Assembly (NCBI RefSeq): GCF_004216695.1
Contig: NZ_SGXC01000004.1
Location: forward strand, 186,001-250,000
Length of the DNA: 64,000 nt
Direction: 5' to 3'
From: Pigmentiphaga kullae
GTDB lineage: Bacteria > Pseudomonadota > Gammaproteobacteria > Burkholderiales > Burkholderiaceae_B
A program made the translations under genes and the position numbers. Below, piece by piece: positions 1 to 64,000 of this stretch; position 1 is the first letter of the stretch; the number at the start of each line of letters is the position of its first letter. A model generated the notes under the pieces. The model ran no database searches. It was not told the origin of the DNA and worked only from the letters and a program-made list of their open reading frames with translations.

Positions 1-1
1 C

Positions 2-841
2 GGGCTGATCTTCGCCAACCTGGACCCGGACGCCGTCGACCTGGACACCTACCTGGGGCGCGCCAAGAAGACCATAGACCGCAAGTTCGGCCGCTCGCCG
101 GCGGGGCGCATCGCGCTGCGCGGCAAGCCGTTCGTCATGCGCTACCAGGGCAACTGGAAATTCCAGATCGAGAACATCGTCGATGCCTACCACTTCCTGC
201 ATACGCACAAGGGCTTCGTCGCGCTGCAGGCCAAGTACGGCGAAAGCACAGGCGACTACGGTGCGCACAAGGGCGGCTCGGCCAAGGCCATGCGCCAGAT
301 CCGCTTCAAGGGGTCGAGCTGGGCGCTGCGCCACGGCCACGCCCAACTGGAGAACTCCGGCACGGCCGATCCCGAGGCCTTGCTGAACGGGCCGCACCGC
401 GCCTACTACGAGGCCCTGCGGGACATCCACGGCGAAGAGGAGTTCGCCTTCGTGGTCGGACGCATGTCGGGCACGATCTTTCCCAACCTCGGCCTGATCC
501 ACCAGCAGATCCGCACCTGGCGACCGATCGCGCCGGACCTGACCGAGGTCACCATCTACCTGTACGACCTGGTCGATGCGCCGCGCGAGTTCAACGAGGG
601 CTGGATGCGCAGCCAGGAGCGCTTCTACGGGCCGGCCGGCCACGGCATGGCCGACGACGTCGATATCTTCGCGCGCAACCAGCAGGGGCTGGCGGGCAGC
701 GCGGTGGAGTGGCTGGTGCTGGAGCGCGGGCTGCAGACGGACGAGAAACTGGCCAGCGGCGACATCAAGGGCCTGCCGGCCAGCGAGGCGCCCCAGCGTG
801 CGCTGTGGCTGGCATGGAAGCAACTGATGGCGCGACGCTGA
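2..841 (+). CDS. Ring-hydroxylating dioxygenase large (alpha) subunit, C-terminal part (5' end outside window)
   Basis: The reading frame is open from base 2, so the Rieske domain lies upstream of the window and only the catalytic domain (279 residues) is seen. The mononuclear iron site is visible as D-A-Y-H-F-L-H-T-H (bases about 182-208), the D-x-x-H-x(4)-H signature of Rieske oxygenase alpha subunits. An Asp-rich stretch, MADDVDIF, near base 650 is in the right place for the third, carboxylate ligand. The beta-subunit gene follows 13 bases downstream, so this is a heteromeric alpha/beta enzyme that dihydroxylates an aromatic acid or hydrocarbon. No ferredoxin or reductase gene is in view. 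The substrate cannot be told from this fragment. Confidence 0.9.
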   Translation, partial: GLIFANLDPDAVDLDTYLGRAKKTIDRKFGRSPAGRIALRGKPFVMRYQGNWKFQIENIVDAYHFLHTHKGFVALQAKYGESTGDYGAHKGGSAKAMRQIRFKGSSWALRHGHAQLENSGTADPEALLNGPHRAYYEALRDIHGEEEFAFVVGRMSGTIFPNLGLIHQQIRTWRPIAPDLTEVTIYLYDLVDAPREFNEGWMRSQERFYGPAGHGMADDVDIFARNQQGLAGSAVEWLVLERGLQTDEKLASGDIKGLPASEAPQRALWLAWKQLMARR

Positions 842-854
842 GGAGACCGGGCGC

Positions 855-1358
855 ATGCATTTCCCCACGACATTGAACCGCGCGGACGCGGAAACCCTGC
901 TGATACACGAAGCGGACCTGCTCGACACCCGGCAGCTGGACGACTGGCTCAAGCTTTTCACCGAGGACGGGCTGTACTGGATACCGCTCGACCCGGCCGA
1001 GGAGCCGGGCCAGAACGCCGCCATCGTCCACGACGACACGCTGCGCCGGGAAGAGCGGGTCTATCACCTGCTGCACGTGGAGTTTCCCGCGCAATCGCCG
1101 CCGTCGCGCACCCTGCACCTGATCGGCAACGTGCGCGTGCAGGAACACGAGGAAGGTTTCCTGGTGAAGTCCAACCAGGTGATCTACGAGATGCGTACCG
1201 GCGACAGCGCGCAGGTCGGCATCGGCGAGATCCAGCCGCTGGTGACGACGATGGAGCACATTTGCCGCCCGACCGACCAGGGCATGCGGATCGTCCGCAA
1301 GACCATCACGCTGATGAACCACGACGCCTGGCTGGGCAACCTGACCTTCCTGCTATGA
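855..1358 (+). CDS. Ring-hydroxylating dioxygenase small (beta) subunit
   Basis: A 167-residue protein of the cystatin-like/SnoaL-fold beta-subunit family, the usual length for BenB/AntB-type subunits. It has the typical N-terminal stretch with L-D-x(4)-DW-L-x-L-F-x-E-D-x-x-Y-W-I-P (about residues 22-46) and ends in the hydrophobic strand LGNLTFLL. The beta subunit supports the alpha3beta3 hexamer rather than catalysis. It starts 13 bases after the alpha subunit stop and is surely co-transcribed with it. Its last six bases overlap the end of the convergent CoA-transferase gene, so the two operons are packed tail to tail without a visible terminator. Confidence 0.9.
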   Translation: MHFPTTLNRADAETLLIHEADLLDTRQLDDWLKLFTEDGLYWIPLDPAEEPGQNAAIVHDDTLRREERVYHLLHVEFPAQSPPSRTLHLIGNVRVQEHEEGFLVKSNQVIYEMRTGDSAQVGIGEIQPLVTTMEHICRPTDQGMRIVRKTITLMNHDAWLGNLTFLL

Positions 1359-2543
1359 CGCGGGCCCCGGGCCGTCGTCCAGGCCCAGTTCCCTGAGTAT
1401 CTCTTGCGTGTGCTGCCCCAGTGCCGGCGCGCCCCGCCGGTACGAGGGCGGCGTGGCGCTCCAGCGCGCGGGAAAGCCCGGCATGCGCAGGTTGCCCTGC
1501 GTGGGGTGCGGCGCGTGGATGAAGAAATCCACCGCCGCCAGGTGCGGGTCGTTCACCAGGTCGGCGATGCCCCGCACCGGTGCCGCCGGGACCTCGGCTT
1601 CTTCCAGCAGCGCCAGCCAGCGCGCGGTGGTGCCGCCGGCGAACAGTTCCCGCAACTGGAGGTCGACGGCCCGCGCCTCGCGGGCGCGCGCGGCGCGGGT
1701 GGCGAACGAGGGGTGGGCCAGCAGGTCGGCGCGGCCCGCCGCTTCGAGGAACTTGCGCCACTGGCGATCGGTGTTGATGGCGGCGCACAGGTGGCCGTCC
1801 GCCGTGCGGAAATAGGTGCGCTGGCCGTTCAGGTAGCGGTCGTATCCCGGCGCCGACTCGGGCGGATCGAAGACGCTGCCTATCATGTGGTCGGCCAGCA
1901 CCAGTTGCGCGATCACTTCGAACATCGGGATTTCCAGCTTCTGCCCCGTGCCGTCGCGGGCCACGGCGGCCAGCGCGGCGCCGATGCAGAACGCGGCATA
2001 GAGGCCGGCGTAGCGGTCGGCCAGCGGGAACGGACACGACTGCGGCATGCCGTCGCGTTCGCGCGCCCGGGCCGCCGCCAGCCCGGTCATGGCCTGGATC
2101 ACTTCGTCGAAGGCGGGCCGTCCGGCATAGGGGCCGTCCTCGCCGAAGCCCGAGCAGCTCACGTAGACCACCTTGGGATTCACGCGCCGGATGCTGTCGT
2201 AGTCCAGGCCCAGGCGCTCCAGCGCCTGCGGCCGCATGTTGCTGACGAATACGTCGCACCAGGCGATCAGCCGCTCCAGCACCTGCCGCGATGACGCCTG
2301 CTTCAGGTCCAGCGCCATGCTGCGCTTGTTGCGGTTCAACTGCAGGAAGGAGGGGCCCATGTCGTTCGTGCGGCGCGGTCCCACTGCCCGCATGGGGTCG
2401 CCCTCGGGCGCTTCCAGCTTGATGACGTCGGCGCCGTGGTCGGCCAGCATCTGGGTGCAGAAAGGGCCCAGGATGACCCAGGTCAGGTCCAGGACCTTGA
2501 CGCCGGCCAGCGGGCCGCTGCGCGGCGTGTCTGCGAATGTCAC
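1353..2543 (-). CDS. CaiB/BaiF-type (class III) acyl-CoA transferase
   Basis: A 396-residue class III CoA-transferase, normal length for the family, expected to move CoA between organic acids in the cytoplasm. The N-terminus shows GVKVLDLTWVILGPFCTQML followed by GADVIKLEAPEGDPMR, the usual CoA-binding Rossmann region. FLQLNRNKRSMALDLK follows. I chose the GTG start at 2543 because GGAGA lies just upstream and it leads directly into the conserved N-terminus; the frame stays open much further upstream only as a shadow of the neighbouring gene. It follows the nitronate monooxygenase gene by 20 bases and is likely in the same operon. A position usually taken by the catalytic Asp is filled by the D in F-D-E-V-I-Q-A-M. 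Confidence 0.88.
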   Translation of the reverse strand: MTFADTPRSGPLAGVKVLDLTWVILGPFCTQMLADHGADVIKLEAPEGDPMRAVGPRRTNDMGPSFLQLNRNKRSMALDLKQASSRQVLERLIAWCDVFVSNMRPQALERLGLDYDSIRRVNPKVVYVSCSGFGEDGPYAGRPAFDEVIQAMTGLAAARARERDGMPQSCPFPLADRYAGLYAAFCIGAALAAVARDGTGQKLEIPMFEVIAQLVLADHMIGSVFDPPESAPGYDRYLNGQRTYFRTADGHLCAAINTDRQWRKFLEAAGRADLLAHPSFATRAARAREARAVDLQLRELFAGGTTARWLALLEEAEVPAAPVRGIADLVNDPHLAAVDFFIHAPHPTQGNLRMPGFPARWSATPPSYRRGAPALGQHTQEILRELGLDDGPGPAS

Positions 2544-2563
2544 GAATGTCTCCTGCGTGGGGG

Positions 2564-3508
2564 TCAGGCCCGGCCCAGGGCAAGGAAGCGCGTGCGCGCC
2601 GCCCGGAATTCGTCTTCCAGCCCGTCCACGACCTGAGCGACCGGCGCGATGTCCCGCACGGCGCCCAGCCCCTGGCCGGCCGACCAGACATCCTTCCATC
2701 GCCGGGTTTCCTTGCTGCGGCCGCTGTCGTAGACGCGCTCCCTGGGCGAGGGCAGGTTGGCCGGATCCAGGCCGCACTGCACCAGCGAGGGCACCAGCCA
2801 GGAGGCCGGGGTGCCGGTGATGGCGTCGCTGACCAGCAGGTCGCCGATGCCGCAGTCGGCGACCATGCGCTTGTGCGCTTCGGCGGCGATGCTTTCCTCG
2901 GTCGCCAGGAAGCGCGTGCCCATGTAGACGAAGTCCGCGCCCGCCGCCAGCGCCCCGGCGATGCCCCAGCCGTCGGCGATACCGCCGCCCGCGACGATGT
3001 AGCCGTCGAAGCAGGCGCGCACCGCGGATACGAAGGCGAACGGGGACAACCGGCCCGTGTGCCCGCCCGCCCCCGCGCAGACGCAGACCAGGCCGTCGAC
3101 CCCGGCTTCGGCGGCTTTGCGCGCCAGCCGCAGGTCGATGACGTCGGCGAACACCAGGCCGCCGTAGCCATGCACGGTTTCCATGACCGGACGCGGGCTG
3201 CCCAGCGAGGTGATGACGATGGGCGGGCGGAATCGCCTGACCTGTTCCAGGTCGCCGGGCAGCCGGGTATTGGTCGAATGCGTGATCAGGTTCGCCGCCC
3301 AGGGCAGGGCGCCGGAGGCGCCATGGGGGCCCAGGGCGTCGCTGATCCGGCGCAGCCACTCGCCGTAGTCCTGGCTGGTGCGGACGTTGTTGTTGGGGAA
3401 GGCGCCGATGATGCCGGCACGGGCGGCGGCGATGACCAGTTCCGGTCCGGACACCAGGAACATGGGGGCGGCGAAGACCGGAAGACGTAGACCTGCGAGG
3501 AAGCTCAT
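2564..3508 (-). CDS. Nitronate monooxygenase / 2-nitropropane dioxygenase-like flavoprotein
   Basis: A 314-residue FMN-dependent TIM-barrel protein of the nitronate monooxygenase/enoyl reductase II family. Visible marks are the N-terminal PVFAAPMFLVSGPELVIAAA, the central GVDGLVCVCAGAGGHTGR segment that holds the family His, and the FMN-phosphate loop IVAGGGIADGWGIAGALAAGADFVYMGTRF. Members oxidise alkyl nitronates or act as reductases of unknown substrates, so the exact reaction is open. ATG start at 3508 with GGAG upstream. A good promoter is visible upstream, and the CoA-transferase gene follows in the same operon, which suggests a role in breaking down an acyl-CoA-linked or nitro substrate. 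Confidence 0.87.
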   Translation of the reverse strand: MSFLAGLRLPVFAAPMFLVSGPELVIAAARAGIIGAFPNNNVRTSQDYGEWLRRISDALGPHGASGALPWAANLITHSTNTRLPGDLEQVRRFRPPIVITSLGSPRPVMETVHGYGGLVFADVIDLRLARKAAEAGVDGLVCVCAGAGGHTGRLSPFAFVSAVRACFDGYIVAGGGIADGWGIAGALAAGADFVYMGTRFLATEESIAAEAHKRMVADCGIGDLLVSDAITGTPASWLVPSLVQCGLDPANLPSPRERVYDSGRSKETRRWKDVWSAGQGLGAVRDIAPVAQVVDGLEDEFRAARTRFLALGRA

Positions 3509-3564
3509 GGTGCTCCTGGGAGGCCGGGGTCACCCCGGTCTGGTCGCTAGAAAAGACTTGGTGA

Positions 3565-3593
3565 AATGTATGTATTTTTATACTGAAGGTCAA
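3565..3593 (-). promoter_or_regulatory. Predicted sigma-70 promoter of the monooxygenase/CoA-transferase operon
   Basis: On the minus strand TTGACC (3593-3588) is followed after exactly 17 bases by TACATT (3570-3565). Transcription would begin near 3558, about 50 bases before the ATG at 3508. The surrounding 100 bases are much richer in A+T than the rest of the window. Confidence 0.6.
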
Positions 3594-3608
3594 TATTTTT
3601 AGGTGGAT

Positions 3609-3627
3609 TCTAGGTGTTTAACCTAGA
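3609..3627. promoter_or_regulatory. Inverted repeat, candidate operator upstream of the 3508 promoter
   Basis: TCTAGGT-GTTTA-ACCTAGA: perfect 7-base arms around a 5-base centre, ending 16 bases upstream of the -35 box of the minus-strand promoter. The position suits an activator site. No regulator gene is adjacent. As RNA it would be a weak stem, and no T-run follows, so a terminator for anmK is less likely, also because anmK reads away from it. Confidence 0.4.
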
Positions 3628-3745
3628 GGAATTTGCTGCTTGTCGATAAAAATGTATTCATTTTAGGGGCTGGGCGAACGCAACCCAGGCGTGGCATGGA
3701 AAGGCAGCGGAAGAGGGAAAGCCGCCGGAAGCGGTGCGGAGCGGC

Positions 3746-4855
3746 CTACGCGGGGTAGTAGGCGCCCAGCACGCGGGGACCGGCCGCGCCGGTCACGGCG
3801 GGCAGGTTGCCGGGCAGGCCGGCAACGTGGCGATGGGCCAGCCAGGCGAAGGCCAGCGCCTCCATCTGCTGGGCCGGTACGCCCGCGTCGTCGGAGGGCG
3901 CCACGGGGCAGGGCAATGCCCCGGCCAGGGCCCGCATCAGGCCGCCGTTGCGCGCGCCGCCGCCGCAGACCCAGACCTGTTCGCAGCCGGGCTGCTGGCG
4001 GCGTATCTCGCGCGCCACCGTCTCGACCGTCAGGGCCTGCAGCGTGGCCTGCACGTCGGCCGGGTCCAGCGTGCCGTGGCGGGCCTGCCAGGCCTGCAGG
4101 CGCTGGTCCAGCCACGCGGTGTTGAACAGATCGCGTCCCGTGGATTTGGGCGGCGGTGCCGCCAGCCACGGTTCGGAAGCAATGAGTTCGGCCAGCAGGT
4201 CGGGCCGCGCCGTGCCGGAGGCCGCGTAGCGGCCGTCTTCGTCGTAGTCGCGGCCGGTATGGCGGACGCACCAGGCGTCCAAGAGCAGGTTGGCGGGGCC
4301 GGTGTCGTAGCCCACGACTCCGGCGGGCGACAGCAGCGTGACGTTGGCGATGCCGCCCAGGTTGACCACGGCCCGCGGCCGCCCGGCGCCGAACACCGCC
4401 GCGTGGAAGGCCGGCGCCAGCGGGGCGCCATGGCCGCCCGCGGCCACGTCGCGGCTGCGCAGATCGGCCACGACCGCGATGCCCGTTCGTTCGGCCAGGC
4501 GGGCGGGGGCGTTCAACTGCACGGTGTAGCCGGCATCGGGACGGTGGCGGATGGTCTGTCCGTGGGCGCCGATCGCTCGGACCCGCGCGGCGTCCAGGCC
4601 GGTCCGCGCCAGCAGTTCGGCGACGACGCGGGCATACAGGTCCGCCAGGGCCAGGCCGGCTTGCGACATCCTGTGGATTTCGTCCGGGCCCGGCGTGTTC
4701 AGGGCCAGCAGCTCGGCCCGCAGGGCCGGCGGCATGGCGATGTCGGCGTGCGCGAGGATGCGGGGCCGGCCGCCGTCGAACACGGCGGCCACGCCATCCA
4801 CGCCGTCCAGGCTGGTTCCCGACATCAGGCCGATGTACGGTTCCATCCCGGCCAT
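3746..4855 (-). CDS. anmK: Anhydro-N-acetylmuramic acid kinase
   Basis: A 369-residue cytoplasmic kinase of peptidoglycan recycling, which cleaves and phosphorylates 1,6-anhydro-MurNAc to MurNAc-6-phosphate with ATP. The family hallmark [17 protein letters not shown] is at residues 7-23, GAHGQTIRH near residue 97, [10 protein letters not shown] in the middle and [12 protein letters not shown] near the C-terminus. Length is normal. Two in-frame ATGs (4855 and 4846) are possible and neither has a strong ribosome-binding site. The gene starts 10 bases after the stop of a peptidoglycan endopeptidase gene, so degradation and recycling of the wall are encoded in one operon. Confidence 0.95.
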
Positions 4856-4865
4856 GGCGGGCGCC

Positions 4866-6317
4866 TTACTGGCTGGCCAGCGACGTGTCGCCCGCCGGCA
4901 TGCTGTAGTCCTTCAACTGGGCCAGCAGCGACATCTGGTGGCGCAGCGGATCGGTCTGCTGCTTGAACAGGGCGAGGCCGCGGGCATTGAGCTCGGGGGC
5001 CTGCGGCAGGGCGACGGTGAGCGGATCGACCGGCTTGCCGGCGATGCGGAACTCGTAGTGCAGGTGCGGGCCGGTGGCCCAGCCGGTCGAACCGACGCGG
5101 CCGATGAACTGGCCCTGGCTGACGCGGGCGCCCTTGGCCAGGCCCGGCGCGAACGCGCTCATGTGGGCGTACAGCGTGGAGTACTGGCCATGGTGGCGGA
5201 CCACGACCACGTTGCCGTAGCCGTTCTGCCTGCCGATGAAGTCGATGGTGCCGTCGGCGGTGCTGCGGATGGGCGTGCCGGTGGGCGCGCCATAGTCCAC
5301 GCCCTTGTGCTCGCGCCAGGTCTTCAGGATGGGGTGAAAGCGGCGCGAGAAGCCGGACGTGACCCGGGTGAATTCCATGGGCGCGCGCAGGAAGGCCTTG
5401 CGCAGGCTTTTGCCGTCGAAGGTGTAGTAGCCGCCGCTGACGCCCGGCTGCTGGTCGAACCAGACGGCCTGGTAGGGCGTGCCCTTGTTGACGAATTCGA
5501 GCGCGATGACCTTGCCGGCCCGCACGTAGTTGCCCTGGTGGGTATAGGTTTCGTAGACCACGTTGAAGTGGTCGCCGCGGCGCAGGTCGCGGTGGAAGTC
5601 GATGTCGCCCGACAGGATCTCGGCGATCTGGGTGGCCACGCTGTCGGGGATGTCGGCGGCGTCGGTGGCGCCGAACAGCGAGCTGTAGATCTCGCCGTGG
5701 GCGATGCGGGTCTCGCGTTCGGTGTCGAGCTGCACGTCGCGGGCCGACAGGCCCTGCGCCGAGCGCTCGATCTGCAGCATGCGCGAGACGACCTTGTCCC
5801 CGGACTCGGCGCCCGGGGTATGGATGTAGCGCAGCCAGCGGACTTCGCCCAGCGCGTCGGTGGACGCCTGGACCACGCGGCCGGGGTAGAGCTGGTAGAA
5901 GCTGCGGGCGTCGGGCGAGGTGCGGATGAAGCGCTCGAGCTCGGGGTCGTCCACGCCCAGGCGGTTCAGCAGCGTGGCGACCGAGTCGCCGCGCTGGACG
6001 CGTTCCTCGCGGATGAAGTCCGGCGCCTTGGCTTCCTGCTCGGCCACTTGCTCGGACAGGTCCGGCAGGGCCAGCGACTCGACGATGCGGGTCGTGGGCA
6101 GGGTGGAGGCGTCCGGCGCCAGCGGCGCGACGCCGATGGCGGCGGCGGTGACGAACAGGCCGGCCGCGCCGGTGCCGATGACGATGCGGCGTTTCAGCGG
6201 CGACGAGGTGATGGTCAGGGTGGCGGGGTGGGAGGTGATGCGGGAGAGGGTTTGTTGCACCGCTGCGGCGATGCGCTTGAGCATCGCGCCGGCGATGCCG
6301 GAAAACTTACGGTTCAT
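4866..6317 (-). CDS. MepM-like M23 family murein endopeptidase
   Basis: A 483-residue periplasmic, inner-membrane-anchored LytM/M23 zinc peptidase. A membrane segment lies at about residues 45-63 after a basic N-terminus. A LysM/OapA-like region with [18 protein letters not shown] is near residue 107. The catalytic domain carries H-K-G-V-D near residue 336 and G-P-H-L-H-Y-E-F near residue 418, the HxxxD and HxH zinc ligands, so it should be active. Such enzymes cut D-Ala-mDAP crosslinks to let the wall expand. ATG start. It is transcribed divergently from tyrS and leads into anmK. Confidence 0.9.
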
Positions 6318-6506
6318 GCGGCCTGGCCCCTGGGGTCGGTTGGGCTAGAATTGCTTCGGAGTGCGGGTCCGGAGCGCGGCGTGTCCCGGCCCCCGTTGTA
6401 TTGCCGCAACTTTGTTGCGAAGCACAAATAGCGTCGCTGGGCTCGATTCATGAACCGAACCCGCGCCTTCATATTTGTAACAACGGGATATCGCCGAAAC
6501 GGGCCG

Positions 6507-6536
6507 AGTATATAGAAACTCCCCCGGGCCTGCCAA
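6507..6536 (-). promoter_or_regulatory. Predicted promoter for the endopeptidase-anmK operon
   Basis: On the minus strand TTGGCA (6536-6531) is separated by 18 bases from TATACT (6512-6507). This would give a leader of about 180 bases before the ATG at 6317. It is the best sigma-70-like pair I found in the 263-base divergent region. Confidence 0.45.
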
Positions 6537-6580
6537 TACGATTGTTTACACTTGACACACTTTCCAGAGCTGTCCGCGCC

Positions 6581-7858
6581 ATGACCGAAACGAAACCCGC
6601 CTCGTCCGCATCCCTTCCCTCTGGCACGCCCGGGGCGGCGGCGACATATCCGGTTACACCGGAGGTCGAGCGGGACCTGGCCATTGTGCGGCGCGGCTGC
6701 GACGAGCTGCTGGTCGAGGCCGAATTCGCGCGCAAGCTGGCCCGCAGCCGGGCCACCGGCGTGCCGCTGCGCATCAAGCTCGGCCTGGATCCTACGGCGC
6801 CCGACATCCACCTGGGCCACACGGTCGTCCTGAACAAGATGCGCCAGCTGCAGGAGCTGGGCCACACGGTCATCTTCCTGATCGGCGACTTCACCTCGAT
6901 GATCGGCGACCCCAGCGGCCGCAACGCCACCCGCCCGCCGCTGACCCGCGAACAGATCGAGGCCAACGCCAAGACCTACTATGCCCAGGCCAGCCTGGTG
7001 CTGGACCCGGCCCGCACCGAAGTCCGCTACAACTCGGAATGGTGCGACCCGCTGGGCGCGCGCGGCATGATCCAGCTGGCCTCGCGCTACACCGTGGCCC
7101 GCATGCTGGAACGCGAGGATTTCACCAAGCGCTTCAAGGGCGGCGTGCCCATCTCGGTCCACGAATTCCTGTACCCCCTGATGCAGGGCTACGACTCGGT
7201 GGCGCTGAAATCGGATCTGGAGCTGGGCGGCACCGACCAGAAATTCAACCTGCTGGTGGGGCGCGAGCTGCAGAAGGAGTACGGCCAGGAGCCCCAGTGC
7301 ATCCTGACCATGCCGCTGCTGGAAGGGACGGACGGCGTCGAGAAGATGTCCAAGTCCAAGAACAACTACATCGGCATTTCCGAGACGCCCGAATCGATGT
7401 TCGGCAAGCTCATGTCGATTTCCGACACGTTGATGTGGCGCTACTACGAACTGCTGTCGTTCCGGTCGCTGGAAGAGATCGCCGGCCTCAGGCGCGAGGC
7501 GGAAGGCGGCCGCAACCCGCGCGACATCAAGGTGCTGCTGGCCCAGGAAATCGTTACACGTTTTCACTCGGCGGCCGCCGCCGAACAGGCCCTGGCCGGC
7601 TTCGAGGCCCGTTTCAAGCAGAAGGCCATCCCCGACCAGATGCCGGAGGTCTCGCTGGCGGGCGCCCCGCTGGGCATCCTGCAGGTGCTGCGCGAGGCGG
7701 GGCTGTGCGCCTCGGCCTCCGAAGCCCAGCGCAACATCGAACAGGGGGGCGTGCGCATCGATTCGGCCAAGGTCGAAGACAAGGGCCTGAAGCTGGAGGC
7801 CGGCACCTACGTCGTACAAGTTGGTAAACGAAAGTTCGCCCGCGTCACGGTACGATGA
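6581..7858 (+). CDS. tyrS: Tyrosyl-tRNA synthetase
   Basis: A 425-residue class I aminoacyl-tRNA synthetase that charges tRNA-Tyr. The HIGH-like motif H-L-G-H is near residue 76 in the context [18 protein letters not shown]. The KMSKS loop [13 protein letters not shown] is near residue 255, and a C-terminal S4-like RNA-binding region follows ([15 protein letters not shown]). The ATG at 6581 is chosen; the frame is open further upstream, but that part does not look like TyrS and overlaps the opposite promoter. The first 20 residues are a low-complexity extension rich in Ala, Ser and Pro. It is a housekeeping gene read away from the cell-wall operon. Confidence 0.96.
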
Positions 7859-7899
7859 GAAGACCGGAGTCCAGGTAGACGATTTTTAGGAGTATCGCG

Positions 7900-8550
7900 A
7901 TGAAGCTCTGGAGCAATTCCTTCATGGATGGCGAACCCATCCCCGCGCGTTATGCCTTCGGCAAGATCGACCCCAAGACCCAGGTGACGCTGTCCGACAA
8001 CGTCAATCCCCACCTGGCCTGGAGCGACGTGCCCGCCGGCACGCAATCGTTCGCGATCATTTGCCATGACTACGACGTGCCCAGCAAGGGCGACGACGTC
8101 AACCAGGCCGGCAAGCAGGTGCCGGCCGACCTGCCGCGCGTGGACTTCTTCCACTGGGTGCTGGTGGACGTGCCGGCCGGCAAGACCGAGATCGAGGAAG
8201 GCGAGTTCTGCAACGGCGTGACGCCGCGCGGCAAGGCCGGCCCGATGGCCCCCGGCGATACCCGCCAGGGCGTCAACGACTACACCGGGTGGTTCGCGGC
8301 CGACCACGACATGAGCGGCGACTACTACGGCTACGACGGCCCGTGCCCGCCGTGGAACGATTCCATCGTCCACCACTACGTGTTCACGGTGTATGCGCTG
8401 GACGTGCCCAAGGTCGATGTCGACGGCAGGTTCGGCGGGACCGACGTGCGCCGCGCGATCGACAAGCACGTGCTGGGACAGGCGGCCATCACCGGCACCT
8501 ACACGCTGAATCCGGCCCTGGCGCCGCGCCGGATCGCGCCCAATGACTGA
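7900..8550 (+). CDS. YbhB/YbcL family Raf-kinase-inhibitor-like (PEBP) protein
   Basis: A 216-residue phosphatidylethanolamine-binding-protein-fold protein. The family signatures are the N-terminal S-F-M-D-G-E-P-I-P, NPHLAWSDVPAGTQSFAIICHDYDVP (ligand-pocket Asp/Pro), the D-F-F-H-W-V-L-V-D stretch and the late GYDGPCPPWNDSIVHHYVFTVYALD. Function in bacteria is largely unknown. TAGGAG lies 8 bases before the ATG. The stop codon overlaps the start of the next gene by 8 bases, suggesting translational coupling in a tyrS-led operon. Confidence 0.9.
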   Translation: MKLWSNSFMDGEPIPARYAFGKIDPKTQVTLSDNVNPHLAWSDVPAGTQSFAIICHDYDVPSKGDDVNQAGKQVPADLPRVDFFHWVLVDVPAGKTEIEEGEFCNGVTPRGKAGPMAPGDTRQGVNDYTGWFAADHDMSGDYYGYDGPCPPWNDSIVHHYVFTVYALDVPKVDVDGRFGGTDVRRAIDKHVLGQAAITGTYTLNPALAPRRIAPND

Positions 8551-9196
8551 GCTCTGGCTGATCCGGCACGGCGAGACCGAATGGAACCGCTTGCGCCGGG
8601 TGCAGGGGACGCTCGACATCGCCCTGAACGCGCTTGGCCGCGCCCAGGCCGAGCAGGTCGCCGCCCGGTTCCGGCCCGGGCGCGACCGCGTGCATGCCAT
8701 CTACAGCAGCGATCTCGCTCGGGCCCACGATACCGCCCGCCCCACGGCGGACAGGCTGGGGCTGGACGTGCAGCTCGATGCCGGCCTGCGTGAACGCAAG
8801 TACGGCGTCTTCGAGGGACTCAGCTTCGACGAACTGGCCGAGCGCCATCCCCAGGCCGCGGTGGCCGTGCGCGAACGGCATCCGGACTACGAACTCGATG
8901 GCGGCGAATCGCTGCGCCAGTTCCACCGGCGGGTGGTGGCCACGCTGGACCGCATCGCCGCGGCCCACGATGGCGAACGTGTGCTGGTGTTCACCCACAG
9001 CGGCGTGCTGGACACCGCCTATCGCCATGCCGAAGGGCTGTCGCTGCGGGCCGAGCGCCGGCACACGCTGCACAACGTCAGCATCAACCGTCTGGTGATC
9101 GATGCCGCCAACTGGCGGGTGGACGGCTGGGGCGACGTGGCCCACCTGGAAGGCGCCGGGCAGGACGCCTGGGAAGAGCCGGCCGACGCCGCCTAG
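8543..9196 (+). CDS. Histidine phosphatase superfamily protein (phosphoglycerate-mutase-like)
   Basis: A 217-residue protein of the histidine phosphatase superfamily. R-H-G-E-T-E-W-N at residues 8-15 contains the phospho-accepting His9. IYSSDLARAHDTARP supplies the second Arg, E84-type acid is in LRERKYGVFEGLSF, and the proton-shuttle His lies in VLVFTHSGVLD. Features fit a broad-specificity phosphatase (GpmB/CobC type) rather than a glycolytic mutase, since it lacks the longer dPGM insertions. It overlaps the YbhB-like gene by 8 bases. Confidence 0.88.
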   Translation: MTELWLIRHGETEWNRLRRVQGTLDIALNALGRAQAEQVAARFRPGRDRVHAIYSSDLARAHDTARPTADRLGLDVQLDAGLRERKYGVFEGLSFDELAERHPQAAVAVRERHPDYELDGGESLRQFHRRVVATLDRIAAAHDGERVLVFTHSGVLDTAYRHAEGLSLRAERRHTLHNVSINRLVIDAANWRVDGWGDVAHLEGAGQDAWEEPADAA

Positions 9197-9222
9197 CGGC
9201 CCTCGAGGCCAGCCCGCTCGCC

Positions 9223-10113
9223 GTGGACCTCAAGCAACTCGAATATTTCGTGAGCGTGGCCGAGCTGGGGGGCTTCACGCGCGCCTCCATCGCGCTCGAC
9301 ATCGCTCAGCCCGCGCTCAGCCGGCAGGTGCGCCAGCTCGAGATCGAACTGGGGCAAAGCCTGCTCAGGCGCACCGGGCGCGGCGTGGTGCCCACCGAGG
9401 CGGGCAAGATGCTGCTCGAACACGGGCGGGGTATCCTGCACCAGGTCGCGCGCACGCGCGAGGAGTTGGGGCGGCTGCGCGGCGCCCTGGCCGGCCGGGT
9501 GGCGATCGGCCTGCCGCCCCGCTTCGCCAAGATGCTGACCGTGCCGTTGACGCGTACCGTGCGGGCGCAGCTGCCGGAGGCGGCGCTGTCCATTTCCGAA
9601 GGTCTTTCGACCGGCCTGCAGGAATCCCTGCAAAGCGGCCGGCTGGACATCGCGCTGCTGTACAACCCGGCGCCGTCGCCCGACATCGACAGCGTCGTGC
9701 TGCTGGAGGAAGACTTCTACCTGGTTACCCGCCGCGAGGGGCGGGCGCGCCAGTCGATCAGCGTGCGCGAACTGGCCGACCAGCCCCTGGTGATTCCGAC
9801 CCGGCCCAACACCATACGCATGCTGGTCGAGGCCGAACTGGCCAACATCGGACTGCATCCGCGCATCGCCATGGAGATAGACGGGGTGGCGGCCATGCTC
9901 GACCTGGTGGCCGAGGGCGTGGGCGCCGCGGTGCTGTCGGTCAACGCCGTGCGCACGTCCGGCCGCGAGGAAGTGTTCCGCGCGGTACCCATCGTCAAGC
10001 CGCGCCTGCGCAGCAAGCTGGCGCTGGCGGTCAGCGCGCAGCGGCCCGCCACGCGCACGCAGCAGGCCATGCAGGACATCATCCGCGAACTGGTGCTGGG
10101 CCTGGGCATGTAG
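9223..10113 (+). CDS. LysR-type transcriptional regulator
   Basis: A 296-residue LysR-family regulator. The winged helix is at residues 1-60 ([20 protein letters not shown]...[11 protein letters not shown]), followed by the periplasmic-binding-protein-like effector domain. The start is GTG at 9223. Its last 35 bases overlap the end of the convergent hydroxypyruvate-isomerase-like gene, so it is the natural candidate to control the operon 10079-13719, although it does not sit at that operon's promoter end. The effector-domain sequence resembles nitrogen-assimilation-control (Nac/CynR-like) members, but the ligand is not recognisable. Confidence 0.9.
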
Positions 10114-10909
10114 CGGCGCGCGCCCGGCGCAGCCATGCCAGTCCGGCCGACGTGCCGCCCGGCTGTGCGCCCAGCCGGGGGTGGTATTCGCAGCCGATCC
10201 AGCCGTCGTAGCCCAGTTCGTCCATCAGGCCGAACAGATAGGGATAGTTGATTTCGCCGGTATCCGGTTCGTGGCGGTCCGGCACGCCCGCGATCTGCAC
10301 GTGGCCGACGTGCCCGGTGGGCAGGTAGCGGCGCAGCCGGGCGGCCAGGTCGCCTTCCACGATCTGGCAGTGATAGAGGTCCATCTGGATCTTCAGGTGG
10401 GGCGAACCCACTTCGCGGACGATCTCGTGGGCCTGCTCCTGGCGGGTCAGGAAGAAGCCGGGCACGTCGCGGGGATTGATCGGTTCGATCAGCACGGTGC
10501 GCCCGTCGCGCGCGGCCAGGTCCGCGGCCCAGGCAAGATTCTCGACGTAGGTCGCGTGCAGGGCGGCGGGATCCGCCTGCGCCGGCACCCGGCCGGGCAT
10601 GACGTGCAGGCTGCCGCAATCGAGCGCCGCGGCATGGTCGAGCGCGCGCAGGAAGCTGTCGCGGAATTCGCGGCGCCGGCCGGGCAGGCAGGCGATCCCG
10701 CGTTCCTCCGGATGCGACCTGGGCGTGGCGTTGAAGAACACCAGGCGCAGGCCGTGATCGCGCAGGCGGGCCGCCAGGTCCGCCTGCGCGTGGTCGTAGG
10801 GGAAGAAGAACTCGACCGCCGTGAACCCGTCCCGCATCGCACAGCCGAACCGGTCCAGGAAGGGCCGATCGGGATAAAGCATCGAGAGGTTGGCGGCGAA
10901 GCGCGGCAT
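10079..10909 (-). CDS. Hydroxypyruvate isomerase / 2-oxo-tetronate isomerase-like TIM-barrel protein
   Basis: A 276-residue member of the Hyi/OtnI family (xylose-isomerase-like TIM barrel). It starts [12 protein letters not shown] as in Hyi and carries the metal-binding Glu in [15 protein letters not shown], the His/Asp set in [31 protein letters not shown] and the last Glu in GWIGCEYHP. These residues bind a divalent metal and catalyse aldose-ketose type isomerisation of small hydroxy-oxo acids. It is the last gene of a four-gene operon with a D-2-hydroxyacid dehydrogenase and a class II aldolase-like gene, which suits tetronate or hydroxypyruvate metabolism. It overlaps the LysR gene tail to tail by 35 bases. 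Confidence 0.88.
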
Positions 10910-10931
10910 GGTCGGTTGCTCCGTAGGGCGT

Positions 10932-11867
10932 TCAGACCGGGGTCAGGACCTGTCCGGTGCGGAAGTAGGCGTCCAGGTTGTCGCACACCAGTTGTTCCAT
11001 GTCGGCGCGCGATTCGCGCGTGAAGCCGGCGATGTGCGACAGCGCGACGACCTGGTCCATCTCCAGCAGGGCCGGGGGCACGTCGGGTTCATGTTCGAAC
11101 ACGTCCAGGCCCGCGCCGCCCAGGCGGCCTTCCTGCAAGGCCCGGACCAGTGCCGCCTCGTCCACCACGCTGCCGCGCGCGATATTGACCAGGATACCTC
11201 GCGGGCCCAGCGCCTCCATGACCTCGGCGTTCACCAGGTGGCGGGTGGCGGGGCCGCCCGGGCAGGCCACGACCAGGAAGTCGGCCCAGCGGGCCAGTTC
11301 CGCCAGCGAGGGCTCGTGTTCGTGCGCGCTGCCCTCGACCGGCCGGCGCGCGTGATAGCGCACCGCCATGTCGAAGCCGGCGGCGCGGCGGGCGACGGCC
11401 TGACCGATGCCGCCGAAGCCCAGCAGCCCCATGTTCTTGCCGTGCACGCGCGTCATCAGCGGACGCTGGCCCGTTTTCCAGCCGCCGGCCCGCACGAAGC
11501 GGTCGGTCGTGGACAGGCCGCGCGCCACGTCGATCGCCAGGCCCATGGCCAGGTCGGCGACGCAGCCGTCCAGGACGCGCGGCGTATTGCTGATCTGCAT
11601 GCCGAGGCGCCTGGCGGTCTCGACGTCGATCTTGTCGTAGCCCACGCCGAAGTTGACGATGACGCGGGCATGGGGCAAGGCGTTCAGGATGTCGGCGCCG
11701 CAGGCATCGCGCACGTGCACGGCGATGCCCTCGAAGGCAGGCCCGTGTTCGGCCAGGAAGGCGGCGCGATCGGGCTGCTTCCACAGCGGGGCGATGTCGT
11801 AGTCGCGCGCCAGCCGTTCGTCGGCGGGGGCGGTGATGGGGCCGATCTGAAGGATGCGGTGTTTCAT
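10932..11867 (-). CDS. D-2-hydroxyacid dehydrogenase (hydroxypyruvate/glyoxylate reductase-like), copy 1
   Basis: A 311-residue NAD(P)-dependent D-isomer hydroxyacid dehydrogenase. The dinucleotide motif GFGGIG is at residues 150-155 and the catalytic triad is R231 (in N-I-A-R-G), E260 and H278 (in S-H-I-A-G), with normal spacing. It probably reduces hydroxypyruvate, glyoxylate or a 2-oxo-tetronate. The ATG at 11867 follows AGGAG; the frame is open upstream but only as a shadow of the aldolase gene. A second copy at 31308-32246 agrees at about 263 of 311 residues by eye. Confidence 0.92.
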
Positions 11868-11884
11868 CGTGGGGACTCCTGGCG

Positions 11885-12721
11885 TCAATCGCGGTAGCTC
11901 GTGTCGCGGCGGTCCAGCATCCGCAGCAGCGCCGGCCACTCGCGTTCGCCGTGCGGGGGATGGGTGCCGTCCGGATTGGGCGTGGGCGCGCGGCGCAACT
12001 GCTGGTAGGCGCGCTCGGCCACGGCCGGCGCCGGCATGTGCAGCGGGCTGCCGGCCGACAGCGTCAGCAACTGCGTCTGGCATGCCCGTTCGAGGCGCTG
12101 CATGTTGACGAAGGCCTCGGCCACGGTCCTGCCCACGGCCAGCAGCCCGTGATTGCGCAGGATCATGACGTCGCGGTCGGCCAGGTTGGCGGCCAGTCGC
12201 TGGCGCTCGTCCACGTCCACCGCCACGCCCTCGAAGTCGTGGTAGCCCACGCCGCCGGCAAAGCGCATCGCGGTCTGGTTCAGCGGCAGCAGGCCGCATT
12301 GCAGGGCGGATACCGCCATGCCGGCCGGCGTGTGGGTATGCAGCACGCAGGCCACGTCCGGCCGCGCGCCGTGGATGGCGCTGTGGATCACGTAGCCGGG
12401 CAGGTTGATCGTGTACTGCGCATTGGGGTTGTGGATCACCCTGCCCGCCAGATCGACCTTGATCAGGCACGACGCCGTGATCTCCTCGTACATCATGCCG
12501 AAGGGGTTGATCAGGAAATGCTCGTCGTCGCCCGGGACCCGCGCCGAGATGTGGTTGAGGATCATGTCGCTCATGCCGAACAGATCTATCAGCCGGTAGC
12601 ACGCGGCCAGGTCTGTCCTCGTTCGCCTTTCCGCGTCGGTGATGGCGGCGGTTTCCTGCGGCGCCGAAGGCGCCGTGCTGCGGTTCGTCATGACGGTTCC
12701 GTTTGCGTGGTCGGGTTTCAT
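11885..12721 (-). CDS. Class II aldolase/adducin family protein (sugar-acid aldolase or OtnC-like decarboxylase)
   Basis: A 278-residue zinc-dependent class II aldolase/adducin-fold protein. The metal-binding histidines are seen in V-L-H-T-H-T-P-A-G and in RNHGLLAVG, with the acidic residue upstream in ISARVPGDDEHFLINPFGMMYEE. Members cleave fuculose-1-phosphate-type substrates or decarboxylate 3-oxo-tetronate 4-phosphate. The start at 12721 forms an ATGA overlap with the stop of the Bug receptor gene; an internal ATG at 12691 with GGAA upstream is an alternative (268 residues). Operon context with an isomerase and a hydroxyacid dehydrogenase favours a C3-C4 sugar acid. Confidence 0.85.
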   Translation of the reverse strand: MKPDHANGTVMTNRSTAPSAPQETAAITDAERRTRTDLAACYRLIDLFGMSDMILNHISARVPGDDEHFLINPFGMMYEEITASCLIKVDLAGRVIHNPNAQYTINLPGYVIHSAIHGARPDVACVLHTHTPAGMAVSALQCGLLPLNQTAMRFAGGVGYHDFEGVAVDVDERQRLAANLADRDVMILRNHGLLAVGRTVAEAFVNMQRLERACQTQLLTLSAGSPLHMPAPAVAERAYQQLRRAPTPNPDGTHPPHGEREWPALLRMLDRRDTSYRD

Positions 12722-13719
12722 TGTTTCTCGATGCCGGCTTCCTCGATGACGACCCGCCACTTGGCGGCGTCCTTCCGGAAGACCTCCCTGAGCGCCTCCG
12801 GCGTGCTGCCGCGCGGCTCTATGCCCAGCGCGATGAAGCGCTGGCGCACGTCCGGCGATTGCAGGGCCTTGCCGATTTCCTGGTTGAGCTTGCGCACGAC
12901 GGCGGGCGGCGTGCCGGCGGGGGCGACGATGCCGTTCCAGGAGTCCGATTCGTACCTGGCCAGGGCCGGGATGCCGCTTTCCGCGATCGTGGGCACGTCG
13001 GGCAGGAACCCTATCCGGGTGGAGCCCGTGGTGGCGATGGCTCGCAGCGAGCCTCCGCGGATCTGGCCCAGCGCGCCGGTGACGGTTTCCATGCCCACCT
13101 GGACATTGCGGCCGCGCAGCGCGGCGATGACGTCGCCGGTGGACTTGAACGGGACGATGGGGACGTCCAGTCCCGCCATGGTCGCGAACAGGCGTGCGGA
13201 CAGGTGCTGGGCGCTGCCGACGCTGATCGTGCCGATGTTGAAGTGCGCCGGATCCCGGCGGGCGGCGGCGACGACGTCCTCGACGGTCTTGAGCGGACTG
13301 TCCTTGTCGGCCACCAGCAGGAAATGGAAGGTGCCGATGGTGGAGATCATCGAGAAACTGTCCACCGGGTCGTAGGGCAGCGACTTGAACAGGTAGGGGC
13401 TGAAAGCGTTCTGTCCGCTGACCAGCAGCAGGGTGTAGCCGTCCGGTGCGGCGCGGGCGACCATCGAAGCCGCCGTGATGCCGCCCGCGCCGGGCGCGTT
13501 CTCGACCACGACGCTCTGGCCCAGCGACTCGGCCATTTTCTGCGCCAGGGTGCGGACCACGGTGTCGCCCAGCCCGCCAGGGCCGAAGCCGACGACGATC
13601 CGGACAGGCTTCTGCGGGAAGGCCTGGGGCCACGCGGCCGGCGAGGCCAGGAGGGTGGCGAGCGTGAGCAGCAGCGGGGAAAGGAGCCCGCGCCGGGGCG
13701 GGCGATGGTGGCGGTCCAT
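12718..13719 (-). CDS. Bug-family (TctC-like) periplasmic solute receptor
   Basis: A 333-residue secreted receptor with a signal peptide at residues 1-32 (basic start, leucine-rich core, A-W-P-Q-A end). Family signatures are FPQKPVRIVVGFGPGG, VENAPGAGGITAASMVARAAPDGYTLL and FLPDVPTIAESG. Bug receptors bind small organic acids or amino acids through two ordered waters. It is the first gene of the operon with the aldolase, hydroxyacid dehydrogenase and isomerase genes, so it probably captures the substrate of that pathway, perhaps a hydroxy acid. No TctA/TctB membrane genes are nearby. Confidence 0.92.
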   Translation of the reverse strand: MDRHHRPPRRGLLSPLLLTLATLLASPAAWPQAFPQKPVRIVVGFGPGGLGDTVVRTLAQKMAESLGQSVVVENAPGAGGITAASMVARAAPDGYTLLLVSGQNAFSPYLFKSLPYDPVDSFSMISTIGTFHFLLVADKDSPLKTVEDVVAAARRDPAHFNIGTISVGSAQHLSARLFATMAGLDVPIVPFKSTGDVIAALRGRNVQVGMETVTGALGQIRGGSLRAIATTGSTRIGFLPDVPTIAESGIPALARYESDSWNGIVAPAGTPPAVVRKLNQEIGKALQSPDVRQRFIALGIEPRGSTPEALREVFRKDAAKWRVVIEEAGIEKQ

Positions 13720-13913
13720 GATGTCTCCTGGTGGTCCGGCAGTGTCGTCCTGCCTGGAAGTGCATTGTGGGCAGGCGCGGCGCTGGCCGATACCGCTTTC
13801 GATGGACAGCTGTTATGCCGTTTTGATATGGCTGGTCTAGGGGTTTCCGCCGTCGGGCCGACTCAGGGCGATGGGCTATGCTTGACCCCCCGATTTTCAC
13901 GCACCTTCCGGAC

Positions 13914-14930
13914 ATGACGACCCCCACTTCCCGTACCGTTTCCCGTTCCGCTCGCCGCCGCCTGCTGGCCGCCGCCCCAGCCCTCGGCCTGGCCGCCGCC
14001 GCCGCCGCGCCCAACGCCTGGGCCCAGGGCCGCAAGCGGGTGACCCGCATCATCGTGCCGTTCGCGCCGGGCGGCGGAAACGACGTGTTCGCGCGCCAGC
14101 TCGCGTTCAGCCTGAACGCGATGACCCAGAAGGACGTCATCGTCGAGAACAAGCCGGGCGCCGGCGGCAACCTCGGCACGGAGCTGGTGGTGCGCGCCGC
14201 GGCCGACAGCAACACCTTCCTGCTCGGCCATACGGGCACGATCGCCATCAACCCCGCGCTGTACAAGAACCTGTCGTTCAATGCCTCGACCGATCTGCAG
14301 CCGGTCGCGATGTTCGCGTCGTCGGCATTGCTGCTGGTGGTGCCGGCCGCCTCGCCCGTCAAGAGCGTCGCGCAGCTGGCCGACGCGCTCAAGGCCAAGA
14401 ATGCCGACCTGACCTATGCGTCCAGCGGCGCCGGCACGGGCGGCCACCTGACGGCGGAAATGTTCCTGCACGCCCTGGGCGCGCGCGCCGTCCATGCGCC
14501 GTACAAGGGCACGGCGCCGGCGCTGGCCGACGTGGCCGGCGGCCAGGTGGATTTCAGCTTCAGCGTGATCCCGGCCGCCATGGCGCTGGTCAAGGCGGGC
14601 AAGCTGCGGGCCCTGGCCGTCACGAGCGCGAAGCGGCTGGCGCTGCTGCCGGACGTGCCGACCGTGGCCGAGTCCGGTGTTTCCGCGCTGGCCGGTTTCG
14701 AAAGCACGCTGACCTACGGCATCCTGGCGCCCAAGGGCGTACCGCAGGCGGATGTGGCGCAGCTCGGCGCCGAGATCCTGAAGGCGGCCTCCACGCCCGA
14801 GTTCCAGTCCAAGCTCGGCATCGAAGGCGCCGAGCCGCTGCTGGGCGGCGCGGCCGATTACGCCCGCAAGGTCCAGGAAGAAAGCCGCAAGTGGTCCGAG
14901 GTGGTGAAATTCTCGGGGGCGTCGGTCTAG
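13914..14930 (+). CDS. Bug-family periplasmic solute receptor with Tat-like signal
   Basis: A 338-residue receptor (ATG at 13914; an in-frame ATG at 13878 would add 12 unlikely residues). The N-terminus has S-A-R-R-R-L-L before an alanine-rich core ending A-W-A-Q, which resembles a twin-arginine signal. Family signatures TRIIVPFAPGGGNDVFARQL, VENKPGAGGNLGTELV and LLPDVPTVAESG follow. It is transcribed divergently from the Bug-led operon at 13719 and converges on the thioesterase gene, overlapping it by four bases. It therefore appears to be a single-gene unit; its ligand is unknown. Confidence 0.9.
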   Translation: MTTPTSRTVSRSARRRLLAAAPALGLAAAAAAPNAWAQGRKRVTRIIVPFAPGGGNDVFARQLAFSLNAMTQKDVIVENKPGAGGNLGTELVVRAAADSNTFLLGHTGTIAINPALYKNLSFNASTDLQPVAMFASSALLLVVPAASPVKSVAQLADALKAKNADLTYASSGAGTGGHLTAEMFLHALGARAVHAPYKGTAPALADVAGGQVDFSFSVIPAAMALVKAGKLRALAVTSAKRLALLPDVPTVAESGVSALAGFESTLTYGILAPKGVPQADVAQLGAEILKAASTPEFQSKLGIEGAEPLLGGAADYARKVQEESRKWSEVVKFSGASV

Positions 14931-15331
14931 GGTTGAGGGGGCGCCGTGATGTAGGTCCCGCGCCCGCTCGCGATCAGCTTGCCGTCCTGGAGCACCTGCG
15001 CCTCGCAAACCGAGAACTGGCGCCCATGCTTGATGACCTGCCCTCTTGCGAGCAGGTCGCCGGGCTTGGCCAGGCGATGGTAGTCGACCCGCAGGTCGAT
15101 GGTGGGCACGCCGTGGCCGATGCGGCGGACCAGCGCGAAGTCGGCGGCGAAGTCGATCAGCGAGGCCAGGATCCCGCCGTGCGTCTGCATCAGCCGGGTG
15201 CTGGCCACCCATTCCTCGCGCCAGGTGGCGCTTACCTCGATGCTGTCTTCTTCCAGCGCCAGCACCTTCAGGCCCAGCCACTGCAGGTAGGGGCCGCGCG
15301 AGACCAGCGCCTGCAATTCTTCCAGCGTCAT
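14927..15331 (-). CDS. PaaI-type hotdog-fold acyl-CoA thioesterase
   Basis: A 134-residue single-hotdog protein of the PaaI/YdiI thioesterase group. The family core Q-T-H-G-G-I-L-A-S-L-I-D-F-A-A-D near residue 50 contains the HGG motif and the catalytic Asp. TIDLRVDYHRLAKPGDLLARG follows. The ATG at 15331 is chosen for its AAGGAG ribosome-binding site; an in-frame ATG eight codons upstream is less likely. It is the last gene of an operon with an acyl-CoA ligase and an MDR oxidoreductase, where it would hydrolyse the CoA ester product or dead-end intermediates. Confidence 0.88.
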   Translation of the reverse strand: MTLEELQALVSRGPYLQWLGLKVLALEEDSIEVSATWREEWVASTRLMQTHGGILASLIDFAADFALVRRIGHGVPTIDLRVDYHRLAKPGDLLARGQVIKHGRQFSVCEAQVLQDGKLIASGRGTYITAPPQP

Positions 15332-15378
15332 GGGATGCTCCTTACCAGATGGCACGGCGGCCGGGCCGCCGTGCGGGG

Positions 15379-16905
15379 TCAGGCGTCGACCGGGCGGGTC
15401 GGTTCGCTCAGTTGGCGCGCCCGTGCCTCGAGCGCCTTGCGGTCGATCTTGCCGACACCGTTCAAGGGCAGCGCATCGACGAAGATCACCCGGCGCGGGT
15501 ATTGGTAGGGCGGTGCATTCTCCAGCGAGTGCGCCTTGACCATCTCGGCGGTGAGCGGCGATCCGGCGCGCTTGACGATGAAGGCATAGGGGATGCGATG
15601 CTTGATCTCGTCGGGCACCGGCACCACGATGGCCTGGTCGATGTCGGGATGGCGTTCAAGCATCAGCTCGACGTCGCCCGGATAGATGTTGTGTCCGCTG
15701 GAGACGAACATGTCGTCGGCCCGCCCGACGAAGTAGTACCAGCCGTCCGCGTCGCGCCGCAGCACGTCGCCCGTGTCGAACCAGCCGTCCTTCATGCGGC
15801 GGGCCATTTCCTCGGGGTTGTTGTAGTAGCCGTTCATCATGCCCGGCCCCTGCACGTACAGCGTGCCGAAGTCGCCGTCGCCGTCGTCGCCGACCAGGCG
15901 GAAGCGGTTGCCGGCCACCGGCCAGCCCACCGAATGGCGGGGGCGCGGCTTGCCCTGCGGGTGCGGGCCGAACAGCGCGGCGCTGGTCTCGGTGGTGCCG
16001 AAGATGGTGACGATCTCGGCGCGCGGGAACATGCGCGCGACCTCGTCGATCAGCACGTCCGAGGCCGGCGCGCCGCCCATGGTGGCGAGCCGCACGAAGG
16101 AATAGTCCTGGCCTTCGATCAGGTCGCGCTGCTGCAGGATCATCGCGAAGATGGTCGGTACGCCCGACAGCACGGTCACGCGGTGGCGGGTGATGGCCTC
16201 GATGTAGCGCCGGGGTTCGAACTTGCGCATCAGGATCACGGCCGAGCCGCCCACCAGCACGCACTTGATCGAGTTCATCGCGTGCTTGTGGTAGAGGGGC
16301 GCCGCGACGATCATGCGATCGGTGGCGCAGAAGCCGCGGTCGCGCGAAATGGTCTCGGCCACCCAGGTATGGGCGCGGTGGGACAGCAGCGCTCCCTTGG
16401 GGCGGCCGGTCGAGCCGGACGTGTAGGGTTGGAAGGCCACGTCGTCGCGGGCGGGGGCGTAGGGTTCGAACGGTCCGGGATCCTTGAAGGCTTCGTACGG
16501 CCGCTGTCCGTCCGCGTCGACGTCGACACAGGGCACGTCGTCGGGCAGGTGCGCCCGCAGCGCGCCGTCGCAGAACACCAGGCGCACCCGGGCGTCGCGC
16601 ACCACCCATTCGACGGTGGCCTTGGGTTGCAGGATGCCGATGGGCACCGGGATGATGCCCGCCCGCATGGCGCCGAAGAAGATTTCCAGGAACTCGAGGC
16701 GGTTCGAGCACAGGATGCCGATGCGCTCGCCCGGCGCCAGGCCATGCCGGCGCAGTCCGCGCGCCATGGCGTCGCACGAGGCGTGAAAGGTGGGGTAGTC
16801 CACCTCGCGCGGATGGTCGGGGTCCGACAGGTCGATGACGGCGGGCCGCGCGTGGCCGCGGAATTCGCTGCCTATGCAGCCGAGGTTCTTGATGGGTGTG
16901 CTCAT
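15379..16905 (-). CDS. AMP-forming acyl-CoA synthetase
   Basis: A 508-residue ANL-superfamily ligase that activates a carboxylic acid to its acyl-CoA through an acyl-adenylate. The P-loop Y-T-S-G-S-T-G-R-P-K-G is near residue 178. IFGTTETSA is the A5 motif, WFDTGDVLRRDADGWYYFVGRADDM the A7-A8 region, and LPLNGVGKIDRKAL near the C-terminus carries the A10 lysine. The ATG at 16905 overlaps the stop of the preceding oxidoreductase gene (ATGA), so the two are coupled. Substrate could be a medium-chain or aromatic acid. Confidence 0.92.
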   Translation of the reverse strand: MSTPIKNLGCIGSEFRGHARPAVIDLSDPDHPREVDYPTFHASCDAMARGLRRHGLAPGERIGILCSNRLEFLEIFFGAMRAGIIPVPIGILQPKATVEWVVRDARVRLVFCDGALRAHLPDDVPCVDVDADGQRPYEAFKDPGPFEPYAPARDDVAFQPYTSGSTGRPKGALLSHRAHTWVAETISRDRGFCATDRMIVAAPLYHKHAMNSIKCVLVGGSAVILMRKFEPRRYIEAITRHRVTVLSGVPTIFAMILQQRDLIEGQDYSFVRLATMGGAPASDVLIDEVARMFPRAEIVTIFGTTETSAALFGPHPQGKPRPRHSVGWPVAGNRFRLVGDDGDGDFGTLYVQGPGMMNGYYNNPEEMARRMKDGWFDTGDVLRRDADGWYYFVGRADDMFVSSGHNIYPGDVELMLERHPDIDQAIVVPVPDEIKHRIPYAFIVKRAGSPLTAEMVKAHSLENAPPYQYPRRVIFVDALPLNGVGKIDRKALEARARQLSEPTRPVDA

Positions 16906-17897
16906 GGATTCACGATCACCTTTCCGAAGATGCGGCGCTGCTCGAGCAGGCCGACGCCTTCGGCGGCCCGTTCGAGCGGGAGGATGGTCTCGATGACGGG
17001 GGCCAGCCGGCCTTGCGCCACGTAGGCCAGGCAGGCCTCGATGTCGCCGGGCAGGTAGGCGCGCGAGCCGACGATGTCGATCTCGCGGTGCCACACGTAG
17101 CGGATGTCGATGGGGCAAAGATGGCCGGCGGTCGAACCGCAGGTCAGGATGCGGCCGTTGACCGCCATGCAGCGCTGGGTCGGAATCCAGGTGTCGCCAC
17201 CGGTGAAGTTGATGGCCACGTCCACGCCCTTCTTGCCGGAGGCGGCCCAGACCGGCTTGGAAAAGTCGGGATGCTCGGCATAGTTGACGATGTGGTCGGC
17301 GCCCAGTTCGCGCAGCTTGCGGCCTTTCTCCTCGCTGCTGGTGCAGGCGATGACTTCGGCACCCGCCATCTTGGCGAACTGCACGCAGGAAACGCCCACG
17401 CCGCCGCTGGCGCCCAGCACCAGCACTTTTTCGCCGGCCTGGATCCTGCCGCGCGTGAACAGCATGCGGTGCGAGGTGCCGTAGGCGATGGGCAGGGCGG
17501 CGGCGTCGTTGAACCCCACGCCCTCGGGGATCTCGATCAACTGGCGCTGGTCCACCGCGATGTATTCGCATAGCCCGCCGTTGCCGTGCTCGCCCAGTAC
17601 GCCGCCTTCGGGAAAGCGCGGGAACAGCGCCACGCGCTTGCCCATCCAGTCTCGCGGCACGCCTTCGCCCACCTCGGTCACGATGCCCGCGACGTCGCCG
17701 CCGGGAATGCGCGGCATGGTGGTATGCAGGTCGGGCATGCCGTGCAGCACGAACACGTCCATGTAGTTCAGTCCGCAGGCCCTGACCTGCACCAGCGCCT
17801 GGCCTGCCGCGGGACGCGGCACCGGCCATCGCTCCAGCTTCAACCGTTCCAGGCCGCCGTGTTCGTTGAGCGCGATCACTCTCATCGTCGTAGTCAT
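16902..17897 (-). CDS. Zinc-less MDR family NADPH:quinone / alkenal oxidoreductase
   Basis: A 331-residue medium-chain dehydrogenase/reductase. The N-terminal GroES-like domain has GLNYMDVFVLHGMP and IPGGDVAGIVTEVGEG. The Rossmann domain has VLVLGASGGVGVSCVQFAKMAGAEVIA near residue 160. The Cys/His set for structural zinc is absent, as in quinone oxidoreductases and enoyl reductases. ATG at 17897 with AGGGG upstream; an in-frame ATG at 17924 is less likely. First gene of a three-gene operon with an acyl-CoA ligase and thioesterase, so it may reduce an unsaturated intermediate. It is divergent from the large catabolic operon at 18234. Confidence 0.88.
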   Translation of the reverse strand: MTTTMRVIALNEHGGLERLKLERWPVPRPAAGQALVQVRACGLNYMDVFVLHGMPDLHTTMPRIPGGDVAGIVTEVGEGVPRDWMGKRVALFPRFPEGGVLGEHGNGGLCEYIAVDQRQLIEIPEGVGFNDAAALPIAYGTSHRMLFTRGRIQAGEKVLVLGASGGVGVSCVQFAKMAGAEVIACTSSEEKGRKLRELGADHIVNYAEHPDFSKPVWAASGKKGVDVAINFTGGDTWIPTQRCMAVNGRILTCGSTAGHLCPIDIRYVWHREIDIVGSRAYLPGDIEACLAYVAQGRLAPVIETILPLERAAEGVGLLEQRRIFGKVIVNP

Positions 17898-18233
17898 GGA
17901 TCCCCTGCGTGGTAAGTGGCGCACCGGTACAGCGCCCGATGCGCGGATGGCGAGGGAATCGTAAGAGTGGGCTTTGATCAGTACAAATTACTAGTTTTGG
18001 TGGATTGATCGTCGCGGTCGATAGATGCGCCGCGGCGGCCGTGGAAAGCGGCCGCCGGCGATCTATCGGCAAAAGTGAAGAATGGACAAAAACGAATTGT
18101 TTGTGCTGATGAAAGCGTCGAACTTAGGATGCCCTTGCCTGTCCGGCGTGCCGCCACGATGCGGAGCCGGCGGGCCATGCCGGTGCCTCGTTGCACTCGG
18201 TCCCTTGTTCATCCAACCAGACAGGGAGCATCC
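17898..18233. other. 336-base divergent intergenic region
   Basis: This gap separates the MDR oxidoreductase operon (minus) from the decarboxylase-hydantoinase operon (plus). It holds an A+T-rich patch around 17975-18000 (likely promoter area for the minus-strand operon) and a second one at 18070-18110 ahead of the plus-strand operon, with a long imperfect inverted repeat between them (listed separately). I could not assign a convincing -35/-10 pair on either strand. No small gene is supported. Confidence 0.5.
18019..18068. repeat. Long imperfect inverted repeat in the divergent promoter region
   Basis: The arms CGATAGAT-g-CGCCG-cg-GCGGCCG and CGGCCGC-CGGCG-ATCTATCG fold into a stem of about 20 pairs with small bulges and a loop TGGAAAG. 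No T-run follows on either strand, so it is not a classic terminator. It may be a regulator-binding region or a structured leader for either operon. Confidence 0.5.
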
Positions 18234-18782
18234 ATGTCGGCCGATTCCTCCGCCGAAAACTGGCCCGAGACCGTCGTACGCGCGCTCAAGGCCAACGACG
18301 TCAGGCTCGTGGCCTATGTGCCGGACAACGTCCTGGCGCCCTTGATCCGGCTGGTTCACGACGATCCGTATTTCTCGGTGGTATGCCCCGCCCGCGAAGA
18401 AGAGGCGGTGGGCATCGTGGCCGGCGCCTACATGGCGGGCACGCGCGGCATCGTCCTGATGCAGACCAGCGGCTTCGCCACCCTGCCCAACGTGCTGGCC
18501 TCGCTGCTCGCCCCCTACCGCATCCCCGTGCCGATGATGATTTCCGAGCGCGGCGCGATCGGCGACTTCCAGCTCGGCCAGGCCATGGTGTGCCGCACGA
18601 TGCGGCCGGTGCTGACCGCGCTGGGCATTCCGCACTTCGCCATCGAACGCCGCGACGACGTCGAGTTCGTCGTGGGCGGCATGATCGGCCAGGCCTACGC
18701 CACCCACGAGCCGGCGGCGGTGATCCTCTCGCCGCTGTTGACCAAGAAGGCTCACGCGCCCGCCGCCACGGCGGCGCGCTGA
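18234..18782 (+). CDS. ThDP-dependent decarboxylase, PYR-domain (alpha) subunit, sulfopyruvate/phosphonopyruvate decarboxylase type
   Basis: A 182-residue protein corresponding to the N-terminal pyrimidine-binding half of a thiamin-diphosphate decarboxylase, made as a separate chain as in ComD. The cofactor-activating Glu is in C-P-A-R-E-E-E-A at residues 51-58. The stretch LMQTSGFATLPNVLASL near residue 80 is typical of sulfopyruvate and phosphonopyruvate decarboxylases. The ATG at 18234 follows GGGAG. The beta-chain gene follows at once (TGATG junction). It opens the large operon and should decarboxylate a 2-oxoacid to an aldehyde in the cytoplasm; the substrate is not known. Confidence 0.85.
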   Translation: MSADSSAENWPETVVRALKANDVRLVAYVPDNVLAPLIRLVHDDPYFSVVCPAREEEAVGIVAGAYMAGTRGIVLMQTSGFATLPNVLASLLAPYRIPVPMMISERGAIGDFQLGQAMVCRTMRPVLTALGIPHFAIERRDDVEFVVGGMIGQAYATHEPAAVILSPLLTKKAHAPAATAAR

Positions 18783-18793
18783 TGGAGAAACGC

Positions 18794-19408
18794 ATGTCGA
18801 ACAGCGAACTGAGATCGATCTCCCGCGCCAGCGCCAAGGTCATGAATCGCTCCGACCTGACACGCAGGCTGGTGGCCCGGCTCGAACGGGAAGAAGCCGT
18901 CATCGGCGGCATAGGCAACAGCAACTTCGACCTGTGGGCCAGCGGCCAGCGGCCGCAGAATTTCTACATGCTGGGCAGCATGGGGCTGGCCATCCCCATC
19001 GCGCTCGGCGTGGCCATGGCCCAGCCGGGCCGCAAGGTGTTCGCGCTGGAAGGCGACGGCTCGCTGCTGATGGAGCTGGGCGCGCTGGGAACGGTCGCGG
19101 CTCACGCGCCGTGCAACCTGGCCATCGTGGTCTGGGACAACGGCATGTACCAGATAACGGGATCGCAGAAGACTCTGACGTCGTCCAAGGTGGATCTGGT
19201 CGGGATGGCGCGCGCGGCGGGTCTGGAGCGCAGTTCCTGGGCGCTGGACGAGGCGCATTTCGAATCCCTGGTCGGGCAGGCGCTGGACGGCGATGGGCCG
19301 TGGGTGATCGGCGCGCGCATCGACGGCGGGAAACCCGCCGGTACGACCGAACGCGATCCGGCCAGGATCCGCCTGCGTTTCATGCAGGGCCTGGGCGTGG
19401 CGGCCTGA
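18794..19408 (+). CDS. ThDP-dependent decarboxylase, PP-domain (beta) subunit
   Basis: A 204-residue partner of the preceding gene. It is the diphosphate-binding half: MLGSMGLAIPIALGVAMA, then G-D-G at residues 87-89 and the metal-ligating Asn in the V-W-D-N-G-M-Y stretch about 27 residues on, followed by ITGSQKT as in ComE and phosphonopyruvate decarboxylase. The ATG at 18794 is favoured because GGAG lies six bases upstream; an in-frame ATG at 18782 overlaps the alpha stop (TGATG) and would add four residues. Both chains are needed for activity. An aldehyde dehydrogenase gene follows, matching an oxoacid-to-aldehyde-to-acid sequence. Confidence 0.86.
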   Translation: MSNSELRSISRASAKVMNRSDLTRRLVARLEREEAVIGGIGNSNFDLWASGQRPQNFYMLGSMGLAIPIALGVAMAQPGRKVFALEGDGSLLMELGALGTVAAHAPCNLAIVVWDNGMYQITGSQKTLTSSKVDLVGMARAAGLERSSWALDEAHFESLVGQALDGDGPWVIGARIDGGKPAGTTERDPARIRLRFMQGLGVAA

Positions 19409-19420
19409 AGGAGGGAGACC

Positions 19421-20833
19421 ATGTCCAGACTGCTGATCGATGGCCGTTGGGTGGATGGCGTATCCTCCCAGCCGCTCACGGATAAATACGCGGGCCGCGT
19501 CTACGGCGAGATGGCCGTGGCGTCGAGCGCCCAGGTCGACGAGGCGATCGGCGCCGCCAGGCATGCCGCCGACACCATACGCATGGAGCCGTATGCGCGC
19601 TACCAGGCCCTGACCGGCGCGGCCCGGATCATCGAGAGCCGCATGCGGCAGTTCATCGACCTGCTGCGCGACGAGGCCGGCTTTACCCGCGCGGACAGCG
19701 AGAACGAGGTGCGGCGCTGCGCCCAGACCCTGGAGCTGTCGGGCGAAGAGGCCAAGCGGCTGGCCGGCGACCTGATCCCGATGACGGCGGGCCGCGGCGT
19801 CAAGGACCGGCTGGGGTTCACCGTGCGCATGCCGCTGGGAGTGATCTGCGCCATCACGCCATTCAATTCGCCGCTCAATACCCTGGCCCACAAGGTGGGG
19901 CCGGCATTGGCGGGCGGCAATGCGGTGATCATCAAACCCTCGACCTTCACGCCGCTGTCGGCGGTGGAGCTGTGCAAGGCCCTGATCGACGCCGGCGTGC
20001 CGGGCAAGTTGCTGACCCTGCTGCACGGGCCGGGCGGATCGCTCGGCCGGCAATTGCTGGCCGACCCCCGCATCGCGTATTACGCCTTCACCGGCAGCAC
20101 GCAGGTGGGGCGCGAGATCCAGCAGGCCGCGGGGCTGCGCGGCACCCAACTCGAACTGGGCAGCATCGCCAGCACTATCGTCTGCCACGACGCCGACATC
20201 GGGATGGCGATTCCCAAGATCATCAACGCGGGCTTCCGCAAGGCGGGGCAGGTCTGCACCTCCGTGCAGCGGCTGTTCGTCGACCGGCGCATCGCCCCGG
20301 ACTTCGTGCCGCGCCTGGTGGAGGCGGTGCGCGCCACGACGTTCGGCGATCCGGCCGATCCGCGTACCGTCATCGGGCCGATGATCAGCGAGCACCACGC
20401 CCGGCGCGCGGCATCGTGGGTGGACGAGGCCGTGAGCCAGGGCGCGCGCCTGCTGACGGGAGGCAAGCTGCACGGCAGGGTGTTCGAGCCGACGATCCTG
20501 CGGAATGTGCGCAGCGACATGCGCGTGGTGTGTGAGGAAATTTTCGCGCCGGTGCTGTCCATCATCGAATTCGACGACATCGCCGAGGCGGTGGCCGGCG
20601 CCAATGCCAGCGATTTCGGCCTGGCGGCGGGCCTGTTCACGGCCGACCTGCACACGGCCTTGAACACCGCGCTGGCCCTGCGCTTCGGTGGCGTGCACAT
20701 CAACGAAGCTTCCAGCGCGCGGGTCGATGCCATGCCCTTCGGCGGCGTCAAGGATAGCGGCCACGGCCGCGAAGGGCCTGCCTACGCGATCCGGGAAATG
20801 ACCGAGGAGCGCCTGATCACCATCGCCTACTAG
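19421..20833 (+). CDS. NAD(P)-dependent aldehyde dehydrogenase
   Basis: A 470-residue aldehyde dehydrogenase. Catalytic Glu is in Q-L-E-L-G-S near residue 245 and the nucleophilic Cys in GQVCTS near residue 279. TPFNSPLNTLAHKVGPALAGGN holds the oxyanion Asn, and FTGSTQVG binds the cofactor. The LELGS in place of the usual LELGG is a mild departure seen in some subfamilies. AGGGAG precedes the ATG. Placed directly after the decarboxylase subunits, it probably oxidises their aldehyde product. Confidence 0.92.
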   Translation: MSRLLIDGRWVDGVSSQPLTDKYAGRVYGEMAVASSAQVDEAIGAARHAADTIRMEPYARYQALTGAARIIESRMRQFIDLLRDEAGFTRADSENEVRRCAQTLELSGEEAKRLAGDLIPMTAGRGVKDRLGFTVRMPLGVICAITPFNSPLNTLAHKVGPALAGGNAVIIKPSTFTPLSAVELCKALIDAGVPGKLLTLLHGPGGSLGRQLLADPRIAYYAFTGSTQVGREIQQAAGLRGTQLELGSIASTIVCHDADIGMAIPKIINAGFRKAGQVCTSVQRLFVDRRIAPDFVPRLVEAVRATTFGDPADPRTVIGPMISEHHARRAASWVDEAVSQGARLLTGGKLHGRVFEPTILRNVRSDMRVVCEEIFAPVLSIIEFDDIAEAVAGANASDFGLAAGLFTADLHTALNTALALRFGGVHINEASSARVDAMPFGGVKDSGHGREGPAYAIREMTEERLITIAY

Positions 20834-20850
20834 CCGGACCCGCGGGGCCG

Positions 20851-22995
20851 GTGTCGATTCAAACTGAATGGGATGAAGAGAGCGTGAACACATCTGCTGC
20901 AGGCTCCAGCACCTTGCGCGTCGCCGTGGATATCGGCGGGACCTTTACGGACGGCGTGGCGACCCTGCATCCGCAGGGCCGGATCTGGGTCGGCAAGACG
21001 CCGACCACGCCGTCGGACCCGGGCGAGGCGGTCTCCACCGTCATCGGCGACCTGTTGCGGCAGGTCGCGGTCTCGATGGGCGGGGCATCGCCGCAACTGG
21101 GCGAGGTGCTGCACGGCACGACGCTGGTCACCAATACGCTGATCGAACGCAAGGGCGCCGCCACCGGCCTGATCACCACCGCCGGCATGCGCGATGCGCT
21201 CGACATCGGGCGCGAGTGGCGCTATGACCCCTACGACCTGGACATCGTGTTGCCCCAGCCGCTGGTGCCGCCCGAGTGCCGGGCCGAAGTGGCCGAGCGG
21301 CTGGGCGCGCATGGCGACGTGCTCGAAGCGCTGGACGACGCGGATGTCGCGGCGGCGATCCAGGCGCTGGCGGACGCGGGCGTGACCTCGGTCGCGGTGT
21401 CGCTGCTGCATGCCTACATGGACGACAGCCATGAACGCCGCATCGAGGCGGCCATCAAGGCGCGTCTGCCCGAGATGGCGGTGTCTACCTCGTCGTCGCT
21501 GGCGCGCGAGATCGGCGAGTTCGAACGGACCTCCACCGCCACGGCCAACGCCTACGTCAAGCCGGTGGTGGCCGACTACCTGCGCCAGCTCGAGGCGCGT
21601 ATTGGCGACATCCGCCGCGGCATTCCGCTGCGCGTGATGGTGTCCAGCGGGGGATTCACTTCCGCCCGCGCGGGCGCCGAGTCGCCCATCATGCTGCTGG
21701 AGTCCGGGCCCGCCGCGGGGGTGCTCTCGGCGCTGAACACCGCGCGCCAGAACGACGTGGACCAGGTGCTGGCCTTCGACATGGGCGGCACCACGGCCAA
21801 GGCCTGCGTCGCCATCGATGGCGAGGCGCCGGTTGCGCACAGCTTCGAATGCGCGCGCGTGGAGCGGTTCAAGCGCGGGTCGGGGCTGCCCATCCTCATT
21901 CCCAGCATCGAGCTGATCGAGATCGGCGCCGGCGGCGGTTCGATCGCCTACTGCAACCGGCTGGGCCTGCTCAACGTCGGCCCGGAGTCGTCGGGATCGG
22001 TGCCCGGACCGGCGTGCTACGGCCGCGGCGGCGCGCAGCCGACCGTGACCGACGCCGACCTGCTGCTGGGCTATCTGAATCCGGGCAATTTCCTGGGCGG
22101 CGAGATGGCGCTGGACCTGGACGCGACCCGCGCTGCCATGGCCCGGCTGGGCGAGCAATTGAAGATGCCGGCCGAGAGCGTGGCCTGGGGCATCTGCAAC
22201 ATGGTCAACGAGAACATGGCAAGCGCCGCGCGCATCCACATCGCCGAGACCGGCCACGATCCGCGCGAGCTGTCCATGGTGGCGACGGGCGGCGCGGGGC
22301 CGGTGCACGCGGTGGACGTGGCGCGCAAGCTGCGCATTCCGCGCGTGCTGGTGCCGATCGCAGCGGGCGCCGGGTCGTGCCTGGGCATGCTGGCGGCGCC
22401 GGCGCGGGTGGACCGTGCCTGGTCCAGCCCGCAGTTGCTGGCCGAGGTCGACTGGAGGCAGATCGCGCGCGTGCTGGGCCAGCTCAAGCAGGAAGGGGAG
22501 GCCGAGCTGGCTTCGGTGGGAGCCCGCGATGTCGAGTGGCGCATCGGCGCCGACATGCGCTACTACGGCCAGGGGGCCGAGGTGCCTGTCTCGATTCCCT
22601 ATGCCGAGGTCGACGCCGCCACCGGCGCGGGCGTGCTCGCCGCATTCGAAGAGCAATACCAGCGCCTGTACGGCCGCCTGGTTCCGAATGCCCGGCCGCA
22701 GGTCACGACCTGGCGCCTGGTCGGCAAGGCTCGCACCGAGGGCAGCCATTTCGAATGGGGCGATGCCCGCACCCGTGGCGGCGCACCGGCCGGCTCGCGG
22801 CCCATCTACCTGCCGCTGCGGCGGGCGTACGGCGAGGTGCCGGTGCACGACCGCTATTCGCTGGCGGCGGGAACCACGCTGCAGGGACCGCTGATCCTGG
22901 AGGAACGCGAATCCACCCTTGTCGTGGCGGTGGCGGCCGATGTGGCCGTGCTTGCGGACCTGACCATATCCGTGACCATCAAGGAATTCGAATAA
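20851..22995 (+). CDS. hyuA: Hydantoinase/oxoprolinase family protein, A subunit
   Basis: A 714-residue ATP-dependent cyclic-amide hydrolase subunit (HyuA, N-methylhydantoinase A, 5-oxoprolinase N-half). The actin-like ATPase signature V-A-V-D-I-G-G-T-F-T-D is near residue 25, LHGTTLVTNTLIERKG near residue 90, the second phosphate motif LAFDMGGTTAKACVA near residue 308, and VPGPACYGRGGAQPTVTDADL follows. Two GTG starts are possible (20851, 20884). It hydrolyses a lactam or hydantoin ring with ATP together with the B subunit encoded next (TAATG junction). Related acetone/acetophenone carboxylases share this fold, so ring opening is the likeliest but not the only role. Confidence 0.9.
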   Translation: MSIQTEWDEESVNTSAAGSSTLRVAVDIGGTFTDGVATLHPQGRIWVGKTPTTPSDPGEAVSTVIGDLLRQVAVSMGGASPQLGEVLHGTTLVTNTLIERKGAATGLITTAGMRDALDIGREWRYDPYDLDIVLPQPLVPPECRAEVAERLGAHGDVLEALDDADVAAAIQALADAGVTSVAVSLLHAYMDDSHERRIEAAIKARLPEMAVSTSSSLAREIGEFERTSTATANAYVKPVVADYLRQLEARIGDIRRGIPLRVMVSSGGFTSARAGAESPIMLLESGPAAGVLSALNTARQNDVDQVLAFDMGGTTAKACVAIDGEAPVAHSFECARVERFKRGSGLPILIPSIELIEIGAGGGSIAYCNRLGLLNVGPESSGSVPGPACYGRGGAQPTVTDADLLLGYLNPGNFLGGEMALDLDATRAAMARLGEQLKMPAESVAWGICNMVNENMASAARIHIAETGHDPRELSMVATGGAGPVHAVDVARKLRIPRVLVPIAAGAGSCLGMLAAPARVDRAWSSPQLLAEVDWRQIARVLGQLKQEGEAELASVGARDVEWRIGADMRYYGQGAEVPVSIPYAEVDAATGAGVLAAFEEQYQRLYGRLVPNARPQVTTWRLVGKARTEGSHFEWGDARTRGGAPAGSRPIYLPLRRAYGEVPVHDRYSLAAGTTLQGPLILEERESTLVVAVAADVAVLADLTISVTIKEFE

Positions 22996-24578
22996 TGGAC
23001 AAGACTTCCTCGCGGCGGCGTCCGGCCGCCCGGCAGACGAGCTTCGACGCGGTCGAACTGGAGATCCTGTGGAAGCGGCTCATCAGCGTCGTCGACGAGG
23101 CCGCCGCCGCGTTCGTGCGCACCTGCTTTTCCACGCTGGTCAGGGATGGCAACGATTTCGCCATCGTGCTGACCGACGCCCAGGGACGCTCGCTGGCGCA
23201 ATCGGCCATGAGCCTGCCCGGTTTCATCGGCTGCCTGCCGGCGACGGTGCGCCATTTCCTGGACAAGTACCCGGCCGATACCATCAAGCCGGGCGACGTC
23301 TTCATCACCAATGATCCGTGGAAGGGCTCGGGCCACGTGCACGACGTCACCACGGTCACGCCCATCTTTTTCGAGGGTCGGCTGGTCGCCTTCGGCGCGG
23401 TGGTCTCGCACCTGCCAGACATCGGCGGCAAGCTGCGCAGCAACAGCAGCCGAGAGATCTATGAAGAGGGCCTGCAGATCCCGTTGATGAAGCTGCTCGA
23501 CGACGGCAGGCCCAACGAAGTGCTGATCGAGATGATCACCCAGAACATACGCGTGCCGGAGCAGGGCATGGGCGACATCTGGGCGCAGGTGGCGGCGTGT
23601 CGCATGATGGCCGATCGCCTGCAGGGACCGCTGGCGGCGGTGGACCTCGAGGCGCTGGGCGCGCAGGTGCGGCGGCGCTCGGAAGATGCCATGCGCGAGG
23701 CCATCCGCGCCTTGCCCGACGGCGTCTATCGCTCGACCGTGCAGCACGACGGCTTCGAAGAACCCATCGTCATCCGCTGCCAGCTGACCGTGGCCGGCGA
23801 CCGCATCGACATCGACTACGCCGGCACGTCGGCGCAGCTGCCGCGTGCCCTGAACGTGGTGCCGATCTATGTGTTCGCCTACACCGTGTACGGCCTGAAG
23901 GCCTTGCTGTGCGCGGATATCCCGAACAACGAGGGCAGCTTCCTGCCGATCACGACGCAGGCGCCGGCCGGCTCGCTGCTCAATCCGACCTATCCGGCGG
24001 CCTCGGGCGGCCGCAGCGCCATCGGCCACCTGCTGCCGGGCGCCGTCTTCAAGGCGCTGGCCGAGGTGCTGCCCGAGAAGGTCTGGGCCTCGGGGTCGCC
24101 GAATTCGTCGATGACCATGTCGGGCGAATACCGGGGCAAGCGCTACGCCGTCGTGAACTTCCTGAATGCGGGGCAGGGCGCCAGCGCGCGCCGGCCCGGG
24201 TTCTCGGCGTTGAGCTTCCCGGCCAACCTGGGCAATACCCCGGTCGAGATGATGGAGACCCTGGCTCCGATCCGGGTCCTGCGGCGCGAGATCCGTCGCG
24301 GCAGCGGCGGCGAAGGGCGCCAGCCGGGCGGCTGCGGCATCCGCTTCGAGTACGAGTTGCTGCCCGATGCGCCGGATGCGGCGGCATCGTTCCTGATGAC
24401 CCAGCTCAAGTCCGCGCCAGCCGGGCTGGCCGGCGGCGGCCCCGGCCAGCCCGGGCGCCTGGCCATCAACGGCCAGGCCGTCGATCCCACCGAGCCGCGC
24501 GTATTGCGCGCCGGCGACCGCGTGTTGATGGAAACCGCCGGCGGCGGCGCCTATGGACCACTGGAGAAAAAAGCATGA
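22995..24578 (+). CDS. hyuB: Hydantoinase/oxoprolinase family protein, B subunit
   Basis: A 527-residue HyuB-type subunit. Family marks are FDAVELEILWKRLISVVDEA at the start, PGDVFITNDPWKGSGHVHDV near residue 100, VVSHLPDIGG with the metal-binding-like His/Asp, and the late GGxGxRFEYE-like stretch QPGGCGIRFEYELL. Its start overlaps the hyuA stop by one base (TAATG) and its own stop overlaps the next start (ATGA), so translation is coupled along the operon. With HyuA it forms the ATP-dependent amidohydrolase complex in the cytoplasm. Confidence 0.9.
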   Translation: MDKTSSRRRPAARQTSFDAVELEILWKRLISVVDEAAAAFVRTCFSTLVRDGNDFAIVLTDAQGRSLAQSAMSLPGFIGCLPATVRHFLDKYPADTIKPGDVFITNDPWKGSGHVHDVTTVTPIFFEGRLVAFGAVVSHLPDIGGKLRSNSSREIYEEGLQIPLMKLLDDGRPNEVLIEMITQNIRVPEQGMGDIWAQVAACRMMADRLQGPLAAVDLEALGAQVRRRSEDAMREAIRALPDGVYRSTVQHDGFEEPIVIRCQLTVAGDRIDIDYAGTSAQLPRALNVVPIYVFAYTVYGLKALLCADIPNNEGSFLPITTQAPAGSLLNPTYPAASGGRSAIGHLLPGAVFKALAEVLPEKVWASGSPNSSMTMSGEYRGKRYAVVNFLNAGQGASARRPGFSALSFPANLGNTPVEMMETLAPIRVLRREIRRGSGGEGRQPGGCGIRFEYELLPDAPDAAASFLMTQLKSAPAGLAGGGPGQPGRLAINGQAVDPTEPRVLRAGDRVLMETAGGGAYGPLEKKA

Positions 24579-24925
24579 GCGAAATGATACGTATCGACCA
24601 GAGCGCGCGGCGCAGCCGGGCGCTGGTCCACAACGGCATCGCCTACCTGTCGGGCCAGGTGCCCGATGACCGCACGCAGGACGTCGCCGGCCAGACCCGG
24701 CAGGTTCTGGCCAAGGTGGACGAGTTGCTGGCGCAGGCCGGAACCGACAAGAGCCGGGTGTTGAGCGCGCAGATCTGGCTGAAGACGATGGACGATTTCG
24801 CGGCGATGAACGAGGTGTGGGATGCCTGGGTGGAGCCAGGGCGGACCCCCACCCGTTGTTGCGGCAAGGTCGAACTGAATGACCCGGCATGCCGGGTGGA
24901 AGTAACGATGGTGGCCGCTGTTTGA
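24575..24925 (+). CDS. RidA (YjgF/YER057c/UK114) family protein
   Basis: A 116-residue RidA-fold protein: short, with LVHNGIAYLSGQVPDD near the start and CRVEVTMVAAV at the end. The Arg that binds the substrate carboxylate in true RidA (R105 in C-x-V/I-E) appears as C-R-V-E-V, so imine/enamine deaminase activity is plausible. Such proteins hydrolyse reactive 2-aminoacrylate-type enamines; pathway-specific members are common in operons for N-containing compounds. Coupled to hyuB by ATGA. Confidence 0.88.
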   Translation: MSEMIRIDQSARRSRALVHNGIAYLSGQVPDDRTQDVAGQTRQVLAKVDELLAQAGTDKSRVLSAQIWLKTMDDFAAMNEVWDAWVEPGRTPTRCCGKVELNDPACRVEVTMVAAV

Positions 24926-24984
24926 GGCTGCTTGAAGGACGGAGGAGGCGACATCCCGTTGTTCCCTAAACACGTGAGGCTGAG

Positions 24985-26013
24985 ATGATCGAGAGAAGCT
25001 CTGGCAGGTGTTGTAAGGTGAAGTCGCCCTCCGCGCGGGCCGGGTGGGCCGTGGCCGGGATGGCCATGGCATGCGCGGCCTGGGCGGCGCCCTCCGCGGC
25101 AGTGGCCGACGAGTTCCCCAGCAAGCCCATCCGGCTGGTGATCCCGTATGCGACCGGCGGCGTATCGGATTCGATCGGACGGGTGCTGGCCAAGTCCATG
25201 ACCGATGTGCTGGGACAATCGGTGGTCGCCGAAAACCGCGGCGGCGGAGGCGGCACCATAGGCGCCGCGGTGGTGGCCGCCGCGCCGCCCGACGGCTACA
25301 CCATCCTTCTGACCAGTCCGCCCATGGTCGCGGTAGCGCCCGTGCTGCTGAAGAACCTTTCCTACCGCGCGATCGACGATTTCACCGCGATCGGCACGCT
25401 GGTGACCACGCCCAACATTCTGGCGGTGAATAACGACCTGCCGGTGAAGTCCCTGGCCGACATGGCCAGCTATGCCAAGGGCGAAGGCCGGAACAAGCTG
25501 AGCTTCGCCTCGGCCGGGCCGGGCAGCACCGGCCACCTGTCGGGCCAGATCCTGCAGAACGCCATGAACATCGCCATGACCCACGTGCCGTACAAGTCGT
25601 CGGGGCTGGCCTTTCCCGACGTGATCTCGGGACGGGTGTCGATGGTGTTCGATTCGCTGCCGTCCACCATAGGCTACGTGCGCGCGGGGCAAGTGCGTCC
25701 GCTGGTGGTGATGTCCAGGGAACGGTCCTCGATATTGCCGGACGTGCCCACCGCCATCGAAGCGGGCTACCCCTCGGCCACGATGAACTTCTGGATGGGC
25801 ATAGAAGGGCCGGCCAACATGCCACCGGCCGTCGTGGAGAAGCTCAATGTCGCCATCCACAAGGCGGTGCAGTCGCCGGAGATGCGCAAGCAGCTCGCCA
25901 CGCTGGGAGCGGAACCCTATCTGATCAGTTCCACGGAGTTCGCGCAGTTGCGTCGCCAGGATGCCGCGACTTACCGTAAGCTCGTCAAGGACATGGGACT
26001 GGAGCGCGACTGA
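24985..26013 (+). CDS. Bug-family periplasmic solute receptor
   Basis: A 342-residue Bug receptor. The signal region is at about residues 20-41 (A-rich, cleavage near V-A-D-E). FPSKPIRLVIPYATGGVSDSIGRVL, VVAENRGGGGGTIGAAVV and ILPDVPTAIEAGYPS are the family signatures; the usual KPGAGG is changed to RGGGGG. It sits inside the operon between ridA and the molybdenum hydroxylase genes, and its stop overlaps the next start, so it is probably the dedicated binding protein for the pathway substrate. Confidence 0.92.
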   Translation: MIERSSGRCCKVKSPSARAGWAVAGMAMACAAWAAPSAAVADEFPSKPIRLVIPYATGGVSDSIGRVLAKSMTDVLGQSVVAENRGGGGGTIGAAVVAAAPPDGYTILLTSPPMVAVAPVLLKNLSYRAIDDFTAIGTLVTTPNILAVNNDLPVKSLADMASYAKGEGRNKLSFASAGPGSTGHLSGQILQNAMNIAMTHVPYKSSGLAFPDVISGRVSMVFDSLPSTIGYVRAGQVRPLVVMSRERSSILPDVPTAIEAGYPSATMNFWMGIEGPANMPPAVVEKLNVAIHKAVQSPEMRKQLATLGAEPYLISSTEFAQLRRQDAATYRKLVKDMGLERD

Positions 26014-28424
26014 TGACCGACAAGGATACGAGCGGCTCGTCCGCGGCGACGGAAAAGGGAGTCGGGGCGCGCCTGCGCCGCCGGGAGGACTGGCGCCACC
26101 TGCGGGGGCGCGGGCAGTTCGTCGGCGACATCCGCGTACCGGGCATGCTGGAGGTCGCGTTCGTTCGCAGCTCCAGCGCCCATGGCATCGTGCGCGACAT
26201 CGTCGTTCCCGACGAATACCGCGACCAGGTATTCACCGCCCGGGACTTCCCCGGCGTCAAGCCCATCGTGGCGGTTCCCAAGGTCGACGGCTTCAAGTAT
26301 TCCGAGCATCCGGCGCTGGCCACCGACCGCGTCCGCTTCGCCGGCGAGCCGGTGGCGATGGCCATCGCGCCCACGCGGGCCATGGCCGAAGATATCGCCG
26401 ATTCGGTGTTCGTCGATATCGAGGAATTGCCGGCCGTGGTCGACACCGTGGCGGCCACGCTGCCCGGCGCTCCCCTGATCCGCGAGGAGTGGGGCGACAA
26501 CGTGTACGTGGCGCGCGACGCCGAGTTCGGCGACCTGGCCGCCGCGCGGCGCGAGGCCGCGGTGGTGATCGAGCGCGAGTACCGGATGAACCGCCAGTCC
26601 GCCGTCCCGCTGGAAGGGCGAGCCATCCTGGCGGTATGGGACGACCGGCTGGACGAGCTGTGCGTCTACACGGGCAGCCAGTCACCGCACCAGACGCGGG
26701 TGGGCATGGCGCAGGTGCTGGGTATCGAGGAGCGGCGGCTGCGGCTCATCTCGCCCGACATGGGCGGCGGTTTCGGCGCCAAGCGCGTGCTGTATCCGGA
26801 AGAGCTGATGGTGGCGGCGCTGGCGCTCAAGCTCAGGCGGCCGGTCCGCTGGCTGGACGACAAGCGGGAGCATCTGCTGAGCGCCATCCATTGCCGCGAA
26901 CATCACCACAAGGTGAAGGCCTACGCCGACGCGCGCGGCCGTATCCTGGGCCTGGACGTGGAGGTCTACGTGGATGCGGGGGCCTATTCGCACTGGCCCA
27001 ACAGCCCCTTCATGGAGACGGGCATGGTGGCCAAGAACATTCCCGGTCCCTACGACGTGCCCAGTTACCGGTGCCGCAGCTATACCGTGGCCACCAACAA
27101 GTCTCCCATCGGCGCGTACCGGGGCGTGGCGCGTCCGGCGGCCTGTTTCACCATCGAGCGGACGATCGACGAGATCGCCCACGCCGTGGGCCGCGAGCCC
27201 TGGGAGGTCAGGGTGGAGAACATGGTGCCCGAGCACGCCATGCCGTACCGGTCCATCACCAACCTGGTCTTCGACACCGGCAACTACGGCGAATCGGTGT
27301 GGCGCGCCGCCGGGCTGATCGAACTGGCCGGGGTGCGGGCGCGCCAGAAGCAGGGCGAGGCCGATGGCCGGCTGATCGGCGTGGGCTTTGCCGCGTTCAC
27401 CGAGCAGACCGCGCACGGCTGCGGGGAATGGGTCTCGCGCGGCACACCGGTGATTCCGGGCTACGAGTCGGCCACGGCGCGGATGATGCCCGATGGATCG
27501 CTGATGCTGATGGTGGGTATCGTGTCGCATGGGCAGGGCCTGGAGACGGCCTTGTCTCAGGTCGCCCATCAGGAACTGAGCATAGATCCGGTCCACGTGT
27601 CGGTCCGGCATGGCGACACGCAGGTCTCGCCGTTCGGCATGGGTACCTTCGCTTCGCGCAGCATGGTCATGTCGGGAGGCGCGGTGGCCAAGGCGTGCCG
27701 GTTGCTGCGCGCCAAGATGGCGGCCATCGCCGCGTACGCCATGAAGTGCGAGGCCGAGGCGCTGCGCTTCGAGGAGGGGCGCGTGCACGGCCCCGAAGGG
27801 TCGATGGGCTTCGACGAGATCGGCCGCATCGCGCATCTGCGGCAGGAGGCGCTGCCGCCGGGCATGGAGCCCCTGCTGGACGTGACGACGACCTACGAGC
27901 CGCAGGTCGACACCGGGGTGTTCACCTATGCGACGCATGCGGCGGTGGTGGCCGTGGACCCGGACACCGGCAAGGTCGACCTGCTGGACTACGCCTGCGT
28001 CGAGGACTGCGGCACCGTGGTCAATCCCATGATCGTCGATGGCCAGATCATCGGCGGCATCGTGCAGGGCATAGGCACGGCGCTGTACGAAGAGATTCCC
28101 TACGACGAGAACGGGCAGCCGCTGGCCACGACGCTGGGCGATTACCTGATGCCGGGCGCGCCCGAGGCGCCGCCCATCAGGATCGGCCACATGGTGACGC
28201 CCACGCCGCACACCGAATACGGCATGAAGGGCATGGGCGAGGGCGGCGCGATCCCGCCGCCGGCCGCGATCGCCAACGCGGTGCGCGACGCGCTGCGCGG
28301 CCTGGGCGCCGAGTTGAACGAAACGCCCATGACGCCGCAGCGCGTGCGGGCGGCCATCGTCGCGGCCGCCGCGGGCACGCCGCGCGCGGCCCGGGCGCGC
28401 CGGGAAGGCGAGGTGGTGCGATGA
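26013..28424 (+). CDS. Xanthine dehydrogenase/CO dehydrogenase family molybdopterin-binding large subunit
   Basis: An 803-residue molybdenum hydroxylase large subunit, normal length. GFGAKR near residue 253 lies in the pterin-binding DMGGGFGAKR. The active-site loop reads A-Y-R-G-V-A-R near residue 369, i.e. the form-II pattern and not the AYxCSFR of true CO dehydrogenase. The conserved catalytic Glu is in GMKGMGEGG near residue 740. Such enzymes insert an oxygen from water next to a ring nitrogen or into an aldehyde. Together with the FAD and 2Fe-2S subunits encoded next it makes a complete three-subunit hydroxylase. Confidence 0.93.
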   Translation: MTDKDTSGSSAATEKGVGARLRRREDWRHLRGRGQFVGDIRVPGMLEVAFVRSSSAHGIVRDIVVPDEYRDQVFTARDFPGVKPIVAVPKVDGFKYSEHPALATDRVRFAGEPVAMAIAPTRAMAEDIADSVFVDIEELPAVVDTVAATLPGAPLIREEWGDNVYVARDAEFGDLAAARREAAVVIEREYRMNRQSAVPLEGRAILAVWDDRLDELCVYTGSQSPHQTRVGMAQVLGIEERRLRLISPDMGGGFGAKRVLYPEELMVAALALKLRRPVRWLDDKREHLLSAIHCREHHHKVKAYADARGRILGLDVEVYVDAGAYSHWPNSPFMETGMVAKNIPGPYDVPSYRCRSYTVATNKSPIGAYRGVARPAACFTIERTIDEIAHAVGREPWEVRVENMVPEHAMPYRSITNLVFDTGNYGESVWRAAGLIELAGVRARQKQGEADGRLIGVGFAAFTEQTAHGCGEWVSRGTPVIPGYESATARMMPDGSLMLMVGIVSHGQGLETALSQVAHQELSIDPVHVSVRHGDTQVSPFGMGTFASRSMVMSGGAVAKACRLLRAKMAAIAAYAMKCEAEALRFEEGRVHGPEGSMGFDEIGRIAHLRQEALPPGMEPLLDVTTTYEPQVDTGVFTYATHAAVVAVDPDTGKVDLLDYACVEDCGTVVNPMIVDGQIIGGIVQGIGTALYEEIPYDENGQPLATTLGDYLMPGAPEAPPIRIGHMVTPTPHTEYGMKGMGEGGAIPPPAAIANAVRDALRGLGAELNETPMTPQRVRAAIVAAAAGTPRAARARREGEVVR

Positions 28425-29254
28425 AGGCCGCGCCGTTTTCCTATCGCCGCGCCGCGACCCTGGACGAGGCGCTGGCCGCCGGCGGCGAGACCTCCCGCTT
28501 CCTGGCCGGCGGCCAGTCGCTGGTGCCGATGATGAACCTGCGCCTGACGCTGGCGGACACCATGATCGACATCTCGGGACTGGCCGAGTTGCGGCGCAGC
28601 GGGCGCGAGGGCGACCGCGTGTTCATCGGCGCGGGCGTCACGCACGCCATGATCGAGGACGGCAGGATCGAGGACCCGTCGCGCGGCTATCTGCGGCACG
28701 TGGCCGGCGGCATTGCCTTTCGTTCGGTGCGCAATCGCGGCACGCTGGGCGGCAGCCTGGCCCATGCCGACCCCGCGGCGGACTGGCCCACGGCGCTGCT
28801 GGCCCTGGGTGCCGAGGCCGTCGTCCGCGGCGCCGGCGGCGAGCGCCGGCTGCCGCTCACGCAATTCCAGCTCGGGTTGATGGAGACCGCGCTGCGGCCG
28901 GACGAGATCCTGGTTGGCGTGACCGTGCCGGTGCTGTCCGATCTTGCCCGGTGGAGCTATCGGAAATTCTGCCGGAAATCGGGCGAGTTCGCCCATTCCA
29001 TCGCGGCCGCCGTATGCGATCCGCGGCGCGAACTGGCCGAGGTGGTGCTGGGCGCGGCGGCGGACAAGCCGTGCCGGCTGGGGCGCGCGTCGGCGCTGCT
29101 GGCCGACGGGGCGCGGGTCGATCCGCAACAGCTCGGGCAGGTGGTGGACGAGGACGTGCGGGACGCCACGGGGCTGGCCGCGTCGTCCTACGAATTCCAT
29201 CTGCATCGGACCATGGTCGTGCGCGCCTGCGCGCACTTGCGGGAGCAGACATGA
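28421..29254 (+). CDS. Molybdenum hydroxylase FAD-binding middle subunit (CoxM/XdhB type)
   Basis: A 277-residue FAD-binding subunit. FLAGGQSLVPMMNLRL near residue 27 and VRNRGTLGGSLAHADPAADWP near residue 103 are the two FAD-contact motifs of the PCMH-type fold. The shorter-than-usual C-terminal domain still carries FCRKSGEFAHS. Its ATG overlaps the stop of the large-subunit gene by four bases. It passes electrons from the iron-sulfur subunit to the final acceptor. Confidence 0.92.
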   Translation: MKAAPFSYRRAATLDEALAAGGETSRFLAGGQSLVPMMNLRLTLADTMIDISGLAELRRSGREGDRVFIGAGVTHAMIEDGRIEDPSRGYLRHVAGGIAFRSVRNRGTLGGSLAHADPAADWPTALLALGAEAVVRGAGGERRLPLTQFQLGLMETALRPDEILVGVTVPVLSDLARWSYRKFCRKSGEFAHSIAAAVCDPRRELAEVVLGAAADKPCRLGRASALLADGARVDPQQLGQVVDEDVRDATGLAASSYEFHLHRTMVVRACAHLREQT

Positions 29255-29721
29255 AGCTTGCATTGACAGTGAACGGCGCGCCGGTGGCGGGCGAGATCGA
29301 GGACCGCATGACGCTGGCCGATTTCGTCCGCGACCACTGCGGGCTGACCGGTACCCATCTGGGCTGCGAGCACGGCGTGTGCGGCGCCTGTTCGGTGCTG
29401 GTGGACGGCGAGCCCGTGCGGGCATGCATCACGCTGGCGGCCGCGGTCGAGGGCAGGGCGGTGACGACCATCGAAGGCTTCGAGGACGATGCCGCGATGG
29501 CGGTCATCCGCGAATGCTTTGCCGAGGCCCATGGGCTGCAATGCGGCTTCTGCACGCCCGGCATGGTCATCATGGTGCGCGATGCGCTGGCGCGCGGCTG
29601 CTGCGGATCGGAACGCCAGATCCGCGACCAGTTGGCCGGCAACCTGTGTCGCTGCACCGGCTATGCCGGCATCGTCAAGGCCACCGAAATGGCGCGCGAC
29701 CGGCTGGCCAAGGCCGGTTGA
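29251..29721 (+). CDS. Molybdenum hydroxylase 2Fe-2S small subunit (CoxS type)
   Basis: A 156-residue iron-sulfur subunit with both clusters. The plant-ferredoxin-like set is G-C-E-H-G-V-C-G-A-C plus a later Cys in V-R-A-C. The second, helical cluster has C-G-F-C-T-P-G-M and C-R-C-T-G-Y. All eight ligands are present. ATGA overlap with the middle subunit. An extra Cys pair, ARGCCGSER, lies between the second-cluster motifs and is unusual but is not a cluster ligand. Confidence 0.94.
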   Translation: MKLALTVNGAPVAGEIEDRMTLADFVRDHCGLTGTHLGCEHGVCGACSVLVDGEPVRACITLAAAVEGRAVTTIEGFEDDAAMAVIRECFAEAHGLQCGFCTPGMVIMVRDALARGCCGSERQIRDQLAGNLCRCTGYAGIVKATEMARDRLAKAG

Positions 29722-29751
29722 ATCCGAAACTCCTTCAAGGACATTCCATTC

Positions 29752-30201
29752 ATGAACATCACCGGAGAGCGGCAACTGGCCGTCGATCGGCAGGCCGCCT
29801 GGGAAAGCCTGTTCGATCCTGCCATCCTGCAGCAGTGCATACCCGGCTGCGTATCGGTCGAACGCGAGGACGAGACGCGCTACAGGGCCGTGGTCGTGAT
29901 GGCCATCGGCCCCGTCAAGGCGCGGTTTTCAGGGACCTTCGCCATCGCCGATGCGCAGGCGCCAGGGCGCTGCCGGCTGGTGTTCGAGGGGAGCGGCGGG
30001 GCGGCGGGACTGGCGAAGGGTGGCGCCGATGTGGTGCTGGACCCCGCTGACGGCGGTACGCGCCTGGCCTATGATGCCCAGGCTCAGGTCGCAGGCAAAT
30101 TGGCCCAGGTGGGAGCACGATTGATCGAGGGAGTCGCCAGGAAGCTCGCGGGAGAATTCTTCGATCGCTTCGAGACGGCGGTCACGGCGGGCCAGACCTG
30201 A
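29752..30201 (+). CDS. CoxG-like SRPBCC family protein
   Basis: A 149-residue START/SRPBCC-fold protein of the CO dehydrogenase subunit G group. It shows the typical N-terminus with R-Q-A-A-W-E-S-L-F-D-P-A-I-L-Q-Q-C-I-P-G-C and the C-terminal helix GARLIEGVARKLAGEFF. CoxG-like proteins are membrane recruiters or substrate/quinone chaperones for molybdenum hydroxylases. AAGGAC precedes the ATG by about eight bases. It is the last enzyme-associated gene of the operon, 30 bases after the 2Fe-2S subunit. Confidence 0.88.
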   Translation: MNITGERQLAVDRQAAWESLFDPAILQQCIPGCVSVEREDETRYRAVVVMAIGPVKARFSGTFAIADAQAPGRCRLVFEGSGGAAGLAKGGADVVLDPADGGTRLAYDAQAQVAGKLAQVGARLIEGVARKLAGEFFDRFETAVTAGQT

Positions 30202-30294
30202 TCCGCCCACGCCGCACGGCGGGAGCCCGGCGCGAAAACCGCGCTGCAACACGTCCAGGGTTGTTCGAGCGGTGTCTTTCGAAGGCTCGCAATC

Positions 30295-31311
30295 ATGAGA
30301 AAGCTTTCCCTGCGTCACCTGCGGGGTTTCGTCGCCATTGCCGAAACCGGTTCGTTCACGCTGGCGGCCGCGCGGCTGTTCCATACGCAATCGTCCCTGA
30401 CTGCCACCATCCAGCAATTCGAGGAGGCGGTCGGACTGAAACTGTTCGACCGCACGACGCGGCGCGTGGTCCTGACCGACGATGCCGTCCGTTTCAAGGC
30501 CGTGGCCGAGCGCATCCTGCGGGACTTCGACAACGCCATCGGGGATCTCCAGGCCATCGCCAAGAGCCAGCGGGGGCACGTGCGCATCGCCGCCGCGCCG
30601 TCGATGATCATGCACATCCTGACCCCGGCCCTGGCGGCGTTTCGGCGGGCCTATCCCGCCATCACCGTGTCGGTGCGCGACGGCGGATCGGACAAGATCG
30701 AGCGCGCCGTGCTCGACGGCGAGGTCGATTTCGGGCTGTGCAGCCGCCTCAACAACTATCCCGAACTCAATTACGTGCCCATGCTGGCCGACCCGTTCGG
30801 CGTGATCTTCCCCAACGATCACCCCCTGGCCTGTACCAATGGTCCGATCAAGTGGTCGGAACTGGCGCAGTACGACTACATCGGGCTGACGGGGGACACC
30901 GGCATCGGCGCCTTCCTGGAGAACTATCCGGAGCTGGGCCTGCACGAACGGGCCCAGTTGCACGACAACGTGTCCAGCACCCATTCCCTTTACGCCATGC
31001 TGGGCCTGGGCGGGAAAATCTCGGTGGTGCCCGCGCTGGCCGCCCAGGCGGGACCGCTGAACGAGCTGAAGTTCCGGGAGTTGTGCGAACCCCGCATTTC
31101 GCGGGAAATATGCCTGGCCACCAGGCACCTTCGTTCTTTTTCGGTCAATACCCGCCGTATTCTCGAAGTGCTGATGACCACCATCCAGGATGCCGGCAAC
31201 CTGAGCGGCGTCGAGGTCATCCTGGACCAACGCTGGTCCTCGCCTGAGACCTGGGAGAGCGCCCCCGCACGTGGTGGACAGCCCGACGCGCGGCAGTTGA
31301 TGGAGCTTTAG
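30295..31311 (+). CDS. LysR-type transcriptional regulator at the end of the hydroxylase operon
   Basis: A 338-residue LysR regulator, slightly long because of a C-terminal tail after about residue 300. The winged helix occupies residues 1-62 (LRHLRGFVAIAETGSFTLAAARLFHTQSSLT). It lies 93 bases downstream of coxG on the same strand and is the best candidate controller of the operon starting at 18234, though it is not divergent from it, which is atypical for LysR genes. Its stop overlaps the convergent hydroxyacid dehydrogenase gene by four bases. Confidence 0.9.
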   Translation: MRKLSLRHLRGFVAIAETGSFTLAAARLFHTQSSLTATIQQFEEAVGLKLFDRTTRRVVLTDDAVRFKAVAERILRDFDNAIGDLQAIAKSQRGHVRIAAAPSMIMHILTPALAAFRRAYPAITVSVRDGGSDKIERAVLDGEVDFGLCSRLNNYPELNYVPMLADPFGVIFPNDHPLACTNGPIKWSELAQYDYIGLTGDTGIGAFLENYPELGLHERAQLHDNVSSTHSLYAMLGLGGKISVVPALAAQAGPLNELKFRELCEPRISREICLATRHLRSFSVNTRRILEVLMTTIQDAGNLSGVEVILDQRWSSPETWESAPARGGQPDARQLMEL

Positions 31312-32246
31312 GGTATCGGGTTCAACACCTGTCCGGTGCGGAAATACGCATCCAGGTTGTCGCACACGCGGGCTTCCATGTCAGCCCGCGATTCGCGGGT
31401 GAAGCCGGCGATGTGCGAGACGGCCACCACGTTGTCCATCTCCAGCAGGGCCTGGGGCACGTCGGGTTCGTTCTCGAACACGTCCAGGCCCGCGCCGCCC
31501 AGGCGGCCCGCCTGCAGTGCCCGGACCAGCGCGGCTTCGTCGACCACGCTGCCGCGCGCGATGTTGACCAGGATGCCGGACGGGCCCAGGGCTTCCAGGA
31601 CTTCGGCATTCACCAGATGGCGGGTGGCCGCGCCGCCGGGGCAGGCCACCACCAGGAAATCGGCCCAGCGGGCCAGTTCCACCAGCGAGGGCTCGTGCCG
31701 GCAGGGGGAGCCCGCGACCGGCCGGCGCGTGTGGTAGCGCACGTCCATGTCGAAACCGGCGGCACGCCGGCCGATGGCCTGGCCGATGCCGCCGAAGCCC
31801 AGCAGGCCCATGTTCTTGCCGTGCACGCGCGTCATCAGCGGGCGCTGGCCCGTTTTCCAGCCGCCCGCCCGCACGAAGCGGGTGGTGACGGAAATGCCGC
31901 GCGCCGCGTCGATCGCCAGTCCCATGGCCAGGTCGGCGACGCAGCCGTCCAGCACTTCCGGGGTATTGCTGATCTGCATGCCCTGGCGCCTGGCGGTGTC
32001 GATGTCTATCCGGTCGTAGCCCACGCCGAAATTGGCGATGACGCGGGCGTTGGGCAGCGCCGCCAGGATGTCGGCGCCGCAGGCGTCCCGCACGTGGATC
32101 GCGATGCCCTCGATGCCGGCCCCGTGTCCGGCCAGGAAGGAGGCGGGATCGGCCTGCTTCCACAGGGGGGCCACGTCGTAGTCGCGCGCCAGGCGGGCGT
32201 CGACGGCGGGCGTGATGGAGGCGATCTGCAGGATGCGGTGCTTCAT
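31308..32246 (-). CDS. D-2-hydroxyacid dehydrogenase, copy 2
   Basis: A 312-residue paralogue of the protein at 10932-11867, about 85% identical by eye. GFGGIG at residues 150-155 and the triad R231, E260, H278 are kept, so it should be an active NAD(P)-dependent reductase of a small 2-oxoacid. Differences cluster in the first 50 residues and near residues 181-189. AGGACTCTCCCG precedes the ATG. Unlike copy 1 it stands alone, between a convergent LysR gene and the glyA leader, read away from the riboswitch. Confidence 0.92.
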   Translation of the reverse strand: MKHRILQIASITPAVDARLARDYDVAPLWKQADPASFLAGHGAGIEGIAIHVRDACGADILAALPNARVIANFGVGYDRIDIDTARRQGMQISNTPEVLDGCVADLAMGLAIDAARGISVTTRFVRAGGWKTGQRPLMTRVHGKNMGLLGFGGIGQAIGRRAAGFDMDVRYHTRRPVAGSPCRHEPSLVELARWADFLVVACPGGAATRHLVNAEVLEALGPSGILVNIARGSVVDEAALVRALQAGRLGGAGLDVFENEPDVPQALLEMDNVVAVSHIAGFTRESRADMEARVCDNLDAYFRTGQVLNPIP

Positions 32247-32347
32247 CGGGAGAGTCCTGGAAGTCGGTTGTCGGTCGCGGTCAGGCCGCCACGATAGCCC
32301 ATGTTGCGCCGCCGCGCAGACCGATGCCGGGGCGTGCGAGTCTGGGG

Positions 32348-32353
32348 TAAACT
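32348..32353 (+). promoter_or_regulatory. Possible -10 box of the glyA riboswitch transcript
   Basis: TAAACT lies 14 bases before the first base of the ZTP riboswitch, the distance expected if transcription starts close to the aptamer. No convincing -35 element is seen 16-18 bases upstream. Confidence 0.35.
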
Positions 32354-32366
32354 AATCCTTGCCTTC

Positions 32367-32432
32367 ACCCTGCGTGACTGGCGACTCTAGGCCACCGGGC
32401 CTAGGTGGGTTTACCACAAGGAAGCGCAGGGT
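32367..32432 (+). promoter_or_regulatory. ZTP (pfl motif) riboswitch upstream of glyA
   Basis: The outer stem P1 is perfect: ACCCTGCG (32367-32374) pairs with CGCAGGGT (32425-32432). Directly after the 5' arm comes TGACTGGCGA, the conserved strand of ZTP aptamers. A hairpin CTAGGCC/GGCCTAG follows, then GTGG-GTTTA-CCAC and AAGGAAGC leading into the 3' arm, the expected place of the second conserved strand. ZTP riboswitches sense Z-nucleotides that build up when 10-formyl-THF is short and switch on one-carbon genes such as glyA, exactly the gene found downstream. Confidence 0.85.
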
Positions 32433-32654
32433 TCCGGCGGTTCGGTTCGTCTCATCCGGGGCGCGGCCGCGCCGCCCGCCGTTCGCCTGGGCAGCCGTTA
32501 GGCAGATTCGTAGATCGCGTCACGCCGTCTTTCGTTTCGGCTGCCCTGCCGCGCAGGCGCAGCAGGGCGATGTGGCGCGGTTTCCGTCATATCGGCTGGC
32601 CGTCGCGTTGAACCCGTCGGTTGGCCCCCCGTTCTGCACAGGAAGGAAACCGTC
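32433..32654 (+). other. Long leader between the riboswitch and glyA
   Basis: These 222 bases contain no supported gene. GGGCAGCCG (32489-32497) can pair with CGGCTGCCC about 40 bases later, and further GC-rich hairpins are possible, but no T-run marks an intrinsic terminator. The leader ends in AGGAAGGAAACC, a strong ribosome-binding site for glyA. The expression platform is not obvious from sequence alone. Confidence 0.5.
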
Positions 32655-33902
32655 ATGTTCGACCGCAACCGCACCATCGCCCAGGCCGATCCCGAACTCT
32701 GGTCCGCCATCGAGCTGGAAAACCAGCGCCAGGAACAGCACATCGAGCTGATCGCCTCGGAAAACTACGCCAGCCCCGCCGTCATGCAGGCCCAGGGCAC
32801 GCAGCTCACCAACAAGTACGCCGAAGGCTATCCCGGCAAGCGCTATTACGGCGGCTGCGAGTTCGTGGACATCGTCGAGCAGCTGGCCATCGACCGCGCC
32901 AAGCAGATCTTCGGCGCCGATGCCGTGAACGTGCAGCCCAACTCGGGCTCGCAGGCCAACCAGGGCGTGTACATGGCCGTGCTCAAGCCCGGCGACACCG
33001 TGCTGGGCATGAGCCTGGCCGAGGGCGGCCACCTGACGCACGGCTCGCCGGTCAATGCCTCGGGCAAGCTGTACAACTTCCTGTCCTACGGCCTGAACGC
33101 CCAGGAAGAAATCGACTACGACCAGGTCGCGCGCCTGGCCGCCGAGCACAAGCCCAAACTGATCGTGGCCGGCGCCTCGGCCTACGCGCTGCGCATCGAC
33201 TTCGCCCGTTTCGCCGAGATCGCCAAGGCCAGCGGCGCGCTGTTCATGGTGGACATCGCCCACTACGCCGGCCTGGTCGCCGGCGGCGCCTATCCCAATC
33301 CGGTCCCGCACGCCGATTTCGTCACCTCGACCACGCACAAGTCGCTGCGCGGCCCGCGCGGCGGCCTGATCATGTGCAAGGCCGAGTTCGAGAAGGCCGT
33401 CAACTCCGCCATCTTCCCGGGCATCCAGGGCGGTCCGCTGGAGCACGTCATCGCCGCCAAGGCCGTGGCCTTCAAGGAAGCGCTGGATCCCTCGTTCAAG
33501 CAGTACGCCGCCCAGGTCGTGGCCAACGCCAAGGCGATGGCCGAGACGCTGGTCGAGCGCGGCCTGCGCATCGTGTCGGGACGCACCGAGAGCCACGTCA
33601 TGCTGGTGGACCTGCGCGCCAAGGGCATCACGGGCAAGGACGCCGAACTGGCGCTGGGCCAGGCCCACATCACGGTCAACAAGAACGCCATCCCGAACGA
33701 TCCGGAAAAGCCCTTCGTGACCAGCGGCGTGCGCGTCGGCTCGCCGGCCATGACCACGCGCGGCTTCAAGGAAGACGAGGCCCGCCTGACCGCCAACCTC
33801 ATCGCCGACGTGCTGGACAACCCGCGCGACGAGGCCAACATCGCGGCCGTGCGCGAGCGCGTCAACGCCTTGACCGCGAAGTTCCCGGTCTACGGTGGGT
33901 AG
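32655..33902 (+). CDS. glyA: Serine hydroxymethyltransferase
   Basis: A 415-residue PLP enzyme converting serine and tetrahydrofolate to glycine and 5,10-methylene-THF, the main source of one-carbon units. Visible are [15 protein letters not shown] near residue 32, [11 protein letters not shown], the PLP-lysine motif [15 protein letters not shown] near residue 225 and the C-terminal [17 protein letters not shown]. Full length, with a strong AGGAAGG site before the ATG. It is preceded by a ZTP riboswitch and followed by nrdR and ribD. Confidence 0.97.
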
Positions 33903-33906
33903 TAGG

Positions 33907-34051
33907 GCCCACCCCCTACGCCCTTCGGGCGCCCCCTCGAGGGGGCGGCGCTGGCGGACCGGGAGGAAAGCCCACCCCCTACGCCCTTCGGGCGCCCCCT
34001 CAAGGGGGCGGCGCTGGCGGACCGGCAAAGCCGGATCCGCGGCGCCCTGGA
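33907..34051. repeat. Tandem intergenic repeat, family copy 1 (two 56-base units plus tail)
   Basis: Two units (33907-33962 and 33970-34025) share 55 of 56 bases and repeat every 63 bases, each containing GCCCTTCGGGCG and the near-palindrome CCCCCTCNAGGGGG. A tail with GGATCC/CCGG symmetry runs to 34051. Blocks of the same element occur in reverse orientation at 53163-53324 and as a variant at 54924-54997, so this is an interspersed repeat. It fills the glyA-nrdR gap and could form strong RNA hairpins that end or stabilise glyA mRNA. Confidence 0.8.
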
Positions 34052-34088
34052 GGGGGGGGGCTAGGTTGCAGAGGATCGAGGACCATAC

Positions 34089-34562
34089 ATGAAGTGTCCT
34101 TTCTGTCGCCATGAGGACACCCAGGTGATGGACACCCGGGTGTTGGAAGAAGGCAGCGCCATTCGCCGGCGCCGCCGCTGCACGCATTGCGATCGTCGTT
34201 TCACCACCTACGAGCGGGTGGAGCTGTCGCTGCCGGCGGTGGTCAAGCGCAATGGCAGCCGGTCGGAGTACGACCAGGGCAAGCTGCGCGGCAGCCTGAT
34301 GCTGGCGCTGCGCAAGCGGGCCGTCAGCGCCGACGCGGTGGAAGCCGCCGTCACCCGCATCGAGGAAGCCCTGATGACCAGCGGCCTGCGCGAAGTGCCG
34401 TCCGAGCGCGTGGGCGAACTGGTCATGCAGGAGCTCAAGAAACTCGACAAGATCGCCTACATCCGCTTTGCCTCGGTCTACAAGAGCTTCGAGGATGTGG
34501 ACGAGTTCACCGACGTCGTGCGCGAGATCCAGGGGCCCCGGCCTCCCGCCACGAAGTCCTGA
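34089..34562 (+). CDS. nrdR: Transcriptional repressor NrdR
   Basis: A 157-residue repressor of ribonucleotide reductase genes. The N-terminal zinc ribbon has M-K-C-P-F-C and the second pair [12 protein letters not shown] near residue 32. The ATP-cone domain starts about residue 48 ([27 protein letters not shown]). Length and architecture are standard. It lies between glyA and ribD, a common order in Betaproteobacteria, and is separated from ribD by only six bases, so the two are probably co-transcribed. Confidence 0.97.
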
Positions 34563-34568
34563 CCGCCG

Positions 34569-35723
34569 ATGAGCGCCGACCCGACCGAACGTCCCGAGGA
34601 TGCCGCCTGGATGCGGCGCGCGCTGTCGCTGGCCGACGGCGTCATGTACACGACTTCGCCGAATCCGCGCGTGGGTTGCGTCATCGTGCGCGACGGCCAG
34701 GTCCTGGGAGAGGGCGCTACCCAGCCCGTAGGCGGGCCGCATGCCGAGATCCGGGCGCTGCGCGACGCGCAGGCGCGCGGTTTGCCGGTGCAAGGCGCCA
34801 CCGTCTACGTCACGCTGGAACCGTGCAGCCACCATGGCCGCACGCCCCCTTGCGTCGACGCGCTGGTCGCCGCCGCGCCGGCGCGGGTCGTCGTGGCCAT
34901 GGGAGACCCCAATCCGCGCGTCAACGGCGAGGGCCTGGCGCGGCTGCGCGCCGCGGGCATCGCCGTTACCGCCGGCGTCTGCCTGGACGAGGCGCTGGCG
35001 CTGAACGTCGGCTTCGTCTCCCGCATGAGCCGGGGCACGCCCTGGCTCTGGGCCAAGATGGCGGCGTCGCTCGATGGGCGCAGCGCGCTGCCCAACGGCA
35101 AGTCGCAATGGATCACCGGCGAGGCCGCGCGCGCCGACGGCCACCATTGGCGCGCGCGCAGCTGCGCGGTGCTGACCGGCATCGGCACCGTGCTGGCCGA
35201 CGATCCGCGCCTGGACGTGCGCCACGTCGCGACCACGCGTCCGCCGCGCAAGATCGTGCTGGATACGCATCTGCGCATGCCGGCCGGCGCGCGCCTGCTC
35301 GATGGCGCGGAAACCTGGATCTTCACGGCGCGCGAGGATGCCGGCCGCGCCGCCGAATTGGCGGCGCGCAACGCGCGGGTCATCTGCCTGCCGGGCGCGG
35401 ATGGCCGCGTCGACCTGCCCGGCGTCATGCGCTGGCTGGGGCAGCACGACATCAACGAAGTCCATGCCGAGGCCGGCGCGGTGCTGACCGGCGCCTTGCT
35501 GCAGGCCGGCTGCGTGGACGAACTGCTGGTCTATATGGCGCCCATGCTGCTGGGCGAGGGCGCCGGCATGGCGCGCCTCCCGTCCATCGAGGACCTGGAC
35601 GGGGCGCGCCGTTTCCAGTTCGTGGACGTACGCGGACTGGGCCCGGACGTCCGGCTGCGGGCGCAGGACCCGAGTCGGCTGGCCGCCGCGCGCGCGGCAG
35701 CCACGCCGGCGCGGCGGGCCTGA
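34569..35723 (+). CDS. ribD: Bifunctional riboflavin biosynthesis deaminase/reductase RibD
   Basis: A 384-residue two-domain enzyme for steps two and three of riboflavin synthesis. The N-terminal zinc deaminase has G-P-H-A-E-I near residue 58 and E-P-C-S-H-H-G-R-T-P-P-C near residue 85. The C-terminal NADPH reductase begins near residue 155 (AKMAASLDGRSALPNGKSQWIT). The last 20 residues are an Ala/Arg-rich tail. In related genomes ribE and ribBA usually follow; here an IclR gene on the other strand comes next and ribB is found 15 kb away. Confidence 0.96.
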   Translation: MSADPTERPEDAAWMRRALSLADGVMYTTSPNPRVGCVIVRDGQVLGEGATQPVGGPHAEIRALRDAQARGLPVQGATVYVTLEPCSHHGRTPPCVDALVAAAPARVVVAMGDPNPRVNGEGLARLRAAGIAVTAGVCLDEALALNVGFVSRMSRGTPWLWAKMAASLDGRSALPNGKSQWITGEAARADGHHWRARSCAVLTGIGTVLADDPRLDVRHVATTRPPRKIVLDTHLRMPAGARLLDGAETWIFTAREDAGRAAELAARNARVICLPGADGRVDLPGVMRWLGQHDINEVHAEAGAVLTGALLQAGCVDELLVYMAPMLLGEGAGMARLPSIEDLDGARRFQFVDVRGLGPDVRLRAQDPSRLAAARAAATPARRA

Positions 35724-35733
35724 TCCGCCAGGC

Positions 35734-36498
35734 TCAGGGTGCCGTGCGGCTACCCAGCGTGCGCGACAGTTCGGCGGCTTCCCGCACCACCATTTCCCCG
35801 AATTCCTCGATGCGGTCGGCGGGCAGACGCGCGCCGGGGCCGAACACGCCCAGCGAGCCCGCCACCTGGCCGCTGCGATCGAAGAACGGCGCGGCAATGG
35901 CCACCGCGCCCTGTATCAGTTCGTCCCGGCTGACGGCATAGCCCCGCCGCTTCACCATGTCCAGGTCCTCGGCCGGCCGCGCGATATCCAGCCCGCGCTC
36001 GGCGGCGTAGCGGCGGCGGTCCTCGTCGCCTTGTCCGATGTTGGCCAGGATGGCCCGCCCGCTGGCGCCCACCGAGATGCGCTCGCGATAGCCGATGCCG
36101 CGCTTAAAGCTCAGGGGCTGGGGGCTGGGTAGTTCGGCAATGCAAAGCCGGTCGCCGCCTTGCAGCAGGAACAGGGCGACCGTCTCGCCGGTCTGCTCGC
36201 GCAGCCGCTGCATCGGCGGCGCCGCCAGCGCGCTCAGGTCCAGGCTGGAAGTCCAGACGTGGGCCAGCTGGCCTACCGCGGGTCCCAGGCGGAATTTCTG
36301 CGGATCGCCTTCCGATACCACGAAGCCGCATTGCTCCAGCGTGTACAGCAGGCGGTACAGCGTGGGCCGGCTCAGGTCCACGCGCTTGAGCAACTGCCCC
36401 ACCGTCAGCTCGTAGTCCGTGGCCGTGAAGGCCAGCAGGATCTCCAGGGCCCGGTCCACGGCCCGCACGCTTTCGCCTGGTTTCTCGGTTTCCGCCAC
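35734..36498 (-). CDS. IclR-family transcriptional regulator
   Basis: A 254-residue IclR regulator. The winged helix is at residues 8-70 (VRAVDRALEILLAF...LSRPTLYRLLYTLEQCGFV) and the effector-binding domain has ERISVGASGRAILAN and GYAVSRDELIQGAVAIAAPFFD. The GTG at 36498 is chosen because AGGAAAGG is just upstream and the family N-terminus begins there; an ATG at 36612 would lie inside the promoter palindrome. It is divergent from a Rieske oxygenase operon and very likely controls it, with the effector an aromatic acid. Confidence 0.92.
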   Translation of the reverse strand: MAETEKPGESVRAVDRALEILLAFTATDYELTVGQLLKRVDLSRPTLYRLLYTLEQCGFVVSEGDPQKFRLGPAVGQLAHVWTSSLDLSALAAPPMQRLREQTGETVALFLLQGGDRLCIAELPSPQPLSFKRGIGYRERISVGASGRAILANIGQGDEDRRRYAAERGLDIARPAEDLDMVKRRGYAVSRDELIQGAVAIAAPFFDRSGQVAGSLGVFGPGARLPADRIEEFGEMVVREAAELSRTLGSRTAP

Positions 36499-36576
36499 GC
36501 CTTTCCTCGTTCGTCTCTGTCCATCGAGCCCGACATCGTAGCCGAGCCGCCGCCGGGTTCCGTTGCCGCTTGCCCG

Positions 36577-36604
36577 TTGACAATCCGTTTTATGTCCGTA
36601 GAAT
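36577..36604 (+). promoter_or_regulatory. Predicted promoter of the Rieske oxygenase operon
   Basis: A perfect TTGACA (36577-36582) is followed after 16 bases by TAGAAT (36599-36604). It is the strongest promoter-like sequence I found in the window, giving a leader of roughly 40 bases. The -10 box lies inside the inverted repeat listed next, so repression by the divergent IclR protein is plausible. Confidence 0.65.
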
Positions 36605-36629
36605 GGACTCAATTATCATAGAACGGACA
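36593..36629. promoter_or_regulatory. Candidate IclR operator: separated inverted repeat over the -10 region
   Basis: TGTCCGT (36593-36599) and ACGGACA (36623-36629) are perfect 7-base arms with a 23-base A+T-rich spacer, and a further partial half-site, TCCGTT, lies at 36584-36589. The arms flank the -10 box and predicted start point of the oxygenase operon and are 95-130 bases upstream of the iclR-type gene. Confidence 0.5.
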
Positions 36630-36652
36630 AACCCGTTGGAGAAAGTGGAGTC

Positions 36653-37924
36653 ATGAACAAGGAAACCTCGGAAATCCTGGTGCGCACGGGTCCGGGCACG
36701 CCCATGGGCAGTCTGCTGCGGCGCTATTGGGTCCCCATCCTGAAATCGAGCGAAGTCGCCGAGCCCGACTGCCCGCCGGTGCGCGTGCAGATCATGGGCG
36801 AGAAGCTGCTGGCGTTCCGCGACAGCAGCGGGCAGGTGGGGCTGATCGACGAGTTCTGTTCGCACCGCGGCGTGTCGCTGTACTTCGGCCGCAACGAAGA
36901 GGACGGCATCCGCTGCGCCTACCACGGCCTGAAATTCAACCGCCTGGGCGAATGCGTGGAAGTGCCGTCGGCGCCGCAAAGCTGCGGCCGCATGGGCATC
37001 AAGGCCTATCCGTGCATCGAACGCGGCTCCATCGTCTGGGCCTACATGGGCCCGCCCGAGACGCAGCCCAGCCTGCCCGAGGTCGAATGGTGCGGCCTGC
37101 CGGAAAGCCACATCTATGTGTCCAAGCGGCTGCAGGAATCGAACTACCTGCAGGCCATGGAGGGCGGAATCGACACCAGCCATGTGTCCTATGTGCACCG
37201 CTACGAGGTCGACGTCGATCCGCTGCACCAGGGCACCAAGGCCAACGACTACATCAAGGCCGACGGCAACGTCGTGTTCGACATCGAGAAGAACGCGTTC
37301 GGCCTGTCGCTGTACGGCCGCCGCAACGGCGAACCCGATTCGTACTACTGGCGGATCACCCAGTGGCTGTTCCCGTGGTTCACGCTGATCCCGCCGTTCG
37401 GCGACCATGCCCTGGGCGGCCACGTCTGGGTGCCCATCGATGACCACAACTGCTGGGCCTGGAGCATCAACTTCCATCCGGGCAAGCCGCTGTCCGAGCA
37501 GGAGCGCGCGGACCTGGATGCGGGCAAGGGCATCCACGCGCCCTGCGATCCCGTCACTTTCCGCCCGCTGGCCAACAAGGACAACGACTACCTGATCGAC
37601 CGCGTGGCGCAACGGGAGAAGCGCGCCTACAGCGGCGTGTTCGGCTTCGCCATGCAGGATGCGTCGCTGCAGGAAAGCATGGGCCCCATCCAGAACCACG
37701 AGGCCGAACGGCTGCTGCCCACGGACCGCGCCATCGTCATGGCGCGCCGCATGCTGCACGAAGCCGCCGTGGGCCTGGCCAACGGTACGGAGCCGCCGGC
37801 GCTGGACGGCGCGGCGCAGCGCGTGCGCGCCGCGGGCGTCCTGCTGGACCGTGCCGCCGATCCGATGGAGTGGGCCGGAAAACACCTGGCGGACGGCCTG
37901 GACGAGCCGGTCTACAGCGTGTAG
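36653..37924 (+). CDS. Rieske non-heme iron oxygenase (phthalate 4,5-dioxygenase-like)
   Basis: A 423-residue single-subunit-type Rieske oxygenase. Cluster ligands are C69-x-H71 (F-C-S-H-R-G) and C88-x2-H91 (C-A-Y-H-G-L). The catalytic iron histidines are H177 and H182 in G-G-I-D-T-S-H-V-S-Y-V-H with bridging D174. Length and layout resemble the alpha-only phthalate 4,5-dioxygenase/vanillate demethylase group. A reductase component must come from elsewhere; none is nearby. GGAG precedes the ATG. It is co-directional with a Bug receptor and an SDR that could be the diol dehydrogenase. Confidence 0.92.
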   Translation: MNKETSEILVRTGPGTPMGSLLRRYWVPILKSSEVAEPDCPPVRVQIMGEKLLAFRDSSGQVGLIDEFCSHRGVSLYFGRNEEDGIRCAYHGLKFNRLGECVEVPSAPQSCGRMGIKAYPCIERGSIVWAYMGPPETQPSLPEVEWCGLPESHIYVSKRLQESNYLQAMEGGIDTSHVSYVHRYEVDVDPLHQGTKANDYIKADGNVVFDIEKNAFGLSLYGRRNGEPDSYYWRITQWLFPWFTLIPPFGDHALGGHVWVPIDDHNCWAWSINFHPGKPLSEQERADLDAGKGIHAPCDPVTFRPLANKDNDYLIDRVAQREKRAYSGVFGFAMQDASLQESMGPIQNHEAERLLPTDRAIVMARRMLHEAAVGLANGTEPPALDGAAQRVRAAGVLLDRAADPMEWAGKHLADGLDEPVYSV

Positions 37925-37928
37925 CCAT

Positions 37929-37952
37929 GCGGCCCGGGCTTTGCCCGGCCGC
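37929..37952. repeat. GC-rich hairpin after the Rieske gene
   Basis: GCGGCCCGGGC-TTT-GCCCGGCCGC folds into a 10-pair stem with one bulged C. It lies between the oxygenase stop and the Bug receptor. With no T-run after it, it is more likely an mRNA-stabilising or partial-termination element that lowers expression of downstream genes. Confidence 0.45.
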
Positions 37953-37981
37953 TTCGAGAACGAGAGGGTAAGGAGACTTTC

Positions 37982-38956
37982 ATGCATGCATTGCTACGCA
38001 AGGCGGCCTGTGCGCTGGCCGTCTGTTCCATGGCACAGGCGGCCGTGGCCGCCGGGGAATGGGCGCCCACCAAGCCGGTGCGGATCATCGTGCCCATCGT
38101 GGGCAGCACCAACGACGTGCTGGGGCGGCTGGTCGCGTCCAAGCTCGAGGGCATACTCGGGCAGCCGGTCATCGTCGAGAACAAGCCGGGCGCCGGCGGG
38201 AACATCGGCGCCGACCTGGTGGCCAAGTCGCCGCCGGACGGCTACACGCTGCTGGTGGGCTACAACGGCCCCATCGCCATCAACAAGACGCTGTTCGACA
38301 ACATGCCCTACGATCCCGTCACCGATCTGGCGCCGATCACGCTCGCGGTCAGTTCGCCGCAATACCTGGTGGTCAACCCCGGGCTGCCGGTCAAGAGCGT
38401 GGCCGACCTGGTGGCCTGGTCCAAGGCCCATCCTGGCAAGCTGTCGTACGGGTCGGTGGCCACGGGCAGCGCCTCGCACCTGACCATGGAAATGCTGAAC
38501 GAGGCTTCGGGGCTGGGCGCCACGCACGTTCCCTATCGCGGCGCCTCGCCGGCCCTGGTCGACCTGGTGGCGGGCAACGTGCAGGCGGCGTTCATGGTGC
38601 CCGGCAACGTCCAGCAGTACGTGAAGGAAGGGCGGCTCAGGCTGCTGGCCTCGACCGGCGAGAAGCGCTTTCCCAGCACGCCCGACATCCCGACCATGAT
38701 CGAGGCGGGCTATCCCCATTTCGTCGCCACGTCGTGGATAGGCTTCCTGGCGCCGGCCGGCACGCCGCGCCCCATCATCGACCGCTACAACAAGGAGATC
38801 GTGAAGATCCTGCACATGCCCGACGTGCAGCAGAAGCTGCGCGACATGGAGTTCGAGGTCGTGGCCAACACGCCGGAACAGTTCGGCGCGTGGATACGGA
38901 CCGAAGTGGAGCGCTGGGGCAAGGTCATCAAGGCCACCGGCGCGAAGGCGGGATAA
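37982..38956 (+). CDS. Bug-family periplasmic solute receptor
   Basis: A 324-residue receptor with a signal peptide at residues 1-23 (A-V-A-A end). Family marks are APTKPVRIIVPIVGSTNDVLGRLV, VENKPGAGGNIGADLVAKSPPDGYTLL and TPDIPTMIEAGYP. The usual PGGxxD phosphate-like loop is changed to IVGSTND, which may alter ligand choice. GGAG precedes the ATG. It is the second gene of the IclR-linked Rieske operon and probably binds the aromatic substrate of that oxygenase. Confidence 0.92.
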   Translation: MHALLRKAACALAVCSMAQAAVAAGEWAPTKPVRIIVPIVGSTNDVLGRLVASKLEGILGQPVIVENKPGAGGNIGADLVAKSPPDGYTLLVGYNGPIAINKTLFDNMPYDPVTDLAPITLAVSSPQYLVVNPGLPVKSVADLVAWSKAHPGKLSYGSVATGSASHLTMEMLNEASGLGATHVPYRGASPALVDLVAGNVQAAFMVPGNVQQYVKEGRLRLLASTGEKRFPSTPDIPTMIEAGYPHFVATSWIGFLAPAGTPRPIIDRYNKEIVKILHMPDVQQKLRDMEFEVVANTPEQFGAWIRTEVERWGKVIKATGAKAG

Positions 38957-38959
38957 GCC

Positions 38960-39733
38960 ATGGCCAGACTTGCCGAACGCAGGACCCTGATCACCGGCGG
39001 CGCCGCGGGCATAGGCGCCGCCATCGCGCGGGTCTTCTGCCAGGAAGGCGCGGCGGTGCTGCTGGTGGACCGCGATGCCGACGCGCTGGCGCGCACCGCC
39101 GCGGCGCTGCGCGAACAGCATCCGCGGGCCCGGATCGAATCCATGGCCGCCGACGTGGCCGACGAGGAGGCGGCGCCAGGCGCGGCCGCGCTGGCCCGGC
39201 GGGCCTGGGGCGGGCTGGACGTCCTGGTCTGCAACGCGGCCATGCGCAACTACTCGCCCCTGTCCGAAGCGCGGCCCGAGGAATGGCGCGCCATGGTGGA
39301 CGTCAACCTGGTCGGCACGGCCAACTACTGCCGTGCCGCGCTGCCCGCGCTGCGCGAGTCGGGCAAGGGCAGCCTGGTGATCGTGTCGTCGTGCTACGCG
39401 GTGACGGGCCGGGCGGGCATGGGCATCTACGACGCGACCAAGGCCGGCCTGCTGGCGATGACCCGCACGCTGGCGTTCGAGGAGGCGCCGCACGGCGTGC
39501 GCGTCAACGCCGTGTGCCCGGGCTCGACACTGACCGAGTTCCACGTGGGCCGGGCCCGGGCGCGCGGCAAGGCGGTCGAACAGCTCAAGGGCGAGCGCAG
39601 CGACACGTCCCTGCTGGGGCGTTGGGCGGCGCCCGAGGAAATCGCCTGGCCGGTGCTGTGGCTGGCCTCGGACGAGGCCTCGTTCATGACCGGGACCCAC
39701 GTGCTGGTCGACGGAGGGCTGTCGGCGATGTGA
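38960..39733 (+). CDS. Short-chain dehydrogenase/reductase (possible cis-diol dehydrogenase)
   Basis: A 257-residue classical SDR. TLITGGAAGIGAAIA at residues 9-23 binds NAD(P), VCNAAM is the NNAG-like motif, and the catalytic set is Ser in VIVSSCYA, Tyr and Lys in G-I-Y-D-A-T-K. NAVCPGSTLTEFHVG follows. It starts three bases after the Bug receptor gene. Next to a Rieske oxygenase it could rearomatise a cis-dihydrodiol, though SDRs are too diverse to be sure. Confidence 0.9.
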   Translation: MARLAERRTLITGGAAGIGAAIARVFCQEGAAVLLVDRDADALARTAAALREQHPRARIESMAADVADEEAAPGAAALARRAWGGLDVLVCNAAMRNYSPLSEARPEEWRAMVDVNLVGTANYCRAALPALRESGKGSLVIVSSCYAVTGRAGMGIYDATKAGLLAMTRTLAFEEAPHGVRVNAVCPGSTLTEFHVGRARARGKAVEQLKGERSDTSLLGRWAAPEEIAWPVLWLASDEASFMTGTHVLVDGGLSAM

Positions 39734-39759
39734 TGCGCAAGATGCGCACTATGCGGCTG
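39733..39759. repeat. Three short iterons ahead of the efflux operon
   Basis: ATGCGC recurs at 39733 and 39742 and as ATGCGG at 39751, a period of nine bases, overlapping the SDR stop codon. Each TGCGCA is itself a palindrome. The position about 85-110 bases upstream of the outer membrane factor gene would suit a regulator site. Confidence 0.3.
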
Positions 39760-39840
39760 TTTTCTTTATCATGTCCTCCATGAGACGTGGCCGGCGCGGG
39801 GGTGGCCGGTTCCGCCATACTTGTCAGGGGGACGGGATCC

Positions 39841-41280
39841 GTGCATGTGTCGACGTCCGGGGGCTGGAATTTCCGCCCAGATGAGGGTGAGCAACGGCGG
39901 CGCAAGGCGGGCAGGGCAGTGGCCTGGCTGGCCCTCGCCCTGCACGCGGGCGCGGCGGCCCAGGCGCTGCCTTCCCTGAGCTTCCAGGCCGCGCAGCAGC
40001 AGGTGCTGGCGCGGTCCGACAAGCTGGGCGCGGCGCGGGCGGCGGTCGAAAGCAAGGAACTCCAGCTCGAAGGCGTGCGCAACCTGGGCGGGCCCTCGCT
40101 CAGCGTGTCCGCCTCGCACATCCGCTACGAGGCCAACGCCAATCTCAGCCTGTCCGGGCTGAACAACATCGGCATTCCGTTGCCGCTGCCTTCCAGTGTG
40201 GAGGTGGAGCGGCGCGGCTCCCTGACCAACAAATCCCTGATCGGCATCTGGCCGCTTTATCTGGGCGGGGCGACCGACGCGGCGCGCGGCCTGGTCAACG
40301 CCCAGGCCGACGAAGCGCGCGCGGACGCGACCCAGGCCGGCTACGAAGTGCAGACCACGCTGGCCAAGCGCTATTTCGCGGCGCAGCTCGCCGCCCGCGC
40401 CTGGGACCTGCGCCGCGAGGCCCTGCGGGCCATCGGCGAACACGACCGCGCCGCCGAGCGCATGATGGCCGAAGGCACCATCGCCCGCGTCGATCGGTTG
40501 CAGGCGCGCGTCGCGCTGGAGGATGCGCGGCGCGAGGAGCGCAAGGCGCAGGACACGCTGGAGCTGGCGCAGGTCGCGCTGGGCCGCACGCTGCGCATGG
40601 ACGAGGCCGTGCGGCCTTCGACGCCGCTGTTCATCCTGACCCAGGCCATCGAGCCGCTGTCGTATTTCCTGGAGGCCGCGATGCACGGCCATCCCGCCCT
40701 GGGCAAGGTTGCGGCCAAGGAAGAACAGGCGCGCCAGCTGCATGCGGTGGAGACCGCCACGCGGCGCCCGCAGGTGTTCGCGTTCGGCGGGCACCAGATC
40801 CGCAGCGAGAACGGCAGCTGGCTGGTGGGCGTGGGCGTGCGCTGGACGCTGTGGGACTCGCTGGACCGGCCGTCGCTGGACGCCGCCAGCGACAAGACCA
40901 TTCTCCAGGCCCAGTTGACCGAGGCCCAGGCGCGGCAGGACATCAGCCTGCTGGTGGAAAGCAAGTGGCGCGCGGTGGACCAGGCGCGCCGCCAGTTCCT
41001 GGCGACCGGCGCCAGCGTGGAACTGGCCGACGAGGTGGTGCGCCTGCGCACCAGCGGCCTGCGCGAAGGCGTCAGCACCGCCACCGACCTGATCGATGCC
41101 GAGACCAACCGCGCCAAGGTGCAGACCGAAAGAGCGCAGGCCGCCTACGACTACATCCAGTCCCTGGCCGAGCTGCTGGAGGCCAGCGGACTGGGCGGCG
41201 AGCTGCCGCGCTACATCGAACGGGCGGACGTGTGCCTGCCGCTGGCGGCCGTGGTCGCCGACTCCGCCCACGGCCCCTGA
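39841..41280 (+). CDS. TolC-family outer membrane efflux protein
   Basis: A 479-residue outer membrane factor, if it starts at the GTG at 39841; an upstream GTG at 39787 in the same frame is possible. A signal-like segment lies about residues 21-42 (R-R-R-K-A-G then A-W-L-A-L-A-L-H-A-G-A-A-A-Q-A). Two OEP repeats follow, with the typical long helices, e.g. RADATQAGYEVQTTLAKRYFAAQLAARA and the later DLIDAETNRAKVQTERAQAAYDYIQSLAELLEASG. It forms the trimeric outer channel for the exporter whose membrane fusion and ABC-2 permease genes follow. Confidence 0.88.
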   Translation: MHVSTSGGWNFRPDEGEQRRRKAGRAVAWLALALHAGAAAQALPSLSFQAAQQQVLARSDKLGAARAAVESKELQLEGVRNLGGPSLSVSASHIRYEANANLSLSGLNNIGIPLPLPSSVEVERRGSLTNKSLIGIWPLYLGGATDAARGLVNAQADEARADATQAGYEVQTTLAKRYFAAQLAARAWDLRREALRAIGEHDRAAERMMAEGTIARVDRLQARVALEDARREERKAQDTLELAQVALGRTLRMDEAVRPSTPLFILTQAIEPLSYFLEAAMHGHPALGKVAAKEEQARQLHAVETATRRPQVFAFGGHQIRSENGSWLVGVGVRWTLWDSLDRPSLDAASDKTILQAQLTEAQARQDISLLVESKWRAVDQARRQFLATGASVELADEVVRLRTSGLREGVSTATDLIDAETNRAKVQTERAQAAYDYIQSLAELLEASGLGGELPRYIERADVCLPLAAVVADSAHGP

Positions 41281-41301
41281 CGACAACGAGACCGAGCTGC
41301 C

Positions 41302-42279
41302 ATGAGCGCAAAAAAATCCACTCTCGCCCTCGCCGTCGCCGGCCTGCTGGTGCTGGCCGTCGTCGTCTATGGCTTCTGGCGCGCGTCGCGGCCCGCGCCC
41401 GAGCAGTTCCAGGGCTACATGGAAGCGAAGGAAACCGACATCGCCGCCAAGATATCGGCGCGTGTGGCCGAAGTGGCGGTGAAGGAGGGCGACCGGGTGG
41501 AGCGCGGTTCGCTGCTGGTGCGGCTGGACAGCCCCGAGGTCGCCGCCAAGATGGCCCAGGCCCAGGGGGCGCTGGCGGCGGCGCGGGCGGTGCAGGCCAA
41601 GGCCGATCGCGGCGCCCGTCCGCAGGAGATCACGATGGCGCAGTTGAACTGGCAGCGCGCGCAGGCGGCGGCCGATCTGGCCGAGGTCTCGTTCCGCCGC
41701 GTGGACAACCTGGCGCGCGAGGGGCTGGTGGCCGAGCAGAAACGCGACGAGGCGCGGGCCAACTACCACGCCTCCCGCGATGCGGCGCTGGCGGCGCGGG
41801 CACAGTACCAGCTCGCGCTGGACGGCGCGCGGCCCGAGGACAAGGAAGCGGCGGCGGGCCAGGCCCGGCAGGTGGCCGGCGCGCTGGCCGAGGTCGAGGC
41901 GGCCGAGGCCGAGGTCAATCTGAAAAGCCCCGTGGCCGGCGAGATCACCAAGGTCTATGCCAAGGTGGGCGAGTTGTCGCCGCAGGGCGTGGCGGTGGCC
42001 ACTGTGGTGGATCTGGCCGATCAGTGGGTCGTCATCAACGTGCGCGAGGACCGGCTCTCGCGTTTTGCCGTCGGCTCGAGCTTCCAGGCCGAACTGCCCG
42101 CGCTGGACAACCGCCGCGCGGATTTCAAGGTCTATTACGTGGCCGTGCTGCCCGACTTCGCCACCTGGCGCACCACCCGCGCCAGCCAGGGGTTCGACGT
42201 CCGCACCTTCGAGGTCCGGGCCCGTCCGGAGGCGCCGATAGACGGGGCGCGACCGGGCATGAGCGTGCTGGTGCGGTGA
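41302..42279 (+). CDS. HlyD/EmrA-type membrane fusion protein
   Basis: A 325-residue periplasmic adaptor. One membrane anchor at residues 7-26 is followed by a lipoyl-like half (ETDIAAKISARVAEVAVKEGDRVERGSLLVRLD), an alpha-hairpin coiled coil at about residues 75-190 and the second lipoyl half (NLKSPVAGEITKVYAKVGEL), ending in a beta-barrel with GARPGMSVLVR. This layout matches YhiI/YbhG-type partners of ABC-2 exporters. It links the TolC-like channel to the two permeases encoded next. Confidence 0.92.
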   Translation: MSAKKSTLALAVAGLLVLAVVVYGFWRASRPAPEQFQGYMEAKETDIAAKISARVAEVAVKEGDRVERGSLLVRLDSPEVAAKMAQAQGALAAARAVQAKADRGARPQEITMAQLNWQRAQAAADLAEVSFRRVDNLAREGLVAEQKRDEARANYHASRDAALAARAQYQLALDGARPEDKEAAAGQARQVAGALAEVEAAEAEVNLKSPVAGEITKVYAKVGELSPQGVAVATVVDLADQWVVINVREDRLSRFAVGSSFQAELPALDNRRADFKVYYVAVLPDFATWRTTRASQGFDVRTFEVRARPEAPIDGARPGMSVLVR

Positions 42280-42283
42280 CGGC

Positions 42284-43558
42284 ATGAGCGCGGCCGCCGG
42301 GCCTTCTTCGCATACGGCCGGCAAGTCCGCGAAGCGGCATGCGCGGTCCGGCGTCTTCCTGCGCGCGGCGGGCCGGGAGGCCGCCTGGCTGCGCCGGCAT
42401 CCGCGCGAACTGGCCATGATCAGCTGGGTGCCGCTGCTGGCCGTGCTGCTGCTGTGGTGGATGTTCTCGGCGGGCATCCCCACGCGCCTGCCCATCGCCA
42501 TCGTGGACGACGATCATTCGGCCTTGTCGCGCCAGCTCGGGCGCATGCTGGAGGCGGCGCCGGGCCTGCGCATCGCGCGGCGCGACGCCAACCTGGCCGA
42601 GGCGCGGGCCGGCATGGAGCGGGGCGACGTCTATGCGGTGGTGGCGATCGAGCGCGACTTCTCGCGCGACGTCAAGCGCGGGGCCAGTGGCCACGTCACG
42701 CTGTATCACAACGCCCAGTTCTACACGGTGTCGGGTCTGGTCCTGCGCGACGTGCAGACCGTGGCCATGACGCTGTCGGCCGGCGTCGAGATGGCGGCAC
42801 GCAATCGCCGGGGCGAGCCGGCGCAGGCGGTGGCGGTCAGTGCCGAACCGATCCGGCCAGGTTCGCTGGCCTTGTTCAACCCCAGCCTGAACTACGAACA
42901 ATTCCTGGCGGCCGCGCTGATCCCGGCGCTGCTGCACATTCTGGGCATGACGGCGGGCGCCTGGGCCGTGGGCCGGGAGATCCGCGACCGCACGGTGGGC
43001 GCCTGGCTCGCGGCCGCCACGGGGGCCGGGATGGATCCCGACGGCGGCGTGCGCATCGCGGCGGGGCCGGCCCTGGCCGCGCTGGCCGGCAAGCTTGCGT
43101 GGCCGTGGGCCGGGCTGTCCGCCGTGGGGCTGGCGGCGCTGCTGTGGCTGACCTGGGGCCGGGGCTGGCATCCGCCCGGCAGCCTGCCGTGGGTGGCCAC
43201 GGCCCTGGTGGCCTTCATCGCCCTGTCGATCGCGATGGGCGCGGCCGCAGCGCTGGCGACGCGGTCCCTGCGCACGGCGCTGTCGCTGGCCGGCGTCGTG
43301 ACGGCGCCGGCCTTCGCCTTCAGCGGCATGGGCTTTCCGCTGGCCGCGATGCCGGCTGGCGCGCGCGCCTGGGCGCTGGCGCTGCCCTATACGCACTACA
43401 TCCGGCTGCAGGTGGAGCAGTTGCAGATGGCGGCGCCCCTGCGCCATTCGCTGCCGGCCTTCGTGCTGATGCCGCTGGGCACGGTGCTGCTCGCGCTGGC
43501 GGGCGCGTGGCTGTTGTGTCGCGTGGCGGCCGAGCCCGCGCGCTGGGGAGGCCGCTGA
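42284..43558 (+). CDS. ABC-2 type transporter permease, first subunit
   Basis: A 424-residue YhhJ/YbhR-like ABC-2 membrane protein. One helix near residues 48-62, a periplasmic domain with LPIAIVDDDHSALSRQLGRML, then five to six helices from about residue 205 to the end, including MTAGAWAVGREIRDRTVGAWL, the coupling-helix-like stretch. It starts five bases after the fusion-protein gene and its own stop overlaps the next start (TGATG). No ATP-binding motifs are present in it. Confidence 0.88.
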   Translation: MSAAAGPSSHTAGKSAKRHARSGVFLRAAGREAAWLRRHPRELAMISWVPLLAVLLLWWMFSAGIPTRLPIAIVDDDHSALSRQLGRMLEAAPGLRIARRDANLAEARAGMERGDVYAVVAIERDFSRDVKRGASGHVTLYHNAQFYTVSGLVLRDVQTVAMTLSAGVEMAARNRRGEPAQAVAVSAEPIRPGSLALFNPSLNYEQFLAAALIPALLHILGMTAGAWAVGREIRDRTVGAWLAAATGAGMDPDGGVRIAAGPALAALAGKLAWPWAGLSAVGLAALLWLTWGRGWHPPGSLPWVATALVAFIALSIAMGAAAALATRSLRTALSLAGVVTAPAFAFSGMGFPLAAMPAGARAWALALPYTHYIRLQVEQLQMAAPLRHSLPAFVLMPLGTVLLALAGAWLLCRVAAEPARWGGR

Positions 43559-44715
43559 TGGCCGCGCGCGGCTGGGTCGCCGCCTGGCGGGACACGCTGG
43601 CGGAACTGCTGCGCGACAAGGGCGCGCTGCTGCTGATCGTGCTGGCGCCGGTCTTCTACGGCTTCTTCTATCCCTGGCCCTATGCCACCGAGGTCCTGCA
43701 ACGCGTGCCGGTGGCCATCGTGGACCTGGACCATTCCAGCCTGTCGCGCCAGATCGTGCGCTACGCCGATGCCAGCCCGGACCTGCGCGTGGCGATGGTG
43801 GCCGGGGATGAAGAAACGGCCAGGCAGGCGATGTGGCGCGGCGAGATCGAAGGCTACGCGCTGCTGACCCGGGACCTCCGGCGCAACGTGCTGCGCGGCC
43901 GGCCGGCGCCGGTGGTGGTCAGCACCAACGGCAGCTACGCGCTGTACAACAAGGCGGTGATGACCGGCTTCACGGCGGTCATCGGTACGGTGTCGGCCGG
44001 GGTCGAGATCGCGCAGCGTACCGCGCGCGGCCAGGGGCGGGCCCAGGCCATGGCCGGCCGCAGTCCGGTCGGCGTCAGCGCCGTCGCGCTCTACAACCCC
44101 ACCGGCGGGTATGGCAGCTACGTCGTGCCGGCGGTGGCGCTGATCATCATGCAGCAGACGCTGCTGATGGGCGTCGCGATGCTGGCCGGCACCTGGGCCG
44201 AGGCCGGGCGCCTGCGGGCGCCGGCCGCGGTCTGGCTGGGACGCGTGCTGGCCTTCTCCACCGCCGGCCTGTTCGCCGGGCTGGTCTACTTCGGCTGGAT
44301 ATTCTGGCTGCAGGACTACCCGCGCGGGGGCAATCCGCTGGGGGCGCTGGTGCTGCTGCTGTGCTATGCCCCGGCGGTCAGCGTGGCGGGGGCGCTGCTG
44401 GGCGCCTGGCTCAGGGACCGCGAGCAGGCGTTGCAGGTATGGCTGTTCACGTCGCTGCCCATCGCCTTCCTGTCCGGCTTCGCGTGGCCGGTGGAAAGCC
44501 TGCCGCCCGTGCTGCAGGCGGTGCGCTGGATCTTTCCCAGCACCGCCGGCATCGATGCCTCGCTCAGGCTGAACCAGATGGGGGCGCCGCTGGCCGACGT
44601 GGCGGGATCGCTGTCGTGGCTGGCGGCCTGGGCGCTGGCGGGCTTCGCCGCGCTGGTCTGGTGGATGCGTCCCCGGGAGCCGGGGACGCTCCGTGGCAAC
44701 GTCAGATCTGCGTGA
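43558..44715 (+). CDS. ABC-2 type transporter permease, second subunit
   Basis: A 385-residue homologue of the preceding gene, with the same plan: a helix near residues 22-38, periplasmic domain with [24 protein letters not shown], and a block of helices from about residue 190. The two probably form a heterodimeric translocation path. The ATPase that should drive it is not encoded in this operon. Its end overlaps the convergent aldehyde dehydrogenase gene by 14 bases. Confidence 0.88.
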
Positions 44716-46129
44716 TGAACTTGGTCACGAGATAGCCGTCGAAGGTCTCGACGCCGCCTTCGCTGCCTATGCCCGAGTCCTTCACGCCGCCGAAGGGCGT
44801 CTCGGCCAGGGCGACGCCGAAGTGGTTGATGTTGACCATCCCGGCTTCCAGGCCGTTGGACACGGCGGTCGCGGTCTTGAGCGAGTTCGTGAACACGTAG
44901 GAAGCCAGGCCGAAGGGCAGGCTGTTGGCGCGCTTGAGCACTTCCTCGGTGGTCTTGAAGCGCGTGACCGGCGCGATGGGCCCGAAGGGTTCCTCGGTCA
45001 TCAGCTTGGAATCGTCGGGGATGTCGGTCACGACGGCGGGCGAGAAGAAGTTGCCTTTTTCGCCCATGCGCGAGCCGCCCGTCACGATACGGCCGCCGCG
45101 CTGGCTGGCGTCGTCCAGGAAGGTTTCCATGGCCATCAGCCGGCGCTCGTGGGCCAGCGGGCCCATTTCCACGCCCTTGCCCAGGCCGTCGCCGACCTTG
45201 ATGGAGGCGATGGTATCGGTGAAGCGCGCCACGAACTTGTCATAGGCCTTCTCCTGGACGTAGAAGCGGGTGGGCGAGATGCACACCTGGCCGGCGTTGC
45301 GGATCTTCATGCGTGCCAGCATCTCGGCTGCCGGCTCGACGTCGGCGTCGTCGAACACCAGTACCGGCGAATGGCCGCCCAACTCCATGGTGGTGCGCTT
45401 CATGTGGGCGCCGGCCAGCGCCGACAGCTGCTTGCCCACCGGCACCGAGCCGGTGAACGAGATCTTGCGCACGATGGGCGATTCGATCAGGTAGCTGGAG
45501 ATCTCGCTGGGCACGCCCCAGACGATGTTCAGCACGCCCGGGGGCAGGCCGGCGTCGTGGAACAGCCGGGCCATGGCGACGACTGCGCTGGGCGTGTCTT
45601 CCGGGCCCTTCAGGATGATGGTGCAGCCGGCGGCGACGGCCGCCGAGACCTTGCGGATGGCCTGGTTGAACGGGAAGTTCCAGGGTGTGAACGCGGCGCA
45701 GACGCCCACCGGCTCGCGCACCACGAACTGGCGCACGGCGGGGTTGCGCGGCGGGATCACGCGGCCGTAGATGCGGCGGCATTCCTCGGCGTGCCATTCG
45801 GCGTGCTCGGAGCAGGTCATGATCTCGGCCACGGCCTCGGCCAGCGGCTTGCCCTGGTCCAGCGTCAGGTTGTGCCCGATCTCCTGGGCACGCTCGCGCG
45901 CCAGCTCGGCCACCTTGCGCAGGATGCGCGAGCGCTCCAGGGGCGAGGTCTTCTTCCAGCTTTCGAAGGCCCGCTGGGCCGCCGCGAGGGCGCGGTCGAG
46001 ATCCGCGCGCGAGGCGTGCGGCAGCTTGCCGAGCACTTCCCCGGTGGCGGGATTGACGACGTCCTGCTCGCGCCGGTCGCCGCCTTGGATGAATTCGCCG
46101 TCGATGTAAAGGGCGAGGTCCTGATACAT
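44702..46129 (-). CDS. NAD(P)-dependent aldehyde dehydrogenase (succinate-semialdehyde dehydrogenase-like)
   Basis: A 475-residue aldehyde dehydrogenase with oxyanion N151 (T-P-W-N-F-P), catalytic E249 (M-E-L-G-G) and nucleophile C283 (G-Q-V-C-I-S). [11 protein letters not shown] and the C-terminal [17 protein letters not shown] are as in the GabD/succinate-semialdehyde and glutarate-semialdehyde group. The ATG at 46129 follows AGGAG. A 26-base perfect palindrome lies 17 bases upstream, and a GntR-family gene is divergent, so dedicated control is likely. Confidence 0.93.
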
Positions 46130-46145
46130 GCCAGTCTCCTGAGGT

Positions 46146-46171
46146 CGGAGTCCGGAACGTTCCGGACTCCG
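46146..46171. promoter_or_regulatory. 26-base perfect palindrome between the aldehyde dehydrogenase and GntR genes
   Basis: One arm reads CGGAGTCCGGAAC (46146-46158) and the other is its exact reverse complement with no spacer. It lies 17-42 bases upstream of the dehydrogenase ATG, next to its ribosome-binding site, and about 120 bases from the GntR start. As DNA it suits a dimeric repressor such as the divergent GntR protein; as RNA it would hide the leader in a stable hairpin. Confidence 0.65.
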
Positions 46172-46292
46172 GAAGCGAAAAGCAACCCCATAGACTAGCA
46201 TGGCCAGACGCTTTTCCGCGTGCGCCGGCCGCCCCGCATGCTATCTTCCCGGGGACTTCCCCTAATATCGAACCTTGCGTATTCCCCGCGGC

Positions 46293-47045
46293 ATGCCGGC
46301 AGGACGAGACCCGACAACACAGCCCGGCGACAGCCCCCGCTACCGGCAGATCCTGGATGCGCTGCTGGCGCGCATCGAGCACGGCATCTATCCGGTGGGA
46401 GGCCATGTCCCCACCGAAGGCGAACTGTGCCGCGAGTTCGAGGCCAGCCGCTACACCATACGCGCGGCGCTGGCCCACCTGGTCGAACACGGCATGGTCG
46501 AACGCCGCCCGGGAATCGGGACGGTGGTGCTGGCGTCGCGGTCGCGGCGGGCCTACCAGCAGTCGATCGCCTCGCTGTCCGACCTGTTCCAGTACGCGCT
46601 GGACACCCACGTGGAGATCCGCGCCTCGACCCTGGTGGCGCTGGACGCGGCCATCGCGGCCATGCTGGGCGCGCGCGAGGGCGACCGCTGGCTGCAGGTG
46701 GATAGCGTGCGCTGGACCGAGCGGGGCGGCGCGCCCATCTGCTGCACCAGTTCCTTCCTGCCCGAGCGGCTGGCGTGGATAGGCCCCGAGCTGCCCGGCT
46801 GCGTGGGGCCCTTCTATGCCCACATCGAGGCCCGCGCGGACGAGCCCATCGTCCGCGCCACGCAGGAGATCCGCGCCGAACCCATGCCGGCCCACCTGCG
46901 GCCGCTGCTGGACGAACGCCGCGAGGCGATCGCGCTGTGCCTGATCCGCCACTATTTCTCGGCGGCGGGCAGCGTCATCTGTTCGTTCAACTGGCATCCG
47001 GCGGCCACTTTCAGCTACCGGATGGAGATCGAGCGCCGGGGTTAG
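46293..47045 (+). CDS. GntR-family regulator with UTRA domain (HutC subfamily)
   Basis: A 250-residue regulator. The GntR winged helix is at about residues 14-80 (PRYRQILDALLARIEHGIYPVGGHVPTEGELCREFEASRYTIRAAL). The UTRA ligand domain follows to the end, with the late YFSAAGSVICSFNWHPAATFSYRM. The ATG at 46293 is preferred; a TTG six codons upstream (46275) is in frame. It is divergent from an aldehyde dehydrogenase gene, with a perfect palindrome between, and probably represses it. It is convergent with the next SDR gene. Confidence 0.88.
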   Translation: MPAGRDPTTQPGDSPRYRQILDALLARIEHGIYPVGGHVPTEGELCREFEASRYTIRAALAHLVEHGMVERRPGIGTVVLASRSRRAYQQSIASLSDLFQYALDTHVEIRASTLVALDAAIAAMLGAREGDRWLQVDSVRWTERGGAPICCTSSFLPERLAWIGPELPGCVGPFYAHIEARADEPIVRATQEIRAEPMPAHLRPLLDERREAIALCLIRHYFSAAGSVICSFNWHPAATFSYRMEIERRG

Positions 47046-47048
47046 GCA

Positions 47049-47891
47049 CTACATGATGGCCGGCTTGTCCACGTGCGGCGCGCGGGCGCCTTCGGCGGCC
47101 AGCTCGGCCGGCAACGATTCGTTCCACAGCCGCGCGACGTAGCGTTCGCCGCTGCGGCCGTTGGAGGCGTCCGAGCACAGCCACAGGATGCCGCGCCGCA
47201 TGACGGAGGCGGGCAGCAGGCTGCCGTCGGCGCCTTTCCTGTTCGGGCCGGCGGGAAGGAAATCGGTGTCGGCCGCGCCGCCGGGCAGATAGACGTTCAC
47301 GTCCACGCCGGTGCCCTCCAGATCCTGGGCCCAGATGCGCGAGGCGGCCTCCAGCGCGGCCTTGCTCGGCCCGTAGGGCGAATAGCCCCGGCGCACCATG
47401 GTCTGGTCGCTGGTCGAAATGTTGACGATCTTGCCGAAGCCCTGGGCCACCATCAGGGGCGCGGCGGCGCGCGCCATGTTGAAGGCGCCGTTGATGTTGG
47501 TGTCGATGATGGCGCGCCAGGCCTGCGGGTCGGTCTGCCAGAAGCGCGCGGGCTCGGTGGTGAAGGTGTCGCTGATGACGCCCATGCCGATGCCCGCATT
47601 GTTCACCAGCACGTGCAGCGCGCCGAAATGGTCCCGGATCTCGGCCACGGCGCGCGCGCAGTGCTCGAAGCGCGTGACGTCGGCGACGATGGCGAACATG
47701 CGCCCGATGCCGGCCGTGGCCTGGGCCTGCGCCATGGTCTCGTGCATGGCGTCCGAGGCATGGGCGCCGGTGATCGCGACCCGGGCGCCCGCCGCCACCA
47801 GCGCCAGCGCCATTTCGCGCCCCAGCCCGCGCGTACCGCCCGTGACCAGCACGACGCGGTCGCGCAGGGATGCCGTGTAATCTGCCGTCAT
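47049..47891 (-). CDS. Short-chain dehydrogenase/reductase
   Basis: A 280-residue classical SDR. VVLVTGGTRGLGREMALAL at residues 13-31 binds the cofactor, LVNNAGIGMG follows, and the active-site Ser is in KIVNISTSDQ with Tyr/Lys in YSPYGPSKAAL. The C-terminal 30 residues (GERYVARLWNESLP onward) are longer than in most SDRs. AGGAG precedes the ATG at 47891; the frame is open upstream, but that part is the shadow of the divergent lyase gene. Substrate unknown; it is divergent from the HMG-CoA-lyase-like gene. Confidence 0.9.
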   Translation of the reverse strand: MTADYTASLRDRVVLVTGGTRGLGREMALALVAAGARVAITGAHASDAMHETMAQAQATAGIGRMFAIVADVTRFEHCARAVAEIRDHFGALHVLVNNAGIGMGVISDTFTTEPARFWQTDPQAWRAIIDTNINGAFNMARAAAPLMVAQGFGKIVNISTSDQTMVRRGYSPYGPSKAALEAASRIWAQDLEGTGVDVNVYLPGGAADTDFLPAGPNRKGADGSLLPASVMRRGILWLCSDASNGRSGERYVARLWNESLPAELAAEGARAPHVDKPAIM

Positions 47892-48014
47892 GACGTTCGC
47901 TCCTGGAAGAGGCGCCCAGCCGGCCGCACCGTCGGGTGCCCGTATCGCGCCGCGCATGTCCCAGTGTAGCGGCTTGGTGGGCGCACGGGGGCCGCCGGTG
48001 GCGCCGGCATGCCA

Positions 48015-48037
48015 CTTTGTCCGGACAAAGCTATACT
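48015..48037. promoter_or_regulatory. Palindromic operator and -10 box upstream of the HMG-CoA-lyase-like gene
   Basis: CTTTGTCCGGACAAAG (48015-48030) is a perfect 16-base palindrome, resembling operators of FadR-type GntR regulators. It is followed at once by TATACT (48032-48037), a good -10 box. The palindrome fills the spacer between -35 and -10, the classic place for a repressor. The lyase ATG is 32 bases downstream of the -10 box. The regulator is not adjacent, unless it is the GntR protein at 46293. Confidence 0.55.
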
Positions 48038-48068
48038 TTTCCCTACCCCAGACACCAGGAGACCCGGC

Positions 48069-48986
48069 ATGGACGGCCACGTGCAGATCATCGACGTCGC
48101 GCCGCGCGACGGTATCCAGAACGAACGCGTGCTGCTTCCCGCGGCGGACAAGATCGAGTTGATCCGGCGCATCGCCGATGCCGGCGGCCGGCGGATCGAG
48201 GCAACGAGCTTCGTCAACCCGAAGCGGGTGCCGCAGATGGCCGACGCCGAGGCCGTCATGGCGGGCATCGAGCGCCGCCCGGGCCTGTCGCTGATCGGCC
48301 TGGTGCTCAACGAGCCCGGCCTGGCGCGCGCGCGGGCGGCCGGCTGCGACGAAGCCAACGTGGTGGTGGTGGCCAGCGAGACCTTCTCGCGCAAGAACCA
48401 GGGCGCGGGCGTGGCCGACGTGGTCGCGGCCGCATCGGCCATCCTGGACGGCGCGCGGGCCGCCGGCATGCGCACGTCCGTCACGGTCGGCGCCGCCTTC
48501 GGCTGCCCCTTCGAGGGCGAGGTGCCCGCGCAGCGCGTGCTGGCCCTGGTGGAGGCGCTGCTGCCGGCCCGGCCGGACGAGATCGCGCTGGCCGACACCA
48601 TAGGCTGCGGCGTGCCGACCCAGGTGCGCGAGCTGCTGGCGGGCACGCGCGCGCTGGCGCCTCGGGCGCGCCTGCGCTGCCATTTCCACAACACGCGCAA
48701 TACCGGCATCGCCAACGTGCTGGCGGCCCTGGAGGCGGGCGTGGATGCCCTGGACGCCAGCACGGGCGGTTTCGGCGGCTGCCCGTTCGCGCCGGCGGCC
48801 ACCGGCAACATCGCCACCGAGGACGTCGTCTACATGCTCGAGCGCATGGGCGTGGCCACCGGCATCGACCTGGACGCCGTGCTGCGGACGGCGCAGTGGC
48901 TGAGCGAGCGGCTACAGCGGCCCGCCATCGGCGGCGTCAGCCGCGCCGGCCGTTTTCCGTCCGCGGCCGCGCAGGCCTGCGCGTAG
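48069..48986 (+). CDS. Hydroxymethylglutaryl-CoA lyase family protein
   Basis: A 305-residue TIM-barrel lyase of the HMG-CoA lyase/DRE-TIM superfamily. D-V-A-P-R-D-G-I-Q-N-E at residues 9-19 holds the catalytic Arg/Asp, SFVNPKRVPQMADAE follows, CHFHNTRNTGIANV near residue 204 carries the metal-binding HxH, and GGCPFAPAATGNIATED near residue 235 the flexible-loop Cys. It cleaves 3-hydroxy-3-methylglutaryl-CoA or a related 3-hydroxyacyl-CoA to acetyl-CoA. ATG at 48069 after AGGAG. It may end a leucine-like or isoprenoid acid breakdown route. Confidence 0.9.
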   Translation: MDGHVQIIDVAPRDGIQNERVLLPAADKIELIRRIADAGGRRIEATSFVNPKRVPQMADAEAVMAGIERRPGLSLIGLVLNEPGLARARAAGCDEANVVVVASETFSRKNQGAGVADVVAAASAILDGARAAGMRTSVTVGAAFGCPFEGEVPAQRVLALVEALLPARPDEIALADTIGCGVPTQVRELLAGTRALAPRARLRCHFHNTRNTGIANVLAALEAGVDALDASTGGFGGCPFAPAATGNIATEDVVYMLERMGVATGIDLDAVLRTAQWLSERLQRPAIGGVSRAGRFPSAAAQACA

Positions 48987-49048
48987 CGGCCGGAGCCCGG
49001 GCCTGGACTATCATGACGTCCTGAGAATGACGTGGAGTGGCAACGACG

Positions 49049-50029
49049 ATGGACAACGTCGATCTGGACGTCCTGCGGCGCCTGGCCCAGTGGCGGCGGG
49101 AAGGGCACAAGGTGGTGCTGGGCACGGTGACGCGCACCTGGGGCTCGGCGCCCCGGCCCATCGGCGCGATGGTGGCCGTGCGCGGCGACGGCTCGATCGC
49201 CGGCTCGGTGTCGGGCGGCTGCATCGAGGACGACCTGTCGGACAAGGCGCGCGCGGGCGCATGGCCCACGGACGTGCCCAGCGTCGTCCGCTACGGCGTC
49301 TCCGCCGACGAGGCCACGCGCTTCGGCCTGCCCTGTGGCGGCACGCTGGAACTGGTCCTGGAACCGGTGGCCGACCATAGTGGGGTGGAAGAGCTGCTGG
49401 CCGAACTGACCCGGGGCCATCGGGTGCTGCGCCGGCTGGACCTGGCCACCGGCCAGGCCGTGCTGGAGACCGCCAGCGACCGCGCCGACACGCTGTCGCT
49501 GACCGCTTCGGAGCTGGCCGCCACCCACGGGCCGCGCTGGCGCCTGCTGATCATAGGCGCGGGCCAGATGTCGCAGTACCTGGCGCAGATGGCGCTGGCG
49601 CTGGACTACGAGGTCATCGTCTGCGATCCGCGCGAGGAATATTCGCAGGGCTGGGAAGTGCCGGGCGCCAGGCTGGTGACCACCATGCCCGACGATACCG
49701 TGACCGAGATGCGCCCCGACCGCCACACGGCCATCGTCGCGCTGACGCACGATCCCAAGCTGGACGACCTGGCGCTGCTGGAGGCGCTCAAGTCCCAGGC
49801 CTTCTACGTCGGCGCCATCGGTTCGCGGGCCAACCAGGCCAAGCGCCGCGAGCGCCTGGTGGAGTTCGACCTGACCCGGGACGACGTGGCCCGCCTGCAC
49901 GGCCCGGTGGGCCTGCGCATCGGCGCGCGCACGCCGCCCGAGATCGCCGTGGCCATCCTGGCCCACATGACGGCCGAGCGCTACGGATTCCACAAGCTCG
50001 AATTCGAAGCCCCGGACGCCGGCGCGTAA
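49049..50029 (+). CDS. XdhC/CoxI family molybdenum hydroxylase maturation protein
   Basis: A 326-residue XdhC-type protein. The N-terminal XdhC_CoxI domain has [31 protein letters not shown] at about residues 27-57 and the C-terminal Rossmann domain has [17 protein letters not shown] near residue 168 and [19 protein letters not shown] near residue 253. XdhC binds and sulfurates the molybdenum cofactor and inserts it into xanthine-dehydrogenase-type enzymes. The only such enzyme in view is encoded at 26013-29721. ATG at 49049; a GTG at 49037 is in frame. Confidence 0.9.
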
Positions 50030-50061
50030 ACTATCGCGCCTTGTCGTTTCCCGGATCCGCC

Positions 50062-50838
50062 GTGCCCGCCGTCGTCAACATCGCCGCCTACCGTTTCCTG
50101 ACCCTGGACGACCTGCCCGCGCTGCAAGCCGCGGCGCGGGACCGGGCGCTGGCGTGCGGGCTGAAGGGCACGGTGCTGCTGGCGCAGGAGGGCATCAACC
50201 TGTTCCTGGCCGGCACGCGCCAGGGCATCGACGCCTGGCTGGACTGGCTGCGCCACGGCCCGGCCTTCGGCGGACGGCTGGCCGGCATCGAGGTCAAGGA
50301 AAGCCTGTCCGCCCAGGTGCCGTTCCGCAAGCTGCTGGTGAAGATCAAGCGCGAGATCATCCGCATGGACCACCCGGCCATCCGGCCCGAGGCGGGACGG
50401 GCGCCGGCGGTCGAGGCCCGCACCCTGGCCCGCTGGCTGCGGCAGGGCCGCGACGACGAGGGCCGCGAAGTCGTCATGCTGGACACCCGCAATGCCTTCG
50501 AGGTGGACCACGGTACCTTCCGGGGCGCGATCGACTGGCGGATTTCCCGTTTCACGCAGTTCCCGGCGGCCGTGCAGGCGAACCGGGACCAATTGGCCGG
50601 CAAGACCGTGGTGAGCTTCTGCACCGGGGGCATCCGCTGCGAGAAGGCGGCCATCTACATGGAACAGGCCGGCATCGAGCACATCTACCAGCTCGAAGGC
50701 GGCATCCTGAAGTATTTCGAGGAAACCGGCGGGGAAGGCTACGACGGGGCGTGCTTCGTGTTCGACGGGCGCGAATCGCTGGATCCGGCCCTCAAGCCCC
50801 GGCTGGACGGGCCGGACGAGCCGTTCCAGGCGGCGTAG
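50062..50838 (+). CDS. trhO: tRNA uridine(34) hydroxylase TrhO (rhodanese-domain, YceA-like)
   Basis: A 258-residue protein with an N-terminal acylphosphatase-like RNA-binding region ([30 protein letters not shown]) and a C-terminal rhodanese domain with the active-site loop [10 protein letters not shown] near residue 181. This is the TrhO family that hydroxylates U34 in several tRNAs. I prefer the GTG at 50062, since the conserved V-V-N-I-A-A-Y begins there; a TTG at 50041 is in frame. It lies upstream of ribB on the same strand. Confidence 0.88.
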
Positions 50839-50875
50839 GCGGGGGCGCGCGCCGCCCCCCGTATTGTCCCGGCAT

Positions 50876-50892
50876 CCGGGTAAAATACCCGG
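50876..50892. promoter_or_regulatory. Small inverted repeat ahead of ribB
   Basis: CCGGGTA-AAA-TACCCGG: perfect 7-base arms, 70 bases upstream of the ribB start, with TAAAAT inside that could be a -10 box. No FMN riboswitch sequence is seen in the 123-base gap between trhO and ribB, so control may be through this site or by simple promoter strength. Confidence 0.35.
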
Positions 50893-50961
50893 TTTCCCGT
50901 ACCGGCCCGACCCCTCGCGCCGCCTCCGGTACAGCCACGCAACCCGCGCCGGACGATCCTC

Positions 50962-52148
<1,187 letters not shown>

Positions 52149-52152
<4 letters not shown>

Positions 52153-52679
52153 ACCCCTATACCATGACTCCCGATCTGAATGGCGAAGGGCTGCATATCT
52201 GCATCGTGCGCTCCCGCTTCAACGAGAACATCGGCGAACAGCAACTGCAGGCCTGCCTGGAAGAACTCGGCAAACTGGGCGTGGACGAGCGCGACATCAT
52301 GGTCGTGTCGGTGCCCGGCGCGCTGGAGCTGGGCGTGACCCTGGCCCAGCTCGCCCACACCGGCGAGTTCGACGGACTGATCGCGCTGGGCGCGGTGATC
52401 CGCGGCGAGACCTACCACTTCGAGGTGGTCAGCAATGAAAGCGCGGCGGCCATCAGCCGCGTCGCGCTCGAGACCGGCATCCCCGTCGCCAACGGCGTGC
52501 TGACCACGGAAACGGAAGAGCAGGCCCTGGAGCGCGCCGCGACCAAGGGCCGCGACTGCGCCCAGACCGCCGTGGAGATGGCCAACCTGCTGGCCACCCT
52601 CGAGCCCGAAGAAGACGACGAGGACGACGAGGACGAGGACGACGAAGATTTCGACGACGAGGAAGAACAGGATGACTGA
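52149..52679 (+). CDS. ribH: 6,7-dimethyl-8-ribityllumazine synthase with acidic C-terminal tail
   Basis: A 176-residue lumazine synthase that joins the RibB product with the pyrimidine from RibD. Conserved sites are R-F-N-E near residue 23, V-P-G-A-L-E-L near residue 57, [15 protein letters not shown] near residue 79 (with the His) and [13 protein letters not shown]. After about residue 150 there is an extra tail of some 25 residues made almost only of Glu and Asp. The start overlaps ribB and the end overlaps nusB by eight bases, so the three are translated as a unit. Confidence 0.96.
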
Positions 52680-53139
52680 GGCCAGCCGCCAGAACGCGCG
52701 CAGTGCGCGCCGGCGCGCGCGCGAGTTCGCTCTGCAAGGGGTGTACGAGTGGCTGCTCAAGGGGGGCGATGCCGGCGAGATGGGCGAGATCGATGCCCAC
52801 ATGCAGGACGGCGAAGGTTTCGCCGAAGCCGACCTGGGCCATTACAAGGCGCTGCTGTACGGCGCCGCCCGCGATGCGGCCGCGCTGCGCGAACGCTTCG
52901 CGCCCTTCCTGGACCGTCAGGTCGACGAACTGTCGCCGGTCGAGCACGGCATCCTGCTGATCGGCACCTACGAGCTGCAGAACCACGTCGAGATCCCGTA
53001 CAAGGTCGTCATCAACGAGGCCGTCGAGCTCGCCAAGTCCTTCGGCGGCACCGACGGCTTCAAGTTCGTCAACGGCGTGCTGGACAAGCTCGCGGCCGAA
53101 GTCCGCGCCGCCGAGGTCCAGGCCGGCCGTCGGACTTGA
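52672..53139 (+). CDS. nusB: Transcription antitermination protein NusB
   Basis: A 155-residue all-helical antitermination factor of rRNA transcription. The Arg-rich start [21 protein letters not shown] and the C-terminal signature [28 protein letters not shown] are diagnostic. It overlaps ribH by eight bases, the ribH-nusB linkage common in Proteobacteria. An intergenic repeat follows before thiL. Confidence 0.97.
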
Positions 53140-53162
53140 AATGGATGCGCTGACGCGCATCC

Positions 53163-53324
53163 TCCAGGGCGCCGCGGATCCGGCTTTGCCGGTCCGCCAG
53201 CGCCGCGCCCACGGGATCCGGCGCTGGGCCGCCCCAAGGCGGGTCCTGGCCCCCGAGGGGGGCTGCCGCATAGCGGCTGGGGGCTCACCATGCGGGGCGC
53301 CCGAAGGGCGTAGGGGGTGGGCCT
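53163..53324. repeat. Intergenic repeat, family copy 2 (reverse orientation)
   Basis: Bases 53163-53206 are the exact reverse complement of 34008-34051, and 53296-53324 the exact reverse complement of 33907-33935 and 33970-33998. Between them is a different, GC-rich, partly self-complementary middle of about 90 bases. The element fills the nusB-thiL gap, and its far end (GTAGGGGGTGGG) lies directly before the thiL ATG, where it supplies the only purine-rich ribosome-binding sequence. Confidence 0.8.
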
Positions 53325-53328
53325 GACC

Positions 53329-54342
53329 ATGGCAGGGGAATTCGAGCTCATCCGCCGGCATTTCACCCGGACGGCGCCGGCGGGCATGCTGGGGGTGGGC
53401 GACGATTGCGCGTTGCTCGCGCCCTCGGCCGAGGCCACGGCGGTCAGCACCGACCTGCTGGTGGAGGGACGCCACTTCTTTCCCGACGTCGACCCGCGCG
53501 CCCTGGGTCACAAGTCGCTGGCCGTGAATCTGTCAGATCTTGCCGCCATGGGCGCGAAGCCGACCGCCTTCGTGCTGGGGCTGGCGCTGCCGCGCGCGGA
53601 CGATGCCTGGCTGTCGGCCTACGCCGGCGGCCTGTTCGCGCTGGCCGATGCCCATGGCTGCCCCCTGGTCGGGGGCGACACCACCCGCAGCGACGCGGGC
53701 ACGACCCTGTCCATCACCATCTTCGGCAGCGTGCCCGCCCGAGCGGCGCTGCGCCGCTCGGGCGCCCGGCCCGGCGACGACATCTGGGTGTCGGGCATGC
53801 TGGGCGACGCCGACCTCGCGCTGCGCCTGCTGCTGGGCGAGCCGGAAGTGCCGGTGGCGGACCGGGCGGCGGTGCTGGCGGCGACCCGCCGCGCGCTCGA
53901 ATGGCCCGAGCCGCGCGTGGCGCTGGGGCTGGCGCTGCGCGGCCTGGCCAGCGCGGCGATCGACATCTCGGACGGCCTGCTGCAGGACCTCGGCCACATC
54001 CTGGCCGCCAGCGGCTGCGGCGCCCGTCTGTGCGCCGACGACGTGCCGGTGTCGCCCGCCGTGGCGGCCCTGCCGGTCCCCTGGCGGCGGCGCTGCGCGC
54101 TGGGCGGCGGCGATGCCTACGAATTGTGCTTCACCGCGCCGGCCGATGCCCGCGCCCGTGTGGCCGACGCGGCCGCGCGCGCGGGCGTGGCGGCCACCCG
54201 CATCGGCGCGGTGCAGGCTGGCGCCGGCCTGCGCGTGGTGGATGCCGGCGGCAACCCGGTGCCGGACCTGCCCCGCGCCGGCTTCGATCATTTCCCGTCG
54301 ACGGCCGGTCCGGCGGCGGGGCTCTTGCCTGAGACGACATGA
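53329..54342 (+). CDS. thiL: Thiamine-monophosphate kinase
   Basis: A 337-residue ATP-dependent kinase making thiamine diphosphate. Motifs are the N-terminal E-F-E-L-I-R-R-H-F, GVGDDCALL with metal-binding Asp, S-T-D-L-L-V-E-G-R-H-F, NLSDLAAMGAKPTAFVLGLALP, AIDISDGLLQDLGHIL and the late LGGGDAYELCFTAP. The ATG at 53329 is chosen over a GTG four codons upstream. The stop overlaps the pgpA start (ATGA). The ThDP decarboxylase at 18234-19408 depends on its product. Confidence 0.96.
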   Translation: MAGEFELIRRHFTRTAPAGMLGVGDDCALLAPSAEATAVSTDLLVEGRHFFPDVDPRALGHKSLAVNLSDLAAMGAKPTAFVLGLALPRADDAWLSAYAGGLFALADAHGCPLVGGDTTRSDAGTTLSITIFGSVPARAALRRSGARPGDDIWVSGMLGDADLALRLLLGEPEVPVADRAAVLAATRRALEWPEPRVALGLALRGLASAAIDISDGLLQDLGHILAASGCGARLCADDVPVSPAVAALPVPWRRRCALGGGDAYELCFTAPADARARVADAAARAGVAATRIGAVQAGAGLRVVDAGGNPVPDLPRAGFDHFPSTAGPAAGLLPETT

Positions 54343-54854
54343 CCGACATTTCCTCCGCCGGCACGGTGCCGGCGAGCCCCAGCTTCGCCTGGATGCGCGC
54401 GCGCCTGTCGCGCACCATCGCCTTCGGCCTGGGCAGCGGCCTGATCCGCCCCGCGCCGGGGACCTGGGGGACGCTGCTGGCCTGGGCGCTGTGGCAGCCC
54501 TTGACCATGGTGCTGGGCGCGCCGCTGCACCAGGCCATTTTCCTGGTGGCGGCATTCGTCGTGGGCATCTGGGCCTGCGACCGCGCGGGGCGCGACCTGG
54601 GCGTGCCCGACCATGGCGGCATGGTATGGGACGAGATGGTCGCCTTCTGGACGGTGTTGTGGCTGATCCCGGATTCCGTGGTGTCGCAGGCCTTCGGCTT
54701 CCTGCTGTTCCGGCTGTTCGACATCCTCAAGCCGCCCCCCATCGGCCATTTCGACCGCCGGCTCAAGAACGGCCTGGGCGTGATGTGGGACGACATGATC
54801 GCCGCGTTCTACGCGCTCTTGGTCTGCGCGCTGTACTGGCGTATCGTCAACTAA
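54339..54854 (+). CDS. pgpA: Phosphatidylglycerophosphatase A
   Basis: A 171-residue inner-membrane phosphatase that makes phosphatidylglycerol. FGLGSGLIRPAPGTWGTLLAW near residue 30, V-W-D-E-M-V-A-F-W near residue 97, FRLFDILKPPPI and DRRLKNGLGVMWDDMIAAFYA are the family motifs with the acidic metal ligands. Three to four membrane helices are visible. The thiL-pgpA pair overlaps by four bases, as is usual in Proteobacteria. Confidence 0.95.
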   Translation: MTDISSAGTVPASPSFAWMRARLSRTIAFGLGSGLIRPAPGTWGTLLAWALWQPLTMVLGAPLHQAIFLVAAFVVGIWACDRAGRDLGVPDHGGMVWDEMVAFWTVLWLIPDSVVSQAFGFLLFRLFDILKPPPIGHFDRRLKNGLGVMWDDMIAAFYALLVCALYWRIVN

Positions 54855-54923
54855 ATTAATCCAGGGGGCGGCTTTCAACCAGGCTGACGATCGCCATTCT
54901 CGGCCGGCCTGGTAGTGCCCCAG

Positions 54924-54997
54924 GATGCGGTGGATCCGGCTTTGCCGGTCCACCCGCATCGCCCCCTGGGGGGCGCGCGTCAGCGCGTAGGGGGGAG
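54924..54997. repeat. Intergenic repeat, family variant copy 3
   Basis: Contains GGATCCGGCTTTGCCGGTCC (54932-54951), shared with copy 2, inside a hairpin GATGCGGTGG/CCACCCGCATC, then CGCCCCCTGGGGGGCG and a GCGTAGGGGGGAG end. The layout is that of copy 2 with a shorter middle. It again ends right before a start codon (pncC ATG at 55003), giving the gene its Shine-Dalgarno-like purines. Confidence 0.65.
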
Positions 54998-55002
54998 CAT
55001 AT

Positions 55003-55527
55003 ATGTTCGACCAGGAATCGCTGGATCTGTCTGCCGCCCTGGGCGAAGCCCTGCAGCCGATGGGCTGGATGCTGGCCGCCGCCGAGTCCTGCACCGGCGG
55101 GCTGGTGGCGGGGCTGGTCACTGCCGTAGCGGGGTCCAGCGCCTGGTTCGACCGGGGGTTCGTCACCTACACCAACGCGGCCAAGGTGGCCGAGCTGGGG
55201 GTGCGGGAAGAAACGCTGGCCGCGCACGGCGCGGTCAGCGAACAGACCGCTGGCGAGATGGCGGCCGGGGCGTTGCAGGCGGCGGGCGCGCAGATGGCGG
55301 TGTCGACCACCGGCATCGCCGGACCCGGTGGCGCGACGCCGGGCAAGCCGGTCGGCATGGTGTGCTTCGGCTGGGCGTGGACGACGCCCGAAGGCGTGCG
55401 GGTGCGCACGGCCACGCATCTGCTGGCCGGGGACCGCGCCGCCGTGCGCATGCAGGCGGTGCGGATCGCGCTGCGCGGCGTGCTGGAAGCGCGGGCGCTC
55501 GCGGTCGACCCGCTTCAGAACGAGTAA
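55003..55527 (+). CDS. pncC: Nicotinamide-nucleotide amidohydrolase (CinA C-terminal family)
   Basis: A 174-residue stand-alone CinA C-terminal domain that deamidates nicotinamide mononucleotide in NAD recycling. A-A-E-S-C-T-G-G near residue 26 carries the catalytic Ser region, FVTYTNAAKVAELGV and STTGIAGPGGATPGKPVGMV near residue 105 are diagnostic. It follows pgpA after a repeat element. Its last bases overlap the end of the convergent mipA-like gene by 13. Confidence 0.94.
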   Translation: MFDQESLDLSAALGEALQPMGWMLAAAESCTGGLVAGLVTAVAGSSAWFDRGFVTYTNAAKVAELGVREETLAAHGAVSEQTAGEMAAGALQAAGAQMAVSTTGIAGPGGATPGKPVGMVCFGWAWTTPEGVRVRTATHLLAGDRAAVRMQAVRIALRGVLEARALAVDPLQNE

Positions 55528-56267
55528 GCCAGGCCCACGCTGCCGAAGGCGGCGGTCTTGCGTTCGACGATGGGGCTGTCGGCCGCGTCGCCCATCAGGC
55601 TCTGCACGCCCAGCAGCGTGACGACGCGCCAGCGCTGGTCCAGCCGGTAGGTCCAGAGCGCGAAGGCCGAGCCCGAACGCAGGCCCGACGATGGCCGGTA
55701 GGACGCAAGCCCGGCGCCGCTGTGCGCGGATTGCTCCGGCGTCACGCCGAACCAGGTCTGCATGTGGTCGCGGTTGCCCCATTCCAGGCCGGCGCCGACC
55801 TGCACGTCGTGCTTGCCGCCCTGCCAGATGGCGTACGAGCCGCGCACGGCCAGGGTGCCGCCATAGCCGCTCTTGGCCGCCTGGGTGTAGGCCAGCGACG
55901 CGCGCCACCGGCCGGGCGCCCAGTCGGCGAATACGCCATACTGGGCATGGGCATCGATGTCGCCCAGGCCGGACAGCCGGTCGGACCGGCTTTCCTTGCG
56001 GCCCAGGCCGAAGCCGGCGCGCACGCCCACGCTCAGGCCGGGCGCGATTTCCGTCTTCAGTCCCAGTCCGGGCAGGCCCTGGCTGTTCGAGATGAAGAAG
56101 GGGCCGCGCTGGAAATTGAGGATGGGCGCGGGCAGCACGCGATAGCTGTCGGCGCCGGGGTAGGCCGGGATGACGGCAATGCCGCCGCCCACGAGGTCCT
56201 GCCCGACGGCGGGCTGCATGGCGCCCAGCAGAAAGCAGAGGCAGAGGCTGCGCGGGTCCTGGATCAT
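55515..56267 (-). CDS. MipA/OmpV family outer membrane protein
   Basis: A 250-residue outer membrane beta-barrel. The signal peptide is at residues 1-22 (LCLCFLLGAMQPAVGQ end). GGGIAVIPAYPGADSYRVLPAPILNFQRGPFFIS is the typical first part of MipA, and the protein ends in aromatic F (LAYSF), as outer membrane barrels do. MipA-like proteins are linked to murein synthesis complexes or to resistance against antibiotics and small acids. The ATG at 56267 follows AGGAG. It is divergent from a QseBC/PmrAB-like two-component locus, a frequent pairing. Confidence 0.9.
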   Translation of the reverse strand: MIQDPRSLCLCFLLGAMQPAVGQDLVGGGIAVIPAYPGADSYRVLPAPILNFQRGPFFISNSQGLPGLGLKTEIAPGLSVGVRAGFGLGRKESRSDRLSGLGDIDAHAQYGVFADWAPGRWRASLAYTQAAKSGYGGTLAVRGSYAIWQGGKHDVQVGAGLEWGNRDHMQTWFGVTPEQSAHSGAGLASYRPSSGLRSGSAFALWTYRLDQRWRVVTLLGVQSLMGDAADSPIVERKTAAFGSVGLAYSF

Positions 56268-56387
56268 GTGGCTGGCTCCTGGAACCTGCCGCCGCGGGCG
56301 GTTCCGAACGTGGATGTGAGGGCGGCGGCCAGCCCGGCCCGGGCATGAGCGCGAGCCAGCCGCCACCGCGAATTCTGGGCGGGGCGG

Positions 56388-56404
56388 TTTAAGAACTTTT
56401 TAAA
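56388..56404. promoter_or_regulatory. Candidate response-regulator box (direct repeat)
   Basis: TTTAAG-AACTT-TTTAAA: two hexamers 11 bases apart, i.e. on the same face of the helix, the pattern bound by PmrA/QseB-type regulators. It lies in the divergent gap, 120 bases from the mipA-like start and 76 bases from the response-regulator start, and could serve both. Confidence 0.5.
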
Positions 56405-56479
56405 ATCGGGCGACGATACTGGCCTTGGCCAGCCGATGCGGCCGCGCGCGCCGCTCATCCGAACCACGGGAAACCGATC

Positions 56480-57149
56480 TTGCGCATTCTGCTCGTAGAA
56501 GACGACGCCATGCTTGCCGACGCGCTCGTCACCGCGCTGGGCCAGCACGACACCGTGGTCGAATGGGCCCGCGACGCCGCCGCCGCGCGGCTGACCTTGA
56601 TCGACCACGACTACGCGGCGGTCCTGCTCGACCTCGGACTGCCCGGCGGTTCCGGACTGGGCGTGCTGGCCGCCATGCGCGCCCGCTACGACACGACGCC
56701 GGTCATCATCATGACCGATGACCGCGCGCGACCGCCTGAGCGACCGCATAGGCGGCCTGGACGCGGGGGCCGACGACTACCTGGTCAAGCCGTTCCAGGT
56801 CGACGAACTGCGGGCCAGGCTGCGCGCGGTGCTGCGCCGCAGCCTGGGACGCGTGGCCCCGGTGCTGCGCAGCGGCGACGTGGAGCTCGACCCCGCATCG
56901 CGGGCGGTCTCCAGTCGCGGCCAGCCGGTCGCGCTCAGCGCGCACGAATACCGGACCCTGCTGGCGCTGATGGAAAGGGCGGGCAAGGCCCTGTCCCGCA
57001 CGGCGCTGGAAGAGGCGGTCTACGGCAGCGACGGCGTGATCGAAAGCAACACGGTGGCGGTCTATGTCCATCAGTTGCGCCGCAAGCTGGGCGAGGACCT
57101 GATCGAGACCGTGCACGGCTACGGCTACCGGCTGCGGGAGACGCGATGA
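56480..57149 (+). pseudogene. OmpR-family response regulator broken by a 7-base tandem duplication
   Basis: Two frames together encode a QseB/PmrA-like regulator. The first (TTG start at 56480) gives MRILLVEDD with acidic pocket D8-D9, phospho-acceptor D51 and ...PVIIM at residue 78. There ATGACCG occurs twice in a row (56711-56717, 56718-56724), shifting the frame by +1. The correct frame continues as TARDRLSDRIGGLDAGADDYLVKPF with the conserved Lys, then a full winged-helix domain ending YGYRLRETR at 57149. Removing one copy restores a 220-residue protein. As it stands, the first frame reads on through 144 unrelated residues into the histidine kinase frame. A 143-residue product from the ATG at 56718 would lack D51. 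Confidence 0.85.
56711..56724 (+). repeat. 7-base tandem duplication causing the frameshift
   Basis: ATGACCG is present twice with no gap inside the receiver-domain codons. One copy gives the conserved I-I-M-T-A-R-D; two copies give I-I-M-T-D-D-R and loss of frame. The second copy also makes a new in-frame ATG for the downstream part. Confidence 0.9.
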
Positions 57150-58498
57150 GATCGCTGCGCACGCGCCTGCTGACGGGCATCGTCGCGACCATGCTGCTGA
57201 CCTGGGCGGGAACGTTCCTGTGGTATCGGGCCGAGGTCACGCGCGAATGGAGCGGGGAGTGGGACGCCGCGCTGCGCGAGGTGGCGAACCTGACCCTGCT
57301 GTCGCTGCCCGTCGGACTCGAGAACAACGTTGCCGAACGCGGCTTTTCGCTGCCGGGCGAGCAGCGGCTGGATACCTCCCAGCTCCAGATGACCTTCCAG
57401 GTCTGGAACCTGGCGACCGGCCGCAGCGTGCTGCATTCCCCCAGCGCGCCCGGCCGGCCCATCGTGCCGGACATGCGCGAAGGCTACGGCACCATCATGG
57501 TGGGCGGCGAACCCTGGCGCGTCTATGCGGTGTCGGACGCCAGCGGGCGGATACAGGTGCAGGTGGGCAAGCCGCAATCGCTGTTGCGCAAGGAGCTGCA
57601 CGACCGCCTGACCCGCGGCTTGATGTTCGTCGGCATACTGGCGTGCATGCTGGCCTGTGTGGTGGGCTGCCTGGTCCAGTGGTCGGTCCTTCCCGTCACG
57701 CGGCTGTCGCGCCGCATCCTGCAGCGGCGCCCCACCGACTTGCAGCCGCTGCCGGCCCGGGAACTGCCGGTTGAACTGCGTCCGCTGGTCGAGTCGTTCA
57801 ACGGCCTGCTCGGACGGCTGGACGAGACCATGCAGAACGAGCGGCGCTTCCTGGTCGATGCCGCGCACGAGCTGCGCACGCCGCTCGCGGTCCTGACTGT
57901 GCAGACCGAGAACGCCCTGCGGTGCCAGGATCCCGTGCAACTGCGCGCCGAACTCGGCAAGCTGCTGGCGACCACCCAGCGCAGCGCGCGGCTGTCCGAG
58001 CAATTGCTGGACATGGCCAGGCTGGATGCCAACGGATTCGGCGAGGACGACGTGGAGCTGCACACCGTGGTGTCGGTGATCGCGCGGGATTTCGAGACCG
58101 GCGCCGCCGAGCGCGGCCAGCGCATCAGCCTGGACACCGAAGACTGCCTGGTGCGCGGCCGGGTCGATCCGCTGGGCATCCTGGTACGCAACCTGATCGA
58201 CAACGCGGTGCGCTATGGCGGACGCGACGCGCACATCGCCGTGGCCTGCCGGCGCGAGGCCGACGGCGTGCTGCTGACCGTGGCCGACGACGGCCCCGGC
58301 GTGCCCGAGTCCGAATACCGGCGCATCTTCGACCGGTTCTACCGCGTGATGGGTACCACCGAAAGGGGCAGCGGCATCGGCCTGTCGCTGGTCGCTCAGA
58401 TCGCCGAATCGCACGCGGCCTCCATCCACGTGGGCACCGGCCTGCAGGGGCGCGGCCTGGGCGTGCGGATACGTTTCCCGTCGGCGCAGCCGGCCTGA
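57146..58498 (+). CDS. Sensor histidine kinase (QseC/PmrB-like)
   Basis: A 450-residue membrane sensor kinase. Membrane helices at about residues 8-26 and 158-178 enclose a periplasmic domain of 130 residues. A HAMP-like linker follows, then the H-box F-L-V-D-A-A-H-E-L-R-T-P-L with H241, the N-box NLIDNAVRYGG near residue 354 and the G-boxes VADDGPGVPE and GSGIGLSLV. All catalytic parts look intact. Its ATG overlaps the stop of the response regulator (ATGA). With its partner frameshifted, signalling is probably interrupted unless another regulator is used. Confidence 0.93.
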   Translation: MRSLRTRLLTGIVATMLLTWAGTFLWYRAEVTREWSGEWDAALREVANLTLLSLPVGLENNVAERGFSLPGEQRLDTSQLQMTFQVWNLATGRSVLHSPSAPGRPIVPDMREGYGTIMVGGEPWRVYAVSDASGRIQVQVGKPQSLLRKELHDRLTRGLMFVGILACMLACVVGCLVQWSVLPVTRLSRRILQRRPTDLQPLPARELPVELRPLVESFNGLLGRLDETMQNERRFLVDAAHELRTPLAVLTVQTENALRCQDPVQLRAELGKLLATTQRSARLSEQLLDMARLDANGFGEDDVELHTVVSVIARDFETGAAERGQRISLDTEDCLVRGRVDPLGILVRNLIDNAVRYGGRDAHIAVACRREADGVLLTVADDGPGVPESEYRRIFDRFYRVMGTTERGSGIGLSLVAQIAESHAASIHVGTGLQGRGLGVRIRFPSAQPA

Positions 58499-58511
58499 GC
58501 CGGGACGCCGG

Positions 58512-59429
58512 TCAGGCCGGGAGCGAGGCGCGCCGGGCTTCGTCCGCGCTGGCCTCGGCCAGGATCCAGTCGCGGAACGTGCACAGGTGCGCGTCGTATT
58601 GCAGCCGCTCCGGATAGATCAGGTAGAAGGCGTTGTCGATGGGAACGCGCAGGCCGAAGGGCGCGACCAGCCTGCCTGACGCCAGATCGTCGGCCACCAG
58701 CGCATGCTGGCCCATGGCCACCCCCAGGCCTTCCAGCGCCGCCTGGTAGGCCAGGCTGACGCTCTCGAAGGTCAGCCCGCGGTCCGGGTCGATGTCGCCC
58801 GCGCCGGCGGCCTGCAGCCAGGTCGGCCAATAGTCCGGCCGCGCCACCGATTGCAGCAGCGTGTACTGGCCCAGGTCGCCCGGATGGATGGGCGGGGCGC
58901 GGCCCTCCAGCAGGCGCGGACTGCACACCGGCAGCAGCTCGATGCCGACCAGGAAGCGGGAGATCACGCCCGGCCAGTCGCCGCGGCCCATGCGGATGGC
59001 GACGTCGGCGTCGTGCTCGGTGAAGTCCACCGGCTTGAGCGAGGTGGTGAAGATGGCGTCGCGGCCCGGATGGGCGGCGTGGAACGCCGGCAGGCGCGGC
59101 ACCAGCCAGCGCATCGCAAAGGTCATCGGGCACCAGATGTGCAACGGCTTGTCGCGCACCCCCTGCATGGCGCGCTGGGTGGCCTCGCCTATGCTGTCGA
59201 ACACGTCGTTCAGGTCGTCCAGGTAGCGCCGGCCCACGGCCGTGAGCCGCACTTCGCGATTGACCCGTTCGAACAGCCGCGCCCCCAGGAATTCCTCCAG
59301 CACCATGACTTGCCGGCTGACGGCGCCGGGCGTGACGTGCAGCTCGCGCGCGGCGCGCGTGAAGCTCAGGTGGCGCGCCGCCACCTCGAAGGTGCGCAGC
59401 GGGTTGAGCGGGGGCAGGCGAGTGACCAT
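58512..59429 (-). CDS. LysR-type regulator (GcvA-like)
   Basis: A 305-residue LysR regulator of the GcvA/AmpR type: L-P-P-L-N-P-L-R-T-F-E-V-A-A-R-H-L-S-F-T near the start, TPGAVSRQVMVLEEFLGARLF as the recognition part, and an effector domain with VAIRMGRGDWPGV. ATG at 59429. It is divergent from the RraA-like/Bug gene pair, with a T-N11-A palindrome between, so it most likely controls that pair and itself. Confidence 0.92.
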   Translation of the reverse strand: MVTRLPPLNPLRTFEVAARHLSFTRAARELHVTPGAVSRQVMVLEEFLGARLFERVNREVRLTAVGRRYLDDLNDVFDSIGEATQRAMQGVRDKPLHIWCPMTFAMRWLVPRLPAFHAAHPGRDAIFTTSLKPVDFTEHDADVAIRMGRGDWPGVISRFLVGIELLPVCSPRLLEGRAPPIHPGDLGQYTLLQSVARPDYWPTWLQAAGAGDIDPDRGLTFESVSLAYQAALEGLGVAMGQHALVADDLASGRLVAPFGLRVPIDNAFYLIYPERLQYDAHLCTFRDWILAEASADEARRASLPA

Positions 59430-59443
59430 TTCTATGAGTAAAA

Positions 59444-59458
59444 GTCAATGATATTGAC
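59444..59458. promoter_or_regulatory. LysR-type binding palindrome (T-N11-A)
   Basis: GTCAAT-GAT-ATTGAC: perfect 6-base arms with the T-N11-A spacing of LysR boxes, 15 bases upstream of the lysR-type ATG and 114 bases before the RraA-like gene. The region up to 59510 is A+T-rich and is the likely divergent promoter. Confidence 0.55.
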
Positions 59459-59571
59459 TATAAATCGATTGATGCGCTTTGGGAAAGCGATGAGAATTTT
59501 TCACATATGAAGACCGCCGCCGCGGATGGGCCGCAGGCGGCGGCGCGCCTCATTCCTTACGGAGACCACGC

Positions 59572-60294
59572 ATGACCAAGACGCTGCTGGGCAAGATCGC
59601 CCCCGAACGGGTAAAGAGCCTCGACATCGAGCGCCCGCCCCAGGACCTGATCGATGGCTTCAAGGCGCTGGGCGACGCCTCCGGCATCGTGTCGGACGTC
59701 ATGGATCACCTGGGCATTGCCGCCACGCTGCCCGGCTCGCTGCTCAAGCCCACCATTCCCGGCGCCACCATCGTCGGCCCGGCCATGACCCTGCGCAACA
59801 CGGTCATGACCGGGCACCCCGTCGACAACGCGCGCGCGCACCGCAACGGCATGGCCGAGATCGAGGCCCACAACATCGCGGAGCAGGGCGACGTACTGGT
59901 GATCGAGGGCGTGCCCGGGCTGTCGAACATGGGCGGCATCTCGGCCCAGGTGGCCAAGCGCCAGGGCGAGATCGGCGCCATCGTGTCGGGCGGGGTGCGC
60001 GACGTCGCGCACTCGCGCCGCGTCGGCTTCCCGGTCTGGGCCACCGAGGTCTCGCCCATCACCGGCAAGTGGCGCATCGAGACGATAGAGATCAACGGCC
60101 CGGTCCAGATCGAGGGCATACGCGTCAACCCCGGCGACCTCGTGGTGGCCGACGACACCGGCGTCTGCTTCATTCCGCGCGACCGCGCCCGCGAAGTGCT
60201 GGAGCTCTCGCGCAAGCGCGCCGCCGCCGAGGACGCGCGCTGCGACGCCATCGACCGCGGCGTTGCCATCCGCGACCTGCCGTCGGCCAGCTGA
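59572..60294 (+). CDS. RraA-like protein / HMG (CHA) aldolase family
   Basis: A 240-residue member of the RraA/4-hydroxy-4-methyl-2-oxoglutarate aldolase family. DASGIVSDVMDHLGIA near residue 37, GPAMTLRN near residue 64, and the metal/substrate motif I-V-S-G-G-V-R-D near residue 140 with the Arg-Asp pair are present, which supports aldolase or oxaloacetate decarboxylase activity over the RNase E inhibitor role. GGAG precedes the ATG. It forms an operon with a Bug receptor and is divergent from a LysR gene, typical of a small organic-acid pathway. Confidence 0.88.
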   Translation: MTKTLLGKIAPERVKSLDIERPPQDLIDGFKALGDASGIVSDVMDHLGIAATLPGSLLKPTIPGATIVGPAMTLRNTVMTGHPVDNARAHRNGMAEIEAHNIAEQGDVLVIEGVPGLSNMGGISAQVAKRQGEIGAIVSGGVRDVAHSRRVGFPVWATEVSPITGKWRIETIEINGPVQIEGIRVNPGDLVVADDTGVCFIPRDRAREVLELSRKRAAAEDARCDAIDRGVAIRDLPSAS

Positions 60295-60369
60295 GCCGCG
60301 CGCCGGCGGTATCGCGCCGGCGACCCCGCCGCCCCGGCCACGGCCGGGCGGCCACCAGGAGACACCAAC

Positions 60370-61356
60370 GTGCAAAGACATTCCCTCAAGCGTGGGCGGC
60401 CGGCGCTCGCCTGCGCCGCCGCCGCGCTCTTCAGCGCCGGCGCCTGGGCGGCCCCGGATTATCCTACCCAGCCCATCCGCCTGATCGTGCCTTTCGCGCC
60501 CGGCGGCGGCACCGACATGATCGCGCGTGTCGTGGGCAAGAAGCTGGGCGAGCGGCTGGGCCAGCCCGTCATCGTGGACAACCGCCCGGGCGCCAGCGGC
60601 ATCATCGGCGCCGAGGCCGTGGCCCGCTCGGCCCCGGACGGCTACACGCTGCTCATGGCCACGACCGCGATCAGCTCGAACGGCAGCCTGTACAACACGA
60701 TTTCGTATGACCTGAAGAAGGACTTCGCGCCTGTCTCGCAACTGGCCAACGCGCCCGCCGTGCTGGTGGTGAATCCCGGCCTGCCGGTGGCCTCGCTGCA
60801 GGAACTGATCCGCTATGCCCGCGAGCGGCCGGGGCAGGTCAACTACGCTTCCTATGGCGTGGGCACGGCGCCGCATCTGGTGGCCGAACTGTTCCAGCAG
60901 AGCAGCGGCACCAAGCTCTACCACGTGCCCTACAAGGGTGGCGGCCCGGCCGTGCTGGCGACCCTGTCGGGCGAGACCCGGCTGCTGTTCCCCAGCCTGG
61001 TGCCGGTGATGAACCACATCCGCAACGGCAAGCTGCGGGCGCTGGCGGTGGCTTCGGACAAGCGCTCGCCCAGCCTGCCCGACGTGCCCACCTTCCGCGA
61101 GGCCGGCATGGAGTTCGAGACCGGGACCTGGTTCGGCATCGTGGCGCGCGGCGGCACGCCGGCGCCCATCGTGGCGCGGCTGCACAAGGAAATCGTCGCA
61201 TTGCTGAATGACGCCGACGTGCGCAAGTCGATCTCGGACGAAGGGGCCGAGGTCGTGCCCAGCGCCACGCCGGAGGCCTTCGGCAAGCTGATCCAGGCCG
61301 AGGCCGAGCGCTGGGCCAAGGTGGTCCGCACGGCCGGCATCAGGATCGAGAAGTGA
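60370..61356 (+). CDS. Bug-family periplasmic solute receptor
   Basis: A 328-residue receptor starting at GTG (60370) after AGGAG. Signal peptide residues 1-27 (A-G-A-W-A-A end). Signatures are YPTQPIRLIVPFAPGGGTDMIARVV, VDNRPGASGIIGAEAVARSAPDGYTLL and SLPDVPTFREAGM. It follows the RraA-like gene by 75 bases and probably delivers its pathway substrate, such as a keto- or hydroxydicarboxylate. It converges on pyrF, with a strong hairpin between. Confidence 0.92.
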   Translation: MQRHSLKRGRPALACAAAALFSAGAWAAPDYPTQPIRLIVPFAPGGGTDMIARVVGKKLGERLGQPVIVDNRPGASGIIGAEAVARSAPDGYTLLMATTAISSNGSLYNTISYDLKKDFAPVSQLANAPAVLVVNPGLPVASLQELIRYARERPGQVNYASYGVGTAPHLVAELFQQSSGTKLYHVPYKGGGPAVLATLSGETRLLFPSLVPVMNHIRNGKLRALAVASDKRSPSLPDVPTFREAGMEFETGTWFGIVARGGTPAPIVARLHKEIVALLNDADVRKSISDEGAEVVPSATPEAFGKLIQAEAERWAKVVRTAGIRIEK

Positions 61357-61360
61357 CGAG

Positions 61361-61380
61361 GGGGCGGCCCTGGCCGCCCC
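61361..61380. terminator. Bidirectional hairpin between the Bug receptor and pyrF genes
   Basis: GGGGCGGCC-CT-GGCCGCCCC: a perfect 9-pair GC stem in the 34-base gap between two convergent genes. There is no clear T-run on either side, so it is a weak intrinsic terminator or an mRNA end stabiliser serving both transcripts. Confidence 0.5.
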
Positions 61381-61390
61381 GGATTGGCGG

Positions 61391-62218
61391 CTAGCCCCGG
61401 CCGGGGCGGAAGCCGTTGATGGCGTCGCGGGTCTCGCGCGCCACGCGCGCCGCGGCCTCGCGCCAGTCGTCGCCGCCGCTGGCGTACAGGATGGCGCGCG
61501 AGGAGTTGATCATCATGCCGGTGCCCGCGGCATTGCATCCCGCTTGCACCGTGGCCTGCACGTCGCCGCCCTGGGCGCCCACGCCGGGCACCAGCAGCGG
61601 CATGTCGGCGCCGATGCGGGCGCGCACCGCCGCCAGCTCGGCGGGGAAGGTGGCGCCCACCACCAGGCCCAGCTGGCCGTGGCGATTCCATTTCTTCGCC
61701 ACCAGGTCGGCCACGCGCAGGTAGAGCGGCTCGCCGCCGGTTTCCAGGAATTGCAGGTCCGAGCCGCCCGGGTTGGAGGTGCGGCACAGCACGATCACGC
61801 CGCGGTCCGGCCAGGCGAAATAGGGTTCGATCGAATCCGAGCCCATGTAGGGGCTGACCGTGACCGCATCGGCGCCGTAGCGCTCGAAGGCCTCGGCGGC
61901 GTATTGCTCGGCCGTGGAGCCGATGTCGCCGCGCTTGGCGTCGAGCACCAGCGGGACGTCGGGGTGGTGCTCCTTGATGTGCCGGCACAGCGCCTCGAGC
62001 TGGTCCTCGGCGCGGCGGGCGGCGAAATAGGCGATCTGGGGCTTGAACGCGCACGCGTAGGGCGCCGTGATGTCGGCGATGGCCCGGCAGAAATCGAAGA
62101 TGCGGTCGGCCCGTCCGCGCAGTTCGGCGGGAAAGCGGGCGGGATCCGGGTCCAGGCCGACGGTCAGCAGGGAGTCGGACGCGGCCCAGGCCTGCGTCAG
62201 TTTGCGGGTGAAAGACAT
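61391..62218 (-). CDS. pyrF: Orotidine 5'-phosphate decarboxylase (type 2)
   Basis: A 275-residue enzyme for the last step of UMP synthesis. [11 protein letters not shown] near residue 96 holds the catalytic Lys-Asp set in the longer, mycobacterial-type PyrF2 form. [13 protein letters not shown] and [16 protein letters not shown] (phosphate binding) follow. The ATG at 62218 is chosen; ten extra upstream codons are in frame but not family-like. It lies 84 bases beyond dgkA on the same strand. Confidence 0.95.
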
Positions 62219-62302
62219 GGTGCAAGGGGAACGGAGTCGATCCGACATTGTAGGATCATCCGGCCAGGGGCGCGAAAACGGCCCGTTGCCCCAGGGGCGG
62301 GG

Positions 62303-62695
62303 TCAGCCCAGCAGCCGGCCCGCCAGCACGTGTATCCAGAGCCCCGCCGAGAACAGCAGGGACAGCATCACCGCCGCGCTGCCCAGGTCCTTGGCGCGCC
62401 CCAGCAGCGGGTGCGTTTCCACCGACAGGGCATCGGCCAGGGCCTCCACCGCGGAATTGAGCAGTTCCACCACCAGCACCAGCAGCATGCTGAACAGCAG
62501 CAGCAGGACTTCGGTGGTATCGCGGCCCAGCCAGACCGCCGCCGGCACCAGGATGACCACCAGCGCGACTTCCTGGCGGAACGCGGCCTCGTATTTGAGC
62601 GCGGCGCCCAGGCCCTGCAGCGAATAGCGCCAGGCGCGGAAGACCCGCTGGAGGCCGCCGGTGCTCTTGTAGGGAGAATGCTGTTGATCGGTCAT
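62303..62695 (-). CDS. dgkA: Diacylglycerol kinase
   Basis: A 130-residue integral-membrane kinase with three helices (about residues 42-57, 62-80 and 106-125). The DgkA signatures are E-A-A-F-R-Q-E near residue 36, ELLNSAVEALADAL near residue 77 and R-A-K-D-L-G-S-A-A-V near residue 100, with the catalytic Glu in the middle motif. It recycles diacylglycerol to phosphatidate. The ATG at 62695 begins the conserved part; the frame is open upstream without family similarity. Confidence 0.94.
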   Translation of the reverse strand: MTDQQHSPYKSTGGLQRVFRAWRYSLQGLGAALKYEAAFRQEVALVVILVPAAVWLGRDTTEVLLLLFSMLLVLVVELLNSAVEALADALSVETHPLLGRAKDLGSAAVMLSLLFSAGLWIHVLAGRLLG

Positions 62696-62847
62696 CGGAG
62701 CGGGGTAGGGAAGGGTCGGCCGCAGGATACAGCGAAACGCGTCCGCGGCGCATGCTTCGGGTTTGCAACAATGGTCGGAGCCGGACGCCGATGTTGACAT
62801 AGATCCCGTTGGAAAATTCCCCACCGATACAAGAAGGAGACGCACCC

Positions 62848-63828
62848 ATGAGGCATTTCCCGTCATCGGCCCGTGCGGCCTGCCTGGCCGCGCTGGTTTC
62901 CCTGGTATCCGCCGGCCCCGCCGCCGCGGCCTCGTACCCGGACAAGCCGGTACGCGTGGTGGTCGGCTTCTCGGCCGGCGGCACCACCGACGTCGCCGCC
63001 CGCATCATCGCCAAGGAGCTGGGCGACGACCTGGGCCAGAGTTTCGTGGTCGAGAACAAGCCCGGGGCCGGCAGCAACATCGGCGCCGAACTGGTCGCCC
63101 GCGCCAAGCCCGACGGCTACACGCTGTACATGGTAGCCGTCACCAGCACCATCAACCAGACCTTGTACAAGAACCTGAACTTCGACATCGTCAAGGATTT
63201 CGCGCCCATCGCGCTGGTCATCAAGGTGCCCAACATCCTGGTCGTCAATCCGTCGCTGCCGGTCAAGAACGTCAAGGAACTGGTGGCCTACGTCAAGGCG
63301 CACCCGGACAAGCTCTCGTATGCGTCGTCGGGCAGCGGCACCTCCATCCACATGGCGGGCGAGCTGTTCAAGCTGCGGGCGGGCGTGGACATTCCCCACA
63401 TCCCCTACAAAGGCAGCGCCCCGGCCCTGACCGACCTGATCGGCAACCAGGTGCAGCTGATGTTCGACAACATGCCCTCGGCCTGGCCGCACGTGCAGGC
63501 CGGCAAGCTGCGCGCGCTGGCGGTCACCACCGCCGAACGCTCGGCCACCGCGCCCGACCTGCCCACCATGATGGAGTCGGGCTACGACAAGTTCGACGTG
63601 TCGTCCTGGTTCGGATTGATCGCGCCCAAGGGCACGCCGCCCGATGTCATCGCCAAGGTCAACGCGTCCGTGCAGAAGGCGCTGGCCAAGCCGGACGTGC
63701 AGCAGCGCTTCAAGGACCTGGGTGCCGTCACGGCCAAGACCACGCCGGAGCAGTTCGGAACCTTCATCAAGGACGAGGTGGAGACCTGGGCGACCGTGGT
63801 CAAGGCCTCGGGCGCGAAGGTGGAGTAG
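62848..63828 (+). CDS. Bug-family periplasmic solute receptor
   Basis: A 326-residue receptor. ATG at 62848 after AAGGAGA; signal peptide residues 1-27 ending A-A-A-A-S. Signatures are YPDKPVRVVVGFSAGGTTDVAARII, VENKPGAGSNIGAELVARAKPDGYTLY and APDLPTMMESGYD. It is divergent from dgkA and convergent with the AlgX-like gene at the window edge, so it stands alone, with no linked catabolic genes in view. Confidence 0.92.
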   Translation: MRHFPSSARAACLAALVSLVSAGPAAAASYPDKPVRVVVGFSAGGTTDVAARIIAKELGDDLGQSFVVENKPGAGSNIGAELVARAKPDGYTLYMVAVTSTINQTLYKNLNFDIVKDFAPIALVIKVPNILVVNPSLPVKNVKELVAYVKAHPDKLSYASSGSGTSIHMAGELFKLRAGVDIPHIPYKGSAPALTDLIGNQVQLMFDNMPSAWPHVQAGKLRALAVTTAERSATAPDLPTMMESGYDKFDVSSWFGLIAPKGTPPDVIAKVNASVQKALAKPDVQQRFKDLGAVTAKTTPEQFGTFIKDEVETWATVVKASGAKVE

Positions 63829-63849
63829 CCACGCTGACCGCCCGCGGCG

Positions 63850-64000
63850 TCAGCGCGCCGCGGCGGCTTTCCAGATCGCGGTCTCGCCGTCCAGGGGGCG
63901 TTGCAGCGAACGCTCCGGGATTTCCCAGACGATCAGGCGGGGCGGCGTGTCGCGGAATTCCTCGCTCTTGAAATAGGCCTGGGCGGCGCCGGCGAATTCG
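63850..64000 (-). CDS. Alginate O-acetyltransferase AlgX/AlgJ-like protein, C-terminal end (partial)
   Basis: The last 49 codons of a gene entering from the right edge, ending in TGA at 63850-63852. The readable protein includes P-P-R-L-I-V-W-E-I-P-E-R-S-L-Q-R-P-L, which matches the end of AlgJ/AlgX-type SGNH-like O-acetyltransferase domains (P-x-L-V-W-E-I-P-E-R-Y-L). The identification rests on this one motif only. Such proteins acetylate exported polysaccharides in the periplasm. Confidence 0.55.
   Translation of the reverse strand, partial: EFAGAAQAYFKSEEFRDTPPRLIVWEIPERSLQRPLDGETAIWKAAAAR

Follow-up and report, generated by a model that had tools for sequence, protein, structure and literature searches.

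The locus and its gene content

The window, a stretch of 64,000 nucleotides of Pigmentiphaga kullae (contig NZ_SGXC01000004.1), carries 11 genes on 12.0 kb of the plus strand (18234-30201), which are followed by lysR on the same strand. The unit extends past 18234: positions 14927-17885 hold a divergent, co-occurring operon for a reductase, a CoA ligase and a thioesterase, and two operator-like sites lie in the gap.

14927-15331, minus strand: thioesterase of the hotdog fold (4HBT), last of the three genes in the divergent module; Pfam 4HBT 42.3 bits, TIGR00369 73.7 bits (above the cut-off of 36.6)
15379-16905, minus strand: AMP-forming acyl-CoA synthetase (CoA ligase); Pfam AMP-binding 258 bits
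16902-17885, minus strand: NAD(P)H reductase of the MDR family, of the quinone/enoyl reductase type; Pfam ADH_zinc_N
17982-18000, minus strand: operator-like palindrome facing the MDR reductase operon; score 25.5, left out of matrix building
18087-18105, plus strand: operator-like palindrome facing thdpA; leave-one-out score 27.3, kept upstream of thdpA in relatives
18234-18782, plus strand: thdpA, PYR-domain subunit of a ThDP enzyme (2-oxoacid decarboxylase alpha); TIGR03845 115.1 bits (below the cut-off of 147.95)
18794-19408 (alternative start 18782), plus strand: thdpB, PP-domain subunit of a ThDP enzyme; NF004813 340.4 bits (above the cut-off of 240)
19421-20833, plus strand: aldh, aldehyde dehydrogenase; Pfam Aldedh 466 bits
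20851-22995 (start may be 20926), plus strand: hyuA, ATP-binding subunit of an ATP-dependent lactamase; Pfam Hydantoinase_A 266 bits
22995-24578, plus strand: hyuB, metal subunit of an ATP-dependent lactamase; Pfam Hydantoinase_B 469 bits
24575-24925, plus strand: ridA, Rid-family enamine/imine deaminase nearest to Rid2; PDB matches
24985-26013, plus strand: bug, Bug/TctC periplasmic binding protein; Pfam TctC 224 bits
26013-28424, plus strand: moL, molybdenum hydroxylase large subunit; MoCoBD_1/2
28421-29254, plus strand: moM, molybdenum hydroxylase FAD subunit; Pfam FAD_binding_5 142 bits
29251-29721, plus strand: moS, molybdenum hydroxylase [2Fe-2S] subunit; Pfam Fer2_2 84.5 bits
29752-30201, plus strand: coxG, CoxG-like protein; Pfam COXG 113 bits
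30295-31311, plus strand: lysR, LysR-type regulator; generic LysR matches only, below cut-offs
31308-32246, minus strand: D-2-hydroxyacid dehydrogenase, convergent neighbour of uncertain membership; Pfam 2-Hacid_dh_C

Open reading frames and domain matches placed every gene named by the original prediction where it had been expected. Its picture of 11 genes running in one direction over approximately 12 kb with mostly overlapping junctions also held, as six of the ten junctions overlap (thdpA/thdpB, hyuA/hyuB, hyuB/ridA, bug/moL, moL/moM and moM/moS) and four are short gaps of 12, 17, 59 and 30 bp. The TGATG as the start of thdpB is doubtful because position 18794, downstream of a GGAG, is more likely to be the start than 18782. 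Moreover, the 11 genes are not the whole unit; their co-linear core is kept in relatives, and the divergent operon is also part of the unit. Among the NCBIfam models, the MDR reductase matched TIGR02824 best, followed by crotonyl-/acryloyl-CoA reductase models and others, all below their cut-offs, and thdpA scored 24.6 with Pfam TPP_enzyme_N, slightly below the cut-off of 26.8. The D-2-hydroxyacid dehydrogenase was found at 50% identity or more only in the ridA-carrying loci of the same genus; a paralogue that is 85% identical to it lies at 10932-11867.

Prediction over 17800-31500 gave two terminator-like sites (5.3 in shuffles), one inside lysR and one inside hyuB on the opposite strand, and none between genes. 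The single promoter-like site (1.4 in shuffles) lies within coxG at 30047-30075 and points towards lysR; none was predicted ahead of thdpA. Since both terminator-like sites are intragenic, it is plausible that the 11 genes form one transcription unit.

Conservation of the core and of an operator-like motif

The core thdpA-thdpB-aldh-hyuA-hyuB-ridA kept its order and strand in 14/14 ridA-carrying loci from alpha- and betaproteobacteria, so the lack of any conserved gene order, which would have spoken against the original prediction, was not observed, and the grouping of the genes is not accidental. The genes of the relatives were called with a home-made caller, which returned no genes for L037 or L109 and few for L067 or L118; for these loci tblastn was used. 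Presence was scored with thresholds of our own choosing (e.g., 40% identity for RidA and 45% for the aminotransferase), and weaker homologues therefore counted as absent; L008 and L009 were left out as they share contigs with L106 and L107, the latter of which stops at a contig edge. The 39 loci with hyuAB comprised 14 with RidA, 12 with an aminotransferase, none with both and 13 with neither. The HyuB proteins of the 14 ridA loci form one clade with 100/100 support, which means that the Fisher p-values given below overstate the independence of the loci. The aminotransferase loci are spread over the HyuB tree (eight changes) and some carry a distant HyuB; RidA and the aminotransferase are thus not a clean swap within one lineage.

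The partners of the core also recur. The CoA ligase accompanies it in 9/14 ridA loci compared with 0/49 thdpAB loci without hyuAB and lies just past the edge of two more loci, while the thioesterase adjoins the core in nine of the 14 and the MDR reductase in eight. A molybdenum hydroxylase was present in 11/14 ridA loci and 0/12 aminotransferase loci; hydroxylases of three types adjoin the same core, and in L108, which has the core, none of this class was found within the locus examined. In Paraburkholderia xenovorans LB400, the reductase module, the Mo-hydroxylase, the tricarballylate dehydrogenase genes (TcuAB) and the core lie within approximately 28 kb of chromosome 2. All 14 ridA loci carry thdpAB, so that its role cannot be told apart within this group. 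The prpD gene was absent from the 14 ridA loci and present in ten of the 49 thdpAB loci without hyuAB (p = 0.10), and so seems to be tied to other ThdpAB contexts.

The palindrome between the divergent operons has exactly two matches at up to two mismatches in the 6.2 Mb genome, both between these operons, and none in the control, with a pattern that was written to fit both copies. A matrix trained on nine upstream sites placed matches ahead of thdpA and the reductase gene, and also ahead of receptor-like genes and of Mo operons of two types. The Mo operons of these two types have strong sites (L024 20.2, L149 19.0, L150 15.0 and L017 23.8); for Mo operons of the type found in the window they are weak or distant (L018 11.6 and L154 15.2), and the sites ahead of thdpA are weaker in L018 (16.5) and L027 (18.7). 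LB400 has two more sites between dhpD and bug (14.6 and 13.2). At a score of at least 15, the 14 ridA loci (329 kb) gave 25 matches, of which eight fall in the four same-genus loci and nine are training sites, with one belonging to both sets, compared with three in 421 kb of reversed sequence. The 50 thdpAB-only loci (729 kb) had 20, 11 of them in the AT-rich L037, the 23 sister loci (425 kb) had eight and the others (86 kb) had one; one of the 20, a strong site, precedes thdpA in the thdpAB-only locus L073. A relative of lysR with at least 42% identity was found in 11/14 ridA loci, and the LysR protein is the probable owner of the palindrome, through which it would govern both divergent operons.

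Family assignments and catalytic motifs

The catalytic residues of the core enzymes are conserved. ThdpA has the REEE motif in 18/19 aligned sequences and EEE in all 19, ThdpB has GDG in 19/19, and the aldehyde dehydrogenase has GQVCTS in 18/19, the remaining one being a gap. Both ThDP subunits fell below the sulfopyruvate decarboxylase cut-offs (TIGR03845 115.1 vs. 147.95; TIGR03846 146.5 vs. 221.5) and this identity was rejected; ThdpB belongs to the equivalog family NF004813 (PRK06163), the function of which is unnamed.

The closest solved structure to HyuA is N-methylhydantoinase, with 6yra second. The DxGGTxTD phosphate motif that is described for subunit A of ATP-dependent lactamases in excerpts of PMC8453981 is present in HyuA as VDIGGTFTDG in 29/34 aligned sequences and as DIGGTFTD in 34/34. 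HyuB has the Asp-His-Asp-His metal tetrad of this family: the Asp of NDF/NDY in 34/34 aligned sequences, the His and Asp of GHVHD (H-x-x-D) in 30/30 listed and the His of SHLPD in 33/33 listed (34 aligned). These ligands were equated by motif, with CapB outside the alignment, with D41/H99/D102/H124, the metal ligands of CapB in the same excerpts (PMC8453981). Caprolactamase itself was rejected since the scores with the equivalog models NF050156/NF050157 were 454.3 and 154.6 bits against a cut-off of 1000.

The RidA of the original prediction is indeed a Rid-family imine/enamine deaminase, and the assignment could be refined, as it scored 100 bits with PA5083, 99 with PSPTO_0102 and 30 with E. 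coli YjgF. The first two belong to the Rid2 subfamily (PMC5619798), although the uncharacterised structure 3k12 outscores both at 101. Judging by these pairwise scores and by the conserved arginine of P-[TA]-R, which was found in 14/14, Rid2 is the closest subfamily.

The molybdenum hydroxylase belongs to the xanthine oxidase family by its three-subunit build and the active-site glutamate loop GEGGAIP/A (5/5 large subunits). Form I CO dehydrogenase has the active-site loop AYXCSFR. Despite the CoxG protein and the Cox-like large subunit, CO dehydrogenase was rejected because this loop reads AYRGVARP or PYRGVARP in 5/5. The closest solved structure to the large subunit of the window is quinoline 2-oxidoreductase, and those of the other two types are 6-hydroxypseudooxynicotine dehydrogenase and an aldehyde dehydrogenase. 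In several of these genomes, homologues of the Mo-hydroxylase of the window with approximately 50% identity also occur outside the cluster, in a comparison that did not include the L020 genome.

TcuAB lies in or near the cluster in 6/8 genomes of the group, in which TcuA exceeds its cut-off in one to three copies per genome. In Tardiphaga, the TcuA gene lies 23 bp downstream of ridA. The TcuA proteins of the relatives scored 703, 776 and 784 bits against an equivalog cut-off of 369, and their TcuB proteins 470 and 420 with TIGR02484 (cut-off 246.6, both above) and 697 and 471 with NF011607 (cut-off 524, one above). In Pigmentiphaga kullae, as in Ancylobacter, TcuA is on other contigs than the cluster; in the former, TcuAB adjoins a gene that we take to be aconitase-B-like. 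ThdpAB also adjoins TcuAB without HyuAB in 6/49 loci, and in the fetched stretches tcuA/B was not enriched in the ridA loci (4/14, p = 0.21), so that the argument from TcuAB rests on its rarity in genomes. Additionally, a gene resembling 4,5-dihydroxyphthalate decarboxylase was found in 5/8 genomes; the route proposed below makes no use of it.

A candidate pathway, its rivals and known systems

The gene set looks like an apparently co-regulated, complete and so far unnamed pathway, of which no description was found among the open-access literature matches listed. We give a probability of approximately 0.5 to its being a regulon that breaks a pyridine carboxylic acid down completely. From gene content we infer the following order of reactions. 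Import of the pyridine acid would fall to the Bug receptor, and in relatives to other transporters, and the Mo-hydroxylase would hydroxylate the acid at C6 to a 2-pyridone lactam. The CoA ligase, MDR reductase and thioesterase would then remove one ring double bond via a CoA ester; this reduction is assumed, since the unreduced chemistry would yield aconitate and leave TcuAB idle. HyuAB would open the lactam with ATP to an alpha-enamino acid, the imine of which the Rid protein would hydrolyse to the 2-oxoacid 4-carboxy-2-oxoadipate and ammonia; ThdpAB would decarboxylate this to a semialdehyde and the aldehyde dehydrogenase would convert the latter to tricarballylate. The outlet is probably the oxidation of tricarballylate by TcuAB to cis-aconitate, which would enter the citric acid cycle. 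Because an aminotransferase stands in place of RidA in sister clusters, the product of lactam opening is probably an amino or imino acid that becomes a 2-oxoacid and is then decarboxylated and oxidised, and the replacement of one by the other points to the future 2-oxoacid carbon as the one that bears the nitrogen. The chemistry of the original prediction (a lactam formed by the Mo-hydroxylase, followed by HyuAB, RidA, the decarboxylase and the dehydrogenase) agrees in outline with this gene comparison; it was incomplete as it lacked the CoA module and the TcuAB outlet.

Our best guess for the substrate, a tentative one, is pyridine-2,4-dicarboxylate (2,4-PDCA). Hydroxylated at C6, 2,4-PDCA becomes the aza-analogue of 2-pyrone-4,6-dicarboxylate, a lignin intermediate; 2,4-PDCA itself is now produced from lignin as a plastic monomer. 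By our reasoning, among the picolinate-type acids considered, only 2,4-PDCA yields tricarballylate, while the 2,3- and 2,5-diacids would end in propane-1,1,3-tricarboxylate and picolinate in glutarate. According to excerpts of PMC12417764 and PMC13254512, 2,4-PDCA arises from the protocatechuate 4,5-cleavage product and ammonium. An internal source through protocatechuate 4,5-dioxygenase is doubtful, as LigA exceeded its cut-off in 0/13 genomes, with weaker matches in 5/13 and a near miss in Pigmentiphaga kullae (100.5 vs. 108.6 bits). Among the open-access literature matches listed, no published catabolic pathway for 2,4-PDCA was found. It is conceivable, at similarly low odds, that the locus is a 2,4-PDCA regulon in which an ATP-lactamase opens the ring hydrolytically instead of with oxygen and tricarballylate is the exit, the sister clusters with an aminotransferase and an old yellow enzyme being a parallel branch that acts on reduced or reducible lactams.

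Creatinine, purines, hydantoins and simple pyrrolidones, which the original prediction had suggested, appear unlikely by reasoning; for the first three, a ureido product would need no RidA or aminotransferase followed by a 2-oxoacid decarboxylase. The best of the rivals, still an unlikely one, is a picolinate route that follows the same enzyme logic and leads by ring opening, deamination, decarboxylation and oxidation from 6-hydroxypicolinate through an aminomuconate-type acid and a 2-oxoadipate-type acid to glutarate or glutaconate with activation by the CoA ligase, which employs all core genes including ThdpAB, gives the CoA ligase a simple job and fits an acyl-CoA dehydrogenase near L108. 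2-Aminomuconate deaminase is a Rid-type protein. Such a deaminase has been described (excerpts of PMC6742747), but for picolinate a pic gene cluster distinct from this one is also on record (excerpts of PMC10142695), and TcuAB in or near 6/8 clusters would be left unexplained. It is slightly less probable that two pathways merely adjoin, with the core taking a pre-formed external lactam and the Mo-hydroxylase and CoxG oxidising an unrelated compound. The absence of such a hydroxylase from view in L108, the variable types and positions of the Mo genes and their homologues elsewhere in these genomes would agree with this; the hydroxylases are nevertheless found in 11/14 loci despite their three types, and strong operator-like sites precede the Mo operons of two of these, the type of the window itself being tied to the core only by lying in the same operon and by sites that are weak or far off.

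The last two rivals are improbable to an equal degree. A CoA-dependent isonicotinate route exists in a mycobacterium, although it was not found among the open-access literature matches listed, and an isonicotinate-type route, in which 2-hydroxyisonicotinate is reduced and opened and RidA and the aldehyde dehydrogenase lead directly to tricarballylate, would account for the Mo-hydroxylase, the CoA module, HyuAB, RidA, the aldehyde dehydrogenase and TcuAB. It leaves ThdpAB without a substrate, yet 14/14 loci have this pair at the head of the core. Alternatively, the substrate could be a five-membered ring, either a pyrrole-2-carboxylate that bears an acetate side chain or some other lactam, which after hydroxylation and opening would lead through 3-formylglutarate to tricarballylate; this also suits HyuAB, Rid, ThdpAB, the aldehyde dehydrogenase and TcuAB, and N-methylhydantoinase, the closest solved relative of HyuA, opens a five-membered ring. 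However, we know of no common natural substrate for it, and for two of the three Mo-hydroxylases the closest solved structures, those of quinoline 2-oxidoreductase and 6-hydroxypseudooxynicotine dehydrogenase, belong to enzymes that act on six-membered N-ring compounds or their derivatives.

If the breakdown of a pyridine carboxylic acid is correct, roles would be gained at once by several families now labelled hypothetical or generic, namely the NF004813 ThDP subunit, the HyuAB clade, the Rid clade and the LysR protein with its operator, TcuAB would gain an upstream source of tricarballylate, and a hydrolytic, ATP-driven route would be added to those that open the pyridine ring. Should the substrate be 2,4-PDCA, producers of this bioplastic monomer would learn which bacteria can remove it.

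Both ThDP subunits are related to sulfopyruvate/phosphonopyruvate decarboxylases, but they fall below the cut-offs of those and the beta subunit lies in an unnamed family. TcuA and TcuB are those of tricarballylate utilisation, above curated cut-offs and inside the clusters of relatives; unlike the free-standing system, TcuAB here adjoins a putative ring-degrading pathway. The picolinate pic and nicotinate pathways share the proposed Mo-hydroxylase entry at the carbon beside the ring nitrogen and then hydroxylate once more and cleave the ring oxygenolytically, whereas a hydrolytic, ATP-driven opening is proposed for the Pigmentiphaga kullae cluster. In the anaerobic indole-3-acetate degradation of Aromatoleum, IaaCE opens a lactam that is made by a Mo-hydroxylase; this route has an aromatic amine product and is not known to involve a Rid protein, a ThDP decarboxylase or an outlet through tricarballylate. 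Its hydantoinase-like hydrolase IaaCE is a caprolactamase homologue, and HyuAB has the same two-subunit build, ATP motif and metal-ligand blocks as the CapAB/5-oxoprolinase/N-methylhydantoinase family (excerpts of PMC8453981), from which it differs in its operon partners.

Gene content, boundaries and conservation of the core

All of the catabolic genes claimed in the original prediction were found in the window, on a single strand and with the predicted coordinates. However, the TGATG overlap proposed for the start of thdpB is probably not the true start, as one at 18794, with GGAG in front, is more probable. For hyuA, an alternative start at 20926 is possible in place of 20851. Site prediction over the cluster found no terminator-like sites between the genes and one promoter-like site, inside coxG, a count that equals the chance expectation. 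Outside the coordinates first given, the window holds a divergent CoA module and additional receptors:

14927-17885, minus strand: MDR-family reductase, AMP-forming CoA ligase and hotdog thioesterase
12718-13719, 13878-14930 and 37982-38956: additional Bug/TctC-like receptors, by tblastn
60370-61356 and 62848-63828: additional Bug/TctC-like receptors, by sequence start only

Two D-2-hydroxyacid dehydrogenase genes that are 85% identical lie on either flank of the cluster (10932-11867 and 31308-32246, both on the minus strand). Such a pair at this identity was found only in the window's genus and may reflect a duplication bracketing the inserted cluster.

Using the ThDP beta subunit as the query and one genome per species, 67 loci were obtained, with further loci coming from the HyuB searches. 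The ridA gene was present in 14 of the 39 loci that have both hyuA and hyuB, and in all 14 the order thdpA-thdpB-aldh-hyuA-hyuB-ridA was colinear on the same strand, which bears out, for these six genes, the conserved gene order expected of the predicted operon. These 14 ridA loci belong to the window's genus (four), another genus of the same family (one), Paraburkholderia (three), Mesorhizobium, Nitratireductor, Ancylobacter, Tardiphaga, Hoeflea and Roseisalinus. In the HyuB tree they form a single clade with a support of 100/100. The distribution of the cluster is patchy: HyuB that was at least 90% identical occurred in three of ten other genomes of the genus, 11 of 399 genomes of the order, including the window's own, matched at E <= 1e-220, with the other ten all outside the ridA clade, and in a phylum sample (n = 398) no genome except the window's own passed 1e-180. 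Within the fetched stretches, the CoA ligase and thioesterase accompany the core in 9/14 ridA loci and the reductase in 8/14; in Hoeflea (locus L149) and P. xenovorans LB400 (L160), all three module genes lie just past the edge. The ligase was found in none of the 49 thdpAB loci that lack hyuAB. The Nitratireductor indicus cluster adjoins genes for a hydantoin-5-propionate amidohydrolase (ErtD, scoring above its cut-off; L020:2948-4297), an M20 peptidase and a TRAP transporter, probably a neighbouring set for ergothioneine utilisation.

An operator-like palindrome

In most ridA loci, thdpA is preceded by a palindrome near CAAAAACTAGTTGTTTGTG. A matrix trained on nine of these thdpA-upstream sites also picked up sites that were not in the training set. 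They precede the reductase operon (at 17982 in the window, in L024, in L149 and, with a score of 15.5, in LB400), two types of Mo operon (L024, L149 and L150, plus bug-iorAB in L017) and receptor-like genes (L039, L041, L151); the site before tcuA in Mesorhizobium (L148) was weak (12.9). The window's own Mo type is tied to the motif only by the shared operon and by weak or distant sites (L018, 11.6; L154, 15.2). The 14 ridA loci (329 kb) hold 25 sites scoring at least 15, versus three in 421 kb of reversed ridA-type loci. In the 6.2 Mb genome of the window, a pattern written to fit both window copies was found twice at up to two mismatches, both in the reductase/thdpA intergenic region, with none in the control. 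The shared motif supports one putative regulon, for which the LysR protein would be the natural candidate regulator. Outside the ridA group, the motif also precedes thdpA at L073:3125 (25.8) and L025:9381 (16.6), and therefore the regulon may predate the RidA branch.

Fate of the nitrogen and the molybdenum hydroxylases

Among the 39 hyuAB loci, 14 have ridA, 12 a class I aminotransferase, none both and 13 neither. A Mo-hydroxylase occurs in 11 of the 14 ridA loci versus none of the 12 aminotransferase loci, while an old-yellow-enzyme reductase occurs in none of the former and six of the latter. Five of the 12 aminotransferase loci also have thdpAB and aldh. On the simplest reading, the nitrogen-bearing carbon of the lactam opened by HyuAB carries a carboxylate; Rid would then act on the enamine or imine from an oxidised ring and the aminotransferase on the amino acid from a reduced one, and either branch would end in a 2-oxoacid that ThdpAB and then ALDH process. 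The cofactor motifs of ThdpA and ThdpB and the cysteine block of ALDH are kept in the alignments. The closest assigned structures to the window's Rid protein are PA5083 and PSPTO_0102, which are described as Rid2 members in PMC5619798, where iminoarginine is deaminated by Rid2 and Rid3 but not by RidA or Rid1. Because the ridA group is one HyuB clade and the aminotransferase label is scattered over the tree, the counts are not independent events, and with eight changes needed for that label the exchange was not one clean swap. The sister clusters L117:2118-12720 and L109 combine HyuAB, ThdpAB, an aminotransferase, ALDH and a PhzF-family isomerase, with an old yellow enzyme additionally in L117; neither RidA nor a Mo-hydroxylase was found in them, and they probably encode a parallel route acting on a reducible lactam.

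Three kinds of Mo-hydroxylase were found in the ridA loci. One three-subunit type is shared by the window, Mesorhizobium and Tardiphaga, and a different one by Ancylobacter, Hoeflea and Roseisalinus; the Paraburkholderia type comes with a cytochrome c gene. The best solved relatives are quinoline 2-oxidoreductase for the window's type and, for the other two, 6-hydroxypseudooxynicotine dehydrogenase and an aldehyde dehydrogenase large subunit. Because different enzymes were recruited repeatedly beside one core, the pathway would appear to need this reaction. Against such a need, homologues about 50% identical to the window's large subunit also occur elsewhere in several of these genomes, and L108 shows no Mo-hydroxylase within the stretch in view. 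In L013, L015 and L026, two genes stand directly upstream of ThdpAB: an 81-aa ORF and a gene for a Mo-enzyme-like protein of about 765 aa, which shares 27-28% identity with the large subunit of the window.

In five of eight genomes (P. heleia by contig position), a 4,5-dihydroxyphthalate-decarboxylase-like gene is part of the Mo operon or a neighbour of the cluster. Its copies in or near Mo-hydroxylase operons are:

L024:956-1942
L149:2053-3036
L150:18004-18990
L160:9359-10342

Elsewhere among the genomes searched, including those of the window's genus, no homologue exceeded 41% identity. This gene does not fit the route proposed below; with it, the range may include an acid bearing one additional carboxylate, or the substrate may vary by host.

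Candidate substrate, probable tricarballylate outlet and known systems

In the proposed route, a picolinate-type acid would undergo C6 hydroxylation, reduction, opening, deamination, decarboxylation and oxidation to glutarate. Any extra ring carboxylate would be retained, and one at C4 would yield tricarballylate. The CoA module would act before ring opening to take out one double bond; otherwise the product would be aconitate and the tricarballylate dehydrogenase TcuAB would stand idle. Isonicotinate would also lead to tricarballylate, but ThdpAB would not be needed. Since a C4 carboxylate gives tricarballylate and isonicotinate leaves ThdpAB unneeded, pyridine-2,4-dicarboxylate (2,4-PDCA) is our favoured, although tentative, single guess, with a probability of roughly 0.3. 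In PMC12417764, PMC13254512 and PMC7814577, this compound is described as forming from the protocatechuate 4,5-cleavage product and ammonium, slowly without an enzyme.

TcuA and TcuB exceeded the equivalog cut-offs in Tardiphaga, where tcuA lies 23 bp downstream of ridA, and in LB400. A whole-genome search of 12 genomes, eight of them with the ridA-type core, gave one to three TcuA per genome. In six of the eight, a copy was in or near the cluster, inside the locus stretch in LB400, P. heleia and Tardiphaga and just outside it, as confirmed on neighbouring sequence, in Mesorhizobium, Hoeflea and Roseisalinus; in P. piptadeniae it was about 30 kb off on the same contig and in Ancylobacter on another contig. 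The chance of such proximity in any one genome, estimated from genome sizes and copy numbers, is of the order of 1-2%. In the four genomes without the ridA-type core, TcuA lay within the thdpAB locus in three and on another contig in one (L025). The window's own genome has TcuAB at G000:C1, beside a gene that, from the start of its protein, we take to be aconitase-B-like.

ThdpAB adjoins TcuAB in six of the 49 loci without HyuAB. In L032, L033 and L043, which lack HyuAB, the order is TcuA-TcuB-ThdpA-ThdpB-ALDH followed by an MmgE/PrpD-like gene; in L032 (Curvibacter, 4361-14449) an SDR, recognised by sequence start only, precedes it. Judged by gene order, this arrangement links ThdpAB to tricarballylate/aconitate chemistry independently of HyuAB. 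A frequent arrangement in Rhizobiales, with 11 loci among L040-L068 (L049:7114-9280, for example), sets ThdpAB divergent to genes for a Bug-like receptor and for a protein that is enolase-superfamily-like by its sequence start, apparently a further role of this decarboxylase.

Among the open-access papers listed by the searches, which mostly did not extend to subscription journals, none described these genes as a set or any 2,4-PDCA pathway. In a term search of an LB400 review (PMC12117332), words starting with pyridin-, nicotin- or tricarball- were absent. HyuA carries the phosphate motif DIGGTFTD, and the metal-ligand blocks of HyuB are conserved in the alignment; caprolactamase shares both the phosphate motif and these blocks, and the latter are essential there, according to PMC8453981. 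The enzyme classes are already known, while their combination, order and outlet appear to be new.
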